Positions 1 through 64,000 of a stretch of DNA of 64,000 nt are shown here, one piece after another; within the stretch, counting starts at the first letter, position 1, and each line of letters starts with the position of its first letter. Origin of the DNA: a virus; IMG/VR virus record IMGVR_UViG_3300017782_004332, positions 40,926-104,925 of that record. One strand, 5' to 3'. Under the pieces are notes generated by a model. That model was not told the origin of the DNA. It searched no databases and saw nothing but the letters and a program-made list of their open reading frames with translations. Position numbers and translations under genes: made by a program.

Positions 1-186
1 GCCGGCGATGGAACCTATGGCGATCTAATTGAAATGGGTATTATTGATCCTACTAAGGTTACAAAAACTGCCCTTATCAACGCGGCGTCAGTGGCTGGTT
101 TAATGTTAACTACAAATTGTGCTATTAACTTTGTTCCTGCAAAGGAAGGTGAAGCACCGGCTAACATGCCACCACAAATGATGTAA
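1..186 (+). CDS. groEL: GroEL chaperonin, C-terminal end (partial)
   Basis: The window opens inside a chaperonin gene. The 61 readable residues match the C-terminal equatorial domain of GroEL/Hsp60, with the near-invariant [11 protein letters not shown] followed by [10 protein letters not shown]. GroEL folds new proteins in an ATP-driven double ring capped by a GroES-type lid. The tail ends in PPQMM instead of the GGM repeats of E. coli GroEL. The start lies upstream. A strong terminator follows at once, then tail-fibre genes, so the gene belongs to the virus. A GroES/gp31-like gene at 44232 suggests that both halves of a folding chamber are viral, probably serving capsid folding (inference). 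Family assignment is secure. Confidence 0.93.
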
Positions 187-204
187 TCAAAGCATTACCG
201 GATT

Positions 205-229
205 AAGGGGGAGCAATCCCCCTTTTTTT
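205..229 (+). terminator. Rho-independent terminator after groEL
   Basis: An 8-bp stem AAGGGGGA/TCCCCCTT (205-212 with 217-224) closes a GCAA tetraloop and runs into TTTTTTT (223-229). It separates groEL from the tail-fibre genes. Confidence 0.95.
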
Positions 230-269
230 GTGGCCGAATCAAGCAGTTATCTTATTAAATACTTTTGGC

Positions 270-275
270 TAAATA
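270..275 (+). promoter_or_regulatory. Late-type promoter box (TAAATA) before the fibre gene
   Basis: TAAATA lies 20 nt upstream of the ATG at 296, with a Shine-Dalgarno-like TAAGGA in between. A second TTAAATACT sits at 255-263. The box resembles the T4 late promoter TATAAATA and recurs before many genes in this window. Confidence 0.6.
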
Positions 276-295
276 ATAGTACATAAGGACATAAC

Positions 296-2065
296 ATGGC
301 AGATAACTACATTACAAATTATAACGGTTCTATTACCGCATTAAGCGATAATATTGATGTTAACGGAAAATCAATACAAGGTGCTGAAGTAAACATCAGA
401 ACAAACGCTTCCAACGGTGACGTTAACATTGATGCTAACGGCACAGGTAATGTTGTACTTTCCGGATTGAAATTTCCCAATACTGATGGTAATCCCAATG
501 ATGTATTAATTACAGATAGTTTTGGAAATTTAAGTTTTGCTCCACCATCAGCAGGTGGTGCAAGTGGTAGTTATTATTGGCAAGTTGCCGCAGATGATTC
601 AACAGAAATTAGAGTCCTTTCAGATAACACAATTAAATTTATTGGTGGTACTGGGTTAACTTCTGCATCTGATGCACAAGGTAATATTACATTTAATCAA
701 GTATCAAATGACTTTTCATTAACAGGAGAAGCAACTGCTTCCGCTGTATCATATGATGGTACAGGTAACGTAGCGTTGTCAGTAACACTTGATCATAATG
801 CATTAGATACTGAATACTTAAGATTAGACGGAACAACACAACCGGCAGGAGCATTGAACTTTAATGGACAAAATGTTACAAATGCTGGAGCAATTACAGC
901 AACAAGTTTTACAGGACCACTTACAGGAAACACAACAGGGTATCACACAGGTGACGTAAAAGGTAGTGTTGTTGCAGATGACAGTACACTTATTGTCGAT
1001 GCTGTAGGCGGCGGTGTTCCTTTTACAAGAATATTAAATAAACCAACCGATGTTGCAGGTTATGGAATTACAGATGCACTTGCACTTTCAAGTTTAAGTG
1101 TTGGAGCAGATGCTTCAGCAAGTGGCAGTGGTGGAATTGCATTTAATGATGGAACAGGTGTTTTCACTTACACTCCACCAGACTTTACGCCTTATCTAAC
1201 TGCTGAAACAGATACACTAGATAATGTAACTGGCAGAGGTGCTACAACAACAAACGATATTACAGTTGGAACAATTACAACAACAGGTACTAATGCAATT
1301 ACAACTGCTGATTTAACAATTTCCGGAACTACAATTAGAGGAACTACTTCAAATTCAAATATTGAAATTGATCCTTCTGGAACTGGTGTTGTAGATATTA
1401 AGTCTGGTATTACTATGCCAGATGCGTCTAACTTTACTATTGGTACAGGAAATACTATTGCAGGCGCAGGAGCCAATGTATTAGATGTTGCTTCACAAAC
1501 ATTAACACTAAAAGCAAATACATTTACAGTTAAAAACTTTGCCGATGATAATACGTTGTTGAGTGCAAACAATGGTGGTAATGTTCACTTATACTATAAC
1601 AATGTAGCAAAACTAAACACTAGTGCAGATGGTGTTGCTGTTACAGGTGAACTAGAAGTTTCAACAAATTTAAATGTTACAGGAGACATAGGTAGTGCTA
1701 ACCTAACAAATGGTAGAATTACTTTTGCTACAACAAATGGTGTTCTTACAGACAATCCAAAACTAACTTGGAATGGTGCAACACTTGATGTTAATGGTAC
1801 AGTTGATGCAACTACTGTTGAGACAGAAGGATTAACGATTACACAAAACGATATTAGTGGTACACGTTCAAATGAAAACTTAACTATCGCCGCTAATGGT
1901 ACAGGAAAAGTACAAATTGATGATCCTATGGTAGTTGGTGCAACACTAGAAACAACAATTGGTTCAGATGGCGCGGCGGCTGGATTGCCGGCGGCACCAG
2001 AACGATATTTAAAAATTAACGTTAATGGAGCAGATTATAAAATTCCATTATACTTAATATCATAG
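296..2065 (+). CDS. Tail-fibre-type virion structural protein
   Basis: A 589-residue protein rich in Thr, Asn and Gly and almost free of Cys. It contains several copies of a beta-rich motif of the type NGTGNVVLSG, SGTGVVDIKSG and NGTGKVQIDD, typical of fibre and structural proteins of marine T4-like phages. The C terminus (YLKINVNGADYKIPLYL) is also a common ending of such proteins. It probably forms a trimeric fibre or baseplate appendage contacting the host. It has its own late-type promoter and is followed 8 nt later by a shorter relative. No enzymatic motif is visible. The exact position in the virion cannot be told. Confidence 0.75.
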   Translation: MADNYITNYNGSITALSDNIDVNGKSIQGAEVNIRTNASNGDVNIDANGTGNVVLSGLKFPNTDGNPNDVLITDSFGNLSFAPPSAGGASGSYYWQVAADDSTEIRVLSDNTIKFIGGTGLTSASDAQGNITFNQVSNDFSLTGEATASAVSYDGTGNVALSVTLDHNALDTEYLRLDGTTQPAGALNFNGQNVTNAGAITATSFTGPLTGNTTGYHTGDVKGSVVADDSTLIVDAVGGGVPFTRILNKPTDVAGYGITDALALSSLSVGADASASGSGGIAFNDGTGVFTYTPPDFTPYLTAETDTLDNVTGRGATTTNDITVGTITTTGTNAITTADLTISGTTIRGTTSNSNIEIDPSGTGVVDIKSGITMPDASNFTIGTGNTIAGAGANVLDVASQTLTLKANTFTVKNFADDNTLLSANNGGNVHLYYNNVAKLNTSADGVAVTGELEVSTNLNVTGDIGSANLTNGRITFATTNGVLTDNPKLTWNGATLDVNGTVDATTVETEGLTITQNDISGTRSNENLTIAANGTGKVQIDDPMVVGATLETTIGSDGAAAGLPAAPERYLKINVNGADYKIPLYLIS

Positions 2066-2073
2066 GATAGATA

Positions 2074-2538
2074 ATGACAGACTTTATACAAAATATTAAT
2101 TTAAGTTGGGATAGCACAGAAACTAATCCTGTACTAGCAGGCGACCTTGACACGAATAACAATAACATCACAAGTTCAAATAATGCTAATATTAATATTG
2201 TTCCTAATGGAGCAGGTCAACTAATCCTTGATACTGTTAAAGTAGTAGGTAATACTATTAGTACAGTTAACGGACAACCATTAACATTTAGTAATAACGT
2301 AACATTCTCAGGAACAGTAGAAACAGCAGGTGCAGGTACTCCTGTGCTAGAAAGTAGTACTGATATAGAACTTGATGCAACTAATAGAGTTATTATTAAA
2401 AACTCACCTTTTAAATTAACTTCGTATACTACAACTGCAAGAAACGCTCTTTCAGCACAAAACGGTGATATGATTTATAATTCTACTACAAATAAGTTTC
2501 AAGGATATGCAAACGGTTCTTGGGTCGACTTACATTAA
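2074..2538 (+). CDS. Short fibre-like structural protein
   Basis: A 154-residue relative of the preceding protein: it opens with an NINLSWDS segment, carries one NGAGQLILD-type repeat, and ends with DMIYNSTTNKFQGYANGSW, a C-terminal fibre-tip motif common in phage tail proteins. It lies 8 nt after the larger fibre gene and 11 nt before the protease gene, so the three probably form one late transcript. Likely a minor fibre or fibre-tip subunit; the role is inferred from composition and context. Confidence 0.65.
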   Translation: MTDFIQNINLSWDSTETNPVLAGDLDTNNNNITSSNNANINIVPNGAGQLILDTVKVVGNTISTVNGQPLTFSNNVTFSGTVETAGAGTPVLESSTDIELDATNRVIIKNSPFKLTSYTTTARNALSAQNGDMIYNSTTNKFQGYANGSWVDLH

Positions 2539-2549
2539 GGTAGGATATA

Positions 2550-4613
2550 ATGGCTGATAACAGGTATTACGAATTAGCAACACACAACGAAGCACAATTT
2601 GATGAATTGTTTCTAGAGATAACAGGAACAGCATCAAGCCCAGATACAATTCCAGATAGAGCAGTTGAAAACACAGAATACTTTCAACATAGTCCTGTGC
2701 GTGGAGAATTTTTACTTACTGACGATGAAGCAGAAAATTTAAAAACAGATGCAAGAATAAAATACATTCAACTATCACCAGACAAGTATCCTGATATTTT
2801 TAACGCAACTGAAGATGACCTTCGTGCAGACGTTACAGGTAATGAATATGAAAGATATAGTTTTTCTGTTAAGAACTATCAGTTCTGGGCAAATAGTGGG
2901 GCGATATCAAGTGCATTTGGTACAGGCGCGGCAGATCTTAATCATGCATCAAATCAACTTTATAGAATGGGTCAACAAAGAAACCCATGGATTGTAAGTG
3001 GTACTAGTAGTACAACTGCTATCTCAGATACTATTACACAACGAGGTGCAGGAGAAGATATAGATATTATTTGTGCTGATAACGGAACATGGATTGGCCA
3101 TGTTGAATTTATTAATACAGGTGTTACTAATGCTGTTAATCCAGATGATTACACAGGCGGTAATGTTTTACCCGGCAACGGATATTGTGATGTATTAGAT
3201 GTTATTTTAGATGGACCTTATTATATAGATCCAGATTGGTTTAACGCTGATGCGGCGACTAGATTAACCACACGTTGGGACGGAACAACAGTGCCTGTAG
3301 AAAGTGTTGCTAGAACATGGTGGGGAAACAGTTCTCAACGTTCTGCCGCATTTGCTAGTGCAGGAACAGTAACAATAAGTTCATTTTACACAAGAGATGG
3401 TGTACATGGATCTAACACAACACATCCAACAGGTGCCGCGGCTACACACGGAACTCAGTGTGCAAGTTTGATATACGGTCGTACACACGGTTGGGCATAC
3501 AACGCAAACAAATGGCATTTAAATTTATACGGCGCTAGTAACGCAGGGTCAATTGAGCGTGGGTTTGATATTCAAAAGATTTTCCATGAAAACAAACCTA
3601 ACAATTCAAGATACGGAACTAAAGATCCAACTATAAGTTCAAACAGTTGGGGATATAGAGCAGACAAGTCAGGAACACATTATTATTTTCGTGATAGCGG
3701 AGCAGTAAGTTATCCTGGATCAGTTGACGAACCAGAATTTTTAAAGTATATGGGTATAGATGGAGATGGTGGTCGTTGGAAATCAGAATTTTATGATAAT
3801 AGTTTAACTCAGGCTGGAGAAGAATTAGTAAACAGTGGAGTTATTTTTGTAGTGGCGGCTGGCAACAGTGGACAGATGCAAGTTAATCCAAGCCATCCTA
3901 ATTACGATAATAGAATTGCTAACAATAATACTGATAGTTTTTACAATACCACTTACAGTAGTTTTGGTTATAGTGTTACAGGGTCTACAAATAGAAGAGG
4001 TTTCCCACAACACATTGGTAAATCAGTAAGTCAAAGTTCACAAGGTGATACAGTAAACTTTCCTGCTATTAACGTAGGAGCACTAGATGATTCATTTCAA
4101 ACTGGTCCATTAGAACGTAAAGTTAATTATAGTGATATGGGGAATGCTATTGACTTATACGCACCTGCAGACGGAACACTTGCGGCGGCAGTAGGAACAT
4201 ATGGAACTGATGTTGCACGTCATGATGATACTTACACAGATCTATCAACAACAGATTGTCGTGATACACGCTTTAGTGGTACTTCAGCGGCATGTCCAGT
4301 TGCGGCAGGATTTTTAGCAACTATCTTACAATACAATAGAGGTTGGACTTATACTGATGTACGAAATTGGATTACAACTAATGTTCAAGGTGTTGACAGC
4401 ACCAACGAATTTTATGTAGGCACAGAAGATACTACAGCCGAAAGCGCCGGTTGGGCTGATCGCAACAAACCACAAAATAGTGCAGATGATGTACGAGTTC
4501 TTTATCTAGCACCTTTTACAATTTCAACACCCGACCCACAAACAAACCCTACTGTTTCAATTGGTAATGGATTAACGTTCAGTAAAGGTCTAGTTCTTAA
4601 AAGACGTGTGTAG
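2550..4613 (+). CDS. Subtilisin-like serine protease (peptidase S8)
   Basis: A 687-residue protein with the complete subtilase triad: Asp177 in ICADNGT, His300 in THGTQCAS and Ser579 in GTSAACPVAAG. The oxyanion-hole Asn lies in VVAAGNSG. About 170 residues precede the catalytic domain, with no signal peptide, and a roughly 80-residue tail follows. Subtilases cleave peptide bonds by nucleophilic serine catalysis. The gene sits among fibre genes, so it may mature a virion protein or act on the host surface as a virion-borne enzyme (inference). It differs from the T4 prohead protease gp21, which is another family. Activity is likely because all catalytic residues are present. Confidence 0.9.
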   Translation: MADNRYYELATHNEAQFDELFLEITGTASSPDTIPDRAVENTEYFQHSPVRGEFLLTDDEAENLKTDARIKYIQLSPDKYPDIFNATEDDLRADVTGNEYERYSFSVKNYQFWANSGAISSAFGTGAADLNHASNQLYRMGQQRNPWIVSGTSSTTAISDTITQRGAGEDIDIICADNGTWIGHVEFINTGVTNAVNPDDYTGGNVLPGNGYCDVLDVILDGPYYIDPDWFNADAATRLTTRWDGTTVPVESVARTWWGNSSQRSAAFASAGTVTISSFYTRDGVHGSNTTHPTGAAATHGTQCASLIYGRTHGWAYNANKWHLNLYGASNAGSIERGFDIQKIFHENKPNNSRYGTKDPTISSNSWGYRADKSGTHYYFRDSGAVSYPGSVDEPEFLKYMGIDGDGGRWKSEFYDNSLTQAGEELVNSGVIFVVAAGNSGQMQVNPSHPNYDNRIANNNTDSFYNTTYSSFGYSVTGSTNRRGFPQHIGKSVSQSSQGDTVNFPAINVGALDDSFQTGPLERKVNYSDMGNAIDLYAPADGTLAAAVGTYGTDVARHDDTYTDLSTTDCRDTRFSGTSAACPVAAGFLATILQYNRGWTYTDVRNWITTNVQGVDSTNEFYVGTEDTTAESAGWADRNKPQNSADDVRVLYLAPFTISTPDPQTNPTVSIGNGLTFSKGLVLKRRV

Positions 4614-4628
4614 TTTATAATAGTAGCA

Positions 4629-4634
4629 TAAATA
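4629..4634 (+). promoter_or_regulatory. Late-type promoter box (TAAATA)
   Basis: CATAAATACT with TAAATA 26 nt upstream of the ATG at 4661. A GAGGG ribosome binding site lies between. Confidence 0.6.
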
Positions 4635-4660
4635 CTTTTGAGCGAAACAGAGGGTATATT

Positions 4661-4939
4661 ATGGATTTTTTAACGTTTATCGGTGAAGTTGGTTTTCCTA
4701 TAGCAGGAGCAATCGCCGCAGGCGTATTTGTTTTCACAACATTAAAATTTATTCTAGCAAGTGTAACAGGATCTGTACAAGGTCTTAAAAATATTATCAA
4801 TGCACTAGACAATCGTGTGCAAACAATGAATAATGATCTAATTAAAATTGATGCCCTACTATCTCATGTAGTTGGGGTTAAACCTAACATAGAAAGATTA
4901 GCCGCGAACGAAGGCAAGGAAGATGCAAGGAGAGATTAA
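4661..4939 (+). CDS. Small membrane protein with GFPI motif, paralogue of the 5321 protein
   Basis: A 92-residue protein with a short N-terminal segment, a GFPIAGAIAAG motif starting one hydrophobic helix (about 10-35), and a polar helical region containing LDNRVQTMNNDLIKI. The 106-residue protein at 5321 has the same plan (GFPIVAAMGLG, then LDNDMIRLNTKL), so the two look like diverged duplicates. The plan recalls YvrJ/BhlA-type small membrane proteins, some of which are annotated as holins. A holin or membrane-anchor role is possible but unproven. It has its own late-type promoter. Confidence 0.6.
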   Translation: MDFLTFIGEVGFPIAGAIAAGVFVFTTLKFILASVTGSVQGLKNIINALDNRVQTMNNDLIKIDALLSHVVGVKPNIERLAANEGKEDARRD

Positions 4940-5122
4940 ATGATTTGGATGGACTACCTCGTAGAAAGTTTCCCAGACGGAAGTTTCACAGTTAAAGGTG
5001 ATTGGCCACAAGAAGTAATGGGCAAACAAAAAGATGGTGCCGACAAAGGTTATGCATTATATAAACCAGGTGACAAGTTTGTTGTTGACAACAACGGTAT
5101 TTTAAGGAAAGTAAACGCATGA
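4940..5122 (+). CDS. Small hypothetical protein
   Basis: A 60-residue soluble protein, mostly polar, with a DKFVVDNNGILRKV ending. Its ATG follows the previous stop directly and its end overlaps the next start by 4 nt (ATGA), so it is translationally coupled within a four-gene cluster. No known family recognised. Confidence 0.55.
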   Translation: MIWMDYLVESFPDGSFTVKGDWPQEVMGKQKDGADKGYALYKPGDKFVVDNNGILRKVNA

Positions 5123-5319
5123 AGAATTTTTATAGAACAGTAACAGGCCATAAACCAACTGACGATTTTTTGCAAAGACAAGGTATCTGGTACGATAGCG
5201 ATATGATTAAATCAGTTCTTATTGGTTTAGCAATAGGAGTTGCACTTGGATTCATTTGGGGATTTGGTGTAGGTGCTCCAGACTTTAGTGGACTCGTATC
5301 CACAGGAATAACAGGATAG
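5119..5319 (+). CDS. Small single-span membrane protein
   Basis: A 66-residue protein with a polar N-terminal half and one Gly-rich transmembrane helix (about 30-55, VLIGLAIGVALGFIWGFGVG). It starts in an ATGA overlap with the previous gene and ends 1 nt before the next start. Function unknown; it lies between the two GFPI paralogues and may work with them at the membrane. Confidence 0.6.
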   Translation: MKNFYRTVTGHKPTDDFLQRQGIWYDSDMIKSVLIGLAIGVALGFIWGFGVGAPDFSGLVSTGITG

Positions 5320-5320
5320 T

Positions 5321-5641
5321 ATGACATCAGAGTTAGCGGCGGCAATAAAAGACTTTGGCTTTCCTATTGTTGCGGCAATGGGTTTAGGTTACTTTGTCTA
5401 CTATGTTTGGCAATGGGTAACACTACAAGTTAAACCTGTTCTAAGTGATGCTAGTGCAACACTTATTAAATTAGTAGATCGTATTCGTATGCTAGACAAC
5501 GATATGATTAGACTAAACACAAAATTATCTATGATACTTGAATACTATCAGAAAAAAGGTATGGAACCTGATAAGGATCTAGAAAAAGTTATTACAAAAT
5601 ATCAATCTCAAAGTAATACACTTAAACAAGATAAAAAATAA
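5321..5641 (+). CDS. Small membrane protein with GFPI motif, paralogue of the 4661 protein
   Basis: A 106-residue protein with N-terminal GFPIVAAMGLGYFVYY forming one transmembrane helix, then a likely coiled coil (LDNDMIRLNTKLSMILEYYQ) and a Lys-rich tail. The layout matches the 4661 protein. It is the last + strand gene before the converging cyclase gene, whose stop codon is immediately adjacent. Holin-like or membrane-organising function is possible; no direct evidence. Confidence 0.6.
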   Translation: MTSELAAAIKDFGFPIVAAMGLGYFVYYVWQWVTLQVKPVLSDASATLIKLVDRIRMLDNDMIRLNTKLSMILEYYQKKGMEPDKDLEKVITKYQSQSNTLKQDKK

Positions 5642-7687
5642 TTATTTGGTTGTTGCTATAAAGACGCCGTTCCAGTCTTTAGGTAAGTCTTGTGTTTTCT
5701 GATATTTACAACGTTCAATCCACATATCATAATAAGCATCCATTTGTCCATCAAATTGTCCTTTAAGGTCTTTACACATTTTAATAGCAATATCAAAACG
5801 TTGATCTTTATATTCTTTGTGCATATGATCGTGTAGTTCTTTTGCCTTAGCATGATCTTTTATAACAATATCTAATACTGTCCATATACCTATTCCTACA
5901 CTCTTGCCTTTAACAGCAAGATCATCTACTTTTAAGTAGAAGAAATCATTCTTAGTTGCTTTATAAGTTGTTTCACCTACTAATAGCAAACATCCGTATT
6001 CTTTACACTTGCTTTCAATTCTTGCGGCTGTGCTGACGGCATCACCAAGTACATCGTAGGAGTGTCTTGCTGTCGACCCCATTTCTCCAAGGTAACCAAG
6101 TCCGGAGTTAATACCCGCTCCCATACCGATGGCTGGCCTTCCTTCTGCTGTAATTTTTTCATTAAACTTCTCCACTGCTCGTAGCATATTCAATCCAGTG
6201 CGGACTGCACTCTTAGGATGATCTGGATCATCAAGTGGTGCACCATGTACATGCATACTTGCATCTCCTATATACTTAATTATCATTCCGTTTTCGTTTA
6301 AAACAGGTAAAGTAATAGCGTCCATATATGAGTTCATAAGTGTTGTCAATCCTTTTACATCATCTCCAAAACTTTCACCCAAAGGAGTAAAGCCTCTCAG
6401 ATCACTGAAGCAGATTGAAATTTCTTTCTTCATGCCTTCTTTGATCAGTGCAGGATTTTCTTGTAGCATACGCACAACTGTTGGTGATGCATATCCTGCG
6501 AACTGTTTCTTAATTGCTTGTTTTTCAAAGAACTCTTTGGAAAATCGATTGAACACAGAATGGAAACCAACAATAGTAGTTACTAGTACTATCCAACTCC
6601 AATCCCATAACTGTAGATGCCCTATAAACGCTGTATAAGCACCGTACACAGGCGCTATGATTACTGTAAGCATAGTAGTACCAACGACCCAGTAAGGCGC
6701 TTTAAACGCTATTATAATTAGAATAAGACCTATAATAGTAGCAGTTATATACTCTAAAAACGTAGCATAATCAAAACGTACAATAGTATCCCCATTAATG
6801 ATAGTTTGGAGACTTGTGCCTATAAGTTCGTGTGCATATCGTTCTCCGTTTGGAGTAGCAATAATACTGCCTATACCTTCTGCTGTAGTTCCAATAATAA
6901 CTGTTTTGCCTGCAAATTGTGTGTAATCTTGTTCTGTTATACTGTAGGTAGGAAACTGCTTGTTCCAACGTAGCCATATCTGTCCATTTGCATCTGTTTT
7001 GATTGTGGCGTACTTTGGAATACGCATTGCAGTAATACCGCCTTCTTGCGTTTTAACTTGATAACTTGGATCTCCAACAGCAACTCTGATGGCTTCAATT
7101 GCTATAGCAGGATATGTTTCGTTGCCTACACGTACAATAAGTGGCATTCTACGTACAACCCCGTCTATCTCTGAACCTGTGTTTAAAACTCCAACACCGT
7201 CTGCATTTAATCCTAATAATTCTATTGGTCCTAACATGCCAGGCCATTCAAACAACCATGGCATAGGATCGCCTATCTTAGCAACACCTCGTGGTACAGA
7301 ATTCTTGTTTGCATTTCGCGAACCTACTTGTCCTATGACTACAGCATTACCTACTAATGCTTGAGCAAGTTCCATGTCACCACCAAGTCTATCTTCCTCT
7401 GAAAATAATATAGGCAGTACAATTACTCCTGCACCTGACTCACGTAACTTCCATATAACATCAGCGAGTACTGAACGTTTCCAAGGCCATTGCCCATACT
7501 GCTCGATCGCTTTTTCGTCTATCTCAAGTATGGCGATATCTTCGCTAACAACTGGAGTATCGTATTGTTGAACAACATCAAATGCTTTTAGTCTCAATAG
7601 TTGCTTAACATAAGGATCTGAAAATCCGTATATTGTAAGAAATGCTAAAGTAATCAGGGCGGTTGCCCAGTGGGTTACATATTTCAT
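5642..7687 (-). CDS. CHASE2 sensor - class III adenylate cyclase membrane protein
   Basis: About 681 residues: an N-terminal helix, an extracytoplasmic CHASE2 domain (about 25-295, with ILEIDEKAI, QWPWKR and DGVVRRMPL), three transmembrane helices (about 310-380), then a class III nucleotide cyclase. Metal-binding Asp429 (FSDLRGF) and Asp475 (KYIGDAS) are present. Lys471 and Asp545 form the adenine-specifying pair, so cAMP is the likely product. The transition-state Arg556 is kept, but the usual Asn before it is Ser552, which may lower activity. I place the start at the second Met because TAAATA lies exactly 5 nt upstream, the spacing seen at other genes here. It is one of four - strand genes and diverges from the curli-like operon. 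Class III cyclases with CHASE2 are bacterial sensors; a viral copy is unusual. Confidence 0.92.
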   Translation of the reverse strand: MKYVTHWATALITLAFLTIYGFSDPYVKQLLRLKAFDVVQQYDTPVVSEDIAILEIDEKAIEQYGQWPWKRSVLADVIWKLRESGAGVIVLPILFSEEDRLGGDMELAQALVGNAVVIGQVGSRNANKNSVPRGVAKIGDPMPWLFEWPGMLGPIELLGLNADGVGVLNTGSEIDGVVRRMPLIVRVGNETYPAIAIEAIRVAVGDPSYQVKTQEGGITAMRIPKYATIKTDANGQIWLRWNKQFPTYSITEQDYTQFAGKTVIIGTTAEGIGSIIATPNGERYAHELIGTSLQTIINGDTIVRFDYATFLEYITATIIGLILIIIAFKAPYWVVGTTMLTVIIAPVYGAYTAFIGHLQLWDWSWIVLVTTIVGFHSVFNRFSKEFFEKQAIKKQFAGYASPTVVRMLQENPALIKEGMKKEISICFSDLRGFTPLGESFGDDVKGLTTLMNSYMDAITLPVLNENGMIIKYIGDASMHVHGAPLDDPDHPKSAVRTGLNMLRAVEKFNEKITAEGRPAIGMGAGINSGLGYLGEMGSTARHSYDVLGDAVSTAARIESKCKEYGCLLLVGETTYKATKNDFFYLKVDDLAVKGKSVGIGIWTVLDIVIKDHAKAKELHDHMHKEYKDQRFDIAIKMCKDLKGQFDGQMDAYYDMWIERCKYQKTQDLPKDWNGVFIATTK

Positions 7688-7692
7688 ACTCA

Positions 7693-7698
7693 TATTTA
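7693..7698 (-). promoter_or_regulatory. Late-type promoter box for the cyclase (leaderless geometry)
   Basis: On the - strand TAAATA is followed by 5 nt (TGAGT) and the ATG at 7687. This TAAATA-N5-ATG layout recurs across the window. It implies transcription starting at the initiator codon. Confidence 0.55.
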
Positions 7699-7792
7699 CC
7701 TAGTCAGACCGTCAAATTTCCAACATTCTTGTTGTACAAATTATTTCGACCGTCAAAATTTTGTACCAGCATTATTTGTGGGGTGGCGTTGG
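7699..7792. promoter_or_regulatory. Divergent control region between cyclase and curli-like operon
   Basis: GACCGTCAAA occurs twice as a direct repeat (7707-7716 and 7748-7757, 41 nt apart). Between them is the palindrome TTGTACAA (7732-7739), echoed by TTTTGTACC at 7759. Such an array between divergent genes could be an operator for a shared regulator. No binding protein can be named. Confidence 0.4.
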
Positions 7793-7798
7793 TAAATA
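7793..7798 (+). promoter_or_regulatory. Late-type promoter box of the curli-like operon
   Basis: GGTAAATACG: TAAATA lies 16 nt upstream of the csgF ATG at 7815, with GGAGGG (7804-7809) as ribosome binding site. It puts the curli-like operon under the same signal as virion genes. Confidence 0.6.
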
Positions 7799-7814
7799 CG
7801 TATGGAGGGCAATA

Positions 7815-8285
7815 ATGCGTAATAACATAACATTTAGAGTAGTACCACTAATCGGACTATTAATCGTTACTTTAACAGCAAATTCTGTTGCTAGTGAACT
7901 AGTACATGAATTCAAGAATCCTTCCTTCTCAGGACAGGGTTATAGTAACCATGTCTTGTCAATAGAACAATTACAATTCCAACGTAAAAAAGAAGCACAG
8001 GAAAAGGCAGAGGCAGATGCGGCCAAGGCTAAGCGTGAAGCAGAAAGCACTACACTAGCAAAGTTCTTGAACAATGTGGAATCTCGAATTTATGCTCAAC
8101 TCTCTAAACAGTTAGTAGATAATATGTTTACTGACGATGGAGACACATCAGGCACTGCTGAGATTGAAGGTGCAACAATTTATTGGGTCAAAGATACTAC
8201 CTCGGATACTATTACTGTAACAATTACAAATGAAGACGGTACTACCACAGAGATAGTTGTTCCATTAAGCGGATTTGGATTTTAA
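7815..8285 (+). CDS. csgF: CsgF-like curli assembly factor
   Basis: About 156 residues with a signal peptide (about 1-30, ending NSVAS) followed by HEFKNPSFSGQGYSNH. This corresponds to the CsgF N-terminal segment FQFRNPNFGG, the part that plugs into the CsgG pore. A charged helical stretch rich in Lys, Glu and Ala follows, then a C-terminal beta region ending in SGFGF, as CsgF proteins end in an S-G-containing strand. CsgF couples export through CsgG to nucleation of curli at the outer membrane. The start at 7815 is chosen because of its GGAGGG site and because it begins a proper signal peptide; an in-frame upstream ATG at 7761 lacks both. It is immediately followed by csgG. Secretion-pore partnership is strongly supported by this pairing. 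Confidence 0.85.
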   Translation: MRNNITFRVVPLIGLLIVTLTANSVASELVHEFKNPSFSGQGYSNHVLSIEQLQFQRKKEAQEKAEADAAKAKREAESTTLAKFLNNVESRIYAQLSKQLVDNMFTDDGDTSGTAEIEGATIYWVKDTTSDTITVTITNEDGTTTEIVVPLSGFGF

Positions 8286-8289
8286 GAAA

Positions 8290-9324
8290 ATGAGTAAGAT
8301 ATTGGGTCTGTTTGTGTTATTAACACTACTAGGTGGCTGTGCGACTACTATGCCCGATTCTATGGTCAAAGATCCACAAGCGGCAAGAAGTCCTATTGCA
8401 AGTATTTTAAAAACAACACCTGAGTTAGACGGACCATTAATCACTATAGCACTTTATAGTTTTACAGATAAAACAGGACAACGTAAGCCTAGTCAAAATT
8501 TTAGTCAATTAAGTTCAGCAGTTACACAAGGTGCTGAAGTTTGGGTCATTGACGCACTACAAAAAGTAGGTAATGGAACTTACTTTACAGTTTTAGAAAG
8601 AATAGGATTAGATAATTTAGTAAAAGAAAGGCAATTAATTAGATCAACAAGGGAGATATATGAAGGCAAGAAAGGGCAGAATAAATTAAAACCAATGAAG
8701 TTTGCAGGTTTAATTTTAGAAGGCGGTGTTGTTGGTTATGACTCGAACATAACCAGTGGTGGCACAGGAGCAAGATACTTTGGTATCGGTGCTAACACAC
8801 AATATCGTACTGACAAAGTTACAGTTGCAATAAGAATTGTGAGTGTACAAACTGGAGAAGTATTATTAAGTGTAGCCACTGAAAAAACAATCGCCAGTTA
8901 TTCGTCCGGAGCGGATGTATTTAGGTTTCTTGATTTAGGGACAAAAGCATTAGAAATTGAGGCTGGTGCGGCAATCAATGAACCGACCAATTATGCTGTG
9001 AGGTCCGCTATTGAAGCGGCTATAGTTGAATTGGTGAAAAATGGAGAAATAAAAGGTCTTTGGAAGTTTAAAGGAAAAGTGTACAAAGAAAAAGTTGTAG
9101 AGGTGCCGAACCAACACAATGAAGTCAAAGTAGATACTCCTTTACCAAACCTCCGCCCACTGCCAGACGTTGAGGCGTTTAAAAAGTGGCCGGGTCAGAC
9201 TTTGTATTGTTCAGAGGATAATCTGTGTATACCATCAGATGTTGCTGTGATGCAGTTCAAGTATGAAAGACTGAGACAAGAAAACAAAGAAAACAAAGAT
9301 AGCGAGGATAATAATGATGAATAA
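8290..9324 (+). CDS. csgG: CsgG outer-membrane curli secretion channel
   Basis: A 344-residue lipoprotein with lipobox LLGGC (Cys17). The mature part follows E. coli CsgG closely: LITIALYSFTDKTGQRKP, VLERIGLDNLVKERQ, GGVVGYDSNITSGGTGARY, FGIGANTQY, SVQTGEVLLSV and VFRFLDLG. CsgG forms a nine-subunit pore that exports curli subunits across the outer membrane. A Pro-rich, charged extension of about 80 residues follows the usual end. The ATG at 8290 gives the clean lipoprotein signal and lies just past the csgF stop; the next gene overlaps its end by 11 nt. Csg partners CsgE, CsgC and CsgD are not visible here. Confidence 0.95.
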   Translation: MSKILGLFVLLTLLGGCATTMPDSMVKDPQAARSPIASILKTTPELDGPLITIALYSFTDKTGQRKPSQNFSQLSSAVTQGAEVWVIDALQKVGNGTYFTVLERIGLDNLVKERQLIRSTREIYEGKKGQNKLKPMKFAGLILEGGVVGYDSNITSGGTGARYFGIGANTQYRTDKVTVAIRIVSVQTGEVLLSVATEKTIASYSSGADVFRFLDLGTKALEIEAGAAINEPTNYAVRSAIEAAIVELVKNGEIKGLWKFKGKVYKEKVVEVPNQHNEVKVDTPLPNLRPLPDVEAFKKWPGQTLYCSEDNLCIPSDVAVMQFKYERLRQENKENKDSEDNNDE

Positions 9325-10021
9325 ATCATTTGCAATAAGAAATATCCTTTTTGTGGCTATGTTAATCTTTATTTCACCGGTGCAGGCGAATGACATTTAC
9401 ATTCAACAGTCAGGTGACAATTTGGATTTAGATATATCACAAGACGGACAAAACAACGTAATCGGTACATCACAAACTGGTGTGACTCTTACCGGTAACG
9501 CCATGACGTTTAACATTGACCAAATTGGTGGTGCTAACGTTGTATCAGCAATAGTTAAAGGTGTAACTTACACAGGTAATATTGATCTTACTGGTGACAG
9601 TAATGATGTAGCATTACTCTGTGATAGTGCAGGAGCAGGAAACTGTGATACTGTAAGTTTGAGTATTGACATAACTGGTTCAAGTGCAGATATTAATGTA
9701 AGTGTAGGTGAAGCGGCAGACGCAGAAACCTTCACTGGTACAATAGATATCACAAGTGGTGCATCTGAAACAGTTACACTAACAGTAGACGGTAAAAGTG
9801 CAATAGCAGATATTGACATTTCAAACAGTTTAGGTAGTGCAGGTAATACAGCAGTGATTGACATTAATGATGATGGCGATGTCAACGGACACACTTTAAC
9901 ACACAGTCATACAGGAGATGGCGGATTGATTAATATTACGCAGAGCGGGTTATACGATAATATAATTAATCTTACAACCAGTGGTGACAGTGCTGATATC
10001 GACATAACGCAGGACGATTAA
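9314..10021 (+). CDS. Secreted curlin-like fibre subunit
   Basis: About 235 residues with a signal peptide cleaving near SPVQA-ND, then an Asp/Asn/Gly/Thr-rich, nearly Lys-free region with curlin-type repeats: IQQSGDNLDLDISQDGQNN, FNIDQIGGANV, ITQSGLYDNI and DITQDD. Curlins are built of repeats with regularly spaced Gln, Gly and Asn that stack into an amyloid beta-solenoid. It overlaps csgG by 11 nt and is the natural export substrate of that pore. It is more acidic and less regular than CsgA and could correspond to CsgA or the nucleator CsgB. Start could be either of two adjacent ATGs. Confidence 0.75.
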   Translation: MMNKSFAIRNILFVAMLIFISPVQANDIYIQQSGDNLDLDISQDGQNNVIGTSQTGVTLTGNAMTFNIDQIGGANVVSAIVKGVTYTGNIDLTGDSNDVALLCDSAGAGNCDTVSLSIDITGSSADINVSVGEAADAETFTGTIDITSGASETVTLTVDGKSAIADIDISNSLGSAGNTAVIDINDDGDVNGHTLTHSHTGDGGLINITQSGLYDNIINLTTSGDSADIDITQDD

Positions 10022-10022
10022 C

Positions 10023-11129
10023 ATGCTAAAACATGTTCTCATACATACCGTCCTCTTATTTGGTTTTTCATTCCCTGCCCTTGCGACTATTGGCGATGTT
10101 ATCCAACAAGAAGGTAACGCTGTCATTGAACGTGAGGCAGGAGAAATAGTTACAAGCCAAAAAGATACTGATGTGTTTAGTATGGACACAGTATTAACAC
10201 AGCAAGGAGCAACTTCTATTCAATTTATAGACGATACAAGAGTTGACGTTACTCCGCATAGTAAATTAGTAATAGACGATTTTGTTTATGATCCTAATTC
10301 TAAAACAGGTGCTCTGTCGTTAAAAGCATCTTTAGGAACTGTTAGATACGCAAGTGGACAAATAGCAAAAAATTCAAGACAAAATGTCAAGATAAAAACA
10401 CCAACAGCAGTGATTGGTGTTAGAGGAACAGATTTTACCATGACCGTCGATGAGACTGGTAGTACTATGGTAATCCTACTGCCCAGTTGTACAACAAATG
10501 GGATATGTATAGTAGGAGAAATTTCAGTGGAGTCAGACGTGGGTATAGTAATACTCAATCAGGCCTTCCAAGTTACTTCTGTTGACACTCCTAAGAGTGC
10601 TCCACTGAAACCCTTATTGTTAGATCCAACTAATTTGATCATTAATAATATGTTGATTATACGCAAACCTGTGTATGACGATGAACAACAAGAATATGAA
10701 AGAGTTAGAAAGTTAGGCGACTTCTTAGGCGTTGACTTTTTATCCTTTGATGAACTTAATACAAACTACTTTGCAGAAAGTGAAAAAGGTCTTTGGATGA
10801 CCGATTTAGACATAGACTTCTTAGGTCATAACTTTCTTGCAAACGTATTAGATCAAATTAATCAAGCATTAGCAAGACTTATGCGTGGAGCATTAGACTC
10901 AAGACAAAAGGGTATACAGTTAGGTAAAGATCCAGAAACAGGAATAGAATTGTATGATCAAAACCCAGACTGGGTATTAAGACGTGATGACGGATTAGGA
11001 AACTTTTATGAATTACGTTTAGATCAACAGTATGGTTATAATATTAATATGCAACAGAACGATTTTGAATACAGAGACTACCAACTTGGAGATGGACAAA
11101 ATGAAATTGACATTGTCCAAACACAATAA
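10023..11129 (+). CDS. Exported FecR-domain protein
   Basis: A 368-residue protein with signal peptide (about 1-22, ending PALA), then a FecR domain at about 30-150: AVIEREAG, the DTRVDVTPHSKL region, and the hallmark TPTAVIGVRGTDF. A 200-residue C-terminal region has no recognised family. FecR domains sense or relay signals in the periplasm or bind envelope partners. It sits between the two curlin-like genes (1 nt after the first, 1 nt overlap with the next), so it is likely part of the same surface structure or its control. In bacteria FecR-type and CHASE2-type genes are, to my knowledge, often neighbours; here a CHASE2 cyclase lies across the divergent promoter. Confidence 0.88.
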   Translation: MLKHVLIHTVLLFGFSFPALATIGDVIQQEGNAVIEREAGEIVTSQKDTDVFSMDTVLTQQGATSIQFIDDTRVDVTPHSKLVIDDFVYDPNSKTGALSLKASLGTVRYASGQIAKNSRQNVKIKTPTAVIGVRGTDFTMTVDETGSTMVILLPSCTTNGICIVGEISVESDVGIVILNQAFQVTSVDTPKSAPLKPLLLDPTNLIINNMLIIRKPVYDDEQQEYERVRKLGDFLGVDFLSFDELNTNYFAESEKGLWMTDLDIDFLGHNFLANVLDQINQALARLMRGALDSRQKGIQLGKDPETGIELYDQNPDWVLRRDDGLGNFYELRLDQQYGYNINMQQNDFEYRDYQLGDGQNEIDIVQTQ

Positions 11130-12592
11130 TGTTTGAGAGATTTATTATAAGATTGGCACTTGTATTATTTGTACTTATGGTGATGTTAGCATCTAAACCT
11201 GTACAGGCTAATGACGCATTTATATATTATAAAAATAGTGGTACCTATGCTACTACAAGCCAGTACAACAACTTAAAAACAGAACTTGAAGATGCAGGCT
11301 TTACTGTTTCAAGTAGCACAAGTGGTACTGTAAGTTCAAGTGATGTGTCAGGTCAGGACCTTGTGATTGATATCACAGGTGGTTCAAACTGTGGTAGTAC
11401 TTGTAAATCAGTGTATGACAGTTATGTTAGTGGTGGTGGTAAATTAGTTATAGTAGGAACCTACGGAGCAACCAACAGAAATAGCAGTATAGAAGCACTG
11501 ATCGAAACTAAGATGAGTGTAGGAAGTTTCACTTTAGGTGGAGGTTGTAGTACTTGTTATAGTTCAGTTGCTGTAGGAAATTACGCTTCAACAGGTGTAG
11601 CAGGTGAGAATGTTTTACCAGGTACAGACCACTATATGTACAGCGTATCTGGTGGTACCGCAATGGCTAATAACTCCACCAGTAGTTCTAATATAAGAAT
11701 GTGGCACAAATGGGACTATGGTAGTAATGGTGGAAGTGTAGCAGTTACTTTTGGTTATGGACAATTTCTTTCAACTCACACGTATGCAAGTAATATGAAT
11801 GACTTCTTGTATCGAGCAATGCAAGAAGAAGGATTAATTACAACAGCGTCTTATACTTCAAGCATCAGTAACGCACAGACCACACAAATGACAACATCAA
11901 GAGGTGTAACACACAATGGTAATGGAATATACATTAATCAAGTAGGCAACAGTAATTCACTTACTATTGTACAAGACGGCAATGATAACTTAATAGCAGG
12001 TGTTGGTAGTACAACAAACAGTTTAGTTGATGCAGATATTACAGGAAATAACAACACTACTACACTAAAACAAAAAGGTAACAACAATGTTATGTTGTTT
12101 GATATTACAGGCGATTCTAATACGACAACTGTTGATCAAGGTAGTACATCAGGTGCAGATGATAATAGAGTTGAGTTTGATATTAATGGCGACACTAATA
12201 CAACAAGTATAACACAAAATCATAACAACGGTATAGGAACTAATGGACACTTCTTTGCATTAGATTTAGATGGTGACAACAACAATGTTTTAGCAAGTCA
12301 ACTCAATGACGGAGATAAAAAAGCATTCCTAAGTGTACAAGGTGATGATAACGACATTGATCTAATACAACAAGGTGCAGGTTCGCACTATGCAGAAATT
12401 GCTGTTGGCAGTGATCAAACTGTTGACATTACACAAGACGGCAGTGGACAACATAACACTTCAGTGTCTATGTCAGGGTTTAGTGCAACACTTGACCTTG
12501 ATCAATCTGGTTCAACAAATCAAACATATTCAATAAACCAATCTTGTATAAATGCAAATGGTTGTGGTACAACTACTGTAACACAACAATAA
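11129..12592 (+). CDS. Secreted two-part protein: Rossmann-like head plus curlin-repeat tail
   Basis: A 487-residue protein with signal peptide (ending PVQA-ND, like the 9314 protein). Residues about 28-240 look like a compact alpha/beta domain (DAFIYYKNSG, LVIDITGG, KLVIVGTYG) of flavodoxin or GATase1-like pattern with paired Cys (CGSTC, CSTC). From about 265 on it turns into Gln/Asn-rich curlin-like repeats (INQVGNSNSLTIVQDG, LKQKGNNN, VDITQDGSGQHN, LDLDQSGSTNQ). It probably joins the fibre through the repeats and displays the head domain. Head function is unknown. It ends the operon; the next gene has its own promoter box. Confidence 0.75.
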   Translation: MFERFIIRLALVLFVLMVMLASKPVQANDAFIYYKNSGTYATTSQYNNLKTELEDAGFTVSSSTSGTVSSSDVSGQDLVIDITGGSNCGSTCKSVYDSYVSGGGKLVIVGTYGATNRNSSIEALIETKMSVGSFTLGGGCSTCYSSVAVGNYASTGVAGENVLPGTDHYMYSVSGGTAMANNSTSSSNIRMWHKWDYGSNGGSVAVTFGYGQFLSTHTYASNMNDFLYRAMQEEGLITTASYTSSISNAQTTQMTTSRGVTHNGNGIYINQVGNSNSLTIVQDGNDNLIAGVGSTTNSLVDADITGNNNTTTLKQKGNNNVMLFDITGDSNTTTVDQGSTSGADDNRVEFDINGDTNTTSITQNHNNGIGTNGHFFALDLDGDNNNVLASQLNDGDKKAFLSVQGDDNDIDLIQQGAGSHYAEIAVGSDQTVDITQDGSGQHNTSVSMSGFSATLDLDQSGSTNQTYSINQSCINANGCGTTTVTQQ

Positions 12593-12598
12593 TAAATA
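12593..12598 (+). promoter_or_regulatory. Late-type promoter box (near-leaderless)
   Basis: AATAAATAC with TAAATA ending 4 nt before the ATG at 12603; there is no ribosome binding site between. One of the TAAATA-N(4-5)-ATG cases. Confidence 0.55.
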
Positions 12599-12602
12599 CG
12601 TT

Positions 12603-13022
12603 ATGAACAAGAGTAGGTGGCAACGTTTTAAAGAATGGTGGACCATTGATCATGTAGTTGATCTTTGTGTTGATGCATTGCTTTTAATATGGGAAGTAGT
12701 TTCAAGTCCTATTCTTATTGTTGTTAGAATTATTAGACACTTTATAGGTGATTGGTTTGTTGGCGGACTTAAACGTATTGCCCGAGCAATAGTTCATTGG
12801 TTTGCACGTAAGAGAGCATACCGCAAAGAACACGGACACGGAATATTTAGAACCTATTGGTACCTAATACTAACAAGTCCTTTTATAGCATTTTTCCTTT
12901 TTATTTTTCTTGCAATGATAACAGGTATTGCACAAGACCTTCCTGAAATGTTAGAACTGCTAATACGTGGTTGTGATTCTTTACAGCCTGCCGCAGAACA
13001 ATATTGGTGCAATATTAACTAA
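12603..13022 (+). CDS. Basic membrane protein, unknown function
   Basis: A 139-residue protein with two hydrophobic regions (about 25-50 and 88-112) joined by a very basic segment rich in Arg, Lys and His. The N terminus is Trp-rich (WQRFKEWW). It directly follows the curli-like operon but has its own promoter box placed for a leaderless mRNA. No family recognised; an inner-membrane location is likely. Confidence 0.6.
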   Translation: MNKSRWQRFKEWWTIDHVVDLCVDALLLIWEVVSSPILIVVRIIRHFIGDWFVGGLKRIARAIVHWFARKRAYRKEHGHGIFRTYWYLILTSPFIAFFLFIFLAMITGIAQDLPEMLELLIRGCDSLQPAAEQYWCNIN

Positions 13023-13025
13023 ATA
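13020..13025 (+). promoter_or_regulatory. Late-type promoter box (TAAATA)
   Basis: ACTAAATATA at the end of the previous gene, 29 nt before the TTG start at 13055, with a GGGCGAGGG site between. Confidence 0.5.
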
Positions 13026-13054
13026 TATTTGTTACAAGAGAAGGGCGAGGGTAA

Positions 13055-13537
13055 TTGATTGATCCAATATCAGCGGTCATGGCCGCAACATCAGCCTTCA
13101 GCACAGTCAAGAAGTTTGTAAGTGCTGGACAAGAGTTTGAACAAGTAGCAGGCCAACTTGGCAAATGGTACACAGCAGTCAGTGACTTCCGCCACGCACA
13201 ACAAGAACAAAAGAAACCACCCTTATTCAAAAAATTATTTGCCGCAGGTAGTGTAGAAGAAGAAGCACTACAACTCCTAATACACGAAAAGAAAATCATG
13301 GAGCAAGAAAAAGAACTTGCGGTGTTGCTGAACCTACGTTTCGGATACGGGACAATGGAAGAACTCAAAGAGATGCGTCGAAAGATTAGAACCCAGCGTG
13401 AACGCACCATATACAGACAAGCACAACGAAAGAAAGCATTCATTGAAGCAGTGTCAATTGCCGTATTGTTAGGTGTACTTGTTGTTGCTGTAGGTATTAT
13501 GTTTTGGTTTATAGGAAAGGCGAAAGGTTTATTTTAA
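13055..13537 (+). CDS. Conserved phage protein with C-terminal membrane anchor
   Basis: A 160-residue protein: N-terminal MIDPISAVMAATSAFSTVKKF, a charged helical middle rich in Glu, Lys and Arg, and one C-terminal transmembrane helix (about 130-155). This plan (ISA start, basic helix with RxxIRxQRE, tail anchor) is familiar from marine myophage genomes, where it is unassigned. It starts at TTG, chosen because the GGGCGAGGG site is correctly spaced and no ATG fits. Confidence 0.65.
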   Translation: MIDPISAVMAATSAFSTVKKFVSAGQEFEQVAGQLGKWYTAVSDFRHAQQEQKKPPLFKKLFAAGSVEEEALQLLIHEKKIMEQEKELAVLLNLRFGYGTMEELKEMRRKIRTQRERTIYRQAQRKKAFIEAVSIAVLLGVLVVAVGIMFWFIGKAKGLF

Positions 13538-13837
13538 TTGAGATATGTTTATGAGAACTATGTTTTTGTAAATGATAACAACAAAGGTATACTTTACAAA
13601 GACAACACATTGGTGTTCATGGGAAATGCCTGGACTGGCATAAACATATTCTTAAATTCTACAAACCATGCTCAAGAAGTCCGAGACATGTTTAAATCAC
13701 AATTAGATCAACGAGAGCAAATTAGATTCAAAGCAGAATCTAAAAAACCCAAAGACCCTGATCCTATACAACGACCAGAGCCAAAGAAAGATCCAGTGTT
13801 AAGGCGTTCAAGGAATGACCGGAGACTTGTTAGGTGA
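13538..13837 (+). CDS. Small hypothetical protein with Pro/Lys-rich tail
   Basis: A 99-residue soluble protein. The first 65 residues look folded (YENYVFVNDNNKGILYKDN); the tail is Lys, Pro, Asp and Arg-rich and probably disordered. It begins with TTG directly after the previous stop and overlaps the next gene. No family recognised. Confidence 0.55.
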   Translation: MRYVYENYVFVNDNNKGILYKDNTLVFMGNAWTGINIFLNSTNHAQEVRDMFKSQLDQREQIRFKAESKKPKDPDPIQRPEPKKDPVLRRSRNDRRLVR

Positions 13838-14052
13838 TACACGCATTTATGTTAGTAGTATTGATTGGTGGAGACTTACAACCAGCACCTATGTATTTTA
13901 GAAGTATTGATGTTTGTCAATACTATGCTAAACGCATACCAAGACAGTATGGAAACTATTCACACAGTAGTTTAGTACCTTCTGAACACAGAGTTACAGC
14001 ATATTGTAAGCCTGTAAAAGTCCAGGACGGACCTAACATATACGATCATTAA
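13834..14052 (+). CDS. Small exported or anchored hypothetical protein
   Basis: A 72-residue protein starting with GTG in an overlap with the previous stop. A short hydrophobic N terminus (MIHAFMLVVLIGG) is followed by a Tyr-rich region with two Cys (DVCQYYAKR and AYCKPV). Similar short proteins occur in marine phages without assigned role. Confidence 0.55.
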   Translation: MIHAFMLVVLIGGDLQPAPMYFRSIDVCQYYAKRIPRQYGNYSHSSLVPSEHRVTAYCKPVKVQDGPNIYDH

Positions 14053-14057
14053 GATGG

Positions 14058-14063
14058 TAAATA
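14058..14063 (+). promoter_or_regulatory. Late-type promoter box (TAAATA)
   Basis: GGTAAATAC, 18 nt upstream of the ATG at 14082, followed by an AAGGAG ribosome binding site. Confidence 0.55.
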
Positions 14064-14081
14064 CAAAACAAAGGAGTTGTT

Positions 14082-14303
14082 ATGGAAAAAGTAATTAATA
14101 TCAAAGAAAATGCTCGTGTAGAAGACGAGGATTATGTAAAGTCAAAAGAAGAACGCAAAGCAGTTGAGGCTAATAAGGCTCCAGCAGTTGAAAAAGGCGT
14201 TGACCCTTCAATTGAATATACAGATGAAAATAGAGAAGAAGTAAATGATTCTGATCTAGAAAAACCTGTTCACGCAGTTGCTACAAGTAAAAATAGAAAA
14301 TAA
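14082..14303 (+). CDS. Small, highly charged, probably disordered protein
   Basis: A 73-residue protein made mostly of Glu, Lys, Asp, Val and Asn, without hydrophobic core or Cys. It has a good AAGGAG site and its own late box. Its last 34 nt overlap the converging - strand gene. Such charged proteins can be DNA mimics or scaffold pieces, but nothing specific is visible. Confidence 0.55.
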   Translation: MEKVINIKENARVEDEDYVKSKEERKAVEANKAPAVEKGVDPSIEYTDENREEVNDSDLEKPVHAVATSKNRK

Positions 14304-14629
14304 TAGGTTGTGATATGCAGGCTTTGGTCTACAGTCTGCAACAACCAAAATTCCCTATCACTTTCAATAATATTATATTTCTTCTTAATATAAGTTTTAG
14401 AAAAATCTATATTCCAGTGTGCAATATGATCTATTATTCCTAGCATTAGTGCAATCTGAAAATCTACAAAAAAAGCACTTATTACAAATGTTAATAATGA
14501 ATGATGTAGATAATGTATTTGTGCTCGTGGATTAAAATAGAATTGCTTAACCGATCCTGTTACAAAATATCTTTGTAATGCTAAGTCGGCTATTGTGTGT
14601 TTGATACAGTACCAGAAGAAAAGTTCCAT
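14270..14629 (-). CDS. DUF3307-like membrane protein
   Basis: About 119 residues with at least two membrane segments. The spacing of HTIADLALQ near the start, the IHYLHHSL segment, IIDHIAHWNIDFSK and the closing QTVDQSLHI match the His/Asp pattern of DUF3307 membrane proteins, found in phages and bacteria with unknown role. The ATG at 14629 is preferred over an upstream TTG. It converges with and overlaps the charged-protein gene. Confidence 0.65.
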   Translation of the reverse strand: MELFFWYCIKHTIADLALQRYFVTGSVKQFYFNPRAQIHYLHHSLLTFVISAFFVDFQIALMLGIIDHIAHWNIDFSKTYIKKKYNIIESDREFWLLQTVDQSLHITTYYFLFLLVATA

Positions 14630-14664
14630 CAACAGTAATTACCCTCGCTCGTTGGGGACATTGT

Positions 14665-14670
14665 TATTTA
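14665..14670 (-). promoter_or_regulatory. Late-type promoter box for the DUF3307-like gene
   Basis: TAAATA on the - strand, 35 nt upstream of the ATG at 14629, with a GAGGG-like site in between. Confidence 0.45.
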
Positions 14671-14712
14671 CTGGTTTTGGAAAAATAATAAACACGTAGT
14701 TTAAAAAAGTGG

Positions 14713-14741
14713 TTGACCTTTGAGTAGAGTTGTGTTACTAT
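14713..14741 (+). promoter_or_regulatory. Sigma70-type promoter TTGACC-17-TACTAT
   Basis: The -35 box is at 14713-14718 and the -10 box at 14736-14741, with optimal spacing. It drives the gene at 14779 and perhaps the following tRNA. Confidence 0.7.
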
Positions 14742-14778
14742 ATAAACATAGTTAGGAATTAGACAAGAGGAGTATTCC

Positions 14779-15042
14779 ATGGCTTACTGGACTCACACTA
14801 AAAATCCAATCGGCGCATTTACGGAAAAAGATGTAGGAAACATCTTTGAGTATTCTGTGAATGACGATCAGTTTAATATCGACATGCCCCACAAAATATG
14901 GGTAGGCGGATTAGTGAATGACTCCGGTTTTAGATATGGCCAAGTTAAAAAAACTGTGGCGTATATCGTTACCGACGAAGACGATTATGGATTGCCAGTT
15001 GTTCAAAAATGGCAAATTAAAAATCAGCGGGAGTATAGTTAA
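14779..15042 (+). CDS. Small hypothetical protein
   Basis: An 87-residue soluble protein with an aromatic-rich start (MAYWTHTKNP) and a VGGLVNDSGFRYGQVKKT middle. It has a sigma70 promoter and an AGAGGAG site, so it is probably expressed early. No family recognised. It ends 7 nt before tRNA-Arg. Confidence 0.55.
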   Translation: MAYWTHTKNPIGAFTEKDVGNIFEYSVNDDQFNIDMPHKIWVGGLVNDSGFRYGQVKKTVAYIVTDEDDYGLPVVQKWQIKNQREYS

Positions 15043-15049
15043 TATCTTA

Positions 15050-15126
15050 CTGCCCGTAGAACAACTGGATAGTTCATCAGTCTTCTAAACTGAGGGTTGC
15101 AGGTTCGAATCCTGCCGGGCAGGCCA
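15050..15126 (+). tRNA. tRNA-Arg (anticodon TCT)
   Basis: Complete cloverleaf: acceptor CTGCCCG/CGGGCAG, D-arm GAAC/GTTC, anticodon arm TCAGT-CTTCTAA-ACTGA with TCT, T-arm GCAGG-TTCGAAT-CCTGC, and encoded CCA. It reads AGA, a common Arg codon in this AT-rich genome. Confidence 0.95.
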
Positions 15127-15261
15127 ATTCGTAGCACAGAAGTGCTACATTTAAGGAAAGATCTGGGGATCCGTGAGCGTTGTTTGTATGGGACTCCGTG
15201 TTCATAATGAGCCAGATCATCAAGTAGGCGGGTTGGGGGCTGTACTTGGAATAATTAAAAG
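15127..15261 (+). ncRNA. Structured non-coding stretch after tRNA-Arg
   Basis: No open frame fits. A perfect hairpin GTAGCAC-AGAA-GTGCTAC (15131-15148) is followed by a long-range stem GATCTGG/CCAGATC (15160-15166 with 15212-15218). The enclosed loop repeats TCCGTG twice. It may be a small RNA co-transcribed with the tRNA, or a processing or termination structure. Family unknown. Confidence 0.4.
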
Positions 15262-15291
15262 TTGACAAATGACTAAATATACGTATATAAT
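15262..15291 (+). promoter_or_regulatory. Sigma70 promoter TTGACA-18-TATAAT
   Basis: -35 at 15262-15267, -10 at 15286-15291, only 8 nt before the ATG at 15300, so the transcript should have almost no leader. Confidence 0.75.
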
Positions 15292-15299
15292 TAATTGTT

Positions 15300-15863
15300 A
15301 TGCCTAAATATGATAATTGGAATAGTTCTGACGCAGTAGATAGATCGTTACTTGATAACGACATATACTACCTAAGCGGAGAAATTACTAACGAAAACGT
15401 TGGTGAATGTATCAAATGGATTCTTAGTGCAAATTTAGTTAAGAAACCAAAGAGAACCTTAGAACTTTATATTAACACAACCGGCGGAGATCTATATGAG
15501 ATGTTTGCTTTAATTGATGTAATGAAAAACAGTTATCACAATATAAGCACAGTAGGTGTTGGTGCTGTTATGAGTGCCGGATTTATGATTTTTGCAAGTG
15601 GTACAAAAGGATATCGTTGGATTGGTAAGAACACAGGTATTATGAATCATCAACATTCAGACACAATGGAATCTAAAATGCATGACATGAAAGCACAGAT
15701 GAAAGAAAATAATAATTGCGAACAAAGATGTATGCAAATTCTTAAAGATGCAACTGGAATGAGTGTCCAGGAAGTTAACAGTAAATTTATTAAAAATCCT
15801 AGTGATCAATATTACACAGCCAAACAATTGGTTGACCTAGGTATAGCAGACGATATATTATAG
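15300..15863 (+). CDS. ClpP-like serine protease (divergent paralogue)
   Basis: A 187-residue ClpP-fold protein with the triad Ser92 (GAVMSAGFM), His117 (IMNHQHS) and Asp169 (NPSDQYY). The oxyanion strand is TTGGD instead of the ClpP SPGG, and the handle region is Met/Lys-rich. It is more divergent than the canonical ClpP at 20797. It could form mixed rings with that protein, as the ClpP/ClpR types of cyanobacteria do, or act as an independent peptidase. The near-leaderless sigma70 promoter suggests early expression. A ClpA-like unfoldase is encoded at 53502. Confidence 0.88.
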   Translation: MPKYDNWNSSDAVDRSLLDNDIYYLSGEITNENVGECIKWILSANLVKKPKRTLELYINTTGGDLYEMFALIDVMKNSYHNISTVGVGAVMSAGFMIFASGTKGYRWIGKNTGIMNHQHSDTMESKMHDMKAQMKENNNCEQRCMQILKDATGMSVQEVNSKFIKNPSDQYYTAKQLVDLGIADDIL

Positions 15864-15870
15864 AGGTAAC

Positions 15871-16359
15871 ATGAAAAAATTTAAAGACAATGTAGACGAC
15901 TTTTTTAAATGGGTCAAAGGCACAGAACTTGTAGAACTAGACGACATTGATGTAGCAGAAGATCCGGTAAGGCCTGAACTAACACTAGGATTTAGAATCA
16001 CGCATGGACGTAAGATTTTTGGGCTAAAGTACGAAAACGAAATTGAAGCAATCGTTTGTACGGCGGCCTGTCCTGAAGTTCCATTTACTGTAAGAGAAAT
16101 GGATTACATGTCACAGGCGGCAAATCAGGGTGCTGAAAGAGGTCAAATTCTTGTTGCATACACAGTATGGTCACGTAAGCGTGGTGCAGGTAAAGAAATT
16201 ATTAAAAAGTTAGGCGAATATGCAGATACTCAAAACTTTGAGAGACTAGTTACATTATCACCATTAACACCTATGGCTACCCACTTTCATATCAAGAATG
16301 GAGCCAAGCAAGTAAACATTAACGACGAAACTCAAAATTTCGAATATAAGTTAAATTAA
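15871..16359 (+). CDS. GNAT-family N-acetyltransferase-like protein
   Basis: A 162-residue protein whose second half carries a GNAT core: the acetyl-CoA-binding segment ILVAYTVWSRKRGAGKEI (pattern [R/Q]xxGxG/A), a following helix, and a late FHIKNGAK segment. GNAT enzymes transfer acetyl groups from acetyl-CoA to amines; the substrate is unknown. It lies 7 nt after the ClpP paralogue. Similar small acetyltransferases occur in cyanophages. Confidence 0.7.
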   Translation: MKKFKDNVDDFFKWVKGTELVELDDIDVAEDPVRPELTLGFRITHGRKIFGLKYENEIEAIVCTAACPEVPFTVREMDYMSQAANQGAERGQILVAYTVWSRKRGAGKEIIKKLGEYADTQNFERLVTLSPLTPMATHFHIKNGAKQVNINDETQNFEYKLN

Positions 16360-16362
16360 ATA
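16357..16362 (+). promoter_or_regulatory. Late-type promoter box (TAAATA)
   Basis: ATTAAATACA, 18 nt before the ATG at 16381, with ATAGGAG as ribosome binding site. Confidence 0.55.
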
Positions 16363-16380
16363 CATTGATAGGAGAAAAAA

Positions 16381-16815
16381 ATGCCAGTTAGATCATTTGC
16401 ATGTGAAGAATGCGAGATGGAATGGGATCAACTCGTTGGTATAAATGAGACCATTGATGTTTGTCCGAACTGTGGTTCTAGTAAAGTAGAAAAACAAATC
16501 ACAGGAGCACCTGTTCTTAGAAAGGGTGAAGAATCTTGGAATGCAAGAAAAGGTAAATGGGAAACTTCTAAAGCAGTAACTGATAGACATTCTACACAGA
16601 TGGATGTCGGGTATAGACCAATTGAAGAATCTAGAGTAAAAGAATTTGATAATGTTTATCCAACTGCCGTATATGGTGAATATGAAGATAGAGTAAGTGT
16701 ATTACAAAAAGTTGATTACGATCCTAAAGAAATTAAAGATAAAACAAAAGAGTGGGAAAAGAAAATGGAAGGAAAGGGAGCGACTGTTGGTGTTATTAAA
16801 CCTAAGTCAAAATAA
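16381..16815 (+). CDS. FmdB-like zinc-ribbon protein
   Basis: A 144-residue protein. The N-terminal 40 residues form a zinc ribbon of the FmdB/CxxC type (CEECEMEW then CPNCGSSKV, followed by EKQITGAP). The rest is charged and lacks a known domain. FmdB-like ribbons are thought to be regulatory or structural. It is common in T4-like marine phages as an unassigned protein. It lies 5 nt before the HEXXH gene. Confidence 0.7.
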   Translation: MPVRSFACEECEMEWDQLVGINETIDVCPNCGSSKVEKQITGAPVLRKGEESWNARKGKWETSKAVTDRHSTQMDVGYRPIEESRVKEFDNVYPTAVYGEYEDRVSVLQKVDYDPKEIKDKTKEWEKKMEGKGATVGVIKPKSK

Positions 16816-16820
16816 CTGCC

Positions 16821-17525
16821 ATGTATCTTTCAGAAATCCAACAACCGATTAGTCGAGAAGAAATTGAAATTGCACTAGAACCATTTCTTATATTTTTAAG
16901 TAGTGGTGATCAACCTCTTAAAAGAAAACACATTGCTAAAAAATTAGAACAAACACTAAAACAATTTGGTGTTGATACTGTAAAAGTTATCGCAAGTAAA
17001 AATGTAGATAGTGGCGACATGAATATGAACGCCGCATATGACCCGTATGATGACGAAGATGGGTTTGATCCTTTTACTATTGATTTAATTTTTAGTGAAC
17101 AAGATACAGAACTAGAGTTTACTAAAGAAGGAATAGTAAACATTAAAGATAGAATAATTGATGCATTAGAACATGAAATGATTCATATGCGTCAATATAG
17201 ATCAAGAAGGTTTGTTCGTCAACGTGAGTATAAGACAAAAGATAAAGAACCTGATGTTAAACGTGCTAAGGAATATCTTGGCAACGATGACGAGATTGAA
17301 GCATTTGCAAAAAATATTTCAACAGAACTTTTAAGAAAAAGAAATAAAGAAGATGCAATGAATCTTTTACGTAGTGTAAAAGACACTGCCGGTTTAAAAG
17401 ACGAACTAGGTTATCTTCTTTCACCTAACCTGTTAGGTTACCTTGCAGTGTGGGGATTTAATACATCACATCCTGTGATAAAAAAAATGTTAAAAAAAGT
17501 ATACAATAACATAGAAAACAGTTGA
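16821..17525 (+). CDS. HEXXH-motif protein, putative metallopeptidase
   Basis: A 234-residue protein with an HEMIH motif (His118, Glu119, His122) followed about 45 residues later by DDEIEAFAKNI, where an acidic residue could be the third zinc ligand, as in gluzincins. The N-terminal 110 residues contain an acidic stretch (YDPYDDEDGFDP). Zinc peptidase activity is plausible but unproven. The gene ends inside the -35 region of the tRNA-Leu promoter. Confidence 0.6.
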   Translation: MYLSEIQQPISREEIEIALEPFLIFLSSGDQPLKRKHIAKKLEQTLKQFGVDTVKVIASKNVDSGDMNMNAAYDPYDDEDGFDPFTIDLIFSEQDTELEFTKEGIVNIKDRIIDALEHEMIHMRQYRSRRFVRQREYKTKDKEPDVKRAKEYLGNDDEIEAFAKNISTELLRKRNKEDAMNLLRSVKDTAGLKDELGYLLSPNLLGYLAVWGFNTSHPVIKKMLKKVYNNIENS

Positions 17526-17550
17526 CAAAGTTACCATTCGGTAGTATTAT
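17522..17550 (+). promoter_or_regulatory. Sigma70 promoter TTGACA-17-TATTAT of the tRNA cluster
   Basis: -35 at 17522-17527 and -10 at 17545-17550, 20 nt upstream of tRNA-Leu. It probably drives tRNA-Leu, tRNA-Trp and the small genes behind them. Confidence 0.8.
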
Positions 17551-17570
17551 AAGGTATAGTTAGAAACACA

Positions 17571-17656
17571 GCGGGCGTGGTGGAATAGGTAGACACACAA
17601 GACTTAAAATCTTGAGACCACAGGTCGTGCGAGTTCGAGTCTCGCCGCCCGCACCA
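17571..17656 (+). tRNA. tRNA-Leu (anticodon TAA)
   Basis: Acceptor GCGGGCG/CGCCCGC, anticodon arm CAAGA-CTTAAAA-TCTTG with TAA, a long class II variable arm (AGACCACAGGTCGT region), T-arm with TTCGAGT, and encoded CCA. It reads UUA. About 100 nt of non-coding sequence with short stems (GTGGCC/GGCCAC at 17725-17750) separates it from the next tRNA. Confidence 0.95.
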
Positions 17657-17756
17657 AAAGAGGAATGAGTATAAACATGGTTAAGCCTGTAACCTCTATA
17701 AAATTAAGACACAGGTAGGAAACGGTGGCCGCCTTCATAGAAAGGGCCACGCCTAA

Positions 17757-17830
17757 GCCGGGATGGTGTAGTGGCAACATGATGGTCTCCAAAACCACAG
17801 ACTGAGGTTCGATTCCTTGTTCCGGTGCCA
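17757..17830 (+). tRNA. tRNA-Trp (anticodon CCA)
   Basis: The acceptor GCCGGGA pairs with TTCCGGT (two G-T wobbles), the anticodon loop CTCCAAA carries CCA, and CCA is encoded at the 3' end. The T-stem uses wobble pairs, so it is slightly weak but intact. Confidence 0.9.
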
Positions 17831-17846
17831 ATTAATAGGATTATAT

Positions 17847-18017
17847 ATGTGGGAAATATGGTGCAAAGCAATAGGAGAAAAAGCATATGAAGATAACAAT
17901 CGCTCTGACAGAGTTGCAATTATACGCAGTTGCTGGGTGTTGCTACACATTCTTACTTGCCTTGCTATTATCTTAAATGCAATAGCAAATCACGGCTGGG
18001 GATTATTAGGCCTATAA
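17847..18017 (+). CDS. Small single-span membrane protein
   Basis: A 56-residue protein with a charged N-terminal half and one transmembrane helix (about 27-50). The start at ATG 17847 has an ATAGGA site; the same frame continues upstream into the tRNA, which cannot be coding. Located among tRNAs; function unknown. Confidence 0.55.
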   Translation: MWEIWCKAIGEKAYEDNNRSDRVAIIRSCWVLLHILTCLAIILNAIANHGWGLLGL

Positions 18018-18030
18018 CAAGGAGATAAAG

Positions 18031-18189
18031 ATGAAAAGCACAAAAAGTGAAGCAGACCAAAAAGCAATTGATGAATGGTTAGCAAAAGGAAATAAGATTA
18101 CTGTCTATCCTAAGTTTCAACGTACTGCTAATACTGATGTAAAATATGCGTGGGGACGAAAGAAGAAGAAGAAAGAAGAAAAGAAATAA
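18031..18189 (+). CDS. Very small basic protein
   Basis: A 52-residue protein with ATG 18031 behind a strong AAGGAG site. WLAKGNKITVYPKFQR in the middle and a Lys/Glu-only tail resemble a tiny gene seen beside tRNAs in marine T4-like phages. Function unknown. Confidence 0.55.
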   Translation: MKSTKSEADQKAIDEWLAKGNKITVYPKFQRTANTDVKYAWGRKKKKKEEKK

Positions 18190-18195
18190 TATAGT

Positions 18196-18271
18196 AGGCC
18201 TGTAGTTCAGTGGTTAGAACCAACCGCTCATAACGGTTTTGTCGTCGGTTCGAATCCGGCCGGGCCTACCA
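18196..18271 (+). tRNA. tRNA with CAT anticodon (Met or Ile2)
   Basis: Acceptor AGGCCTG/CGGGCCT, anticodon arm AACCG-CTCATAA-CGGTT, T-arm GTCGG-TTCGAAT-CCGGC, encoded CCA. It is not an initiator by its anticodon stem, which lacks the three G-C pairs. It may be elongator Met or a lysidine-modified Ile tRNA; sequence alone does not decide. The D-arm reads TAGTTCAG where most bacterial tRNAs have TAGCTCAG. Confidence 0.92.
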
Positions 18272-18293
18272 ACTTACTTGAAAGGTAAAGATA

Positions 18294-18530
18294 TTGGGAA
18301 GAGTTTTTATTGAAGAAGCAATGCAAAGAACAGGCATTAATAGAACGGATCTAGTCGGAGTGCTTACATACTTAATTAGAACTAAACAAGCAACCAGCCA
18401 AGGCGATGCAATAAACAAACTTGAATCAGGAGAGTTTGACGGTGTTAACTTAAAAGAAAAATTAATTGAATACTATCAAGTTAAACTATCTGATTTAGAA
18501 GATAATGAAGAAGAGGTTGACAAAACTTAA
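18294..18530 (+). CDS. Small hypothetical helical protein
   Basis: A 78-residue acidic, mostly helical protein starting with TTG behind AAAGG. It may contain a small helix-turn-helix-like core (GINRTDLVGVLTYLIRTKQ) but this is not certain. The next promoter lies inside its 3' end. Confidence 0.5.
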   Translation: MGRVFIEEAMQRTGINRTDLVGVLTYLIRTKQATSQGDAINKLESGEFDGVNLKEKLIEYYQVKLSDLEDNEEEVDKT

Positions 18531-18544
18531 ATTGATGCTATTAT
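18517..18544 (+). promoter_or_regulatory. Sigma70 promoter TTGACA-16-TATTAT
   Basis: -35 at 18517-18522, -10 at 18539-18544, for the small-gene cluster starting at 18569. Confidence 0.7.
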
Positions 18545-18568
18545 ATATTAATAATAGAGGAGTAGAAA

Positions 18569-18739
18569 ATGTCAACATTAAACGAACAAGCAGAGACCCT
18601 AGCACGTATGTCAACAGATGAACGTGATAATTTTGTAGAAAGCATTGTAACTAGATATCCTAATCTAGCAGACGAACTAATGAGTTCGATCGGATATGCA
18701 CTACTAGAACAAGACATAGGAGAAGACAATGAAATTTGA
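18569..18739 (+). CDS. Very small acidic protein
   Basis: A 56-residue helical acidic protein with ATG 18569 behind GAGGAG and a dedicated sigma70 promoter. It overlaps the next gene by 11 nt. Function unknown, probably early. Confidence 0.6.
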   Translation: MSTLNEQAETLARMSTDERDNFVESIVTRYPNLADELMSSIGYALLEQDIGEDNEI

Positions 18740-19013
18740 TGAAATAAAATTTAAAGAAACTGATGTTCCTAACGGCATTCAAGCAATGTTGAACTTTGGT
18801 GTTTATGACCTGAGTATAGTACAGAGTGACTTCTCTTATGGTGGTAAGCAAGGTCTATATGAGATCGCAGTGTTTGAAGGCAATGATCAAAAAGAATTAG
18901 CGGGTATTACTGAAAAAGGTGATACAGTTAAAGGCTTCTTAACTGAAGGCGAAGTAGAAGCAATTATTAAAAAAATGCATCTAGTGACTGGTACGGATCC
19001 AGCAAATGGGTGA
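18729..19013 (+). CDS. Small hypothetical protein
   Basis: A 94-residue soluble protein with an alternating beta pattern (YDLSIVQSDFSYGGKQGLYEIAVFE in outline) and a helical end. It overlaps both neighbours by a few bases, so it is translated as part of the 18569-19197 cluster. No family recognised. Confidence 0.55.
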   Translation: MKFDEIKFKETDVPNGIQAMLNFGVYDLSIVQSDFSYGGKQGLYEIAVFEGNDQKELAGITEKGDTVKGFLTEGEVEAIIKKMHLVTGTDPANG

Positions 19014-19197
19014 GTATCCTAAAAAAACTGGTCCAAACAGTTGGATAGTACAAGTTCGCGAGAACGGTAAAACGAAAGAACTTTACCTAGAATTTCCTGA
19101 AGGTTGTATTGATCAAGTTGGTTGGGACATCGGAGACACGCTTATGTGGGAAGAATTAAGCAACGGTGATTGGTCATTAACAAAGAAGGTTGAATAA
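19006..19197 (+). CDS. Small AbrB/SpoVT-like beta protein
   Basis: A 63-residue protein with VGWDIGDTLMWEEL and a closing WSLTKK. The pattern of a D-x-G-D turn after a Leu/Phe-Pro strand resembles swapped-hairpin AbrB-type domains and a small protein common in T4-like phages. DNA binding is possible but not shown. Its stop region contains the next promoter box. Confidence 0.5.
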   Translation: MGEYPKKTGPNSWIVQVRENGKTKELYLEFPEGCIDQVGWDIGDTLMWEELSNGDWSLTKKVE

Positions 19198-19200
19198 ATA
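19195..19200 (+). promoter_or_regulatory. Late-type promoter box (leaderless geometry)
   Basis: TAAATA, then 5 nt (TCTAT), then the ATG at 19206, without a ribosome binding site. Confidence 0.55.
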
Positions 19201-19205
19201 TCTAT

Positions 19206-19448
19206 ATGAAACTAGTATTTAAAACACCATCAGGCCCTGTCGAAGCACAAGGTGAATTTACAAAAAGATACAAGGTTGTATCTAATAATTCTACTAGTGC
19301 ATCAGACATTACACAGTTCTGGACTTGGTTGAAATACGAGTTACCACACTTAGATCAAAATAAAACCCAACGTGTGTTTGGAGCATCTTTGTTAGATTTT
19401 AACAAGATAAATGCACAATGGAAAGATAAATTCACTTTTGAGTCATAA
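19206..19448 (+). CDS. Small hypothetical protein, probably leaderless
   Basis: An 80-residue soluble protein with FKTPSGPVEAQGEF at the start and a Trp-rich helix (ITQFWTWLKYELP). The start follows a TAAATA box by 5 nt. No family recognised. The 74 nt behind it hold no clear signal. Confidence 0.55.
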   Translation: MKLVFKTPSGPVEAQGEFTKRYKVVSNNSTSASDITQFWTWLKYELPHLDQNKTQRVFGASLLDFNKINAQWKDKFTFES

Positions 19449-19522
19449 ACCACATTCGAACCGGTTGCTTTTCTTCACAAAGATATATATAATTTGTAAA
19501 GTATATTCAATGGAGATTATTA

Positions 19523-20797
19523 ATGGCATTACCAAAAGGCCCTAGAAAAAAGAAACCTATAGTTAGACGCACCAAAGGTAACGAACCATCGTACGATGGT
19601 GTTGAACAACTAACTGGTAAAGCATACGGTAGTTTTAGATCGGCATGCCAGGACCATTATCGTATGGAATTTAAAACTTCAGATTACAAACAATGGACTA
19701 TAGATTATCTAGAGAATATTGAATACGGAAAATACAAAGACGTTATTAGTATTGTAAAAAAGAATCCAGATAATAATTTTAGTTCGACACTTGGCGGTCT
19801 TTGTAGAATGCGTTTAAAGGGTGTTGCTGATTACAACGAAGAGTATGATACCTATTGGCAGTCATTGCCTGGTACTAGTGGTTTTGTAAAACCAATGAGT
19901 GCGTTTATTCAACGACAGATAGAAGAATTAAAAGAAAAAGGCAATGCCATTGTTGAAATTAAGCAACAAGAAAAAAAGAAAGAAGAAGAAAAGCCAAAAA
20001 AATATATTCCAACTATACAAGAAAGAATACAAATGGCAATCCCAGCAATGACTGATCAATTTGAAGATGCTATTGACGAGTTTGCAATGCAAAGCAGATT
20101 AGACTTTAAAGATATTAAACCTTTAACAATATTCCGTCAGCGTGATGTTAAACAACCACATGCAAAGATTATTGCAGAAATATACGAACCTGCACTAGCA
20201 GAAATGCGAGAACTGTTAAATCCGCCTGTATTAAAAACAGAACATGATAAAGATTTTCATCAACAATTAAAAGATGGTTATTCACATTACGATAAAAAAC
20301 AAATTAAAAAGTTATATGAATTTTATTCTTCAATAATTACTGCCTGTGATGGTATCATTGCAGAACGTAAGGCTAGCCGTAAACCACGTAAATTGAGTGT
20401 TAAGGCCCCAGAAAAAGTAGTAGCCAAATTGAAATATAAAGTTAGTGACGCAACATATGGAGCAAGTATCGAACCACATAAATTCATTATGGCAAATATG
20501 TTGGTAATTTTTAATTGCAAAAATAGGAAATTGGGCGTATACTATACTAATAATGAAGATCCATTGGGCCAAAAAAGAGACGGTACTGGTCTTTATTTGA
20601 AAGGACAAACTATCCAACGATTTGATGAAAAGACATCGGTATGGAAAGTGTTACGTAAACCACAAATACAACTTGAGGAAATGCGTAATTTAAATACAAG
20701 ACGTAAATTTGAAAACTGGTGGAGTACTGTTAAAACTACTGAGACTAAGATGAATGGCAGAATTAACCCAGAAACAATATTGATAGGAGTATATTGA
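19523..20797 (+). CDS. Conserved T4-like marine phage protein, unknown function
   Basis: A 424-residue basic protein. It begins with a Lys/Arg/Pro-rich stretch, then [16 protein letters not shown], a Lys/Glu coiled-coil segment near 140-165, and a helical region ending in [16 protein letters not shown]. Similar proteins occur in cyanophage-type genomes, where they are unassigned. The Lys-rich ends suggest nucleic acid contact. Its stop overlaps the clpP start (TGATGA), so the two are coupled. Confidence 0.6.
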
Positions 20798-21390
20798 TGA
20801 GTAACCTAGTACCTATGGTGGTTGAAAAATCACATGACGGAGAAAGAGCCTATGACATTTTTAGTCGTTTGCTTAAAGATCGTATCGTTTTTTTAAACGG
20901 TCCGGTGCATGACGGTGTAGCACATAGTTTAACTGCACAACTAATTTTATTAGAATCAGATAGTGGAACAAAACCGATCCACTTTTATATTAATTCACCG
21001 GGTGGTGTAGTAAGCAGTGGTATGGCAATTTATGATACAATGCAATATATCAAGTCTCCTGTTTATACATATGTTATGGGTCAAGCGGCATCAATGGGAT
21101 CTTTACTTGCTCAGGCAGGTGATCCAGGACACAGGTATATGTTGCCACATGCAAGACACATGATTCACCAACCAAGCGGTGGTGCTAGTGGTCAAGCAAC
21201 TGATATTCAAATTCATGCAGAAGAAATTATCAAACTTAAAAAAGAATTAACAGAAATATATGTTAAGCATAATTCAAAAGAAAAAACATTTGATGATTTA
21301 AGTAATGATATGGAACGTGATAAGTTTATGACTGCCTCAGAAGCACTTGAATACGGACTTATTGATGAAATCTTTGAAAGGAGAGACTGA
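20797..21390 (+). CDS. clpP: ATP-dependent Clp protease proteolytic subunit
   Basis: A 197-residue canonical Clp[14 protein letters not shown], Ser99 in [10 protein letters not shown], His124 in [12 protein letters not shown] and Asp175 in MERDKFMTA. ClpP forms a double seven-membered ring that degrades proteins fed by a Clp ATPase. The family-typical HxPhiQP[L/S]GG and Q-A-T-D-I-x-I-x-A-E-E-I handle are intact. The ATG at 20797 (site AGGAG) is preferred to the in-frame TTG at 20794. With clpA at 53502 and a second ClpP-like protein at 15300, the virus could run its own ClpAP machine. Confidence 0.96.
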
Positions 21391-21572
21391 TGAAAGACGG
21401 ACCTATGTTTGAACATATCAACAGAAGCACAGAAGGTATGATCAAAGCAGAATATATTACATACACTGTGAAGGACGGACAACTTATAAAGGAAACTTCT
21501 ATTAGACAGTTTCAAAAAAGTGGAGACTATCATGATAGTTTTCTAAGTGATCCATTGGTAGAGGTAAAATAA
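21390..21572 (+). CDS. Small hypothetical protein
   Basis: A 60-residue polar protein whose ATG overlaps the clpP stop by one base and whose end overlaps the next start. It could be a Clp accessory by position, but nothing in its sequence supports that. Confidence 0.5.
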   Translation: MKDGPMFEHINRSTEGMIKAEYITYTVKDGQLIKETSIRQFQKSGDYHDSFLSDPLVEVK

Positions 21573-21733
21573 TGGAACCAGTAGATCCTAGCAAGAAACA
21601 TTTTTATATTAGTTTAGTAAAGAGTGCGTTACGTATCCTAGGATGTGTAGCAGTTTTGTTAGGTGGAGGTATTATATACCTAGCAAGTGCATTTTTACTT
21701 GCTGAACTGTTGGGTATTGCAGAGGAATTGTAA
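21572..21733 (+). CDS. Very small membrane protein
   Basis: A 53-residue protein with one long hydrophobic helix (about 18-48, with GCVAVLLGGGIIYLASAFLL). It is framed by one-base overlaps (TAATG) on both sides, which supports real translation. Function unknown. Confidence 0.6.
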   Translation: MEPVDPSKKHFYISLVKSALRILGCVAVLLGGGIIYLASAFLLAELLGIAEEL

Positions 21734-22842
21734 TGCCTGTAGCAACCTTTGATAAACCAATCGACAATATTAGGGTCTCGCAATTAGATATTAAGAAGGG
21801 AGAGTTTCCTGGTGACTGGGTCAAGGGCGGTCCTATACAAGATTTCAGCAGTATTGGTATCGACGATCGTGCTAGTAAGATATCGTTAACTGTTATCGAC
21901 GATACTGTTATTGTTGATACTGTGAAAACAAAAACATTACTAGGCGATATTGATTTTACAGGTAATGTAAATTTTAAAAAAAATGTATTTGTTGCTGGCA
22001 AACTCGAAGTTGACGAATTAATTACAAAGCAGTTAATGGCGGACGAACATACCGAAAGACAGTATGTTGAATTTAGCCACAAGAATAAACGCAAAACAAG
22101 TGTCGGAACAGGATTTATTTGGACACATCCTAAGCAATACACAAAGCAATTTGTATATCTAAATAAACCTGACAGATTTTACAGCACAGAACCATTAGAA
22201 TTACATAAAGATAAGTCATATATGATAGGACAACAAGATGTATTATCACAAAGTACACTTGGTGCTAGTGTAGTTAAAAGTAGTTTACAACAGGTAGGAC
22301 AACTTAAAAATCTTAAAGTAAGTGGACGAGTTGAAATTGGGGAATACATATTTTATGATCCTAATTTAGATAGAATAGGGTTTGGTACAGACAAGCCTGC
22401 AGGCGATCTTGCTATTCTTAATTTTGAATATGATACAAATTTTGTTATTGATGCTGATGAAGGACTTATTAAACTAGGTGCTTATAATAATAAAAGTGTT
22501 GGGTTAATTACAGATGACCAAGTACGATTAACTATTGATCCCAAAGGTAACTTAACCGTAGGACAAGAAGGTAACAATGATGCTGTTCATCACATTTACG
22601 GAAAAGTAGGAATTGGCATTAAAAACCCGCAACATAGTATGGATGTTGTTGGAAATATAAAGTTTCAAAACAGGGTGTTTACTGTTGCTGATCGCCCACC
22701 TTTAAAAGGTAGATGGAATAAAGGCGACACTGTGTGGAACAAAAATCCTAAAGAAGATGCACCAGTTGGATGGATTTGTACTGTTGGTGGAAACCCAGGA
22801 CAATGGAACAGTTTCGGTTTTATCGGCAAACCTAACAATTAA
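21733..22842 (+). CDS. Virion structural protein, fibre or baseplate type
   Basis: A 369-residue beta-rich protein. Segments such as LLGDIDFTGNVNFKKNVFVAG and KVGIGIKNPQHSMDVVGNIKF are typical of phage fibre and neck/baseplate structural proteins. The C terminus (PVGWICTVGGNPGQWNSFG) is a common tip motif in these proteins. It is likely part of the tail or its fibres; the exact component is not identifiable. Confidence 0.7.
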   Translation: MPVATFDKPIDNIRVSQLDIKKGEFPGDWVKGGPIQDFSSIGIDDRASKISLTVIDDTVIVDTVKTKTLLGDIDFTGNVNFKKNVFVAGKLEVDELITKQLMADEHTERQYVEFSHKNKRKTSVGTGFIWTHPKQYTKQFVYLNKPDRFYSTEPLELHKDKSYMIGQQDVLSQSTLGASVVKSSLQQVGQLKNLKVSGRVEIGEYIFYDPNLDRIGFGTDKPAGDLAILNFEYDTNFVIDADEGLIKLGAYNNKSVGLITDDQVRLTIDPKGNLTVGQEGNNDAVHHIYGKVGIGIKNPQHSMDVVGNIKFQNRVFTVADRPPLKGRWNKGDTVWNKNPKEDAPVGWICTVGGNPGQWNSFGFIGKPNN

Positions 22843-22872
22843 CCATATACCTAATTTCTTAAATCAAAACAA

Positions 22873-22878
22873 TAAATA
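22873..22878 (+). promoter_or_regulatory. Late-type promoter box (leaderless geometry)
   Basis: AATAAATA with TAAATA followed by 5 nt (TTGGT) and the ATG at 22884. Confidence 0.55.
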
Positions 22879-22883
22879 TTGGT

Positions 22884-23222
22884 ATGAAGAACATTATTTT
22901 TTTAAAGAAAGAGATTCCTAATCGCATCAGGAAACAAGTAGAATATTGGAACCTGTTTGCGAAGTTAGCACCAATAGCATTTGTTGTTGGAGGGTTCTTT
23001 TTCTATGAGTTTAACTTTTGCTCGTTACAAACACTATTGTTTGTAGGCGCCGGGATGTTTACTGTCACGGCAGTTATTTGGTGGTTCTGGACTGTTAATA
23101 CTATTGGGTTTGTATCAGACAGAGTACATAAAGCAGAAGAAGGAATTCAAGATGTTCTATCAGATCTTAAAATAATAAAAGAACTTTTTCGAGAAATTAA
23201 AGACAACAATAACAAGAAGTAA
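22884..23222 (+). CDS. Two-span membrane protein
   Basis: A 112-residue protein: a basic N terminus, two transmembrane helices (about 28-45 and 50-72), and a charged helical tail with a likely coiled coil. Function unknown. The start directly follows a TAAATA-N5 box, and the next gene has the same arrangement. Confidence 0.6.
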   Translation: MKNIIFLKKEIPNRIRKQVEYWNLFAKLAPIAFVVGGFFFYEFNFCSLQTLLFVGAGMFTVTAVIWWFWTVNTIGFVSDRVHKAEEGIQDVLSDLKIIKELFREIKDNNNKK

Positions 23223-23225
23223 ATA
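23220..23225 (+). promoter_or_regulatory. Late-type promoter box (leaderless geometry)
   Basis: TAAATA overlaps the previous stop codon and is followed by 5 nt (ACACT) and the ATG at 23231. Confidence 0.55.
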
Positions 23226-23230
23226 ACACT

Positions 23231-23851
23231 ATGAGTGCTTATGTTACAGTTATTGGAAACGGTGAAAGCCGTAAGGGATTTGACTTATATACCTTAGAAT
23301 GGTTAGGTGAAACTGTTGGAACAAATGCAGTACACAGAGATTTTATTCCTGATAACCTTGTTTGCTGTGATCGACGTATGGTTAGCGAAGCCGTAAATAA
23401 CGATTATAAAAATCCGTTATACACTAGGAAAGATTGGCGTAAGAATTTTAGTTTTTGGCAGAATGTTAGAGAACTGCCAGCCTTACCATATAACGGAGAT
23501 AAAAGAATTGACGACCCGTTCCAATGGGGAAGTGGAGGACATGCACTCAATCTAGCATGTACTTTCAATCCTAACTTTGTAGTAATGATTGGTTTTGATT
23601 TGTATAGTTCGGATAAACTGTTTAATAATATATATAAAGATACAGAAAATTATAACACAAAAACCAAACATGCAACTGATCCTTCATATTGGATATATCA
23701 AACTGCTAAACTATTCGAGTTATATCCTAATATAAAGTTTCTTCAAATACAACCAGATGACTGGGAACCACCAGAAGAATGGGATCAATACGATAACTTT
23801 TTTATCGATAATTACGAAAACTTTAAAATATTGGTTGACAAACACAAATAA
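23231..23851 (+). CDS. MptE/CstI-like Rossmann-fold protein (putative glycosyl or pterin enzyme)
   Basis: A 206-residue protein starting with VTVIGNGESRKGFDL and later showing SGGHALNLACTFNPNFVVMIGFDLY. These two motifs (GNGxS near the start, SG...A...IGFDxY in the middle) characterise the DUF115/MptE and sialyltransferase-42-like group. Members use nucleotide-activated donors. The neighbours (glycosyltransferase, phosphomannomutase-like enzyme) favour a role in surface sugar or modified-base chemistry. The precise reaction cannot be told. Confidence 0.6.
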   Translation: MSAYVTVIGNGESRKGFDLYTLEWLGETVGTNAVHRDFIPDNLVCCDRRMVSEAVNNDYKNPLYTRKDWRKNFSFWQNVRELPALPYNGDKRIDDPFQWGSGGHALNLACTFNPNFVVMIGFDLYSSDKLFNNIYKDTENYNTKTKHATDPSYWIYQTAKLFELYPNIKFLQIQPDDWEPPEEWDQYDNFFIDNYENFKILVDKHK

Positions 23852-23863
23852 ATCTACTATAAT
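23835..23863 (+). promoter_or_regulatory. Consensus sigma70 promoter TTGACA-17-TATAAT
   Basis: -35 at 23835-23840 inside the end of the previous gene, -10 at 23858-23863. The -10 lies 6 nt before an ATG (23870) that opens a 32-codon frame ending just before queD. That frame is either a leader peptide or part of a 100-nt leader. Confidence 0.8.
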
Positions 23864-23969
23864 ATGTGTATGTTAAAAATATTTTGTAGTAACATAAGAC
23901 TGCATATATACAATACAGGACTTGGCGTCAACCCTTCTAACTCTGCCGCTGTTATTATAGGAGAATAAT

Positions 23970-24446
23970 ATGGCTTATTACAGCACAAAAACATACGGAC
24001 ACAACATTGGACTTTCAGCAGTGTTTAGACAACCAAATGCAGATCATTCACACTGTCATCTGCTTCACGGATATAGTTTGCAATTTAAATTTACATTTGG
24101 ATGTGCAGATCTTGACAATAAAAACTGGGCAGTAGACTTTGGCGGATTGAAACAAGTCAAAGCATGGCTTGAAGATAACTTCGACCATAAGACTTGTGTA
24201 GATATTAACGACCCGCACAAACAAGACTTTTATGATTTGCAAGACAAAGACTTGTGTGAAGTACGAGAGTTTGATGGTGTAGGTGCAGAGAAGTTTGCCT
24301 ACCATGCATACAATTTTGCAAACAATCTTGTTGAGAAAACGAGCAACGGACGTTGCTGGGTTGAATCTGTCGAGTGTGCAGAACACGGTGCCAATAGTGC
24401 AATCTATACACCCTTTGAATCTCAGAAGATGAGATTCGATGGCTAA
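23970..24446 (+). CDS. QueD / 6-pyruvoyl-tetrahydropterin synthase-like protein
   Basis: A 158-residue T-fold protein of the PTPS/QueD family: HSHCHLLHGYSLQF near the start, VDFGGLK, DNFDHKT in the middle, and the catalytic CAEHGANS near the end. QueD makes 6-carboxytetrahydropterin for queuosine and 7-deazaguanine synthesis. In typical members the zinc site includes an HGH pair; here it reads HGY, so one zinc ligand seems replaced. It may still bind zinc through nearby His residues or have a changed reaction. No queE, queC or DNA transglycosylase is visible in this window. It has a consensus promoter upstream and an AGGAG site. Confidence 0.82.
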   Translation: MAYYSTKTYGHNIGLSAVFRQPNADHSHCHLLHGYSLQFKFTFGCADLDNKNWAVDFGGLKQVKAWLEDNFDHKTCVDINDPHKQDFYDLQDKDLCEVREFDGVGAEKFAYHAYNFANNLVEKTSNGRCWVESVECAEHGANSAIYTPFESQKMRFDG

Positions 24447-25332
24447 GGTTGATAAATCTAAATATTCCAAAGCAGAATGGAAACGGATTCGCCAAGAGCG
24501 TAGAAATTTAAAAGCACAAGATAGCCATGATAAGGTTGTTGGAGCATTACGTCGACAACAAATACCAGAAATAGCACCAGTATTTGAAAAAGGTTATCCC
24601 GACTATGAAGCAGTTAATAAAGATGAAGTCAGTAATTATGTTTTATGTCTAAAACATGGAACAAAATATAGTGCAGAATACGTGAACACTTTATATAATA
24701 TGGTTAAAAGAAACTTAGGTGTTCCTTTTAAAATGGCATGTTTAACAGATAATCCTAAAGGTATCAATGAAGATATAGAATGTATTAATATACCTCATAA
24801 TTTATCTGGTTGGTGGTGCAAACCTTATATGTATAGTTCTAGTTTACCACTACCAAACGACTGTACAATTTTGTATATGGATTTAGATGTAGTAATTTCA
24901 GGACCATTAGATAAACTGTTTACATATCAACCCGGAGAATGGTGCGTTATTAGAGATTTTACTCGTGCTATGCAACCTCAATGGCAAAAATATAATAGTT
25001 CAGTAATAAGATTTAGAAAAGGTCAGTTAAATGATGTATGGGCAAGATTCATTGCAGATCCACAAAAAGTAATAGGCAGTCATTTCGGAGATCAAGATTG
25101 GTTATGGACAGCGGCACAAGGAACTGCAAAACTTTGGCCTGACGAATGGATTAGAAGTTATAAATGGGAAGTAAGAAAAGATAGACATTTATCAGCAGGT
25201 GTGAAAGGTGAAAGAAAATTTACTAAACAAGAAAATCCTAAACCCGACGAGCAGTGTAGTATAGCAGTATTTCATGGAGATCCTAATCCACACAACTGTG
25301 ACGATCCTTGGGTAGTGGAGAACTGGAAGTAA
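24439..25332 (+). CDS. GT-A type glycosyltransferase-like protein
   Basis: A 297-residue protein with a Lys/Arg-rich N terminus (about 1-40) and a GT-A domain: YVLCLKHGTKY, a WWCKPYMY segment, and the metal-binding DxD in ILYMDLDVVISG. FGDQDWLWTAAQ and VFHGDPNPH follow, as in GT8-like enzymes. Such enzymes transfer a sugar from a nucleotide donor. Targets could be virion protein, host glycan or DNA. It overlaps queD by 8 nt. Confidence 0.72.
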   Translation: MAKVDKSKYSKAEWKRIRQERRNLKAQDSHDKVVGALRRQQIPEIAPVFEKGYPDYEAVNKDEVSNYVLCLKHGTKYSAEYVNTLYNMVKRNLGVPFKMACLTDNPKGINEDIECINIPHNLSGWWCKPYMYSSSLPLPNDCTILYMDLDVVISGPLDKLFTYQPGEWCVIRDFTRAMQPQWQKYNSSVIRFRKGQLNDVWARFIADPQKVIGSHFGDQDWLWTAAQGTAKLWPDEWIRSYKWEVRKDRHLSAGVKGERKFTKQENPKPDEQCSIAVFHGDPNPHNCDDPWVVENWK

Positions 25333-25333
25333 T

Positions 25334-25930
25334 ATGGATCATAAATTACATAACGTTTTTCCAACTCTTGTAATGGAGTTTAATCTAAATGCAGATGTAG
25401 ATACAAAGTTATTACAAGGTGTTTTACAAAAAGAACAAACCAAACCTCATCCATTACTTTCAAAGAATGCTGAAAGTTCTTATTTTTCAGGCAATCATAA
25501 TATACTTGACATTGACCATCCGTTAGTTATTAAGTTAAAAGAGACATTTCAAAACTGTATTGATCAATATATTCAAACTGCTGGACTAACACAATGCAAT
25601 ATATCAAATAGTTGGTTAAGTATTATGGATACAAACAGCAAACTTGTTCCTCACAGACATGAAAACAGTGTGTTAAGTGGAGCATATTATCCAAAAGTTC
25701 CGAAGAACAGTACCGGATTAAAGTTTTTCAATCCAACTAAAATATATAAGATGTGCGAAACACATCAAGAAACAACTATGTATAATGCTGATAATGGAGA
25801 GTTTCCGGCACAAGAAGGAGTTCTATACATATTTCCTAGTTGGTTAGAACATGGTAGTGAAACTAACCAAACCGATAATCGTATGGTGATAAGTTTCAAT
25901 ACATTAAATATGAATGGAGTACAAACATGA
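25334..25930 (+). CDS. Putative 2-oxoglutarate/Fe(II) oxygenase
   Basis: A 198-residue double-stranded beta-helix protein. PHRHENSVLSGAYYPKVP holds the first His and acidic ligand, IFPSWLEHGSETN the distal His, and NRMVISFN the 2-oxoglutarate-binding Arg. This is the pattern of a phage oxygenase family (2OG-FeII_Oxy type). It hydroxylates an unknown substrate. It lies in a row with a second oxygenase, one base after the glycosyltransferase gene. Confidence 0.75.
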   Translation: MDHKLHNVFPTLVMEFNLNADVDTKLLQGVLQKEQTKPHPLLSKNAESSYFSGNHNILDIDHPLVIKLKETFQNCIDQYIQTAGLTQCNISNSWLSIMDTNSKLVPHRHENSVLSGAYYPKVPKNSTGLKFFNPTKIYKMCETHQETTMYNADNGEFPAQEGVLYIFPSWLEHGSETNQTDNRMVISFNTLNMNGVQT

Positions 25931-26511
25931 GCATAGAAGAATCATATATTAGAGAATATCCAGGCGCATTTTCAAAAGAATATTGCGATAAAGTTATTGA
26001 TCGTTTTGAAACGATGAATAAAAATCATCAAACATCAAACTATGACGGTAGTGTTAAATTTAATGCCGACACTCGTGTAGTTTATGATTGGGCACCACAC
26101 CATAATATGTTTTATCATGATCCTGCACTTTGTGAAGAATTTTATAAAACTGTAAATGAATATTATGGTAAAAAATATGTTAGCGAATTTACTGTTCTTA
26201 AAGACAGCATGATTAAACACACACCCAAAGGCATGAGTGTTCAACGTAATGGTCCAAAAGAAGCATACCATATCTGGCATATTGAAAACAATGACAGGGC
26301 AAGTAGAGATCGTGTTGCTGTTTACATGCTATATCTTAACACTGTAAAAGAAGGTGGCGAAACAGAGTTTCTTTATCAAGGAATAAAGACTAAACCTGTT
26401 GCTGGTAAACTAGTGTTCTTTCCTGCTACATGGCAACATCCACACAGGGGCAATCCAATATATGATGGATACAAATACATTATTACAGGGTGGTTTACAT
26501 ACGACGAATAA
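25927..26511 (+). CDS. Prolyl-4-hydroxylase-like 2OG-Fe(II) oxygenase
   Basis: A 194-residue protein with YHIWHIEN (His-x-Glu ligands), KEGGETEF, FFPATWQHPHRGNP (distal His) and a Lys in YKYIITGWF that would bind 2-oxoglutarate. This matches P4H-type oxygenases common in marine phages. The substrate is unknown, perhaps a virion or host protein. It overlaps the previous gene by 4 nt (ATGA). Confidence 0.8.
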   Translation: MSIEESYIREYPGAFSKEYCDKVIDRFETMNKNHQTSNYDGSVKFNADTRVVYDWAPHHNMFYHDPALCEEFYKTVNEYYGKKYVSEFTVLKDSMIKHTPKGMSVQRNGPKEAYHIWHIENNDRASRDRVAVYMLYLNTVKEGGETEFLYQGIKTKPVAGKLVFFPATWQHPHRGNPIYDGYKYIITGWFTYDE

Positions 26512-26515
26512 TCTA

Positions 26516-27235
26516 GTGTCTAGTAGATTTATTTTCGACGTCGATGGAACGTTAACACCTAGCAGACAACCGATGGACGCTGAGTTCCAGAAATGGTTTG
26601 CAAACTTTCAAGAACATAATTATGTCTATCTCATTACGGGTAGTGATAGAGATAAAACATTAGAACAAGTTGGTTCGATAGTATATAATTTTTCTGTCAA
26701 GGTATATAACTGTTCAGGTTGTGATGTATGGGAGCAAGATAAAAATGTTTATACTAGTAGTTGGGCATTGCCTCAAGATGCTCGCAATTGGTTGAATATT
26801 GAACTAGACAAAAGTAAATTTGTTCTACGCACAGGTAATCATATTGAGGAACGTCCTGGCATGGTTAACTTTAGTATTGTAGGGCGTAATGCTACAATAG
26901 GTGAACGTAAGTTATATGTTCAATGGGATGAAAACAACCTAGAACGCAAACACATTGCGGCACAGTTTAACTTTCGCTTTCCAAAATTACAAGCAGTAAT
27001 TGGTGGAGAAACAGGCCTAGATATTTTTCCTAAAGGAAGCGACAAAAGCCAAATTATAAGAGATTTTAATCCACATGACATTTTACATTTTTTTGGTGAT
27101 GCTACATTTAAAGGAGGAAATGATTATCCTTTGAAAAAAGTAATCATTGACAACGATCTCGGTTACTGTTATAATGTAAAAGACTACAAAGAAACTTGGA
27201 AAATATTAAGAGAACAATTTGAATGGATGATCTAA
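26516..27235 (+). CDS. Phosphomannomutase-like HAD phosphatase
   Basis: About 239 residues resembling eukaryote-type phosphomannomutase (HAD class IIB): FIFDVDGTLTPSRQ, LITGSDRDKTLEQ, RPGMVNFSIVGRNA, GGETGLDIFPKGSDK and HFFGDATFKGGND. PMM interconverts mannose-6- and mannose-1-phosphate, feeding GDP-mannose. I choose the GTG at 26516 because the protein then starts right before the catalytic DVDGT; an earlier in-frame ATG at 26462 would lie within the conserved end of the previous gene. With the glycosyltransferase nearby, a mannose-containing glycan is a reasonable guess. Confidence 0.78.
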   Translation: MSSRFIFDVDGTLTPSRQPMDAEFQKWFANFQEHNYVYLITGSDRDKTLEQVGSIVYNFSVKVYNCSGCDVWEQDKNVYTSSWALPQDARNWLNIELDKSKFVLRTGNHIEERPGMVNFSIVGRNATIGERKLYVQWDENNLERKHIAAQFNFRFPKLQAVIGGETGLDIFPKGSDKSQIIRDFNPHDILHFFGDATFKGGNDYPLKKVIIDNDLGYCYNVKDYKETWKILREQFEWMI

Positions 27236-28353
27236 AATTTATGACAGCAGGTAATTTTATTACAGGTCAACAAGACATACATCGTATAGGCTTTGCATGT
27301 AAGTACATGCATCCAGACCAAACACAGAAGAAAAAACTACTAGAAGAAATTCAACGACCACTAAATACTCGTAGCACAACAGTACAGTGGCTTAATAGGC
27401 AAACACGTGAAGTTGCTGAACAACGTTTGTGGGATATCATGGTTCACAATATACAATCGTATATGAACCTTATTACCTATGTAGGAGGATTACCAAATGA
27501 ACTGCGTATGGTTAGACTGGGTAGTGATGTGCTACCGGTATACACACAAGCAGATTGGTCTTACTTTTGGCAGAAGCCAGATGTACGTGCCTACTGCGAG
27601 AAAAACTTTGCCAATGTCGGCAAACAAGCAAGAGCCCTCGATGTCCGACTATCGATGCACCCAGGCCAATTTACTGTACTTGCGAGTGACAACCCCGAAA
27701 TTGTAGATAGGAGCGTAGAAGAATTTGAATATCACACCGATGTCATCAGGTGGATGGGCTATGGACGCTCATTCCAAGACTTTAAATGCAACGTCCATAT
27801 ATCAGGCAGGCAAGGTCCAGCCGGTATCAAACACGCAGTTAACACAAGATTATCTCAAGAAGCGAGAAACTGCATCACGATCGAGAACGACGAAAACAAA
27901 TGGGGCATCATGGACAGTCTTGAATTGGTCGACACCTGTGCCCTCGTACTTGACATACACCATCACTGGTGCCGTGAAGGTGAATACATTTTGCCAGCCG
28001 ACGATAGATTTTCTCGCGTAATTGATTCATGGCGTGGTGTACGTCCTGTTATACACTATTCATACAGTAGAGATGAAGCATTACCTGAAGGCTTTGCACA
28101 CGACACAATGCCCGACATGCCTGTACTATTAGAATCAGGCTTTAAAAAAGGCAAACTAAGAGCCCATAGTGATTACTATCCTAACAATGCAGTTAACGAC
28201 TATGCACTTTCGTTCTTAGAACACGCTGATATTATGTGTGAGAGCAAGGCAAAGAATTTGGCTAGTATCGGTTTGCATAAATATTATTATGAAAATTACG
28301 GAACTAACCAACACAAGTTGTCCAAGAACCAAAGCCAAGCAGTGCCAGTGTGA
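27223..28353 (+). CDS. uvsE: UV damage endonuclease UvdE/UvsE
   Basis: A 376-residue TIM-barrel endonuclease: IGFACKYM near the start, RLSMHPGQFTVLAS, ITIENDE, LVLDIHHHWC, VIHYSYSR, LRAHSDYY and MCESKAKNLA supply the metal-binding His, Glu and Asp residues. UvdE nicks DNA 5' of UV photoproducts and starts repair, useful for a sunlit marine virus. It overlaps the HAD gene by 13 nt. Its 3' end holds the promoter box and the beginning of the SOD gene. Confidence 0.95.
   Translation: MDDLKFMTAGNFITGQQDIHRIGFACKYMHPDQTQKKKLLEEIQRPLNTRSTTVQWLNRQTREVAEQRLWDIMVHNIQSYMNLITYVGGLPNELRMVRLGSDVLPVYTQADWSYFWQKPDVRAYCEKNFANVGKQARALDVRLSMHPGQFTVLASDNPEIVDRSVEEFEYHTDVIRWMGYGRSFQDFKCNVHISGRQGPAGIKHAVNTRLSQEARNCITIENDENKWGIMDSLELVDTCALVLDIHHHWCREGEYILPADDRFSRVIDSWRGVRPVIHYSYSRDEALPEGFAHDTMPDMPVLLESGFKKGKLRAHSDYYPNNAVNDYALSFLEHADIMCESKAKNLASIGLHKYYYENYGTNQHKLSKNQSQAVPV
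28278..28283 (+). promoter_or_regulatory. Late-type promoter box for the SOD gene (leaderless geometry)
   Basis: CATAAATATT inside uvsE: TAAATA, 5 nt (TTATT), then the ATG at 28289. Confidence 0.55.
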
Positions 28354-28852
28354 AAGTGTTAACGCACTAACCGAATCACAAGATACTGTATTTGCTGTTG
28401 TTTCAGAACTTATCCATTCAGATAAAGTTAAAGGACAAATACTTTTCATGCAACAAGCAGATGGACCTACTTTAATTAAAGGTCGTGTTACAGGTCTTGA
28501 ACCTGGCAAACACGGATTTCATGTTCATCAATTTGGTGATCTGTCAGATGGTTGTGATTCTGCCGGCCCTCATTTTGATCCTGATGGTGTTGACCATGGT
28601 GATCTTGATAAAGGACATGTCGGTGATTTAGGAAATATCACAGCGAACACTTCCGGCATAGCCGATTTCACTATAGTTGCAAAAAGAGTGGATCTTGTAG
28701 GAGATCGTAGCATTGTTGGTCGTGCTATTGTTATTCATGCCGACGAAGATGACTTAGGTAAAGGCGGCGATGAAGAATCACTTAAAACAGGAAATGCAGG
28801 AGAAAGAGTAGCCTGCGGAATAATTACACTTAAAGATAAATCAGGAGAATAA
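28289..28852 (+). CDS. sodC: Cu/Zn superoxide dismutase
   Basis: About 187 residues. Copper and zinc ligands are complete: HGFHVHQFGD, GPHFDP, VDHGDLDKGHVGDLGN and IVIHADEDDLGKG. The disulfide pair (DGCDSAG with VACGII) and the active-site Arg in NAGERVACG are present. The enzyme converts superoxide to peroxide and oxygen. The start at 28289 is set by the TAAATA-N5 box; it gives no signal peptide, so the protein may be cytoplasmic or virion-associated, unlike most bacterial SodC. About 40 Cys/Lys-containing residues precede the domain. It overlaps uvsE by 65 nt. Confidence 0.93.
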   Translation: MKITELTNTSCPRTKAKQCQCESVNALTESQDTVFAVVSELIHSDKVKGQILFMQQADGPTLIKGRVTGLEPGKHGFHVHQFGDLSDGCDSAGPHFDPDGVDHGDLDKGHVGDLGNITANTSGIADFTIVAKRVDLVGDRSIVGRAIVIHADEDDLGKGGDEESLKTGNAGERVACGIITLKDKSGE

Positions 28853-28855
28853 ATC

Positions 28856-29074
28856 ATGTTAAATTGGTTGAAAAAAGTTTTCTTGCCGGCTGTTGAGGAT
28901 ATCGATGCGTTGGTATTAGAAAAGCAGGTGATTGAAAAGAAAGCAGAACTAACAAAAATGACTAAAGTACAACTTGAAAAATTAGGTCGTGCTTATGATG
29001 TTGAATTAGACCGTAGATTAACTAAAGCAAAACTAGTTGATCAATTATGGAAAGTAGTAAAACCTAAAAAATAA
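28856..29074 (+). CDS. Small helical protein, SAP/Rho-N-like
   Basis: A 72-residue basic helical protein. MTKVQLEKLGRAYDVELDR followed by TKAKLVDQLWK resembles a SAP or Rho N-terminal helix-extended-helix motif, often a nucleic-acid contact. It lies 3 nt after sodC. Function unknown. Confidence 0.55.
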   Translation: MLNWLKKVFLPAVEDIDALVLEKQVIEKKAELTKMTKVQLEKLGRAYDVELDRRLTKAKLVDQLWKVVKPKK

Positions 29075-29084
29075 GGAGAACACA

Positions 29085-29258
29085 ATGGTAGATAAATTTA
29101 AAGGCTGGGTAGAAAAACGTTTTAAAGAACGTACATCTTGGGACGGAGCAATGCTTGTCCTACTAGGAGTTTTAGTATTAATTGCTAAACCAATTGCAGG
29201 CTTACTTGCATATGCGGCTATCGCATATGGTGCTTGGACTATTTGGAAATCAGAATAA
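29085..29258 (+). CDS. Very small membrane protein
   Basis: A 57-residue protein behind AAGGAG: a basic helix (FKGWVEKRFKER) followed by one hydrophobic region (about 22-50). It ends exactly where the converging - strand gene ends. Function unknown. Confidence 0.6.
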   Translation: MVDKFKGWVEKRFKERTSWDGAMLVLLGVLVLIAKPIAGLLAYAAIAYGAWTIWKSE

Positions 29259-29546
29259 TTAATTTTTTCCAATTGGTTTGTCTGTGCTTACAGCCAAATC
29301 CCAAACTAATCGTTTCTCAACGCCACGCTTTTGAGCAAAGCGTTTAGGATCACATTGAGGGCAAACGTGGAAATAGTTGTTACTTAAACGTCTAGGATCC
29401 ACTTTGCCTTTCTCTCTATTAAACTCTTGTTCACAACTGTCGCACTTAAATACAACTACTGTACGTTTTCGAGTATATGGATGAAATTTGCCTGTACGAC
29501 TCTTACGCACATATGATTTTGTAACAATATCTTCTCTTACAAACAT
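29259..29546 (-). CDS. Small zinc-finger protein
   Basis: A 95-residue basic protein with CDSCEQEF and, 25 residues later, CPQC, forming a likely four-Cys zinc site. The N terminus is rich in Arg and Lys. Similar proteins occur in cyanophages without assigned role; DNA or RNA binding is likely. Its TAAATA box lies exactly 5 nt before the ATG on the - strand. Confidence 0.65.
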   Translation of the reverse strand: MFVREDIVTKSYVRKSRTGKFHPYTRKRTVVVFKCDSCEQEFNREKGKVDPRRLSNNYFHVCPQCDPKRFAQKRGVEKRLVWDLAVSTDKPIGKN

Positions 29547-29551
29547 ATTGT

Positions 29552-29557
29552 TATTTA
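29552..29557 (-). promoter_or_regulatory. Late-type promoter box (leaderless geometry, - strand)
   Basis: TAAATA, 5 nt (ACAAT), then the ATG at 29546 on the - strand; no ribosome binding site. Confidence 0.55.
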
Positions 29558-29588
29558 CACTTTACATTCGGTTTATAAAAAGAAAGGC

Positions 29589-29594
29589 TAAATA
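29589..29594 (+). promoter_or_regulatory. Late-type promoter box (leaderless geometry)
   Basis: GGCTAAATATTGTC: TAAATA, 5 nt, then the ATG at 29600. Confidence 0.55.
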
Positions 29595-29599
29595 TTGTC

Positions 29600-29923
29600 A
29601 TGAGCATAGTAAGTTTAACAGAAAATGCAAGAGAACGCATGGAAGTAATGCTTAAAGAGCATGAAAAAAATGTTGTTAGACTAGCATTAAAAGGCGGTGG
29701 ATGTGCTGGTTTTAGTTATGAATGGACTTTAGATGATGAAGTACAAAACGACGACGAAGCAATTGAACTTGAAACTGGCAAATTTGCTATAGATGCAACG
29801 AGTATAATGTACTTGTTAGGAAGTACAATTGATTACAAAAAGGAAGTATTTGGATCATATTTTGCAATAAACAACCCTAAATCAACATCGAGTTGTGGAT
29901 GCGGAGAATCAGTAGGATTTTAA
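29600..29923 (+). CDS. A-type iron-sulfur carrier (IscA/ErpA/HesB family)
   Basis: A 107-residue protein with the three family cysteines: GGGCAGFSYEW and the closing SCGCGES. A-type carriers deliver Fe-S clusters to apoproteins. Length and fold pattern are normal for the family. A seven-iron-type ferredoxin is encoded at 47403, so the virus may support Fe-S enzymes during infection. It precedes the largest fibre gene by 3 nt and has a leaderless-type promoter box. Confidence 0.9.
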   Translation: MSIVSLTENARERMEVMLKEHEKNVVRLALKGGGCAGFSYEWTLDDEVQNDDEAIELETGKFAIDATSIMYLLGSTIDYKKEVFGSYFAINNPKSTSSCGCGESVGF

Positions 29924-29926
29924 AAA

Positions 29927-32900
29927 ATGGCACGTAAAACAATTAACATTGGTACAACAGGTAACGACGCTACCGGCGATAGTATTAGAGAAGGCTTTAA
30001 TAAAGTCAATCAGAACTTTACTGAAATCTATGCATCATTAGGACTTGGCGGCGGATTAACATTTACATCTTTAGACGACACTCCACCAACACTCACTGCT
30101 AACACAGTATTAACAACTAACACAGCAGGTGATGCTGTTAGTGCAAGAGTAATTGAAGGTGAAGGTATTGCAGTTGATTTTACATCTGATCCTACTAAAC
30201 TTAAATTACGAACAACTGGTACAGAAATTAGATTAGATACAACTCCAGAACTTGGTGGTGACTTAAATGCACAAACGTTTTTAATTGAAAACTTAGGTAC
30301 TCCAGTTAAAGATCAAGATGCTGTTACTAAAAAATATGCAGATGACAAGTTTTTAGATGCCTCTGGTGATACTGCAACAGGTATTATTAAATTACAGGAT
30401 TCAGGACAGCCAAGAGTACCAAATAGTCAAGACGAAGCAGTCAACAAAAAATATGCTGATACAAAAATAAGACTTGCTGGTGACTCAATGACTGGACCGT
30501 TGGTTCTATCACAATCACCTACATTTACCTCAAGCGAGTTACAAGCGGCTACTAAACAATATGTAGACAATAACAGTTTTACAAGTAAGAAAAATTTATT
30601 CGTAAGCACCAACGGTAGAACAGAATCACAAATGATTGCTGACGGTGTAGACCGAACACAGGTTGGTCGTTCTTTAGCATACGCATTTGACAATGTTAGA
30701 GAAGCGGCGTTCTATGCAGAAAGAATTATTAAAGGTGACATTACACTTAAAGATCAAGGTCTACTAACTGGTGATGTTGTTTTTCCTGTACCTGGTAGAA
30801 AGCCTGGGCCATACACAGTTAACATGGCGGCCGATGGAACTGAAGATACAACAAATGTTTTAGCAAACAAATTGTTTGTTAACAACCGAGAATTTATTCA
30901 ACGCGAAACACTTGCATTTATTGAAGCAGAAATTAACGACGGTGATAACACAGATGACTTTGCTTCTAACTTTACATTTAACAGAGAAAAATGTTTCCGT
31001 GATATTGGATTAATTATTGATGCAGTAAGTTTTGATTTAACCTACGTAGGAAATTCAAGAACAGTTGATGCGGCGGCTTCATATTGGGACGGTGCTACAT
31101 CAAGAGTAGCAGGACAACAAACCGAAACTGTTGCGGCACTTGTATTTGCTAAGAACCTAATTCAAAACAATGTGTTGACAAATACTGCTTATGTTGCTCC
31201 ATCGAACACAGAAAACCCGTATGCTGTTGCACTTATTAATGCAAACAGAGAATACATTGCAGACGAAACTATTGCTTACATTGAGGCACAAATTGCGGCT
31301 GGCGCTGGTATTTGGAACGGATTTACATACGATAAAACAAAATGTGAACGTGATGTAAAAATTATTTTAGATGGTATTGCATTTGATTTAAAATACGGTG
31401 GTAACTCTGAATCAAGAGAAAATGCTTCACGTTATTGGAACGGTGCTACAAGTTATGTTGCAGGTCAACAGCCACAAACAGTTGATGCATTAAACTTTAC
31501 TAAAGACCTAGTAAGAAATAATATTATTCTAAACACAGCATATGCTTCAAGACAAAGTGTAACTGAACAGGTTACTAACAGTAACAACGGTGAAAGTTCA
31601 GCAAGTACAAAAATTAATACACTAATGAATATGATTGCTGACGTTATTACTAACGGCTTAGGCAACTTACCTGTACTAGAAGGTACTTACAGTAATCAAA
31701 GTGGTGCTGAACAATTTATTGATTCATCGGTTATTGCTGAGTCAGGAGCAAGTACTGAAATTGGTAACTTGATGGATATTGTTACCAATGTTATTACTAA
31801 CGGATTAAGTGCATTACCTGCAAAAATTGGCGGAGAAGGTAGAGAACAAAATGTTCCACTACCTGAAGTAACTATTCATGTTGAATCAGGATTTTATGAA
31901 GAACTTACACCGATTGTACTTCCTGAGAACTGTTCAATCAAAGGCGACGAATTTAGACGTGTAATCATTCAATCTCAAGTAGGTGTACGTCCACCACAAC
32001 GTGCATTAGATTTAACATTTGAACGTGGTGATCAAAAACGCTACGATGGTACTGGTACACCCAAAGCGGCACGTTTCCGTAATCACTATGACTCACAATA
32101 TTCAAGAGCAGATACAGGAGCCGGTGTTAACCAAACAGGTGCGGCGCAGATTAGATTAAAAGATTTAGTTTATTACCCACGTTGGGGGCAATACTTTGAG
32201 TACAACGGTACAACTTATTACGTCAAAGAAGTTAGTTTTGATCCTGCTGGTGTAGAAGATTTTACAAGAGCAGACTTAACGTTGTATAGTGATATTAACT
32301 TAACAACTACTACAACACTTCAAGATGATGTCCCAAATAATACTGTTATTGAATTAAAAATGCTTAACCAACACGGTGATGTGTTCTTAGTTAATAACTC
32401 TACAATTTTAAGAAATATAACAATACGTAGACACCAAGGTGCAGTTATGGTACTTGACCCAGAAGGGCAAATCCTAACCAAATCACCATACGTACAAACA
32501 TGTTCTTCGTTCTCATCACAGGGTGGTGCAGGACAACTTGTTGATGGTAATGCAGGTGCACAATATGGTGTAGTTGTAGATAATCCAGCAAGTGGTGCAA
32601 CACTTACGCTAAAAGGATTGACTAGAAAAATCCAAGTACCGACTACATTTATATACCAAGGTGCAGGTGGTACAGAAAAGAAAACATATAGAGTTATTGC
32701 TGTAACTGCGCCAGTTGATGACGGCGACGGTAACACACCTGCGACATTTAAACAACAATTAACACTTGCGGCAACAACTACTATTACTGTTGATGCTAAA
32801 ACATTACCTACAGGAACTATACCACAAAATGATGAAATAAGAGTTGAAACTGCTGGTAACAAGTCAATGACATCAAATGACTATACACAGATTAACAATG

Positions 32901-35900
32901 ACGGGTATGGATTGATTGCAACAAACAACGGACTAGTTGAAACTGTTTCAGTATTCACATACTATTGTGACACAGCATATTGGGCAAGAAACGGTGGTCA
33001 AATTAGATCATTAAATGGTTCTAACGCTTATGGTAGACTTGCACTTAAAGCAGAAGGTTCAGATCCAAACGAAAATATTCAGTCAGGAAGTATTTTCCAT
33101 AGAGAACTTAACGCTTTGGTTGAATCAGACTCATCAAGAAGAGATTACTCGCAACCATTTAAAATTCATGACCCATCAGGTGCAGGTGATATTACAACAG
33201 GTGCAACTGATATACCAATTAGAGATTTTGAATTCTTACCTGTTCCAGGAAGTATTTTTAGATTAACACAGTATGCATCAAATTCAGATACTACTGATTA
33301 TAAAATTGACGAAGTTGAAGATGTTAGTGTTAATATAACAGCAATTTCAATTGCCGCTGAGGCAGTAATTACAACTGACGTTACTCATTATTACAGAGAC
33401 GGAGCAATGGTGTTCCTAACTGGTGCCAATGCAAATGGTATGACAGGTGTTGACGGTGCCTATTATGTTAAATTAGTAAATGCAACATCATTTAAACTTT
33501 GTACTGACATTGGTTTAACAACTTTCTTAGATACAACCGCAAAAGGAAATCCAAGTTATAATGGTTCAGGTTGTGTTGCTAAAGGTGGTGGTAGAGCAGT
33601 ATTAAAACTAGGATCTCAACTAAGCCTTGGTGTTGGAACTACAGTACCAGACGCAAGTGAAGTTATACTTAAACTAGGTAAAAAGGTATATGTAAGAAAC
33701 TTAACAGATACTCCTAGAGTTTTACCAAGTTCGGCACTAACATTCGCTACAGGCGATCAAACAGTATTTAGAATTTTAGGTGTAGAAAGATTAGTAACTA
33801 GTGAAGTTGGTGATTCAAACGTTGATCATCAATTAATGAGTTTGGATTTACAATTTCCAGCAGATAGATTTAATGGCGACGTTGTAAAAGTAACAACTAA
33901 AATTTCTACATTAAGAGCAACAGGACATGACTTCTTAAATATTGGTTGGGGTAACTTTGCAAACTCTAACTATCCAAACAATGTGTTTGGTGCACCAAGT
34001 GGACGACCAGACTTTGCTTCAGACCAAGCAAGTGAAGCAGTTGAAGTAGGTGCAGGTAGAGTGTTCTATGCAAGTACTGACCAAGATGGTAACTTTAGAG
34101 TTGGTAAGTTCTTCCGTGTTAACCAAGGTGATGGATCAGTTGAACTTAATGCAAATATTTCATTAACGAATGTTGATGGATTAGGATTTACAAAAGGTAC
34201 TGTTGTTGATGAATTTAGTACAGATGATAAACTCTTAGGTAAGTCAGATGATGCTGTACCAACAGAAGCAAGTATTGTTACATACCTTAATAGTGCTATT
34301 ATTGGACAACACGAAGATGGTACTGCGTTTCCTGAATGGACAACTACAGGTGCACAGAGTGGTGGAAACTTTGGTGTTTTAACTAGAGCAGGATACAATA
34401 GTACAAACCTTTCTTGGAATAGAATGTATGGTGAACTTAATATGGGCACCAACAAAATTACAAACATCTCAATGACAGGCGCTCAAGATGTTGACGGTGT
34501 AAACAAATTATATGCTGACAATGTATTCCGAGGCGGAACAACAGATAGTATTAGAACAGATGTAAAATCATTTACTATGTTAAATGATAGTACAGTTGAT
34601 AGTGGTGCTATTGATATGGCGGGTAATAGAATTAAATCTTTAAGAGATCCGTTTGATGGGTCTGATGCTGTAACAAAACAATATGTTGATGAACAAAATA
34701 GAATAGGTGGCCTAGAAGGTGTTACTGTAACTGGTGATCCAAGCAATACAGATTTACTAATGTTTAGCGGAACTAACCACACAGATGGTTTAGGTAATGC
34801 AATTCAAGGTGCTGTAAATGTTGCATTAGATACTACTATAGATAACACAGGCGGAAGTCCAACATTTGGTGAGCCAACTGGCACAGGTTCAGATATTAGA
34901 TTTACTAGAATTAATAATGAGATTAATATTCAACTTGCTAGTGGTGCAGTTAAAAATGCAGACATAAGTGCGGCGGCGGCAGTAGCACAAAGTAAATTGA
35001 ATATGAATGCGGCAACTACTAGAGTAAATGCTTCAGGTATTACACAAGCAGATTTAGGTCTAGCAAGTTTTGATAGTACAGAATTTTCAGCAACAAGTGG
35101 TTGGATAGAATTAAAAACTCCAACATTGGCCAATCCAAATGATGGTGTAACATTAGATAAAATAGAATTTATTACAGGTACAAGTATACTTGGTAACAGT
35201 TCAGGTAGTGAAGATGCTGTAACTGCTCTTACACCGGCACAGGTTAGAACACTTATTGATTTTAATAACTCAGTTGAATCATACATTGATGAAAACGTTT
35301 TAGATACTAACGGTGCTATTGTTAAAACTGGTGGTACTATGACAGGTACTTTACAAACACTTAACGTAAGACCTGCAAGTAACGAAACTAGTGATTTAGG
35401 ACAATCAACAGCACGTTATAATACGCTACATTCAAAACAAGTTAACACAGATACAATTCAAGAAGCACGTGGTAATATAGTAAACATCACAGCAATCACT
35501 CAAGCAGATCCGGCAGTTATTACAACAAGTGTTGCTCATAATTTTAAAAATGGCGATAAAGTTAAATTCCTTGGTGTAGGAGGAATGACTGAAATTAACG
35601 GATTACAAAAATTCGTTGGCGGAGTAACATCAAACGGTTTTGAAATTTATGAGGATTCTGGATTATCAAACGGTACTGATACAACAGGATTTACAACATA
35701 CACATCAGGTGGTACAGCAAATACAGTATTTGATTTAGTATTAGGTACAGATGGAACAGCAATTCTTATACTTGATAAAGGTAACAGTTATACTGACAGT
35801 AGATTTATTGGTAGTACTGATAAGTTAACCACTGCAAGAACTATTACATTTACAGGTGCGGCAACAGGCACAGTTGATTTCGACGGTAGTACAGATGTTA

Positions 35901-36526
35901 GTGTGGCATTATCAGCGGCAGTGGCGGCAGGTTCTCCATATGATGGAACCTACATGCGTAGAAACGGTTTAACAGAAGATTCAAACATGACTGGTGTACT
36001 TGGATCTAAAGCAATTATGCCAAGTGCAAGTGTATCCGGTGGTACAAACGTAGCGGCAGATGCAACATATGATATTGGTGAAACAAGTAACAGATATAAT
36101 AATGTATATGCTGTAAGATTTGAAGGTGTTGCTTCAGAAGCAGAGTTTGCTGACTTGGCAGAGAAATACCTAGCAGATACAAATTACGAAAACGGAACAG
36201 TATTAATGTTTGGTGGCGAACAAGAAGTAACTGCTTCGAATCAACAAGGAACTACTAAAGTTGCTGGAGTAGTTTCAACAGCACCAGGGTACACAATGAA
36301 TAATAAATTAGAAGGTGAACATGTTACAATGTTAGCACTACAAGGTAGAGTACCTTGTAAGGTAGTTGGAACCATTGAAAAAGGTGACATGATTGTTGCA
36401 AGTTCAATTACTGGTGTTGGAACAGCAAGTGACGATCCGAGATTAGGATCAGTTATAGGTAAAGCACTAGAAAATTACAACAGCGATAGCGTAGGCGTTA
36501 TTGAAGTTGTAGTTGGAAGACAGTAA
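29927..36526 (+). CDS. Giant tail-fibre protein with C-terminal chaperone-like domain
   Basis: A 2199-residue structural protein, the largest in the window. It starts with an anchoring motif (GNDATGDSIREGFNKVNQNF) shared with the 36547 protein. Several KKYADxK-type repeats follow. Two tandem copies of a roughly 105-residue domain lie near 30881-31195 and 31238-31555 (REFIQRETLAFIEAEI versus REYIADETIAYIEAQI). Two FCCH-like modules follow later (33340 and 35482 regions). The end (DIGETSNRYNNVYAV, ADLAEKYLADTNYENGTVLMF) is the kind of C-terminal intramolecular chaperone/peptidase G2-type domain found on long tail fibres. Probably the main host-recognition fibre. Confidence 0.85.
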   Translation: MARKTINIGTTGNDATGDSIREGFNKVNQNFTEIYASLGLGGGLTFTSLDDTPPTLTANTVLTTNTAGDAVSARVIEGEGIAVDFTSDPTKLKLRTTGTEIRLDTTPELGGDLNAQTFLIENLGTPVKDQDAVTKKYADDKFLDASGDTATGIIKLQDSGQPRVPNSQDEAVNKKYADTKIRLAGDSMTGPLVLSQSPTFTSSELQAATKQYVDNNSFTSKKNLFVSTNGRTESQMIADGVDRTQVGRSLAYAFDNVREAAFYAERIIKGDITLKDQGLLTGDVVFPVPGRKPGPYTVNMAADGTEDTTNVLANKLFVNNREFIQRETLAFIEAEINDGDNTDDFASNFTFNREKCFRDIGLIIDAVSFDLTYVGNSRTVDAAASYWDGATSRVAGQQTETVAALVFAKNLIQNNVLTNTAYVAPSNTENPYAVALINANREYIADETIAYIEAQIAAGAGIWNGFTYDKTKCERDVKIILDGIAFDLKYGGNSESRENASRYWNGATSYVAGQQPQTVDALNFTKDLVRNNIILNTAYASRQSVTEQVTNSNNGESSASTKINTLMNMIADVITNGLGNLPVLEGTYSNQSGAEQFIDSSVIAESGASTEIGNLMDIVTNVITNGLSALPAKIGGEGREQNVPLPEVTIHVESGFYEELTPIVLPENCSIKGDEFRRVIIQSQVGVRPPQRALDLTFERGDQKRYDGTGTPKAARFRNHYDSQYSRADTGAGVNQTGAAQIRLKDLVYYPRWGQYFEYNGTTYYVKEVSFDPAGVEDFTRADLTLYSDINLTTTTTLQDDVPNNTVIELKMLNQHGDVFLVNNSTILRNITIRRHQGAVMVLDPEGQILTKSPYVQTCSSFSSQGGAGQLVDGNAGAQYGVVVDNPASGATLTLKGLTRKIQVPTTFIYQGAGGTEKKTYRVIAVTAPVDDGDGNTPATFKQQLTLAATTTITVDAKTLPTGTIPQNDEIRVETAGNKSMTSNDYTQINNDGYGLIATNNGLVETVSVFTYYCDTAYWARNGGQIRSLNGSNAYGRLALKAEGSDPNENIQSGSIFHRELNALVESDSSRRDYSQPFKIHDPSGAGDITTGATDIPIRDFEFLPVPGSIFRLTQYASNSDTTDYKIDEVEDVSVNITAISIAAEAVITTDVTHYYRDGAMVFLTGANANGMTGVDGAYYVKLVNATSFKLCTDIGLTTFLDTTAKGNPSYNGSGCVAKGGGRAVLKLGSQLSLGVGTTVPDASEVILKLGKKVYVRNLTDTPRVLPSSALTFATGDQTVFRILGVERLVTSEVGDSNVDHQLMSLDLQFPADRFNGDVVKVTTKISTLRATGHDFLNIGWGNFANSNYPNNVFGAPSGRPDFASDQASEAVEVGAGRVFYASTDQDGNFRVGKFFRVNQGDGSVELNANISLTNVDGLGFTKGTVVDEFSTDDKLLGKSDDAVPTEASIVTYLNSAIIGQHEDGTAFPEWTTTGAQSGGNFGVLTRAGYNSTNLSWNRMYGELNMGTNKITNISMTGAQDVDGVNKLYADNVFRGGTTDSIRTDVKSFTMLNDSTVDSGAIDMAGNRIKSLRDPFDGSDAVTKQYVDEQNRIGGLEGVTVTGDPSNTDLLMFSGTNHTDGLGNAIQGAVNVALDTTIDNTGGSPTFGEPTGTGSDIRFTRINNEINIQLASGAVKNADISAAAAVAQSKLNMNAATTRVNASGITQADLGLASFDSTEFSATSGWIELKTPTLANPNDGVTLDKIEFITGTSILGNSSGSEDAVTALTPAQVRTLIDFNNSVESYIDENVLDTNGAIVKTGGTMTGTLQTLNVRPASNETSDLGQSTARYNTLHSKQVNTDTIQEARGNIVNITAITQADPAVITTSVAHNFKNGDKVKFLGVGGMTEINGLQKFVGGVTSNGFEIYEDSGLSNGTDTTGFTTYTSGGTANTVFDLVLGTDGTAILILDKGNSYTDSRFIGSTDKLTTARTITFTGAATGTVDFDGSTDVSVALSAAVAAGSPYDGTYMRRNGLTEDSNMTGVLGSKAIMPSASVSGGTNVAADATYDIGETSNRYNNVYAVRFEGVASEAEFADLAEKYLADTNYENGTVLMFGGEQEVTASNQQGTTKVAGVVSTAPGYTMNNKLEGEHVTMLALQGRVPCKVVGTIEKGDMIVASSITGVGTASDDPRLGSVIGKALENYNSDSVGVIEVVVGRQ

Positions 36527-36529
36527 ATA
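36524..36529 (+). promoter_or_regulatory. Late-type promoter box (TAAATA)
   Basis: CAGTAAATACAG at the stop codon of the giant fibre gene; a TAGGAAAAG site precedes the ATG at 36547. Confidence 0.55.
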
Positions 36530-36546
36530 CAGTATAGGAAAAGATT

Positions 36547-39444
36547 ATGGCAGACGTAGTTAAAATTGGTAATAACGTAAACGACGGGACAGGTGATGAT
36601 CTAAGAACGGCGTTTGAAAAAGTTAACGCCAAATTTGTAGAAGTCGACGCTAGAGGCGGCGAAAGTAATACAGGTTTGAACTTAGGTACAGAAGCGGCTG
36701 ACGGTCAGGCTGTGTTTGCTAGTAAGAGCGGTTTCAATTTACAATTTAAAAGAATTAAAAGTGCAGATCCTGCAAGATTAACAATTACCAGTGATGGTGA
36801 AAGTATTATACTTGATAACAGTGCTGTTGATAATCCTGCTGTAAGAACTATACAGTGGAGTAATGATATAAACAATGTCAATAATTCCATAACAACTTCC
36901 ACTGGACAAGAAAGTGTTGGTATTGTTGGTGGATCTAATATTACATTATCACAGACTGGAAGAAACTTATTAATCAGTGGTTCATTTACTGTTGACCAAG
37001 ATAGTACACCTGAACTAGGTGGCAATCTTGCAATGCAAAGTAATAACATTATTGGCCCTGGTGAAATTACAAGTTTAACAAATATTGAATCTGCTGATGC
37101 ATTATTAACTGAAGCAACAGTATCAAACCAACTTACTGTTACCGGATTAACAACTTTAACAGGTGTAGTTACTGCTACAGGCGGAGTAACTGGTAATGTT
37201 ACAGGTAATGTAACTGGTAATGTAACTGGAAACTTAATTGGTGGGTTGGGATCAAATCTTGCTACCAACGGATACACAATTGAAGGCGGACATAGATTTA
37301 AATTGCGTAGAGGTGATCCTGCAAACAATGTTCTTGCAGATGAGATAGCAGACGGTGATTTCTATGTACAACTAGACGAAGTGTCGCCAACTGCGGCATT
37401 TAGACGTATAGGTACAGAGAACGATCAAATTGAATCATTCTTAACTGTAAGTAACCATACTACTCAAGGAAGTGTAAACACTGGTATGGGTGTTGGTATT
37501 GATTATTTAATTGGTACATCAACTGGCGTTGGTGAGTCATTAGGACAATTAGGTGCATATAGAAATTCAGGATCTGTTAATGCGTTTATTATTCAACCAA
37601 TTGATCCACTTAATCCAATTGGTGAAACATTTGCTCCAGTAGCAGAGTTTAAAAGCAATAACGAAATTCTTTTAGGGTCCGGTGAAGGACAAATTAAAAT
37701 TAGTGCAGGTACTATCGAAACTGTTGGTACTTCAAATAATAACTTACAATTAAATGCAGACGGTGCAGGCTATGTTGACTTTTATGGTGCATACCAAGTA
37801 CCAAGAACTATTGGACAAGCAGGACAAGTTCTTAAAGTTCCTACTAGCGGTACAGTATTAGAATGGGGAACTGGCGGCGGCGGTGGCGGACAACCAGAGG
37901 CTATTAGTGGAATAACACAAGCAAACCCAGGTGTTGTAACAACAACAGATGCACACGGATTAGGTGACGGTCAAGCAGTAACATTAACTGATGTTGTTGG
38001 AATGACAGAAGTTAACGGAAACGAATACTATGCTGACGTGTTAACATCAAATACCTTTGCATTGTACAGCAATGATAATTTAAGTACAACAGTTGATACT
38101 ACAGGCTTTACAGCATACACATCAGGTGGTTTTGCAACTGGTGAAGCAAGTGGATCAGGATCAGTTGACTTTGTTGGCTTAACAGACACACCAAGTTCTT
38201 ATGCAGGTGCGGCAGGCGATGCTGATAAAGTATTGCAAGTTAACGCAACAGGTAATGGTATTGAATTTACAACTATTGACAACATTATAGATAGTACATA
38301 CATTGAAGGCAAAGGCTTTATGCCTAAGTCCGGAGGAACATTTAGTGGTGATGTTACAGTATTAGATATTATAGCAACTGCAAACACAGATATTGGTTCA
38401 GTTGGAACTCCAGCAAGAGACATTTATGCACAAAACTTTAGAGGACAACACGTTGGTGCTGTTATAGGTAACGTTACAGGTAATGTAACAGGAAATACAA
38501 CAGGAGACGTAACAGGTAATGTAACAGGTAATATTACAAGCACAGGAACCAGCACACTTAATAATGTTACTTTAACAGGTGCATTATCAGTTAGCGGTGG
38601 TAGTATTACTGCAAATATTGCAGGTAATGTTACAGGTAATGTTACAGGTAATGTAACAGGTAACACAACTGGTATTCACAACGGTAATGTAAATGCTACT
38701 AGCGGAACAAGTGTGTTTAACATTACTAATGTTGCTAGTTTAAGTGCAACAGGTAACGTAACTGCAAATTCATTTACAGGTGATATTACAAGTCCAATTA
38801 ATAGTACATTTGATAGCCTAACTGTTAGCGGAACAATTTCAAACGCATCGGGTGATCTAGAACTTAATGATAATACAAATGTTACAGGAACTCTAACAGT
38901 AAGTGGTGTAACAACTATTAACAATAAATTAGATGTTAACGGACAAATTGATTTAGGTGATTTACGTATTGATGCAAATAATATTGAAACACAAACATCA
39001 AACAGTAACTTAAGAATTTCTGCTAATGGTACAGGTAACTTAGAACTAGAAGGTGATATAAGATTAAATGGCACTGTAAGTTTAAGTGGAACTAATGAAT
39101 TAATTATTGGCTCTACACAGTCTCCATCAACAATTAATATGTCATCTACAGTGACATTTGTTACTGTTAATGATTGGACAAGTGCAAGTGCAGGATTAGG
39201 TTTTGCAACATTACCTGATGCTACATCAGAAGGGCAGATGAAAATACTTAAAATGAAATCACGAGGTGTTTATTCATTAGATGGTATTTCAACGTTTGAT
39301 AGATATTTAGAAGTATCTTTAACAATTAATGGTGCCACAAGTACACTTGATCTAAGTAATGGGACAAATAACGAGCACGGCGCCCTTACACTTATTTGGC
39401 ACTCTGGAAGTTGGTGGTTGATAAGTGAATACATTGAAGCATAA
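36547..39444 (+). CDS. Tail-fibre protein with TGNV repeats
   Basis: A 965-residue fibre protein. The N-terminal VNDGTGDDLRTAFEKVNAKF matches that of the giant fibre, suggesting the same docking site on the virion. It has one FCCH-like module (about 37903-38140) and three runs of T-G-N-V repeats encoded by 12-nt units, which probably form a triple beta-helix shaft. No chaperone domain is seen; the end is a beta-rich domain (GALTLIWHSGSWWLISEYIEA in outline). Likely another adhesin or a fibre segment. Confidence 0.8.
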   Translation: MADVVKIGNNVNDGTGDDLRTAFEKVNAKFVEVDARGGESNTGLNLGTEAADGQAVFASKSGFNLQFKRIKSADPARLTITSDGESIILDNSAVDNPAVRTIQWSNDINNVNNSITTSTGQESVGIVGGSNITLSQTGRNLLISGSFTVDQDSTPELGGNLAMQSNNIIGPGEITSLTNIESADALLTEATVSNQLTVTGLTTLTGVVTATGGVTGNVTGNVTGNVTGNLIGGLGSNLATNGYTIEGGHRFKLRRGDPANNVLADEIADGDFYVQLDEVSPTAAFRRIGTENDQIESFLTVSNHTTQGSVNTGMGVGIDYLIGTSTGVGESLGQLGAYRNSGSVNAFIIQPIDPLNPIGETFAPVAEFKSNNEILLGSGEGQIKISAGTIETVGTSNNNLQLNADGAGYVDFYGAYQVPRTIGQAGQVLKVPTSGTVLEWGTGGGGGGQPEAISGITQANPGVVTTTDAHGLGDGQAVTLTDVVGMTEVNGNEYYADVLTSNTFALYSNDNLSTTVDTTGFTAYTSGGFATGEASGSGSVDFVGLTDTPSSYAGAAGDADKVLQVNATGNGIEFTTIDNIIDSTYIEGKGFMPKSGGTFSGDVTVLDIIATANTDIGSVGTPARDIYAQNFRGQHVGAVIGNVTGNVTGNTTGDVTGNVTGNITSTGTSTLNNVTLTGALSVSGGSITANIAGNVTGNVTGNVTGNTTGIHNGNVNATSGTSVFNITNVASLSATGNVTANSFTGDITSPINSTFDSLTVSGTISNASGDLELNDNTNVTGTLTVSGVTTINNKLDVNGQIDLGDLRIDANNIETQTSNSNLRISANGTGNLELEGDIRLNGTVSLSGTNELIIGSTQSPSTINMSSTVTFVTVNDWTSASAGLGFATLPDATSEGQMKILKMKSRGVYSLDGISTFDRYLEVSLTINGATSTLDLSNGTNNEHGALTLIWHSGSWWLISEYIEA
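37189..37233 (+). repeat. 12-nt tandem repeat encoding TGNV (first block)
   Basis: About three and a half copies of a 12-nt unit close to ACTGGTAATGTT in the 965-residue fibre gene. Confidence 0.85.
38464..38535 (+). repeat. 12-nt tandem repeat encoding TGNV (second block)
   Basis: Six degenerate 12-nt units close to ACAGGTAATGTA in the same frame and gene. Confidence 0.85.
38620..38679 (+). repeat. 12-nt tandem repeat encoding TGNV (third block)
   Basis: Five degenerate 12-nt units of the same family; a place where recombination could change shaft length. Confidence 0.85.
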
Positions 39445-39456
39445 AAATAAGCAAAA

Positions 39457-39462
39457 TAAATA
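39457..39462 (+). promoter_or_regulatory. Late-type promoter box (TAAATA)
   Basis: AAATAAATACTT, 17 nt before the ATG at 39480, with an AAGGAG site between. Confidence 0.6.
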
Positions 39463-39479
39463 CTTGCAAGGAGTGAAAA

Positions 39480-41735
39480 ATGTCTAAACCAACATGGGTC
39501 ACGAATGCAGGTAGTCTTGGAACAATTCAAGAAAATGAAACACAGAATATCTCTTTAGCAACTACCGGCAATGATGTAACATTAAGTCTAATCAGTGGAA
39601 AGTTACCTGCTGGTATGAGATTAGTTGGATCAAAACTTGTTGGTACACCGTTTGACGTTGCAAAATTAACGTTGCATGAGTTTGTTATTAGAGCATCTAA
39701 TACATTTGGATCAATTGATAGAACATTTACAATTAGTGTCGAAGGTGAAGATCCTCCAATATGGTTAACTCCTGTTGGTACACTTGACATCGGTCCTAAT
39801 GGTGAATATTTTATAATGAATAAAACACCAATTGATTATCAATTAAGTGCTAGTGATTTAGATTTAAGTGCAGGTGATACATTAGAATATTATCTAGATG
39901 ATTTAAGCGGTCAATTACCTCCAGGTATTAATTTAAGTAAAGACGGAAAATTAACTGGAATCATAAACGCTCCACTTACATTAGATTATAAAGCAACTAA
40001 CGCAAATTATGATCAACAGCAGTTTGATTCGTTTCCATATGATTATGGCGGCGGTACTCAAGAAGGCGATGCTGTTCCAAAATATCTTTCTAGATTTTAT
40101 GAGTTTGAAGTTACTGTTACTGACGGTACAACTAGAGAACGTAGAAAATTTAGAATCTTTGTTATTAATGAACAACAGTTTAGAACTGACACAACATTAA
40201 TTAGTATTGATTCTGAAACACTATTATCAAGTTCTACATATTTAAGAGCACCTATTTGGTTAACAACAGGTAACTTGGGTGTACGTAGAGCAAATAATTA
40301 TATTACAATACCATTACAAGTTTATGACCCTAATCAATATAGCGGTGATGTTGTATATGAAATTGTAGAACTAGAGGATAGTACTCTAAGTCAATTACCT
40401 AACGGATTAGATCTTGATAGTACAAATGGTGTATTGTTTGGTAAAGTTCCATATCAACCTGCTGTTACATCAACTTTTACTTTTAGAGTAAGAGCGACTA
40501 GAACAGATAGTGTTAATAATGAACAAACATTTAGTCAACGTACATTTATTTTAAAAATACAAGGTGAAGTTGATAGTACTATTAAATTTACAAGTGACGA
40601 ACTTATTGGAACACTTGTACCAAATGAATTTAGTACTCTACAAATTGTTGCTACAACAACATTGCCAAACGCAGATGTTAGATACAATCTAGTAAGTGGT
40701 AACTTACCACCAGGAATTAATCTTAGTGGTGACGGTACATTAATTGGCAAGGTACAACAGATACCTGATACTGGACAACAGAATGGGTTGACTAGTATTG
40801 ACTTAACTAATTTTGGTCTTAATAGTTTCTTACTTGATGGTGGAACAACATCAATTGATAAAGAATATCGATTTACTGTACAAGCAAAAGATTACTATCT
40901 TGCGAGTGCAGTTACAAAAGATTTTAAAGTAAGTGTTAGTGCTGACAGTTTAACACAATACAGTAATATTTTCTTAAAACCGTTACTTTCAAAAACAAGT
41001 AGATTATATTATTATAATTTTATTACAGATGATAAGATTTTTACACTAAAGAATTTATATCGTCCTGCTGATGAACAATTTGGAATACAAAAAAATCTTA
41101 GTATGTTACTACAACATGGTATTGAAACTGTTAGTATCGAAAAGTATGTTCCAATTTTAGCACGTAACTTTAGTAGAAAAAATTATAGATTTGGTACTAT
41201 AAAAAATGCAGTAGCAAAAGATGCAAACAATAAAGTAATTTACGAAATCATTTATGTTGAAATGATCGACGAATTAGAACAAGAAAACAAATCCGTAAAT
41301 AGCAAAGTAGAAATTAGTGGCAACACCAAAGAAATCGATGCCAGCCAAGATAAATTTAAAGTATCAACTGATCTAATCACTATTGATCAATTGGTTGAAA
41401 AATTTGTATATCCAAATAGTACTACTGCTATGAAGCAGAGATTTGCTGAAGCATATCCAAATAATGATAGTTCATTAATACAGATAAATGACTCATTTTT
41501 ACCATTATGGATGCGTAGTATACAAGATGCAACAGGAACTAGTTTAGGCTATATAAAAGCAGTCCCTATTGCGTATGTTAAACCCGGAACTAGCATAAGT
41601 ATTATAGACAATATCAAAGACAGTGGCTTTGATTTTAAAACTATTCACTTTGATATTGACCGCTTAACCATAGATAGTGTTGAGGGTCAAAAAGGTGATA
41701 AATACATTGCATTTCCAAAAAGGAAGGTAATATAA
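39480..41735 (+). CDS. Cadherin/Ig-like repeat adhesin of the virion
   Basis: A 751-residue protein with several putative-Ig (He_PIG, dystroglycan/cadherin-type) repeats, each marked by a loop such as LPAGMRLVGSKLVGT, LPPGINLSKDGKLTG, LPNGLDLDSTNGVLFG and LPPGINLSGDGTLIG. These domains bind carbohydrate or protein partners on surfaces. The last 250 residues are different, more charged and helical. It has its own late promoter and is followed by a fibre-anchor-type protein. Probably a tail or capsid appendage. Confidence 0.8.
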   Translation: MSKPTWVTNAGSLGTIQENETQNISLATTGNDVTLSLISGKLPAGMRLVGSKLVGTPFDVAKLTLHEFVIRASNTFGSIDRTFTISVEGEDPPIWLTPVGTLDIGPNGEYFIMNKTPIDYQLSASDLDLSAGDTLEYYLDDLSGQLPPGINLSKDGKLTGIINAPLTLDYKATNANYDQQQFDSFPYDYGGGTQEGDAVPKYLSRFYEFEVTVTDGTTRERRKFRIFVINEQQFRTDTTLISIDSETLLSSSTYLRAPIWLTTGNLGVRRANNYITIPLQVYDPNQYSGDVVYEIVELEDSTLSQLPNGLDLDSTNGVLFGKVPYQPAVTSTFTFRVRATRTDSVNNEQTFSQRTFILKIQGEVDSTIKFTSDELIGTLVPNEFSTLQIVATTTLPNADVRYNLVSGNLPPGINLSGDGTLIGKVQQIPDTGQQNGLTSIDLTNFGLNSFLLDGGTTSIDKEYRFTVQAKDYYLASAVTKDFKVSVSADSLTQYSNIFLKPLLSKTSRLYYYNFITDDKIFTLKNLYRPADEQFGIQKNLSMLLQHGIETVSIEKYVPILARNFSRKNYRFGTIKNAVAKDANNKVIYEIIYVEMIDELEQENKSVNSKVEISGNTKEIDASQDKFKVSTDLITIDQLVEKFVYPNSTTAMKQRFAEAYPNNDSSLIQINDSFLPLWMRSIQDATGTSLGYIKAVPIAYVKPGTSISIIDNIKDSGFDFKTIHFDIDRLTIDSVEGQKGDKYIAFPKRKVI

Positions 41736-41736
41736 T

Positions 41737-42363
41737 ATGGCAAGTAATATAGACACAAATAACATAGTTGAAACTTATCCAGTTGCTGGACAGGACAATG
41801 ATAGTCAAGGATTTAGAGATAATTTCCAGAATATCAAAACAGCAATAGGTGTAGCGAAAACTGAAATTACAGCGTTGCAGAATGATGCACCGTCTTTAAC
41901 AACTGACAACAATTTTAACGGTAGTACTCTTAGTAATGCAATTACAAAAGATATTACAGAAAAAACAAGTGCATCACAAATTGATGGTGTCGACGATACT
42001 ATTGATTTTAGTGCTGGTTCATACCAAAGACTTAACTTAACAGTTGAAGATCCAGGTGTAAACAGTATTAACTTTAGTAACTTTGGTCCTAACGATACAC
42101 TTACAAAACTTAGACTAGCAGTTACTAGTGTGGATTCCGGCGATGTCGCGAAAACAACTAGAAAATTTGAAATTAACCTTGCTGGTTCACCTATATACTT
42201 TAAGCAATCAACACCAGGTTCGGCAACCCCTTTAACGTTTCCAATTGATTTAGCCAAAGATGATCTTTCAGTTTATATCTTTGACGTATGGTCATGGACA
42301 ACATCAGGCGGTGTACCTGCAGACATTTATGTTGATTACGTAGGTAAGTATACTAGATCATAA
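41737..42363 (+). CDS. Virion structural protein with fibre-anchor-like N terminus
   Basis: A 208-residue protein. AGQDNDSQGFRDNFQNIKTAI near the start is a distant version of the anchor motif of the two large fibres (GDxxRxxFxKxNxxF). The rest is beta-rich. Starts 1 nt after the adhesin and overlaps the next gene by one base. Probably a short fibre or adaptor. Confidence 0.65.
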   Translation: MASNIDTNNIVETYPVAGQDNDSQGFRDNFQNIKTAIGVAKTEITALQNDAPSLTTDNNFNGSTLSNAITKDITEKTSASQIDGVDDTIDFSAGSYQRLNLTVEDPGVNSINFSNFGPNDTLTKLRLAVTSVDSGDVAKTTRKFEINLAGSPIYFKQSTPGSATPLTFPIDLAKDDLSVYIFDVWSWTTSGGVPADIYVDYVGKYTRS

Positions 42364-42623
42364 TGTTACATCCGTTACAAGAAGACGTTACCTCTCTTAA
42401 GGATGATCAATTAGAAGAAAAAATTAGAGAACTTTCTAAAAAATATTCTATAGCAAGTCGTCATTACAATCAGGATGTCTTAGGTCAAATGCAGATGCTA
42501 CTAACTACATATAAGGAAGAACATACTCGCCGTTTGCGTAAGCAGTATAATAATACTATTGCTACCGCAAAAGAAGAAGTTGAAACCGATTTAAATGAGT
42601 TAGTAAATGTTGATAAACAATAA
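42363..42623 (+). CDS. Small coiled-coil protein
   Basis: An 86-residue, highly charged helical protein (LKDDQLEEKIRELSKKY and more). It overlaps both neighbours. Similar small helical proteins lie at this place in cyanophage-type genomes; role unknown. Confidence 0.6.
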   Translation: MLHPLQEDVTSLKDDQLEEKIRELSKKYSIASRHYNQDVLGQMQMLLTTYKEEHTRRLRKQYNNTIATAKEEVETDLNELVNVDKQ

Positions 42624-43239
42624 CGATACAGACCAAATAGCAAACTTCTTCTCGTGGGAAACTGACTTCGATGCAATACTTGCCATCGACGATGTAATAT
42701 ATCCAAACACGTATAATATTAGAATGAGTTTTTTACCCAAAGTAACTGACATCAAATTACAAAATAATAGTTTTGAAAGAGTAAAATATCTTATCCATAA
42801 ACTTTGTGAAAATAGTATGATCATCAAAGCAGGAAGTCCTTTAGAAAAAACTTTTTATAGTATGCCAATAAACAAAGTTTTATTGCCTGGAGATCCATAT
42901 GATCAATTATTTGGCATTGCATTATTTCATAAAATAAAGTCAATAGCAGGTGCATATATACATTTTGGACAAATAATGGTTGACAGCAAGATGGGAGATA
43001 ATGTACAATACACTGTAGACAATGATAGTTATGAAAACAGTGCATTACAAACAAAAACAATTGACGGTACAATTATTGAAAAACCTTGGTGGAACAGAAA
43101 TGACACAGCAACATTTGATCAAGTTATCAGTGAAACTAGTTACTGGCAAGGTGCAAGGACTTGGAGAGATTTAGGATATGGATCAGACGCTGAACAAAAA
43201 GAATTCAACCCAACAATCTTGGACGGCGGTCGAAGTTAA
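42607..43239 (+). CDS. Conserved marine T4-like protein, unknown function
   Basis: A 210-residue soluble protein with no motif I recognise. Trp- and Asp-rich at its end (KPWWNRNDTATFD, YWQGARTWRDLG). It overlaps the DnaE-like gene by 62 nt, suggesting close coupling. Proteins of this sort stand next to the DnaE-like gene in related phages. Confidence 0.55.
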   Translation: MLINNNDTDQIANFFSWETDFDAILAIDDVIYPNTYNIRMSFLPKVTDIKLQNNSFERVKYLIHKLCENSMIIKAGSPLEKTFYSMPINKVLLPGDPYDQLFGIALFHKIKSIAGAYIHFGQIMVDSKMGDNVQYTVDNDSYENSALQTKTIDGTIIEKPWWNRNDTATFDQVISETSYWQGARTWRDLGYGSDAEQKEFNPTILDGGRS

Positions 43240-43747
43240 TTCAAACGGTAAAGCAGTATTAACTGATTTAAACGTACTCGAATTATTATACCAAGACAAG
43301 ATCGACAATGCAGAACATTGCATTGTAAAAGATACAGACGATATTAAAAAGTATAAGCAGTTTGTTGATATTAATCGTGATAATTTTACGACATTTAACA
43401 CAACAAACGATAACGTTGATCGAGATGGGTTTGATCAATCCAATAGAGAAAATTGGTTTATTCCGCAATCTTACAAAGATCTTGACATAGAAGCATATGT
43501 GTTGGGATTGTGTAAAACTGATCAAGAAAAAGAACGTGTAAATTTTGAACTAGATTTATATAAAAACTTTGCTATGATTGATGTTTTGAAATGTTTGAAA
43601 TACATTATAGATACATTACGTGAAAAAAAATTAGTTTGGGGTGTAGGACGTGGATCTAGTGTAGCAAGTTATGTGCTATATTTGATCGGAGTACACAAGG
43701 TTAACAGTATTAAGTTTGATCTTAATCCAGAAGAATTTCTAAGGTAA
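43178..43747 (+). CDS. DnaE-like fragment protein (DNA polymerase III alpha motif)
   Basis: A 189-residue protein. Its last 40 residues, LVWGVGRGSSVASYVLYLIG followed by KVNSIKFDLNPEEFL, match the nucleotide-binding GRGS motif of bacterial DNA polymerase III alpha (DnaE: GPGRGSAAGSLVAY, then ITDVDPIKYDLLFERFL). The remaining polymerase palm with its catalytic Asp residues is absent, so it cannot polymerise alone. Cyanophage genomes carry similar short proteins. It could bind nucleotide or DNA, or inhibit the host polymerase (inference). The stop is followed at once by a palindrome. Confidence 0.7.
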   Translation: MDQTLNKKNSTQQSWTAVEVNSNGKAVLTDLNVLELLYQDKIDNAEHCIVKDTDDIKKYKQFVDINRDNFTTFNTTNDNVDRDGFDQSNRENWFIPQSYKDLDIEAYVLGLCKTDQEKERVNFELDLYKNFAMIDVLKCLKYIIDTLREKKLVWGVGRGSSVASYVLYLIGVHKVNSIKFDLNPEEFLR

Positions 43748-43750
43748 TAT

Positions 43751-43765
43751 GTACTTAATAAGTAC
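43751..43765. repeat. Perfect palindrome GTACTTA-A-TAAGTAC
   Basis: A 7-bp inverted repeat around one base, between the DnaE-like gene and the next start. It has no T-run, so it is more likely a protein-binding site or mRNA hairpin than a terminator. Confidence 0.5.
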
Positions 43766-43782
43766 AGTAACAAGGAGGCAAT

Positions 43783-44232
43783 ATGGGAAAAACATATAGA
43801 ACAATGCAGGGCAGACAGATTGACATGGAGAAACTCCGTGCCCAAAATGAACTTATGCCTGCTGTAGGAAACATGAAGGTTAATGCTAGAGGTGACGAAA
43901 TTGGACCAGGTGGTAAAATTTTACGTACTAGAGAACAAATTATGGGTGAGTATTATGAGGCAAATCCAAATGCAACACCTGATCCTAACGCAAACAAAAA
44001 AGATAATACTGTAACAAATCAAAGTGCAGTACCACCGACAACAACATTAAAAATTGAAGACACTTCAGTTAATGATGTAGTTGAAAATGTAGATGAAGTT
44101 AAAGACGAACCAAAAATGAAAGACGAAACTCTTGCTAAAGTTGAAGAAAAAGTTGCTGAGAAAACTATCGAAGCAGTACAACGAGCAAGACGTAGACGTA
44201 GTGGAATCGAAGACGCAACAGGAGAAAAGTAA
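43783..44232 (+). CDS. Conserved T4-like marine phage protein with charged tail
   Basis: A 149-residue protein. The N-terminal 55 residues (MGKTYRTMQGRQIDMEKLR, NARGDEIGPGGKI, TREQIMGEYYE) match a protein conserved in cyanophage-type genomes. The rest is acidic/basic low complexity ending in RARRRRSG. Location in the structural block suggests a virion or assembly protein. AAGGAGG ribosome site. Function unassigned. Confidence 0.65.
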   Translation: MGKTYRTMQGRQIDMEKLRAQNELMPAVGNMKVNARGDEIGPGGKILRTREQIMGEYYEANPNATPDPNANKKDNTVTNQSAVPPTTTLKIEDTSVNDVVENVDEVKDEPKMKDETLAKVEEKVAEKTIEAVQRARRRRSGIEDATGEK

Positions 44233-44708
44233 TGGTAGCATCATTAACAATACACAAAGGCAACGTAAAGGCCAAAGGAGAAGATGTTCTATTAACTAAC
44301 ATGTACTTTGGCGAACAGAAGACTGCCGGAGGACTTATTGTTAGTTCTGATGATGGAGTAGAACGTGGTATTAAACCTCGTTGGGGCCAAGTATTTTCAA
44401 TAGGACCTAATTATAAACATCGGGACGAGATTACAATCGGCGACTGGGTACTCTTAGAGCATGGTCGTTGGAGTAGAGGAATTCATATCGAAGACAATGA
44501 AGGTGTTGAATGGATTATTAGAAAAGCAGATACAGATAGTATTCTAATGGTTACCAGCGACGAACCTTCAGATGTTAGCGAATGGGTCGAATTGCATAAG
44601 GAACAAACACAATACCTTAAGAGCAAAGAAGAAGAAAGAAACACTGCTTCTGACGCTCCTGCAATTACAATTAGAAAAGCACCAAAGCAAACACAAACTA
44701 AGGAGTAA
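44232..44708 (+). CDS. GroES/gp31-like cochaperonin
   Basis: A 158-residue protein with a GroES fold pattern: VLLTNMYFGEQKTAGGLIV (mobile-loop and beta strand), KPRWGQVFSIGP, and ITIGDWVLLEHGRWSRGI. GroES-type lids bind GroEL through the mobile loop and close the folding cage. T4 gp31 replaces GroES to fold the capsid protein gp23; this protein likely does the same. It has a 40-residue charged tail not seen in GroES. The groEL end at position 1 supplies the likely partner. It overlaps its upstream neighbour by one base. Confidence 0.85.
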   Translation: MVASLTIHKGNVKAKGEDVLLTNMYFGEQKTAGGLIVSSDDGVERGIKPRWGQVFSIGPNYKHRDEITIGDWVLLEHGRWSRGIHIEDNEGVEWIIRKADTDSILMVTSDEPSDVSEWVELHKEQTQYLKSKEEERNTASDAPAITIRKAPKQTQTKE

Positions 44709-44709
44709 A

Positions 44710-44922
44710 ATGTTCACAGCAATAATTTTGACATTTACAAGTTTATTCATGTACGACAATTCAGAGTTCTTTTCAGAAGTTAAAAAAGAACGTGCTGAAG
44801 GTTATAGGTTCGAATATGTGGGTAAACAATCTGCAGATGAATATACTCACAGTATCCCTGTTATAAATCAGGAAACTGGTGAAGAGTTTATTTATTGGCA
44901 ACATAAAAAGCCACAGGAGTAA
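44710..44922 (+). CDS. Small hypothetical protein with N-terminal hydrophobic helix
   Basis: About 70 residues starting at ATG 44710 behind AAGGAG; a longer frame reading back into the cochaperonin gene is out of phase with it and not credible. A hydrophobic start (MFTAIILTFTSLFM) is followed by a polar region. Function unknown. Confidence 0.55.
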   Translation: MFTAIILTFTSLFMYDNSEFFSEVKKERAEGYRFEYVGKQSADEYTHSIPVINQETGEEFIYWQHKKPQE

Positions 44923-44925
44923 GCA

Positions 44926-45336
44926 TTGGCACAAGTAGATCTAAACAAGTACAAAAATTTTGTACAAGAAGTAACCTCATTACAAAGTAATGAAACAGGT
45001 GCTCTAACTTCACAGTTAGAAAAATTAGAAAAAGACAGTGGTGTTAATATGGCATTACTATTAACAGGTGCAATTGGTATTGCATCAGAAGGAGGCGAAT
45101 TTGCTGAAATTGTTAAAAAATGTATATTCCAAGGTAAGCCTTTGGATGCAGACACAATCTTTCATGCTAAACGAGAACTTGGCGACATCGCTTGGTATTG
45201 GATTAACAGTTGTCGTGCTTTGGGCCTTGACCCTAATGACGTCTTAGAAGAAAACGTAAACAAACTAAAAGCACGTTACCCTGGTGGCGAGTTTGATGTA
45301 CATTATTCTGAGAATCGCAAAGACGGCGATCTTTAA
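44926..45336 (+). CDS. mazG: MazG-like nucleotide pyrophosphohydrolase
   Basis: A 136-residue all-alpha NTP-PPase: SEGGEFAEIVKK and, after a loop, KRELGDIAWYW form the ExxE and ExxD metal-binding pairs; NKLKARYPGGEF closes the domain. MazG enzymes hydrolyse NTPs or dNTPs, and phage versions may adjust nucleotide or alarmone levels. The start is a TTG with a well-placed AGGAG. A consensus promoter follows. Confidence 0.88.
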   Translation: MAQVDLNKYKNFVQEVTSLQSNETGALTSQLEKLEKDSGVNMALLLTGAIGIASEGGEFAEIVKKCIFQGKPLDADTIFHAKRELGDIAWYWINSCRALGLDPNDVLEENVNKLKARYPGGEFDVHYSENRKDGDL

Positions 45337-45352
45337 TTAAATCACAAATAGG

Positions 45353-45381
45353 TTGACAGAAACATAAAGGATATGTATAAT
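45353..45381 (+). promoter_or_regulatory. Consensus sigma70 promoter TTGACA-17-TATAAT (leaderless geometry)
   Basis: -35 at 45353-45358, -10 at 45376-45381, then 6 nt and the ATG at 45388. Transcription should begin at or next to the start codon. Confidence 0.85.
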
Positions 45382-45387
45382 ATAACT

Positions 45388-45612
45388 ATGACTGATGATT
45401 ACGACATAAAACTTTCCGATGAGATTACTGCTCTTGTTAATGCATTTATAAAAAAGTATCCCCATAGTGAAATAAGCGTTGCAAGTTTTTTGTTTGCTAA
45501 TGCTATTAGAATTTGGAAAGAACAATTAGACGAAGAAGATTTTCATGCGTTACTAGAAGAAGTAACGGATAACATATTATACGACGAAGTTGATAAAAGG
45601 GTATTACATTAA
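45388..45612 (+). CDS. Small acidic helical protein, probably leaderless early gene
   Basis: A 74-residue protein rich in Asp and Glu, predicted helical. The start at 45388 is set by the promoter; an upstream in-frame ATG (45373) lies within the promoter itself. No ribosome binding site exists, consistent with a leaderless mRNA. Function unknown; an early host-takeover protein is plausible. Confidence 0.65.
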   Translation: MTDDYDIKLSDEITALVNAFIKKYPHSEISVASFLFANAIRIWKEQLDEEDFHALLEEVTDNILYDEVDKRVLH

Positions 45613-45621
45613 AAGGACTAT

Positions 45622-45804
45622 ATGAAAATATTTGTAGTATATATTTGGATGACTATGGCGTATCAGCCGTGGGACATTGTTAAGGTAGGCGAGTTCGCAA
45701 ACTGTGAGCAAGGCATTGCTACAGCAAACAATTTATATCCAGGATACGTAGCACTACATTGTATTACACCTGACTTGGTACCACCAGGAGGAACAGGCAC
45801 ATGA
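45622..45804 (+). CDS. Small hypothetical protein
   Basis: A 60-residue protein with a hydrophobic start (MKIFVVYIWMTMAYQ), two Cys (NCEQ, HCITP) and a Pro/Gly end. Perhaps exported. It overlaps the next gene by 4 nt (ATGA). Confidence 0.5.
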   Translation: MKIFVVYIWMTMAYQPWDIVKVGEFANCEQGIATANNLYPGYVALHCITPDLVPPGGTGT

Positions 45805-46211
45805 AAGTAGGATTTACAGCATCATCATTTGATTTGTTCCATAGTGGACATGTTGCTATGCTTAAAGAAGCAAGAAACAACTGTGACTTTATGATAGTTG
45901 GATTACAAACAGATCCTACAATAGATCGACCAGAAAAAAATCAACCAATCCAAAGTGTATTTGAAAGATATGTACAACTAGAAGGTTGTAAGTATATTGA
46001 CGAAATTATTCCATATGCTACAGAACAAGATCTTGTTGATATACTTTTAACCTATAAAATTAATGTACGTTTTATTGGCGAAGAATATAAGTCCAAAACG
46101 TTCACAGGTAAGCAATTATGTGTTGACAAAGGCATAGAATTATACTATAATAAAAGACAACATTCATTTAGTACAAGTGGATTAAGAAAACGTATAAGTG
46201 AGGCAAAATGA
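45801..46211 (+). CDS. Cytidylyltransferase-like nucleotidyltransferase
   Basis: A 136-residue protein of the TagD/glycerol-3-phosphate cytidylyltransferase type: VGFTASSFDLFHSGHVAML carries the nucleotide-binding HxGH and HSFSTSGLRKRI the closing ST-S-x-LRKR motif. Such enzymes activate alcohol phosphates with CTP. It could prepare a lipid or glycan precursor. Its 3' end holds a consensus promoter for the clamp-loader gene. Confidence 0.85.
   Translation: MKVGFTASSFDLFHSGHVAMLKEARNNCDFMIVGLQTDPTIDRPEKNQPIQSVFERYVQLEGCKYIDEIIPYATEQDLVDILLTYKINVRFIGEEYKSKTFTGKQLCVDKGIELYYNKRQHSFSTSGLRKRISEAK
46124..46152 (+). promoter_or_regulatory. Consensus sigma70 promoter TTGACA-17-TATAAT inside the cytidylyltransferase gene
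   Basis: -35 at 46124-46129 and -10 at 46147-46152, about 50 nt before the clamp-loader start at 46208. Confidence 0.75.
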
Positions 46212-47134
46212 AAGATTTATGGGTAGAAAAATATCGTCCTAACACAGTAGGTGACTATGTGTTTAGAGATCAAGCACAAAAAGATCAAATCAACGGCTGG
46301 GTAAAAGATAAAAGTATTCCGCACTTGTTGTTTAGTGGACATGCTGGTATTGGTAAGACTACACTTGCAAAAGTATTATTAAATGAACTAGAAGTTAATG
46401 AGTATGATGTATTAGAAATTAATGCAAGTAGAACAAACAGTATTGAAGACGTAAGAGATAAGATTGTAAACTTTGTACAAATGATTCCTTTCGGTGACTT
46501 TAAGGTTGTGCTACTTGATGAGGCAGATTATTTGTCACCAAATGCACAAGCGGCATTGCGTGGTGTGATGGAAGAGTATCATACAACAAGCAGATTTATT
46601 TTAACTTGTAACTATCCAAACAGAATTATTCCTGCACTACACAGTAGATGTCAAGGCTTTCATATTACTAATCTTGATCAAACAGAGTTTACTGCACGTA
46701 TAGCAACTATCCTGCTAGAAGAAAGTGTAGAACCAGACCTAGACGTTTTAGATACATTTGTAAAAGCAACATATCCTGATATGCGAAAATGTATTAATAT
46801 GTGTCAAATGAATAGCACAACAGGTAAATTACTTCCACCATCTAAAGGCGATACTGGTGAAGCAGATTATAAAGTAAGTATGGTTGAGTTGTTTAAAGCA
46901 GGTAAGATTACTGAAGCACGTAAACTAGTGTGTAGTCAAGCAAGGCCAGAAGAAATGGAAGACATATTTCGTTGGTGTTATGATAACCTTGATGTGTTTA
47001 GCAAAGAAGAAGATAAGCAGGATCAAGCAGTATTAATCTTAAAACAAGGACTAGTTGATCATAGTTTCGTTGCAGATCCAGAAATTAACATGAGTGCAAC
47101 ACTTATCAAACTAGCAAGATTAGGAAAGGCTTAA
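46208..47134 (+). CDS. 44: Clamp-loader large subunit, T4 gp44-like
   Basis: A 308-residue AAA+ ATPase of the RFC/gp44 type: LWVEKYRPNTVGDYVF at the start, Walker A GHAGIGKT (44-51), Walker B VVLLDEADYLS, the sensor ILTCNYPNRI and the SRC motif LHSRCQGF. With gp62 it loads the sliding clamp gp45 on DNA and so supports replication and, in T4, late transcription. Neither partner is in this window. It overlaps the previous gene by 4 nt and has its own consensus promoter. Confidence 0.95.
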   Translation: MKDLWVEKYRPNTVGDYVFRDQAQKDQINGWVKDKSIPHLLFSGHAGIGKTTLAKVLLNELEVNEYDVLEINASRTNSIEDVRDKIVNFVQMIPFGDFKVVLLDEADYLSPNAQAALRGVMEEYHTTSRFILTCNYPNRIIPALHSRCQGFHITNLDQTEFTARIATILLEESVEPDLDVLDTFVKATYPDMRKCINMCQMNSTTGKLLPPSKGDTGEADYKVSMVELFKAGKITEARKLVCSQARPEEMEDIFRWCYDNLDVFSKEEDKQDQAVLILKQGLVDHSFVADPEINMSATLIKLARLGKA

Positions 47135-47135
47135 T

Positions 47136-47384
47136 CTGAAAATAAGATACTATCATAAGATTGATGGCTGGAGGTGGCTAGGATTTATATTAGCAATGAT
47201 CAGTGCATTTACGTTAAGTGGTGGTAACCCAAACATACAATGGTTAGGTTGGACAGTAGCACTAGCATCATGTAGTATTTGGATTTGGATGGGAATTAAA
47301 GACAAAGATATACCAAGGGCATTAATGGAACTAATGTATTTGTTATTAGCAGTGCGTGGTGTATGGAACTGGACAGTAATTTAA
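47136..47384 (+). CDS. Small membrane protein with uncertain, possibly CTG, start
   Basis: From ATG 47196 the frame gives 62 residues with two hydrophobic segments. The same frame is open upstream and reads KIRYYHKIDGWRWLGFILA before that Met, which looks like genuine coding (a Trp-rich amphipathic start to the first helix). The only plausible initiator is CTG at 47136, right after the clamp-loader stop, behind AGGAAAGG. Function unknown. Confidence 0.55.
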   Translation: MKIRYYHKIDGWRWLGFILAMISAFTLSGGNPNIQWLGWTVALASCSIWIWMGIKDKDIPRALMELMYLLLAVRGVWNWTVI

Positions 47385-47402
47385 AATGGTTAGGAGTATA
47401 AA

Positions 47403-47741
47403 ATGGCACATCTAGTAAATGACAAATGTATAATGTGTAAGCACACAACCTGTGTAGAAGTTTGTCCTGTAGACTGTTTTTACGAAGGTGAAAACATGTT
47501 AGTAATTAATCCAGAAGAATGTATTGACTGCGGAGTATGTATTCCGGAATGTCCTGAAGAGGCCATTTATCAAACAGATGATGAAAACGATCCGTGGTAT
47601 AAACACAACGAATATTTTTCTACTACTGGCAACTGGCCTAATATTACAGAAATGCAAGATCCAATGCCGGGTTATGAAGAATATAGTTTGCAGTCGGGCA
47701 AAACTAAACTATTTTCTAAAAATCCAGCGGGTAAAGATTAA
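47403..47741 (+). CDS. fdxA: Seven-iron-type ferredoxin (FdxA-like)
   Basis: A 112-residue ferredoxin with CIMCKHTTCVEVCPVDCF and CIDCGVCIPECPEEAI, plus the FdxA-specific following region (WPNITEMQDPMP). This is the pattern of bacterial [3Fe-4S][4Fe-4S] ferredoxins like Azotobacter FdI. It carries electrons at low potential. With the A-type carrier at 29600, it is a second iron-sulfur auxiliary gene. TAGGAG ribosome site; its end overlaps the converging phoH by 4 nt. Confidence 0.93.
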   Translation: MAHLVNDKCIMCKHTTCVEVCPVDCFYEGENMLVINPEECIDCGVCIPECPEEAIYQTDDENDPWYKHNEYFSTTGNWPNITEMQDPMPGYEEYSLQSGKTKLFSKNPAGKD

Positions 47742-48448
47742 TCTTCGCCGTAAATTGTTAGAACCTCTTTAACTACTTCGTGTCGTTCTACATCTCCTTT
47801 TTCAAAATTACATACGGCTAACCGCTGTAATTGTTTAGGTGAAACTTTATTACAAAAGTCTAACAACCCATTAGATGTCATTCGATCTGCTTGTTGCAAA
47901 TCACCGGTCACTACCATTCGTGATCCTTTACCAATTCTGGTTAACAACATCTTCATCTGACTAGGTGTAGCATTTTGCATTTCGTCAGCGACAATAAAAG
48001 CATTCTTAAACGTTCTACCTCTCATATAAGCAAGAGGTGATATTTCGATAATATCTTCTTCAAGCATACCTTTAATTTCGTGTTTCCAAAAATACTCACC
48101 AAACACGTCAAAGATAGGGCGTGTCCATGGCTCCATTTTTTGTTCAATTGTTCCTGGAAGAAAACCGTGTTGTTCGTCTACGCTTACAGCCGGACGTGTG
48201 ATCACAATTTTATCAACCTGTTTCTCTTTGAACTCCTTGATAGCCATCATTACACCTAACAGAGTTTTACCTGTACCTGCAGGACCTACTGCAAATACAA
48301 TGTCTTTTTTCCTGTCTTTTAGTGTCTCTAAGTATGTTTCTTGGTTAATGTTACGCGGAAGTATAGATACTTCCTGTTTCTTATGTGTGTAGTTGTTATA
48401 ATCTATTACATTATTACTTCTACGTTCTTTGCGTTTTGCTCTTGACAA
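47738..48448 (-). CDS. phoH: PhoH-like P-loop ATPase
   Basis: A 236-residue protein: FAVGPAGTGKTLL (Walker A), VITRPAVSVDEQHGFLPG, LAYMRGRTFKNAFIVADEMQN (Walker B) and VVTGDLQQAD are the PhoH signature. PhoH proteins are RNA-related ATPases, very common in marine phages. A basic, Arg/Lys-rich N terminus is present. The start is TTG at 48448 behind a perfect AAAGGAGGT. It is transcribed opposite to its neighbours. Confidence 0.95.
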   Translation of the reverse strand: MSRAKRKERRSNNVIDYNNYTHKKQEVSILPRNINQETYLETLKDRKKDIVFAVGPAGTGKTLLGVMMAIKEFKEKQVDKIVITRPAVSVDEQHGFLPGTIEQKMEPWTRPIFDVFGEYFWKHEIKGMLEEDIIEISPLAYMRGRTFKNAFIVADEMQNATPSQMKMLLTRIGKGSRMVVTGDLQQADRMTSNGLLDFCNKVSPKQLQRLAVCNFEKGDVERHEVVKEVLTIYGED

Positions 48449-48549
48449 TATAGACCTCCTTTAAAGGTTATGCCCAACTGCAAAAGTATTTAATAGATTT
48501 GCACCATTTTAAACCTATAATATAATATTTTTATTGACAACACAACAGA

Positions 48550-48555
48550 TAAATA
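48550..48555 (+). promoter_or_regulatory. Late-type promoter box (TAAATA)
   Basis: AGATAAATAAAA, 17 nt before the ATG at 48573, with GTGGAG between. The 124-nt divergent gap with phoH also has overlapping TATAAT-like sequences at 48516-48526. Confidence 0.5.
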
Positions 48556-48572
48556 AAAGTGGAGACTAAATT

Positions 48573-49100
48573 ATGTATGACGTATTAAAAGTAATAGAAA
48601 ATATCAAGGGTATATACGAGTCTAATAACACACTTAGAGTACTTAAGGACTTTGAACGTGTTATGGACGAACTTGATTTATATGTGTTTGAAAACTGGGA
48701 AGATGGCGAATTATGCGAAGGTCCTATTGTAAACAGACACACTGTAGGCTGTAGTTTTATGTGGCCTAGAGATAAAATGCCTAATCCTAAAGCAGGTGAA
48801 AGGTTACTTGATTATAACTGTAAAGTTACATACAAAAAAGACTTTCTTATGCAACCAAGAAAAATTAAAACTCCAGGCGATTATAGACCGGGTACTAAAA
48901 AAGGTAAAATTGACAGACATCCTATTTGGATAGTAGGTATTGAAATGCCTAAGAGTTTACTGTTTGATATGTATAAAGGTTATCTAAGAAATCTTGATGA
49001 ACAATTATACGGTCAATTAGATGACGTAACAACTCAACCCGAAGTTCAAGCAACACCAGACAGCGACGTGGAGCAACAAAATGACATCACTCAAATCTAA
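48573..49100 (+). CDS. Conserved T4-like marine phage protein, unknown function
   Basis: A 175-residue protein: MYDVLKVIENIKGIYESN, TLRVLKDFERVMDELDLYVF, GCSFMWPRDKMPNP and KTPGDYRPGTKKGK are strongly conserved in cyanophage-type genomes, where the protein is unassigned and lies near virion assembly genes. The tail is acidic and Gln-rich. It overlaps the next gene by 20 nt. Confidence 0.65.
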   Translation: MYDVLKVIENIKGIYESNNTLRVLKDFERVMDELDLYVFENWEDGELCEGPIVNRHTVGCSFMWPRDKMPNPKAGERLLDYNCKVTYKKDFLMQPRKIKTPGDYRPGTKKGKIDRHPIWIVGIEMPKSLLFDMYKGYLRNLDEQLYGQLDDVTTQPEVQATPDSDVEQQNDITQI

Positions 49101-49796
49101 CGATTTAAAAGGTTTCGTTAACGAAATCTTTACTATTGATTCCTATAAATCAAAAATGGGAAAGGACGAAAATGTTGCAGTTTTAGCATTTGAAGTTTCA
49201 GATCAAGAACCTGCAAAAGACTTAATGTCTTTTATTGAAAAAGGATATCCTTTTATTTTAGATGCAGATGTTAGTTCAGGCGAAAATCGTAAAGGAAAAT
49301 ATGATGTATTCGTAGAAATGGAACGTAATAGGTATATTGGAAAAAATATCAAACAATATTAGACGATGTACAAAAACTTGCAGGAGTCGAAGATTGGAAA
49401 TATCGATACTATAAAGAAATAGAAAGCAAACCTTTCACAGAAGAATTAGATGTTCCAACAGACAAAGAAACATACAATATGTTTATTGAAACATATAAAC
49501 AACAAGAATTAGATCGATTTTTCAATAAAGGCGTAACTGAACAAAAATATATATCTGATAACATGCTTGAATTTAAAAGACATGCAAGTGGTTCTGTTAG
49601 ATTAGAAATTATCGATGAAGGTACTACAGAAGAAATTACAGGAAAATATGTAGGAGCATCAAAACTAGACGAAGTATCAATGTCAGAAGTTCTATGGCTT
49701 ACAAAGTTTTTTGGTAATTATAATATATACAAAGTTGAAGAAAACCTGTTTTTTACTAACGGAGTAAGAACAAAGGTATTACAAAGGAAGAAATAA
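49081..49796 (+). CDS. Conserved phage protein split by a -1 frameshift at an A-run
   Basis: The first part (49081-49362, 93 codons) ends in a stop, while the -1 frame continues without break into the frame that later contains ATG 49479 and runs to 49796. Joined at A-AAA-AAT (49341-49347) it gives about 238 residues, e.g. NRYIGKKYQTILDDVQKLAG across the junction. The joined protein corresponds to one uninterrupted protein in cyanophage-type genomes as I remember it (KNDLKSFVVEIF..., DADVSSGE). Either a programmed slip, a real mutation, or a sequencing indel in a six-A run. No clear downstream stem is seen. Confidence 0.7.
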
Positions 49797-49799
49797 TAT

Positions 49800-50312
49800 A
49801 TGTCTAAAGAAAACTATCAACAAGCATTAGAAATGATTTTACATCATGAAGGAGGGTATGTAAATCACCCTAAAGATCCAGGTGGAGAAACTAACTTGGG
49901 TGTTACAAAAAGAGTTTACGAAGAATGGGGCGGAACAAAAGATATGAAGGATCTTTTAGTTGAAGATGTTGCTCCAATTTATGAAAAAAATTACTGGGGT
50001 AAAGTTAAAGGTGACGATATTCCAAGTGGCTTAGATTTATGTGTATTTGATTTTGCAGTAAACGCAGGTCCAGGCAGAGCCGCAAAGTTTTTACAAGCAA
50101 TGATTGGTACTACTGTTGATGGTGGTATTGGTCCAAACACACTTCGTGCATTAGGAAACTTTGTTGAAAGCGAAGGTGTTGAATCTGCTGTTAAAACATA
50201 TCAAGAAAAACGTCAAGAATATTATGAATCATTATCAACATTTTCTACTTTTGGTAGAGGATGGACAAGACGTGTTAACGAAACTACAGAAGCCGCTCTA
50301 AAAATGATATGA
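49800..50312 (+). CDS. Endolysin, GH108 family muramidase
   Basis: A 170-residue lysozyme of glycosyl hydrolase family 108: catalytic Glu17 in LHHEGGYVNHPKDPGG, then TNLGVTKRVYEEW, and the C-terminal PG_binding_3-type region (FAVNAGPGRAAKFLQ, DGGIGPNTLRAL). It cleaves peptidoglycan glycan strands at lysis. No signal peptide, so a holin must release it. It heads a lysis cassette with spanin-type genes. Confidence 0.95.
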   Translation: MSKENYQQALEMILHHEGGYVNHPKDPGGETNLGVTKRVYEEWGGTKDMKDLLVEDVAPIYEKNYWGKVKGDDIPSGLDLCVFDFAVNAGPGRAAKFLQAMIGTTVDGGIGPNTLRALGNFVESEGVESAVKTYQEKRQEYYESLSTFSTFGRGWTRRVNETTEAALKMI

Positions 50313-50434
50313 GCCGAGTCTGTCAAAACTGCGGTAGACAACACAGTGGTAAACTAATTGAAACGTTTACAGACGGTGACAATAAACCAATAAAAATTAT
50401 CGTCTGTGAACATGCTCGATATAAGGAAGAATAA
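50309..50434 (+). CDS. Tiny CxxC protein in the lysis cassette
   Basis: A 41-residue protein overlapping the endolysin end (ATGA-type) and the next start (TAATG). CQNCGRQHSG and a later VCEHA could bind zinc. Function unknown. Confidence 0.55.
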   Translation: MSRVCQNCGRQHSGKLIETFTDGDNKPIKIIVCEHARYKEE

Positions 50435-50922
50435 TGTTTGGGTCGATTAAAATAGCAATAGTATTAATTATGTTGGCAGGTGCTGGCGGTGGCTTTGTTT
50501 ATGTTAAAGGCCTTAAAGCAGACTTGGCAACATCAGAAGCAAACAATCTAAAATTAGAACAAAGTGTTGAAAGCCAAAAGGCTGTGATAGAACAACAGGC
50601 TAATGACTTCAAAGCAATTCTTGTTGCTAACCAAGAACTTGAAAAAACAAATAAAACACTTGCCGCAGAGTTTGCCGATCTTGACAAACGTTTCAATAAA
50701 ATTAATGGTCGTGGTGAAGTAAGAGACTTAGGTGATCTTGCTGTAAAAAGAACCAAGCCAATCGAACGTGTTATTAATAATGCTACCAAGAAAGCAATGA
50801 GATGTGTAGAAATTGCTATGGGAGCAGAACTAACAGAAAAGGAAAAAACCGCTACTAAGAAATCAGAGATTAATTCTGAATGTCCAAGTATAGCGAATCC
50901 AAGTTATGTACCATATGATTAA
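50434..50922 (+). CDS. Putative i-spanin (Rz-like)
   Basis: A 162-residue protein with an N-terminal transmembrane helix (about 5-25) and a long coiled coil (about 28-90), then a region with two Cys. This is the i-spanin plan. Spanins join inner and outer membranes to finish lysis of Gram-negative hosts. The next gene, overlapping by 17 nt, is a lipoprotein, as expected for the o-spanin partner. Similarity is architectural only. Confidence 0.7.
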   Translation: MFGSIKIAIVLIMLAGAGGGFVYVKGLKADLATSEANNLKLEQSVESQKAVIEQQANDFKAILVANQELEKTNKTLAAEFADLDKRFNKINGRGEVRDLGDLAVKRTKPIERVINNATKKAMRCVEIAMGAELTEKEKTATKKSEINSECPSIANPSYVPYD

Positions 50923-51274
50923 AAATACAATTTTAATTTTATTACTTGCTGTTGTTGTAAGTGGCTGTTCAAGTGTGAAAGAACTAAAAATCTTTGAAAC
51001 AGAAGTTCCAAGAGAGAAATTAAACTTACCACACCCTGAAGCGGCTAAAATGGAACCACTACAGTGGGTAATCATTACAAGCGAAAACGCTGAAGAAGTA
51101 TTTGCTAAACTAAAAGAACAAGGCAAAGATCCTGTGTTGTTTGGTTTAAGCGACAAGGACTATGAGTTCCTATCTAAGAACTTTGCACAGATCCGTGCAT
51201 ACATGATCAAGCAACGTCAGGTTATAGATCAATACAAAGACTACTACGAGAACGAAGACAACAAAGCAGAGTAA
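50906..51274 (+). CDS. Outer-membrane lipoprotein, putative o-spanin
   Basis: About 120 residues with a lipoprotein signal (lipobox VVSGC-SS). The mature part is charged and helical with a coiled-coil end. Start may be ATG 50906 or 50915. Overlap with the Rz-like gene supports a two-component spanin. Unusually long for an o-spanin. Confidence 0.7.
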   Translation: MYHMIKNTILILLLAVVVSGCSSVKELKIFETEVPREKLNLPHPEAAKMEPLQWVIITSENAEEVFAKLKEQGKDPVLFGLSDKDYEFLSKNFAQIRAYMIKQRQVIDQYKDYYENEDNKAE

Positions 51275-51275
51275 T

Positions 51276-51449
51276 ATGTTTAGAGCAGTAATCATATTAA
51301 CTTTGGCGATTGTTCTGGCTGGTTGTTCAGCAAAAACTTCATGTAAAGTAAAACCCGGTGTTGATATAGACGTTGAAAACATTCAAACTATAGATGATCT
51401 TAAAAATCCTAACGTAACTCCTAAGGGCGAATTAGCCTGTTCTTTCTAA
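51276..51449 (+). CDS. Small second lipoprotein of the lysis region
   Basis: A 57-residue protein with lipobox VLAGC-SA and two more Cys in the short mature part (TSCKV, LACSF). It starts 1 nt after the previous stop. It could be the true short o-spanin or an exclusion lipoprotein; the sequence does not decide. Confidence 0.65.
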   Translation: MFRAVIILTLAIVLAGCSAKTSCKVKPGVDIDVENIQTIDDLKNPNVTPKGELACSF

Positions 51450-51455
51450 TAAATA
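51450..51455 (+). promoter_or_regulatory. Late-type promoter box (TAAATA)
   Basis: CTAATAAATACTC, 23 nt before the ATG at 51479, with an AGAGG site. Confidence 0.55.
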
Positions 51456-51478
51456 CTCACATAACAAAGAGGAAAACT

Positions 51479-51760
51479 ATGTGGGAAATGATTGAAAGAA
51501 TGGCAACAGATCGACTATGGATCTATACTGCCTTAGTTGGATCGCTATTCGGACTTGCGTTTTCAACTTATATCAAAGGTACACGTATTGGATTATGGGC
51601 CTATGCAAAGTTTGATTTGGTTGTAGATTTTTTAGTTGAGCGATATGGCTGGACTTGGTTACAACAGCCTACAGATGCTTGGCGTAAAAAGTATCCACAC
51701 GTAACAAAGAAAATCGATGAGTTAGAAACTCGTCTAAAGAAATTAGAGGGTAAAAAATAA
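51479..51760 (+). CDS. Small membrane protein with coiled-coil tail
   Basis: A 93-residue protein with one transmembrane helix (about 14-33), a Trp-rich middle and a Lys/Glu coiled coil (KKIDELETRLKKLEGKK). Located between spanins and a holin-like protein; its tail overlaps the next start by one base. Possibly a lysis or virion component. Confidence 0.6.
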   Translation: MWEMIERMATDRLWIYTALVGSLFGLAFSTYIKGTRIGLWAYAKFDLVVDFLVERYGWTWLQQPTDAWRKKYPHVTKKIDELETRLKKLEGKK

Positions 51761-52095
51761 TGAGTGATTTAAAAACTGAAAAAGAAAAAATTGCGGCAGG
51801 ACATGCAATTAAAAAGAGTGTACAAATTGATCTTGAAGTAGACACAACTACTACCGACAGTTCAAAAAATCCTTACCAAGGACTTATCCATATGGCAAAA
51901 GCAGTTGATGCTTGGAGAATTTTTCCAAGACTGTTCTTAACTGTTTACATTGTATTGTTATACAAATGTGTTATTTGGTACATGGATCTAGCGGCTCCTA
52001 CAATGGAACAATCAGGTTTGATTAGTATTGTAGTTGGTGCTGGTGCGGCATGGTTTGGTCTTTACACAGGTACATCTAAAAAGTCAGACAAATAG
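51760..52095 (+). CDS. Holin-like membrane protein
   Basis: A 111-residue protein: a charged N-terminal 50 residues, then two transmembrane helices (about 55-75 and 83-103), the second with LISIVVGAGAAWFGLYTG, and a short Lys-rich end. Similar proteins stand in lysis cassettes of marine phages. A holin would release the endolysin. Assignment rests on topology and position. Confidence 0.6.
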   Translation: MSDLKTEKEKIAAGHAIKKSVQIDLEVDTTTTDSSKNPYQGLIHMAKAVDAWRIFPRLFLTVYIVLLYKCVIWYMDLAAPTMEQSGLISIVVGAGAAWFGLYTGTSKKSDK

Positions 52096-52098
52096 AAC

Positions 52099-52127
52099 TT
52101 GACAAACACCTAAAATAAGTATATAAT
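52099..52127 (+). promoter_or_regulatory. Consensus sigma70 promoter TTGACA-17-TATAAT (leaderless dnaJ)
   Basis: -35 at 52099-52104, -10 at 52122-52127, then 6 nt and the ATG at 52134. Confidence 0.85.
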
Positions 52128-52133
52128 AGTACT

Positions 52134-53000
52134 ATGGATTATTATGACTCTTTAGGTGTTTCTCGTAATGCCTCCGAAAAAGAAATAAAAACGGCTTTCC
52201 GCAAATTGGCGGCAAAGCACCATCCTGACAAAGGTGGAGATCATAAAAAGTTTACACAACTTAACGAAGCATATCAAGTATTAAGTAATCCTGAAAAGAA
52301 AGCAATGTATGACCAATATGGAACTACAGAGGCACCACAAGGATTTGGACCAAATGGTTTTCAAGGTACTGGAGGGTTCCAAGATATGTTTAGTCAAATG
52401 TTTGGACAAGGGACTGGAGACTTTGACGGAGAAGAAATTATTTTTGGTCCGGGTGGGTTTACTCGAAGACGTAGTAATAGAAACCACGATGTAAGAACTA
52501 ATTTACAGATTAGTTTAGAAAATGCATATAATGGACATGAAGTAACTGTCCAATTTCCATTACCGCAAGGTGGAACAAGAACAATTGATGTAAAGATACC
52601 AAAAGGTATTGATCATGGACAAACTATTAGATTACGCGGGTTAGGAGACCAAAGTATAAAAGGTGTGCCTCCGGGTGATCTTCATATAGCAGTTTCGATA
52701 CATGATTATAGAGGATATAAACGGCAAGGAAATGATCTCCAAAAAGACTTGACAATTAACGTTTTTGACCTTATAATAGGTACTAAGGTAAAGGTAGATC
52801 ATATTAATGGAGAAAGTTATAATTTAAACATACCTTCCGGAACACAACCTGATACTGTATATAGTATTGGCGGAAAAGGTATGCCTGTTGTAAATGGCAA
52901 TGGATATGGAAATTTGTACATCAAAGTTAAACCCGAGATACCAAAAAATCTTACGCCAGAGCAACTAGAAATGATAACTAAAATTAGAGGAAAACAATGA
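52134..53000 (+). CDS. dnaJ: DnaJ-type cochaperone (class II/CbpA-like)
   Basis: A 288-residue J-protein: J domain with HPD at 30-32 (KHHPDKGG), a Gly/Phe-rich linker (about 65-105), then two C-terminal beta domains (KIPKGIDHGQTIRLRG, GGKGMPVVNGNGYGNLY). The CxxCxGxG zinc domain is absent. J-proteins stimulate Hsp70 and deliver substrates; no viral DnaK is seen here, so it would act with the host Hsp70. The promoter geometry implies a leaderless mRNA. A second consensus promoter lies inside the gene for def and clpA. Confidence 0.95.
   Translation: MDYYDSLGVSRNASEKEIKTAFRKLAAKHHPDKGGDHKKFTQLNEAYQVLSNPEKKAMYDQYGTTEAPQGFGPNGFQGTGGFQDMFSQMFGQGTGDFDGEEIIFGPGGFTRRRSNRNHDVRTNLQISLENAYNGHEVTVQFPLPQGGTRTIDVKIPKGIDHGQTIRLRGLGDQSIKGVPPGDLHIAVSIHDYRGYKRQGNDLQKDLTINVFDLIIGTKVKVDHINGESYNLNIPSGTQPDTVYSIGGKGMPVVNGNGYGNLYIKVKPEIPKNLTPEQLEMITKIRGKQ
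52749..52777 (+). promoter_or_regulatory. Consensus sigma70 promoter TTGACA-17-TATAAT inside dnaJ
   Basis: -35 at 52749-52754, -10 at 52772-52777, about 220 nt before def. It would drive def and clpA separately from dnaJ. Confidence 0.65.
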
Positions 53001-53509
53001 ACTTAATTTATTACCCAGACGAATTTTTAAACAAACAAGTAAAACCAGTTGACTTCGAAAACCCTGGCATGGATCTAGCAGATGTTAAAAAAGATATGCT
53101 AGACATTATGTATGCTAGTGATGGAGTAGGATTAAGTGCAAACCAAGTAGGCATTGATGCACAGATATTTGTCATGGGAAGTAAACATGTTCCTGATAAA
53201 AGTGCAGTCTTTATCAATCCTAAAGTATTAGAAGCAAGTAAAGAAACAACATTAGATTGGGAAGGTTGTTTAAGTTTCCCTGGAGTTTACGTAAAACTAC
53301 ATAGACCCAAGTGGATAGTAGCAGAATTTTATAACGAGAAAGGTGAGAAGCAAACAGGCAAAATTGAAGAATATGATGCAAGATGTTACCTTCATGAATT
53401 AGATCACTTACTTGGTATTACATATAAAGATCGTGCAAGTGGTCTTAAATGGGAAATGGCAGTAAAACGTGCAAATAAATTTAAGAAACGAGGATTAATT
53501 AATGCTTGA
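52997..53509 (+). CDS. def: Peptide deformylase
   Basis: A 170-residue deformylase: GVGLSANQVG (motif 1), EGCLSFPG (motif 2, with the metal-ligand Cys) and CYLHELDHLLG (motif 3, HExDH). It removes the formyl group from new proteins and is known from cyanophages. It overlaps dnaJ by 4 nt and clpA by 8 nt, giving a tight protein-maturation operon. The Gln before HExDH in many bacterial enzymes is Leu here. Confidence 0.95.
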   Translation: MNLIYYPDEFLNKQVKPVDFENPGMDLADVKKDMLDIMYASDGVGLSANQVGIDAQIFVMGSKHVPDKSAVFINPKVLEASKETTLDWEGCLSFPGVYVKLHRPKWIVAEFYNEKGEKQTGKIEEYDARCYLHELDHLLGITYKDRASGLKWEMAVKRANKFKKRGLINA

Positions 53510-55772
53510 ACCTGATTCGCAATTAGAAAGTATTTTTGAAAAGGCTATTAAATTAGCACAAGATGCAAAACACGAGTATGTTACTGTAGAACATTTCTGC
53601 TATGCACTTGTATTGAACGAAGATTTTAAAGAAGTGCTCGAAGACTTTGGTGCAGATGCTACAGAGATGGGCAAAGAGTTATCTACCTTCATCGGAACAA
53701 AACTACAGGAAATTGTTAATGAGACCCGCAAAGGTCGTCCGACTAAAACACAAGCATTAGAACGTGTACTCAATAGAGCATTTACACAAACACTGTTTAG
53801 TGGTAGGACTACTATTTCTCCAAGTGATGTATTCATGTCGATAATAAATGAAAAGAAATCTTACAGTTCTTTCTTAATGAAGAAATACAATATTGATAAA
53901 GAAAAATTTAGTAACTTTATTGAAACCGAGGAAGTTCTAGGTCAGGCGGCAAGTGGTGAATATAATAAGAGTCAGTTAGAAAGACTTATAAGTCAATTTT
54001 GTTCTAATCTTTCTGCTAAAGCAAAAGCAGGTAAAATTGATCCTGTTATTGGCAGAGGAAAAGAGATTGAAGAAACTGTGCTTATTTTAGCACGTAGACA
54101 AAAAGCAAACGTAATGTTAGTTGGTGATCCGGGTGTTGGTAAAACTGCAATCGCTGAAGGACTAGCAGTTGAAATAGTTAATGACAATGTTCCAAATTTT
54201 ATTAAAGGTGCAACAGTATATTCATTAGATATTGGAGCAATGGTTGCCGGAAGCAAATATCGAGGAGACTTTGAAGAACGACTTAAAATGGTTGTTCATG
54301 CATTAGAAAAGAAAAAGAATAGTATTTTATTCATCGACGAAGCACATATGATTAATGGTGCAGGTAGTGGTGGACAAGGTCAAGCAAATGATATGGCTAA
54401 TATGCTAAAGCCTGCTTTAAGTAAAGGAACAATCAAGGTCGTAGCAAGTACTACATGGGAAGAATATCGTAAGCACTTTGAAAAAGATCGTGCTTTAATG
54501 CGTAGGTTCCAACGTGTAACAATTGACGAGCCTGATGAGGAAACAACAATTGATATCTTAAAAGGTATTAAAAAATACTACGAAGAGCATCATAATGTAA
54601 AAATTACTGAAAAAGCAATTGAAGGAGCAGTTAAGTATTCAATTAAGTACATGGCTGATAAAAAATTACCTGATAAAGCAATCGATGTAATTGACCGTGC
54701 AGGTGCAAGATTTAAAATAAAAGATGTCGAAAACGGTATTATTGATCATGACGAAGTTGTTTACGAAATTAGTAAACTTACAAACCTACCACTAGAACAA
54801 GTGGCCGCAAAAGATAATGAATCAATGCGTGACCTTGATGGTAATATGAAAAAACGTGTGTATGGTCAAGATGATGCAATCAATAGTTTACTTGACAAAA
54901 TTTTTATTGCTCAAGCAGGATTGAAGTCTCTTAATAAACCTGTAGGTTCATTTTTGTTTGTAGGTCCAACTGGGTGTGGTAAAACAGAAACAGCAAAAGT
55001 TTTAGCAGAAGAAATGGGCACAAAACTTGTACGTTTTGATATGAGTGAATTCCAAGAGAAACATTCTGTTGCTAAATTTATTGGTGCACCTCCAGGATAT
55101 GTAGGGTTTGAGGAAGACGCTGGTCAACTTATTACTAAACTGCAAGAAAATCCTAATTGTATTTTGTTGTTAGATGAAATTGAAAAAGCACACAAAGACG
55201 TTGCTAATATATTACTAGGACTTATGGATAACGGATTTGTTACAGGATCTAATGGTAAGAAAGCAGATGCTCGTAATGCAGTTGTTATTATGACATCAAA
55301 CTTAGGTGCTAGGGAAATGGAAAAAAATGGTGTAGGATTTGGTAACCTCGAACGTGAAGGTGAAGATGATACAGCAGTTAATGATTTCTTTGCTCCAGAA
55401 TTTAGAAATAGATTAGATGGTATTATCAAATTTGGTAAACTAGATAAAGCAACAAGTTCTCTTATTGTTGATAAGTTTATTAAAGAAACTAACGATCTTG
55501 TAAAAGACAAAGGTATCTTTGTTATTCTTACTGATAATGCAAAACAGCATTTAATTAAAAAAGGATTCAATAAGAAAATGGGTGCAAGACCTTTACAACG
55601 TGTAATTGATCAAGATATTAAGAAGCCAATGAGTAAAGAAGTATTGTTTGGTGATCTTGTTAGTGGTGGTAAAGTTACTGTAGATGTAGTTGATGGTGAA
55701 ATTACACTTTCAATTGAAAATTTTATGACAGAAACCACAGGACAAGAAATTGAAAGCGAAACACACAAATAA
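53502..55772 (+). CDS. clpA: ClpA-like AAA+ unfoldase
   Basis: A 756-residue Hsp100 with ClpA length and plan: N domain (about 1-150), first AAA with Walker A GDPGVGKT (Lys214) and ILFIDEAHM, no ClpB-type middle coiled coil, second AAA with GPTGCGKT (Lys494) and LLLDEIEKAH. GVGFGN near 611-613 fits the (I/V/L)GF/L loop that docks on ClpP. It would unfold substrates for the viral ClpP at 20797, the divergent ClpP at 15300, or host ClpP. A full-length Clp ATPase in a phage is uncommon. No ClpS adaptor is visible. Confidence 0.94.
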   Translation: MLEPDSQLESIFEKAIKLAQDAKHEYVTVEHFCYALVLNEDFKEVLEDFGADATEMGKELSTFIGTKLQEIVNETRKGRPTKTQALERVLNRAFTQTLFSGRTTISPSDVFMSIINEKKSYSSFLMKKYNIDKEKFSNFIETEEVLGQAASGEYNKSQLERLISQFCSNLSAKAKAGKIDPVIGRGKEIEETVLILARRQKANVMLVGDPGVGKTAIAEGLAVEIVNDNVPNFIKGATVYSLDIGAMVAGSKYRGDFEERLKMVVHALEKKKNSILFIDEAHMINGAGSGGQGQANDMANMLKPALSKGTIKVVASTTWEEYRKHFEKDRALMRRFQRVTIDEPDEETTIDILKGIKKYYEEHHNVKITEKAIEGAVKYSIKYMADKKLPDKAIDVIDRAGARFKIKDVENGIIDHDEVVYEISKLTNLPLEQVAAKDNESMRDLDGNMKKRVYGQDDAINSLLDKIFIAQAGLKSLNKPVGSFLFVGPTGCGKTETAKVLAEEMGTKLVRFDMSEFQEKHSVAKFIGAPPGYVGFEEDAGQLITKLQENPNCILLLDEIEKAHKDVANILLGLMDNGFVTGSNGKKADARNAVVIMTSNLGAREMEKNGVGFGNLEREGEDDTAVNDFFAPEFRNRLDGIIKFGKLDKATSSLIVDKFIKETNDLVKDKGIFVILTDNAKQHLIKKGFNKKMGARPLQRVIDQDIKKPMSKEVLFGDLVSGGKVTVDVVDGEITLSIENFMTETTGQEIESETHK

Positions 55773-56472
55773 ATTATTCTTTAGCAAGTATGCATATAGA
55801 TTTGTAATTAAATCGCCGCATATTAGTTGTATTAGATATCCAGAACAAAAACAAATAACAGCATTGTTTAACAGTGAAACATATGAAGAATATCTAGCAA
55901 ACGCACAGTATAGAAAAAAAATGTGGCGTACATGGCAAGACACTGACGTGATTACAAAAGGATTATGGAAAAGTCGGTTTGTTATAAACAAAGTATTTGA
56001 GTTTAAAGAAAAATATCAAAATAAACATAACGATTTTACTATAAGATTAGAAAGTAATACTTGTGGAGTTTATTCTAATGACAAAGAAATGTTTGAAAAC
56101 GGGTGTGCTATTTTTAAAAATGAAATATGCGAATTAACATGGCCAAAAAACGAACGACATCTAAAGTTTCTTTTAGATAACCCTACGAACGAAATAGTAG
56201 AGGCATACCCATATAACAAATATAGATACAGAGTTAATCTAAGAGATAAAAGACTAACAACAGATCAAAAAGAAAACTTTAAGGATTGGATCAAAACATA
56301 CAGTAATTTAAAGATTAGTGACGAAACATTACGGAGAATAAAGTTAGGCGGTTATAACCTGAATGGTAAATTTTTATACTCGACAAATAAAGAAATGATG
56401 TTACTATTACAACTATACCTCGGCGATGCAATTAAAAGTATTACTGAGTTCAAACTAGAAAAGGACATATAA
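55750..56472 (+). CDS. Hypothetical protein
   Basis: A 240-residue basic, aromatic-rich protein starting with TTG within the clpA end (23-nt overlap). KYAYRFVIKSPH near the start and FNSETYEEYLANAQYRKKMW are notable but match nothing I know. Soluble, mixed alpha/beta. It overlaps the next gene by one base. Confidence 0.5.
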   Translation: MKAKHTNKLFFSKYAYRFVIKSPHISCIRYPEQKQITALFNSETYEEYLANAQYRKKMWRTWQDTDVITKGLWKSRFVINKVFEFKEKYQNKHNDFTIRLESNTCGVYSNDKEMFENGCAIFKNEICELTWPKNERHLKFLLDNPTNEIVEAYPYNKYRYRVNLRDKRLTTDQKENFKDWIKTYSNLKISDETLRRIKLGGYNLNGKFLYSTNKEMMLLLQLYLGDAIKSITEFKLEKDI

Positions 56473-56762
56473 TGAACAATACAGAAAATGTAACAATAAT
56501 GCAAGAACTTATAAAACGCAATATTGTTAAAGAAGGTACTAGCATTAATGCACAAGTAATTGCTAATGGGCTCGGAGGACAACCTGTTGTCGTTAACAAA
56601 TTAGTTTCGTTAACTAACTTAGGTCGACAAAAAGCAAAAGGTTGGGATCGTTGTGATGCAGGTAAAGACCATACATATAATGTAAAATATAGTGCTATTA
56701 CTGCCGTAGAAGGCATGGATATCAAACGTATGGCACAAGCATATAAAATCAAATTTAAATAA
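56472..56762 (+). CDS. Small hypothetical protein
   Basis: A 96-residue soluble protein with a VIANGLGGQPVVVNKLVSL middle and a basic end. No family recognised. Its stop overlaps the next promoter box. Confidence 0.5.
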   Translation: MNNTENVTIMQELIKRNIVKEGTSINAQVIANGLGGQPVVVNKLVSLTNLGRQKAKGWDRCDAGKDHTYNVKYSAITAVEGMDIKRMAQAYKIKFK

Positions 56763-56765
56763 ATA
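56760..56765 (+). promoter_or_regulatory. Late-type promoter box (leaderless geometry)
   Basis: TAAATA overlaps the previous stop codon; 5 nt (AGTGT) later comes the ATG at 56771. Confidence 0.55.
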
Positions 56766-56770
56766 AGTGT

Positions 56771-57163
56771 ATGCCAGAACAAAGCACAAATTTTGAATTT
56801 ACAATTTCCGGATCTACTACCGTACAAGTAGACCATCCAGGTGACAGTACTGCTGAAGAATACATCAGTGCTAAACTTAAAGGAGATGGTTACTATAAAG
56901 GCGGTGACGGTAGACACACATATGCATTAAAAGTTGATGGTTTCTACGGAACTATTATGATGCAAGGAACTCTTGCAGAAACACCTGCAGAAACAGACTG
57001 GGTTGACATCACAACAACCGAACATACTGCAACATCGGCAGATAGTACTGTTAATAGAGATGGTGCATATCTTTATAATTTTGATGGTAATTTTGTTTGG
57101 ATTAGAGTGAAGGTAACTAACTTTACTGATGGAACAGTAAATTATATAAGGGTAAACTACTAA
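56771..57163 (+). CDS. Beta-sandwich-like protein, possible virion decoration
   Basis: A 130-residue beta-rich protein (FEFTISGSTTVQVDHPGD, WVDITTTEHTATSAD, FVWIRVKVTNFTDGTVNYIR). The pattern suggests an Ig-like or discoidin-like fold, often used for capsid decoration. No Cys. Leaderless-type late promoter box. Function inferred from composition only. Confidence 0.55.
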   Translation: MPEQSTNFEFTISGSTTVQVDHPGDSTAEEYISAKLKGDGYYKGGDGRHTYALKVDGFYGTIMMQGTLAETPAETDWVDITTTEHTATSADSTVNRDGAYLYNFDGNFVWIRVKVTNFTDGTVNYIRVNY

Positions 57164-57453
57164 TGAGTGAACATTTTGTAAGAATTATTTTTAATGAAGA
57201 ACAGAACGATAAGTTTATGAGAACATTCGCAGGTGCTATGTCACATACATTAGATGAATGTTTACTTGAATCTGCTGAAAACCAAATTACCTTTGAATCT
57301 TATAAGACGTCTGAAGGACACCATGTCTACGAAGTTGCACTAACACAAGAATTAAGTAACGATCGAGCAGACAAAATGGCTAACACTATTGCTTCTGCAA
57401 TTGATGGCGATTACGAAATCGAAGTTAGCGGCGAAGGCCATACTGTACAATAA
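57163..57453 (+). CDS. Small hypothetical protein
   Basis: A 96-residue acidic alpha/beta protein, overlapping the previous stop by one base (TAATG). No family recognised. Confidence 0.5.
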   Translation: MSEHFVRIIFNEEQNDKFMRTFAGAMSHTLDECLLESAENQITFESYKTSEGHHVYEVALTQELSNDRADKMANTIASAIDGDYEIEVSGEGHTVQ

Positions 57454-57484
57454 CCACTTTGGTTAAATTAATTACCATAAATCA

Positions 57485-57513
57485 TTGACTTCATAAACAT
57501 TTGACTGTATTAT
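57485..57513 (+). promoter_or_regulatory. Sigma70 promoter TTGACT-17-TATTAT
   Basis: -35 at 57485-57490, -10 at 57508-57513, for the gene at 57567, which is closed by a terminator: a single-gene transcription unit. Confidence 0.75.
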
Positions 57514-57566
57514 ATACTATGTAAACACTTAATTGTGAGTGTTGCAAAATGTCAATAGGAGAAAAT

Positions 57567-57836
57567 ATGACTAATAATAGTAAAACAATCCAAGCAAAAG
57601 TTCTTGCTTCTTTACAAGAAGGCAACGAATTAACTGCGGCTCAAATCAAATCAAGATTTGGTGCTGGTAACCCTGGTGCAGTAATCCAAGCATTACGTTT
57701 CAACGGTTTTCCAATTTACCTAAACACTGTTAAAGACAGTAAAGGTAGAACGTATAACAAGTACAGATTAGGTACTGCTTCAAGAGCAGTTGTAGCCGCT
57801 GGTTACAAAGCAATGGCTAAAGGCCTAGTTGCTTAA
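57567..57836 (+). CDS. Small winged-helix-like protein
   Basis: An 89-residue basic protein: KVLASLQEGNELTAAQIKSRF, then NPGAVIQALRFNGFPIY and TYNKYRLG fit a winged-helix DNA-binding fold. Similar proteins occur in cyanophages. The ATG at 57567 (site TAGGAG) is preferred to an in-frame ATG at 57549 lacking one. With its own promoter and terminator it is probably abundant and regulatory. Confidence 0.65.
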   Translation: MTNNSKTIQAKVLASLQEGNELTAAQIKSRFGAGNPGAVIQALRFNGFPIYLNTVKDSKGRTYNKYRLGTASRAVVAAGYKAMAKGLVA

Positions 57837-57851
57837 TCAATCTATCCGGAT

Positions 57852-57882
57852 AGAGGCCCCCACTCGGGGCCTCTTCTACTTT
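57852..57882 (+). terminator. Rho-independent terminator
   Basis: A 9-bp stem AGAGGCCCC/GGGGCCTCT around CACTC, followed by TCTACTTT. One of only two strong terminators in the window. Confidence 0.85.
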
Positions 57883-57896
57883 ATGGAGGACCACAA

Positions 57897-58127
57897 ATGA
57901 AAGAAGTACTACCAGAGAAAATTAATATTACTTGCACTGATAATGACCAAGTTAAAGAAGCATATTTGAGTCGATTTATAGATGGTGATCATATGGAAGT
58001 AATAGTTAATACAGTTAAAATACACCTAAAACATAATGGTAGAGGCCTTTATGTAGGTAACATGGCTGGGTTTGAATTTACAGCAAAATCACCAGAAATC
58101 ACACAAATCAAACACTTTCGAAGATAA
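57897..58127 (+). CDS. Small hypothetical protein
   Basis: A 76-residue soluble, beta-rich protein behind ATGGAGG. GLYVGNMAGFEFTAKSPE is the most distinctive stretch. No family recognised. Confidence 0.5.
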   Translation: MKEVLPEKINITCTDNDQVKEAYLSRFIDGDHMEVIVNTVKIHLKHNGRGLYVGNMAGFEFTAKSPEITQIKHFRR

Positions 58128-58138
58128 GTCCGTTTGCA

Positions 58139-58144
58139 TAAATA
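58139..58144 (+). promoter_or_regulatory. Late-type promoter box (TAAATA)
   Basis: GCATAAATACTT, 21 nt before the ATG at 58166, with TAGGAG between. Confidence 0.6.
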
Positions 58145-58165
58145 CTTCTGTAGGAGTATAATAAT

Positions 58166-60616
58166 ATGAAAACAATGGATTTTAGAAAATTAATAAACAC
58201 AGTTGATACCCTGTATACAGAAGCAAAAAAAGAACCTGAAAGGTTATCAATTGATAATGCACTAGAGCATGTTAAAGATATTCAGTGGACAGAACCAACA
58301 CCAAGCGGTAATGAATACAGCATTGCTAATAACGTAGCATTTAAAGACAAAGACCTTACTGATAATGCAGTAAGATTAGAATTATTCAAAAGCGAAATGA
58401 AGCAATCACCTGCAAGATTATTAGGTGAAATTGCACAACGCATTAAACCATCAACAGATGCACAAATTGAAATTGCTATGATGATTGGTAAAATTGGTTC
58501 TAAAATGGCCAACAACGAACCTACTTCTAAAACAGAACAAACACTTGCTATCGAAAGTATTAAGTCTGCAATACGTGGAATGAAAATTGAAAGATCCGCT
58601 GATAACACTCCCTACAAAGACGACAGCGAAGAAGATTTCAAAGACGAGTCACAGTCTTTTAAAAGTGATATTTCTAAAGCCATTGAAGAACAAGACCAAC
58701 TTTCAGAAGAATTTAAAATCCTATGGGACAGAGAACCAATTAAACGTGGTAAAGGAATGTATCAAGCAATTCAGTTTCACAACGGCACTATAAGTTATGT
58801 TCCGATGGCTGTAGATGGTAGACCAATTTGGACTGGAAAAGTACAATACGGTTTTCAAATGAAACAACTTTTAGACTTAGGTTTCGGCCTTCCGGCTTAC
58901 AATTATGGTAGTGGAGATTTTGATCCTGACTTCCAAGGTCAACCAGATGGGTATACAGATGATGGTGCTGGCGAATACAAAGGAACACATAAAAAAGTTG
59001 GTAGTCGTTGGGTAGCACTTGACCAATACAAACATTGGAAAGACAGTGACGATGGCAACTTCTATACTGATCGAAATGACTCACTTTCTGATCTAAGTTT
59101 TGCTGAATGGAAACAAGCAGGGCAAATTAGAAATATTAATCACGAACTAAAAATGTTAGCATTAGAAATTGAAGCAATTCCATTACGTGATAAGAAAGAA
59201 GCATACGAAGCAATCTTAACTGTTAATAGAGCATACCGTGGAGATGCAGAAGCATTTGATAAGATGGTTGACATGATCGAAGCAGGTACTGACATTCAAG
59301 TTATTATTGCTGGTAATGCATTACGTGGTAAGAGAGAATTACAAGATCTAATTAACTCCGACGAAATGCAACGTGCATTAACAAGCAAATCACATGCTGA
59401 GAGAATGGCAGAGATTATTAAAGACGAAGCAACCGAAACAGCAAAAGAGATCAAAGGTGATGCAGGATCTTACAGCACAAATGATCAAGGACAAACTTCA
59501 TTCAAGGGCAACAAAGACATGGCCAAGAATGCACAAGCAAGTCAATCAGGAGGCAACACAAGTGGAAGAAATACTTCAAGATCAACTAACGCTTTAAATT
59601 CATTATCAAAAGATGACTTGCCTGATATTACACTTGACAGCATAGACAACAATAGTGAACAACTTGACGAAAAGATAGTTCATCAAAGAAGAATTCAATC
59701 TAATGGTAATACTGTAAACTTTAATATTGATAAATCAAAGCCAGTAACTAAAGCAAAATATCAAGGTAAGAGTTTTGAAATATATGCAGATCCTGAAGAA
59801 ATTGAAAAATGGTTAGGAACTCGTTATAGTAACGGATGGACAATCGATGACATTGAAAAACAAGATGGAACTACAAGTACTACAAGTAAAGTAACTGGCA
59901 ACCCAGTTAAAGTAGGGACACAAACTGCTAAAGTTGGTACACAAGGTGGTACTGCTAAAAGTGGTGCAGGTAAAATTAATCCAGAAAAATGGGATGAAAT
60001 TTCTGCATTGATTAAACAAGCAGTTGATGATCAAGGCAAAGTTAATAAAACTGAAAAAGATGCAGAGCCAGAGCAAGGTGCTAACAAAGGTGAAAAACTA
60101 GATCCTAATAGTGACGAAGCAAAACAGTTGTTTAAAGATCTTGAATTAGAAAGTATTGAACCTGTTGCTGAAGGTGCTGTTAAAAAAGCATTAGAAGATG
60201 ATGCTGAAAACCTAAGCAGAGAAGAGTTTATTAAAAAACATGGCGACGCAGAATTCTTTGACAACTACAATGGTGTTGAAGAAAGTTGGTTTAACGGACT
60301 AGATGATGTTACATTAAACGGTGACGAGTTTTATGAAAACTTTGGTTGGATCGGTGACAATGAAGAAAACATCGACGAAGCAGAGTATCAAGGACGTAAA
60401 GTTAAACTAAACAAACCAATGCGTGGTGATGTTAAAAAGTTTAAAGTGTACGTAAAAAACCCAAAAGGTAACGTAGTTAAGGTTAACTTCGGTGATCCAG
60501 ATATGAAAATTAAAAGATCAAACCCAAAAAGACGTAAAAGTTTCAGAGCAAGACACAACTGTGATTCTCCGGGTCCGAAGCACAAAGCACGTTACTGGTC
60601 ATGCAGAAAATGGTAA
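58166..60616 (+). CDS. Large internal-virion-type protein with Cys-basic tail
   Basis: An 816-residue hydrophilic protein. The start (MKTMDFRKLINTVDTLYTEA) resembles N termini of T4-like core and internal proteins. The middle contains an acidic region, a QPDGYTDDGAGEYKGTHKK stretch and low-complexity Gly/Thr/Lys repeats (KVGTQTAKVGTQGG). The C-terminal 75 residues (EAEYQGRKVKLNKPMRG, then RKSFRARHNCDSPGPK and KARYWSCRKW) are a module common in marine phage proteins. Probably packaged in or used to build the prohead; the exact role is unknown. Confidence 0.6.
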   Translation: MKTMDFRKLINTVDTLYTEAKKEPERLSIDNALEHVKDIQWTEPTPSGNEYSIANNVAFKDKDLTDNAVRLELFKSEMKQSPARLLGEIAQRIKPSTDAQIEIAMMIGKIGSKMANNEPTSKTEQTLAIESIKSAIRGMKIERSADNTPYKDDSEEDFKDESQSFKSDISKAIEEQDQLSEEFKILWDREPIKRGKGMYQAIQFHNGTISYVPMAVDGRPIWTGKVQYGFQMKQLLDLGFGLPAYNYGSGDFDPDFQGQPDGYTDDGAGEYKGTHKKVGSRWVALDQYKHWKDSDDGNFYTDRNDSLSDLSFAEWKQAGQIRNINHELKMLALEIEAIPLRDKKEAYEAILTVNRAYRGDAEAFDKMVDMIEAGTDIQVIIAGNALRGKRELQDLINSDEMQRALTSKSHAERMAEIIKDEATETAKEIKGDAGSYSTNDQGQTSFKGNKDMAKNAQASQSGGNTSGRNTSRSTNALNSLSKDDLPDITLDSIDNNSEQLDEKIVHQRRIQSNGNTVNFNIDKSKPVTKAKYQGKSFEIYADPEEIEKWLGTRYSNGWTIDDIEKQDGTTSTTSKVTGNPVKVGTQTAKVGTQGGTAKSGAGKINPEKWDEISALIKQAVDDQGKVNKTEKDAEPEQGANKGEKLDPNSDEAKQLFKDLELESIEPVAEGAVKKALEDDAENLSREEFIKKHGDAEFFDNYNGVEESWFNGLDDVTLNGDEFYENFGWIGDNEENIDEAEYQGRKVKLNKPMRGDVKKFKVYVKNPKGNVVKVNFGDPDMKIKRSNPKRRKSFRARHNCDSPGPKHKARYWSCRKW

Positions 60617-60622
60617 TAAACA

Positions 60623-60970
60623 ATGCTTCTAAAAGAACTATTCGATAATAACGTATCAGAAGATACATCAGATGTACTAATAGACGATATTAAATTTTAT
60701 ATCGAACAGCAGGATGACCTGCACAAAGAGTACTTCCTTCCAGCAGTAGATGAACTAAAAAGAAAAAATCTTTTAGACGACGATTCATGTTATGAATGTT
60801 TCATGCCTATGGTTGAAGCAGGCTGTGAAAATTATCAAGAACAATATAAATTACCAGGTGTTACAGAAGAAATATATACCGACGAATTGAAAGAAATGAT
60901 CTGCAGAAGAATTGCAGAAACATGTATCGATCTAATCAAAGACGGCCAATACGATCCTAAGGAGGTATAA
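60623..60970 (+). CDS. Acidic protein with CTS-like start
   Basis: A 115-residue acidic helical protein with four Cys (YECF, GCEN, ICRR, TCID). It begins MLLKELFDNN, similar to the starts of its right-hand neighbours. It overlaps the next ATG by one base. Possibly packaged; function unknown. Confidence 0.5.
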   Translation: MLLKELFDNNVSEDTSDVLIDDIKFYIEQQDDLHKEYFLPAVDELKRKNLLDDDSCYECFMPMVEAGCENYQEQYKLPGVTEEIYTDELKEMICRRIAETCIDLIKDGQYDPKEV

Positions 60971-61671
60971 TGCTAGTCAAGGAGTTGTTACTTGAAGCAC
61001 AACCTGTAAAGACCGCAGTAGTAACTTGGGGAAGAATGAATCCTCCTACTACTGGTCATCAAAAGGTGATCGATGTTGTTAAACAATATTCTCAAAGGTT
61101 TCAAGGCGATCCAATACTATTTCTTAGTAAATCACAAAAACCTAAAACAGACCCATTATCATTTGCAGAAAAGTTACATTTTACACAAGAAATGTTTAAT
61201 GTTCCAGTTGATAGAAATACCAGTGTAAAAACAATTATTCAAATGTTTCAGACACTACAAGGCAAAGGATATAGTAATATTGTTCTAGTTGCAGGAAGTG
61301 ACAGAGTACAACAATATCAAGATTTAATTAATAAGTATAATAACAAGCCTGATACAAAAGGTGTAATACCTTTTACATTTAAAAATGCTAAAGTAGTAAG
61401 CAGTGGCGAACGTGATCCAGATGCTGAAGGCATTGCTGGTATGAGTGCAAGTAAATTAAGAGCATTTGCTAGTGAAGGCAACTTTGAAGGTTTTAAACAA
61501 GGTGTTTCAGGAAACGAAGCACTTGCTAAACAAATGTATCAACGTGTGCGTCAAGGTATGGGAATTACCGAAGAAGCGGCTGGTGTTGGCATAATTACTA
61601 AACAAAATAGTACTAAAGATGTTAAGAAAGGTACTATGAAAAAAATGATGAAGGGACTTAAATTGATATGA
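60970..61671 (+). CDS. Nucleotidyltransferase (NMNAT/cytidylyltransferase fold) with capsid-targeting-like start
   Basis: A 233-residue protein: MLVKELLLEAQ, then VVTWGRMNPPTTGHQKVID with the HxGH-type nucleotide-binding motif (TTGH), VLVAGSDRVQQYQ, and GMSASKLRAFA near the ISSTxxR position. The fold joins a nucleotide to a phosphate substrate, as in NMN adenylyltransferase. Similar proteins occur in marine T4-like phages. The N-terminal KELLLEA recalls the T4 capsid-targeting sequence QEFIAEA. AAGGAGG ribosome site. Confidence 0.78.
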   Translation: MLVKELLLEAQPVKTAVVTWGRMNPPTTGHQKVIDVVKQYSQRFQGDPILFLSKSQKPKTDPLSFAEKLHFTQEMFNVPVDRNTSVKTIIQMFQTLQGKGYSNIVLVAGSDRVQQYQDLINKYNNKPDTKGVIPFTFKNAKVVSSGERDPDAEGIAGMSASKLRAFASEGNFEGFKQGVSGNEALAKQMYQRVRQGMGITEEAAGVGIITKQNSTKDVKKGTMKKMMKGLKLI

Positions 61672-62180
61672 GAGCAACAGAATTCTTAATCGAAGGTAAG
61701 CAAGAAATCATGCATATTATTAATGCAATCAAAACGGTTGCTGGTAGAGTGCAAGAAGTAAAACAATATTTAGAAGGAGCAGTTGGTAAACCTTTGAATC
61801 AAATTAGTTCACAGGATATTTACGATAAACTTATTAAAAAAGGTGTTCCGTTTGCTAGAGCAGGTGCTAGAATGGGTAGCCAAGAAGTAGCAAAAATGGG
61901 TTACAGTATGAGTACAATGCTAACCTATGCAAAATGGAATAAAAGCGGTGTAGCACAGGAAATAGGTAAAATGTTACCTGATATGGTATATGCAACTGAT
62001 CCAGAAATGAGAAAAAACATTGCTATTAAATTAAACATTTCAGAACAAGACATTGATGCTGTTATAGATGCGTATGAAGATTTAGCAGACAAATTTCCTA
62101 AGGCGGCACAGTTAATGGAAAAAGGTGATTTCGAAGGTGCACTAGATCAAGTTGTTGCAAGGATGTTACAAGGATTATAA
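61668..62180 (+). CDS. Helical protein with capsid-targeting-like start
   Basis: A 170-residue, entirely helical protein starting MRATEFLIEGKQE, very like T4 internal-protein starts (QEFIAEA). The rest (VGKPLNQISSQDIYDKLIKKG, ATDPEMRKNIAIKL) matches no family I know. It overlaps the previous gene by 4 nt. A packaged internal protein is the best guess. Confidence 0.55.
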   Translation: MRATEFLIEGKQEIMHIINAIKTVAGRVQEVKQYLEGAVGKPLNQISSQDIYDKLIKKGVPFARAGARMGSQEVAKMGYSMSTMLTYAKWNKSGVAQEIGKMLPDMVYATDPEMRKNIAIKLNISEQDIDAVIDAYEDLADKFPKAAQLMEKGDFEGALDQVVARMLQGL

Positions 62181-62183
62181 TTC

Positions 62184-62420
62184 ATGACCAAGGACGAAAT
62201 AACAACATTAAAACGATTAGCAGGAATTACAAATAGTTTTAAAGGTCAGCAACCTGTTAACTTCGAAAATATAACCTATAGTGCTCAAGCAACTAAAGAT
62301 AAAGAAAAGAAACTAGGATTAAAACCTGGAGATAAAGATTGGTTTAAACTTTGGTTTGCAAGACCATTAATGACAGGCGGAAATTTACCACAAGGATTTA
62401 GAGGAAGAAAAAAGAAATGA
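62184..62420 (+). CDS. Small basic hypothetical protein
   Basis: A 78-residue protein with KRLAGITNSF, LKPGDKDWFKLWF and a basic end GFRGRKKK. The LxRLAGI start is a common motif of small marine phage proteins in this region. It overlaps the next ATG by 4 nt. Confidence 0.5.
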   Translation: MTKDEITTLKRLAGITNSFKGQQPVNFENITYSAQATKDKEKKLGLKPGDKDWFKLWFARPLMTGGNLPQGFRGRKKK

Positions 62421-63355
62421 GTCAAACAGATAATACTCCTACAGAAATTTATCTAGACATGGACGGTGTCCTTGCTGACTTCTTTGCAGAATATGCTAAA
62501 CTTGCTGGTGTAACTTCAGGTAGTTATAGAGATATTCCGCCTGCAAAAGTTGACCCTACATTAAACAAAATGATAGGTACAGACTTTTTTGCAAGATTAC
62601 CAATGTTTCCGTCAGCACAAAAGTTAATGCAACTAGTTTTAAATTACACAGATCATTACAGTATTTGTTCAAGTCCGTTACGCGGGGATCATAAAAACTC
62701 TGAACATCATAAAAGAGTTTGGATATCTAAGCATCTCAACCCACAACCTAAAGATATTGTTATTACAGGTAGAAAAAGTAAGTGGGCAACCCAACCGGAC
62801 GGTACCCCGAACATTCTCATAGACGATAGGGGCAAAAACATAAGTGACTGGATTGCGGCTGGAGGATACGGAATTAAATATCAAGCAGACGAAGATTCAT
62901 TAGAAAGTGTTAAAATGGGGTTGGACAGATTCTTCAGGGGAGATGTTGAAGAACCAAAAACACCTGAAAGTTATTCAAGACAAGAACTTCCACAAGTTAC
63001 ATCCGAATTACTAAACAACATACCTCATACTGTAGAAACAGTAGATATGGAGCATCTTTGTCCAGTACAAAAAGAAATTATAAAAGAAAATTTAGTAAAA
63101 CAATTTAAACGTCTTAAAGAAAACAAATTTAGACCTATTGTAGTTGACAAAGACTATCGTATTATTAATGGACATCACAGATACGAAGTGCTAAAACAAT
63201 TGAATAGCGGCTATGCTGAAGTTGCTCGTATTCCTTTTACGCTTGAAGAAGTAAAAAGTGTAATGGAAAAATGGAGTGCAAAATATAAAAAAAGTATAAA
63301 CTGTAGCAATCCAAAAGGGTTCAGTCAAAAGGCTCATTGTGCTGGAAAGAAATAA
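62417..63355 (+). CDS. Fusion of HAD 5'-nucleotidase and ParB-like domain
   Basis: A 312-residue protein. Residues about 10-175 form a deoxyribonucleotidase-like HAD domain (IYLDMDGVLADFF, SICSSPLRGD, ILIDDRGKNISDW). Residues about 205-285 resemble the ParB N-terminal/sulfiredoxin-like domain (FRPIVVDKDYRIINGHHRYEVLKQL). The end SINCSNPKGFSQKAHCAGKK is a two-Cys tag found on many marine phage proteins. The first domain would dephosphorylate nucleotides; the second may hydrolyse CTP or bind DNA. The fusion is unusual. Confidence 0.75.
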   Translation: MSQTDNTPTEIYLDMDGVLADFFAEYAKLAGVTSGSYRDIPPAKVDPTLNKMIGTDFFARLPMFPSAQKLMQLVLNYTDHYSICSSPLRGDHKNSEHHKRVWISKHLNPQPKDIVITGRKSKWATQPDGTPNILIDDRGKNISDWIAAGGYGIKYQADEDSLESVKMGLDRFFRGDVEEPKTPESYSRQELPQVTSELLNNIPHTVETVDMEHLCPVQKEIIKENLVKQFKRLKENKFRPIVVDKDYRIINGHHRYEVLKQLNSGYAEVARIPFTLEEVKSVMEKWSAKYKKSINCSNPKGFSQKAHCAGKK

Positions 63356-63357
63356 TC

Positions 63358-63558
63358 ATGAGGATTGTAGAGGTATTAGAAAACTTCGCTGATGGCAAGA
63401 AAAAAGGCAAATCAAGACCAGGGCGTGTAAAAAAGTCAGGTGCTAGTTGTAACGGATCGGTTACAAGTTTAAGAGCAAAAGCAAAAAAGGCTAGTGGAGA
63501 ACGTGCTAAAATGTATCACTGGTGTGCTAACATGAAGTCGGGGAAAAAGAAAAAATGA
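63358..63558 (+). CDS. Small basic two-Cys protein with CTS-like start
   Basis: A 66-residue very basic protein: MRIVEVLENFADGKKKG, then GASCNGSVTSLRAKAK and YHWCANMKSGKKKK. The Cys-containing module is common in marine T4-like phages. DNA binding in the capsid is plausible. The ATG at 63358 follows the previous stop closely; it overlaps the next ATG (ATGA). Confidence 0.6.
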   Translation: MRIVEVLENFADGKKKGKSRPGRVKKSGASCNGSVTSLRAKAKKASGERAKMYHWCANMKSGKKKK

Positions 63559-64000
63559 GATCACAAGAATTTGTAACAGAACTTGTGACTGGTACCAGTA
63601 ATAAAGAACACCTTATAAACCGTGCCAACAAAGTTGCTGACATTTGTGCTACTATGGGCGACAAGCCTTTATTGTATAGACAGGTTCGTAATACTGGTAT
63701 GTACGGCGACAAAGCACTTATTATCAAAGCCACACCAAGAAGCATATACAAAGACGAAAAATTATTAGGCTCAGGAAACTTAATGCAACCTGTTGTGTTA
63801 AAAAAACTCGATATTGAGCATGTTGTGTTTGCCACAATGGATCCACATCCTGGCACACAAGGCAAGTTTGGAGCAAACTATTTTATGGTTCCAATTGGAG
63901 CATACAAAGTTTACAGTAGTCCGCAGGTAAAGGACTTGGGTACAGAAAATTCATACAATGATAAAGATCGCAAAATGTTTGCGCCGCCTAGTGATGAAGA
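63555..64000 (+). CDS. Hypothetical protein with CTS-like start (runs off the window)
   Basis: The frame opens at ATG 63555 and stays open to the end of the window (149 residues so far). MRSQEFVTELVTG strongly resembles T4 internal-protein starts. The body (LLYRQVRNTGMYGDKALIIKA, VFATMDPHPGTQGKFG, YFMVPIGAYKVYSSP) looks like a folded alpha/beta or ART-like domain, but no catalytic motif can be confirmed without the rest. Confidence 0.6.
   Translation, partial: MRSQEFVTELVTGTSNKEHLINRANKVADICATMGDKPLLYRQVRNTGMYGDKALIIKATPRSIYKDEKLLGSGNLMQPVVLKKLDIEHVVFATMDPHPGTQGKFGANYFMVPIGAYKVYSSPQVKDLGTENSYNDKDRKMFAPPSDE

Follow-up and report, generated by a model that had tools for sequence, protein, structure and literature searches.

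Capsid-targeting-like N termini and modules bordered by predicted protease sites on a row of proteins from a marine T4-like phage

A row of genes from a marine T4-like phage encodes proteins whose N termini resemble the capsid-targeting sequences (CTSs) of T4. The window, that is, the whole stretch of DNA analyzed here, is the final 64 kb of a 104,925-base viral record. Proteins encoded in it also bear short mobile tails (modules A, B, and C and a D-like tail) that are common to hundreds of viral contigs and whose borders look like protease sites, which points to a modular, polyprotein-like system. A preliminary description of the window had recognized the row of tags, which stands, and had overlooked the tails. 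The reading favored here, at a probability of about 0.74, is that the sequences reflect capsid targeting in the style of T4, applied to many proteins and combined with modules that a protease releases. It is well supported that the tag is part of a modular scheme, widespread among ocean phages, for carrying proteins in their particles, and the head protease probably cuts the sites of this scheme.

Tagged genes and their N termini

The five N termini singled out in the preliminary description are all real, each beginning at the ATG of a plus-strand ORF within positions 60623 to 64000. A pattern scan finds a single promoter-like sequence ahead of the gene run that holds them, with ORF 58166 at its head. 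The consensus of T4-like late promoters is NATAAATA. The features are as follows, with a slash marking each predicted cut.

58137..58144, plus strand: late-type promoter-like CATAAATA, 29 bases before the start of ORF 58166 (pattern scan)
58166..60616, plus strand: 816-aa ORF, MKTMDFRKLINTVDTLYTEAKKE..., with module C as its C-terminal end (phrog_7595, E=3e-11)
60380..60613, plus strand: module C (AEYQGRKV...RARHNCDSPGPKHKARYWSCRKW) behind the predicted cut IDE/A (sequence)
60623..60970, plus strand: 115-aa protein with the signal-like N terminus MLLKELFDNN (ORF list, family alignment)
60970..60996, plus strand: capsid-targeting-like N terminus MLVKELLLE/A of the nucleotidyltransferase (orthologue N termini)
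60970..61671, plus strand: cytidylyltransferase/NMNAT-like nucleotidyltransferase, 233 aa (phrog_3041, E=5e-49)
61573..61668, plus strand: tail of the nucleotidyltransferase, EAAGVGIITKQNSTKDVKK..., module D-like, behind ITE/ (resemblance by eye)
61668..62180, plus strand: 170-aa protein, MRATEFLIE/G (ORF list)
62184..62420, plus strand: 78-aa protein without the motif, basic end FRGRKKK (ORF list)
62417..63355, plus strand: HAD 5' nucleotidase (NT5C) and ParB-like domain in one chain (Pfam, PHROG)
63275..63352, plus strand: module B tail SAKYKKSINCSNPKGFSQKAHCAGKK of ORF 62417 (shared with S-SM2 SSM2_108)
63358..63558, plus strand: 66-aa protein consisting of the tag MRIVEVLE/ and module A (NFADGKKKGKSRPGRV...MYHWCANMKSGKKKK); basic, internal-protein-like
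63382..63555, plus strand: module A proper, predicted three-helix core, two Cys (model, pLDDT about 85 in the core)
63555..64000, plus strand: MRSQEFVTE/LV... protein, running off the record end (full length of 244 aa on related locus L005)

Several of these proteins merit comment. In addition to its PHROG assignment, the nucleotidyltransferase matches Pfam CTP_transf_like at E=5.5e-4, just under the cut-off. No N-terminal tag is present on the NT5C-ParB protein or on the product of ORF 62184; a relative of the NT5C protein (L010) has, unlike ORF 62417, the tag-like start MRLFEISNN. In the family of the 115-aa protein, conservation is mostly limited to E5 and a DD motif, joined by a linker of variable length, and E5 is kept even at 12% identity. 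By eye, LYR and EVIL motifs in the last protein look like those of T4 Alt. An ADP-ribosyltransferase-like reading of this protein was dropped, as a PDB sequence search and Pfam give it no support. PADLOC returned nothing of note.

How closely do these N termini resemble those of T4? The T4 sequences are MKTYQEFIAEA (IPII/IPIII), MKTFKEFTST (IPI), MELITELFDED (Alt), and MLKEQLIAEA (gp22). For IPIII, the first 10 residues suffice for packaging, with positions 4 and 7 involved in targeting and positions 8 and 10 in processing, and the tag by itself sends a foreign protein into the head (PMC9026906). A predicted cut directly follows the tag in four window proteins (LLE/A, LIE/G, VTE/L, and VLE/N). 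Their N termini fit the description of a CTS as a peptide of about 10 residues with hydrophobics and [LI]-x-E: MLVKELLLE/A and MRATEFLIE/G as it stands, MRSQEFVTE/L and MRIVEVLE/N with V instead of L/I at P3. ORF 60623 fits only partly, its nearest predicted cut motif being VSE at residues 11 to 13. The likeness to IPI-III and Alt lies in a short hydrophobic N-terminal peptide with [LI]-x-E at residues 8 to 10 and in a cargo of small basic proteins plus an enzyme. The window tag has diverged, with E at position 5, and is about 1 residue shorter than that of T4 before the final E, as in the 170-aa protein and the nucleotidyltransferase; the S-SZBM1 enzyme tag, MRFRQFIIE/A, is intermediate between the two styles. 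The marine system also differs in having many more cargo families, and its chains carry additional protease-type sites as well as mobile modules at their C and N termini.

A scan of the record's N termini, which the preliminary description had suggested, found the motif to be clustered. M[RKL]xxE[FLVI] occurs at 13/153 ORF starts versus 4/570 internal Met residues in the 104,925-base record (p=1.2e-6) and, by region, at 5/7 starts in 60623-64000, 6/16 in a second cluster, and 2/130 elsewhere (p=3.8e-5), while a more stringent, T4-like variant containing [FLV][LIVF]x[ED] is found at four starts, three of them in 60623-64000 (p=0.00023); these p values are indicative only, because the patterns were chosen after reading the record's sequence. 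The second tagged cluster, at 1 to 9 kb of the record and so outside the window, adjoins the virion structural protein phrog_14154. Relatives provide an independent test. Among the ORFs of more than 250 viral loci, on related contigs that are not independent of one another, M[RK]xx[EDQ][FLIVW] is present at 479/1980 starts versus 44/9461 internal Met residues, making it 52 times commoner at starts. When 96 mutually dissimilar tagged proteins are aligned, the sole N-terminal consensus is MKxxExxxE.

Virion content of related phages

Relatives of the nucleotidyltransferase are found in 522 phage records, mostly of cyanophages. Mass spectrometry of purified virions detected the cytidylyltransferase in S-SM1 (PMC3037559), S-CREM2 (PMC10665884), and S-SZBM1 (PMC9146016) and an NMNAT-like enzyme in S-SCSM1 (PMC9602691), and an enzyme of the family has been reported for S-CBWM1 virions (as given in PMC9602691). 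This virion cytidylyltransferase/NMNAT of cyanophages (T4-GC190) is homologous to the product of 60970-61671 (phrog_3041). The preliminary description had envisaged a battery of proteins packed into the capsid; packing into the capsid is well supported by homology to these virion enzymes. The authors of the virion proteomes (including PMC9602691) caution that some enzymes may be carried over in the CsCl fraction. Earlier papers, as far as their accessible text goes, differ from the present reading in that they regard the enzyme either as a packaged protein or as a potential contaminant, and no targeting signal on it is named in the accessible parts of the cyanophage literature searched. Among orthologues from virion-positive phages, S-CREM2 gp154 starts MKNFSSFLTE/A, and the S-SZBM1 enzyme bears the tag given above; further orthologues start MKKFSAFLNE/A (ACG-2014b), MKKFSEIIEAR (Melnitz), and MKTLKELLRKK (HTVC008M).

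Does the motif track virion content more generally? In the accessible S-CREM2 data, covering about two thirds of the genome, a T4-type regex matches 4/13 nonstructural virion proteins versus 0/125 undetected ones (p=4.9e-5), a regex that was written after seeing the sequences and that IPIII itself matches. The four are a SAM hydrolase (MKDFDSFLEE), a kinase (MKRFDAFLTE), gp13 (MKDLHSFLTE), and gp154 (MKNFSSFLTE). With a looser regex, the accessible data give 4/13 versus 4/125, and several S-CREM2 virion proteins without assigned function lack the motif. As a counter-case, S-SZBM1 proteins 191 and 192 are clearly CTS-like yet were not detected in virions. The preliminary description had held that the idea would fail if the motif were equally common on cytoplasmic enzymes; the S-CREM2 comparison and the rarity of matches elsewhere in the window's own record both speak for a motif that is not.

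Mobile modules, their borders, and the tagged cargo

At least 585 viral contigs carry module A, and tblastn found it in no cultured phage record. It forms the C-terminal end of 112/117 complete proteins, with partners as unrelated as HAD nucleotidase, nucleotidyltransferase, and Cu/Zn superoxide dismutase (SOD); no structural homologue was found in the PDB (best E about 9). Module C is C-terminal in all 142/142 complete carriers, window ORF 58166 among them. Only 9/122 module C proteins have the MRxxE form, and some bear the T4 form MKTFxxYLxEA instead. A structure model of module C was discarded (pLDDT 44). Module D lies at most 25 residues from the N terminus in 73/95 cases, and the cyanophage protein that shares module B at its end, SSM2_108, is itself tagged. 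A PSSM of positions 2 to 13, built from the proteins that carry module A or D, was dropped because module D contaminates positions 9 to 13 and tagged neighbors sit in the control set.

The junction between module and neighbor reads [ILVM]-x-E/ in 78/104 cases for module A, 89/90 for C, and 55/59 for D. P1 is E in nearly all, and P3 is one of ILVMF in 0.78/1.00/0.97 of distinct contexts (A/C/D) versus a background of 0.26, the values at P2 and P4 being low. A hydrophobic P3 is missing from 22% of module A borders, and the D-border signal is not independent of the tag signal, because the residues upstream of module D are the tag itself. At the level of sequence, this border pattern is that of the T4 head protease. 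NT5C domains follow the same trend, with [ILVM]xE within the preceding 26 aa in 33/41 distinct contexts versus 0.36 for random 24-mers. Module C also occurs free-standing, in gp56 of Kolga (a siphovirus by name) and HTVC111P gp26. There it starts M/AKYQGR or M/AKYKGR (M/AKYQGRTVKLNKP in the siphovirus), where longer carriers read E/AEYQGR. The free-standing form begins at the predicted cut, an independent sign that the cut yields a working unit. As for the protease itself, Peptidase_S77 (gp21 type) is present in 11/24 long module-carrying records, among them G001 (113 kb, locus L019), whose nucleotidyltransferase is an orthologue of the window's. In the other 13/24, which may be fragments and include the window's incomplete 104,925-base record, there was no Peptidase_S77 match.

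What do the tags carry? Most of the 96 tagged proteins match no family. The Pfam and PHROG assignments of the others include cytidyltransferase, NT5C, Cu/Zn and Fe/Mn SOD, ParB-like domains, pterin-4a-carbinolamine dehydratase, GNAT, peptidoglycan-active domains, and the polyvalent-protein domain LPD23. Some tagged SOD proteins are multidomain chains; relative L154, read by eye, begins with a module D-like segment, continues with NT5C and Cu/Zn SOD, and finishes in a lysozyme-like part, with ISE/ and VNE/ separating its parts. Such chains recall polyvalent proteins, in which unrelated enzyme domains share one chain and for which packaging and injection have been predicted (Iyer et al. 2017, PMC5512222). 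Several unrelated domains in a chain are likewise seen in L154 and in the NT5C-ParB protein at 62417-63355, and LPD23 is among the tagged cargo. The processing proposed for polyvalent proteins relies on zincin-like metallopeptidases (PMC5512222), whereas the marine chains start with a CTS-like tag and their borders bear the prohead-protease motif. Pfam finds no metallopeptidase in the window proteins or the 96 tagged proteins. A linked zincin-like metallopeptidase domain is a common theme of polyvalent proteins and is not found in all of them.

Proposed mechanism, alternatives, and implications

The window's N termini are probably diverged CTSs of the T4 internal-protein type, with the pattern M-basic-x-x-E-hydrophobic..[LIV]-x-E. 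At a late stage of infection, they would carry their proteins into the core of the prohead, where a gp21-type protease would cut after [ILVM]-x-E. This cleavage would take off the tag and, at further such sites, free the short modules joined to the chain. The mature nucleotidyltransferase, the small, basic, Cys-containing peptides (modules A to C), and other proteins would remain in the head alongside the DNA and pass with it into the next cell. Packaging is quite likely and processing by the protease likely, while delivery into the host is plausible by analogy with the T4 internal proteins and Alt. For the window's own phage, we infer targeting, cleavage, injection, and function from these comparisons, and the nucleotidyltransferase may act on host nucleotides or NAD, as the preliminary description had supposed.

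Could the tags arise in some simpler way? Several tagged ORFs overlap the upstream stop, and R/K at position 2 is partly expected from ATGA overlaps and A-rich second codons; a bias of start sites, with chance or shared ancestry supplying the rest, is nonetheless very improbable. It leaves E5, hydrophobic 6, and [LI]xE unexplained; matches are rare at the record's other starts (2/130), and the consensus recurs on 96 mutually dissimilar proteins; partial tests, by starts versus internal Met and by S-CREM2 virion content, went against it. The departure from the T4 form (E at position 5, often R2) would suit an N-terminal helix that docks onto a different assembly or compartment, such as the tail, a membrane, or a host target. 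This too is improbable, given that orthologous nucleotidyltransferases with T4-like tags occur in virions and that the prohead-protease motif at the end of the tag is seen again at module borders.

An alternative closer to the favored reading is that the packaged proteins serve the head itself, in structural or DNA-condensing roles, and are not delivered to the cell, the enzymes being stored or vestigial. Modules A to C do resemble head or DNA-binding peptides in being small, basic, and Cys containing, and the second tagged cluster sits beside a virion structural protein. Against this, the T4 internal proteins and Alt, which are likewise targeted, are injected (PMC9391042; T4 record note), and SODs, a nucleotidase, and nucleotidyltransferases are among the cargo. 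This alternative is unlikely. Capsid targeting coupled to modular release remains the preferred reading.

CTSs and the virion nucleotidyltransferase are each already known, as is the concept of polyvalent proteins. The literature searched, most of it outside subscription journals, describes neither a tag on virion enzymes of marine phages nor the protease-site grammar; it also yielded nothing relevant on a virion-borne phage SOD and only Iyer et al. on a prohead protease with polyvalent proteins. A broader proposal is more tentative: marine T4-like phages might possess a portable import and release code, made up of the tag and mobile, highly conserved modules A to D joined by prohead-protease sites, by which almost any protein, SODs included, could be loaded as a polyprotein, cut in the head, and brought into the cell along with the DNA; the modules themselves would be released DNA-binding or antidefense peptides.

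If true, the finding would have several consequences. (i) A sequence rule would predict which ocean-phage proteins without assigned function ride inside the particle, yielding a testable list of candidate first-minute effectors. (ii) The repeated finding of a nucleotidyltransferase in cyanophage virions would be explained. (iii) In laboratory strains, portable tags could serve to bring proteins into phage heads. (iv) The internal proteins of T4 and the polyvalent proteins would be joined.

Mobile modules and their junctions

Among the viral loci, the junction peptide ENFADGKKK is also followed by a different domain (ETIEETIRKQGDKYVIYSKDGKKKLGTY...), and the junction looks as if it were exchanged in its own right. 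Module C or a relative makes up a small, stand-alone protein in the phages HTVC111P, CRP-3, and Kolga (loci L271, L272, and L273), which are 31 to 53 kb in size and carry terminase or RNR genes near the gene in question. Module D is found in a cultured jumbo phage, the 469-kb Sinorhizobium phage Phosso (PV764938.1, 439853-439960).

Enzymes and a Cas9-like protein

Marine phage protein chains at four related loci contain Cu/Zn superoxide dismutases:

L060, 3355-3909: Cu/Zn superoxide dismutase chain
L154, 3989-5989: Cu/Zn superoxide dismutase chain
L067, 38-1060: Cu/Zn superoxide dismutase chain
L111, 418-1335: Cu/Zn superoxide dismutase chain

In these, a Cys-rich peptide with the pattern CPRTKAxxCxC..[IV][ST]E|[AGS] (bar, predicted cut) and a tag or module D lie ahead of the dismutase. 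What about S-CREM2 gp12 (L104, 7704-10313), a Cas9-like virion protein? Its CTS-like stretch, RFASFMAEA, lies at residues ~18 to 26, away from the annotated start, which may be misannotated.

Other gene rows in the record

Outside the window, record positions 1818-8968 (L001) hold another cluster of tagged starts (MLIEEF, MLLVEL, MKIVEV, MKIQEL, MRISEL, and MRLFEF). Several of these tagged proteins are small with basic ends, and a neighbor (7253-8614) matches phrog_14154, a virion structural protein family. Within the window, a row of ORFs at 7761-12592 has, by eye, starts that resemble signal peptides or those of lipoproteins, and ends that are polar and rich in Asn, Thr, and Gln; on such visual judgment, it is possibly a phage-borne curli-type set.
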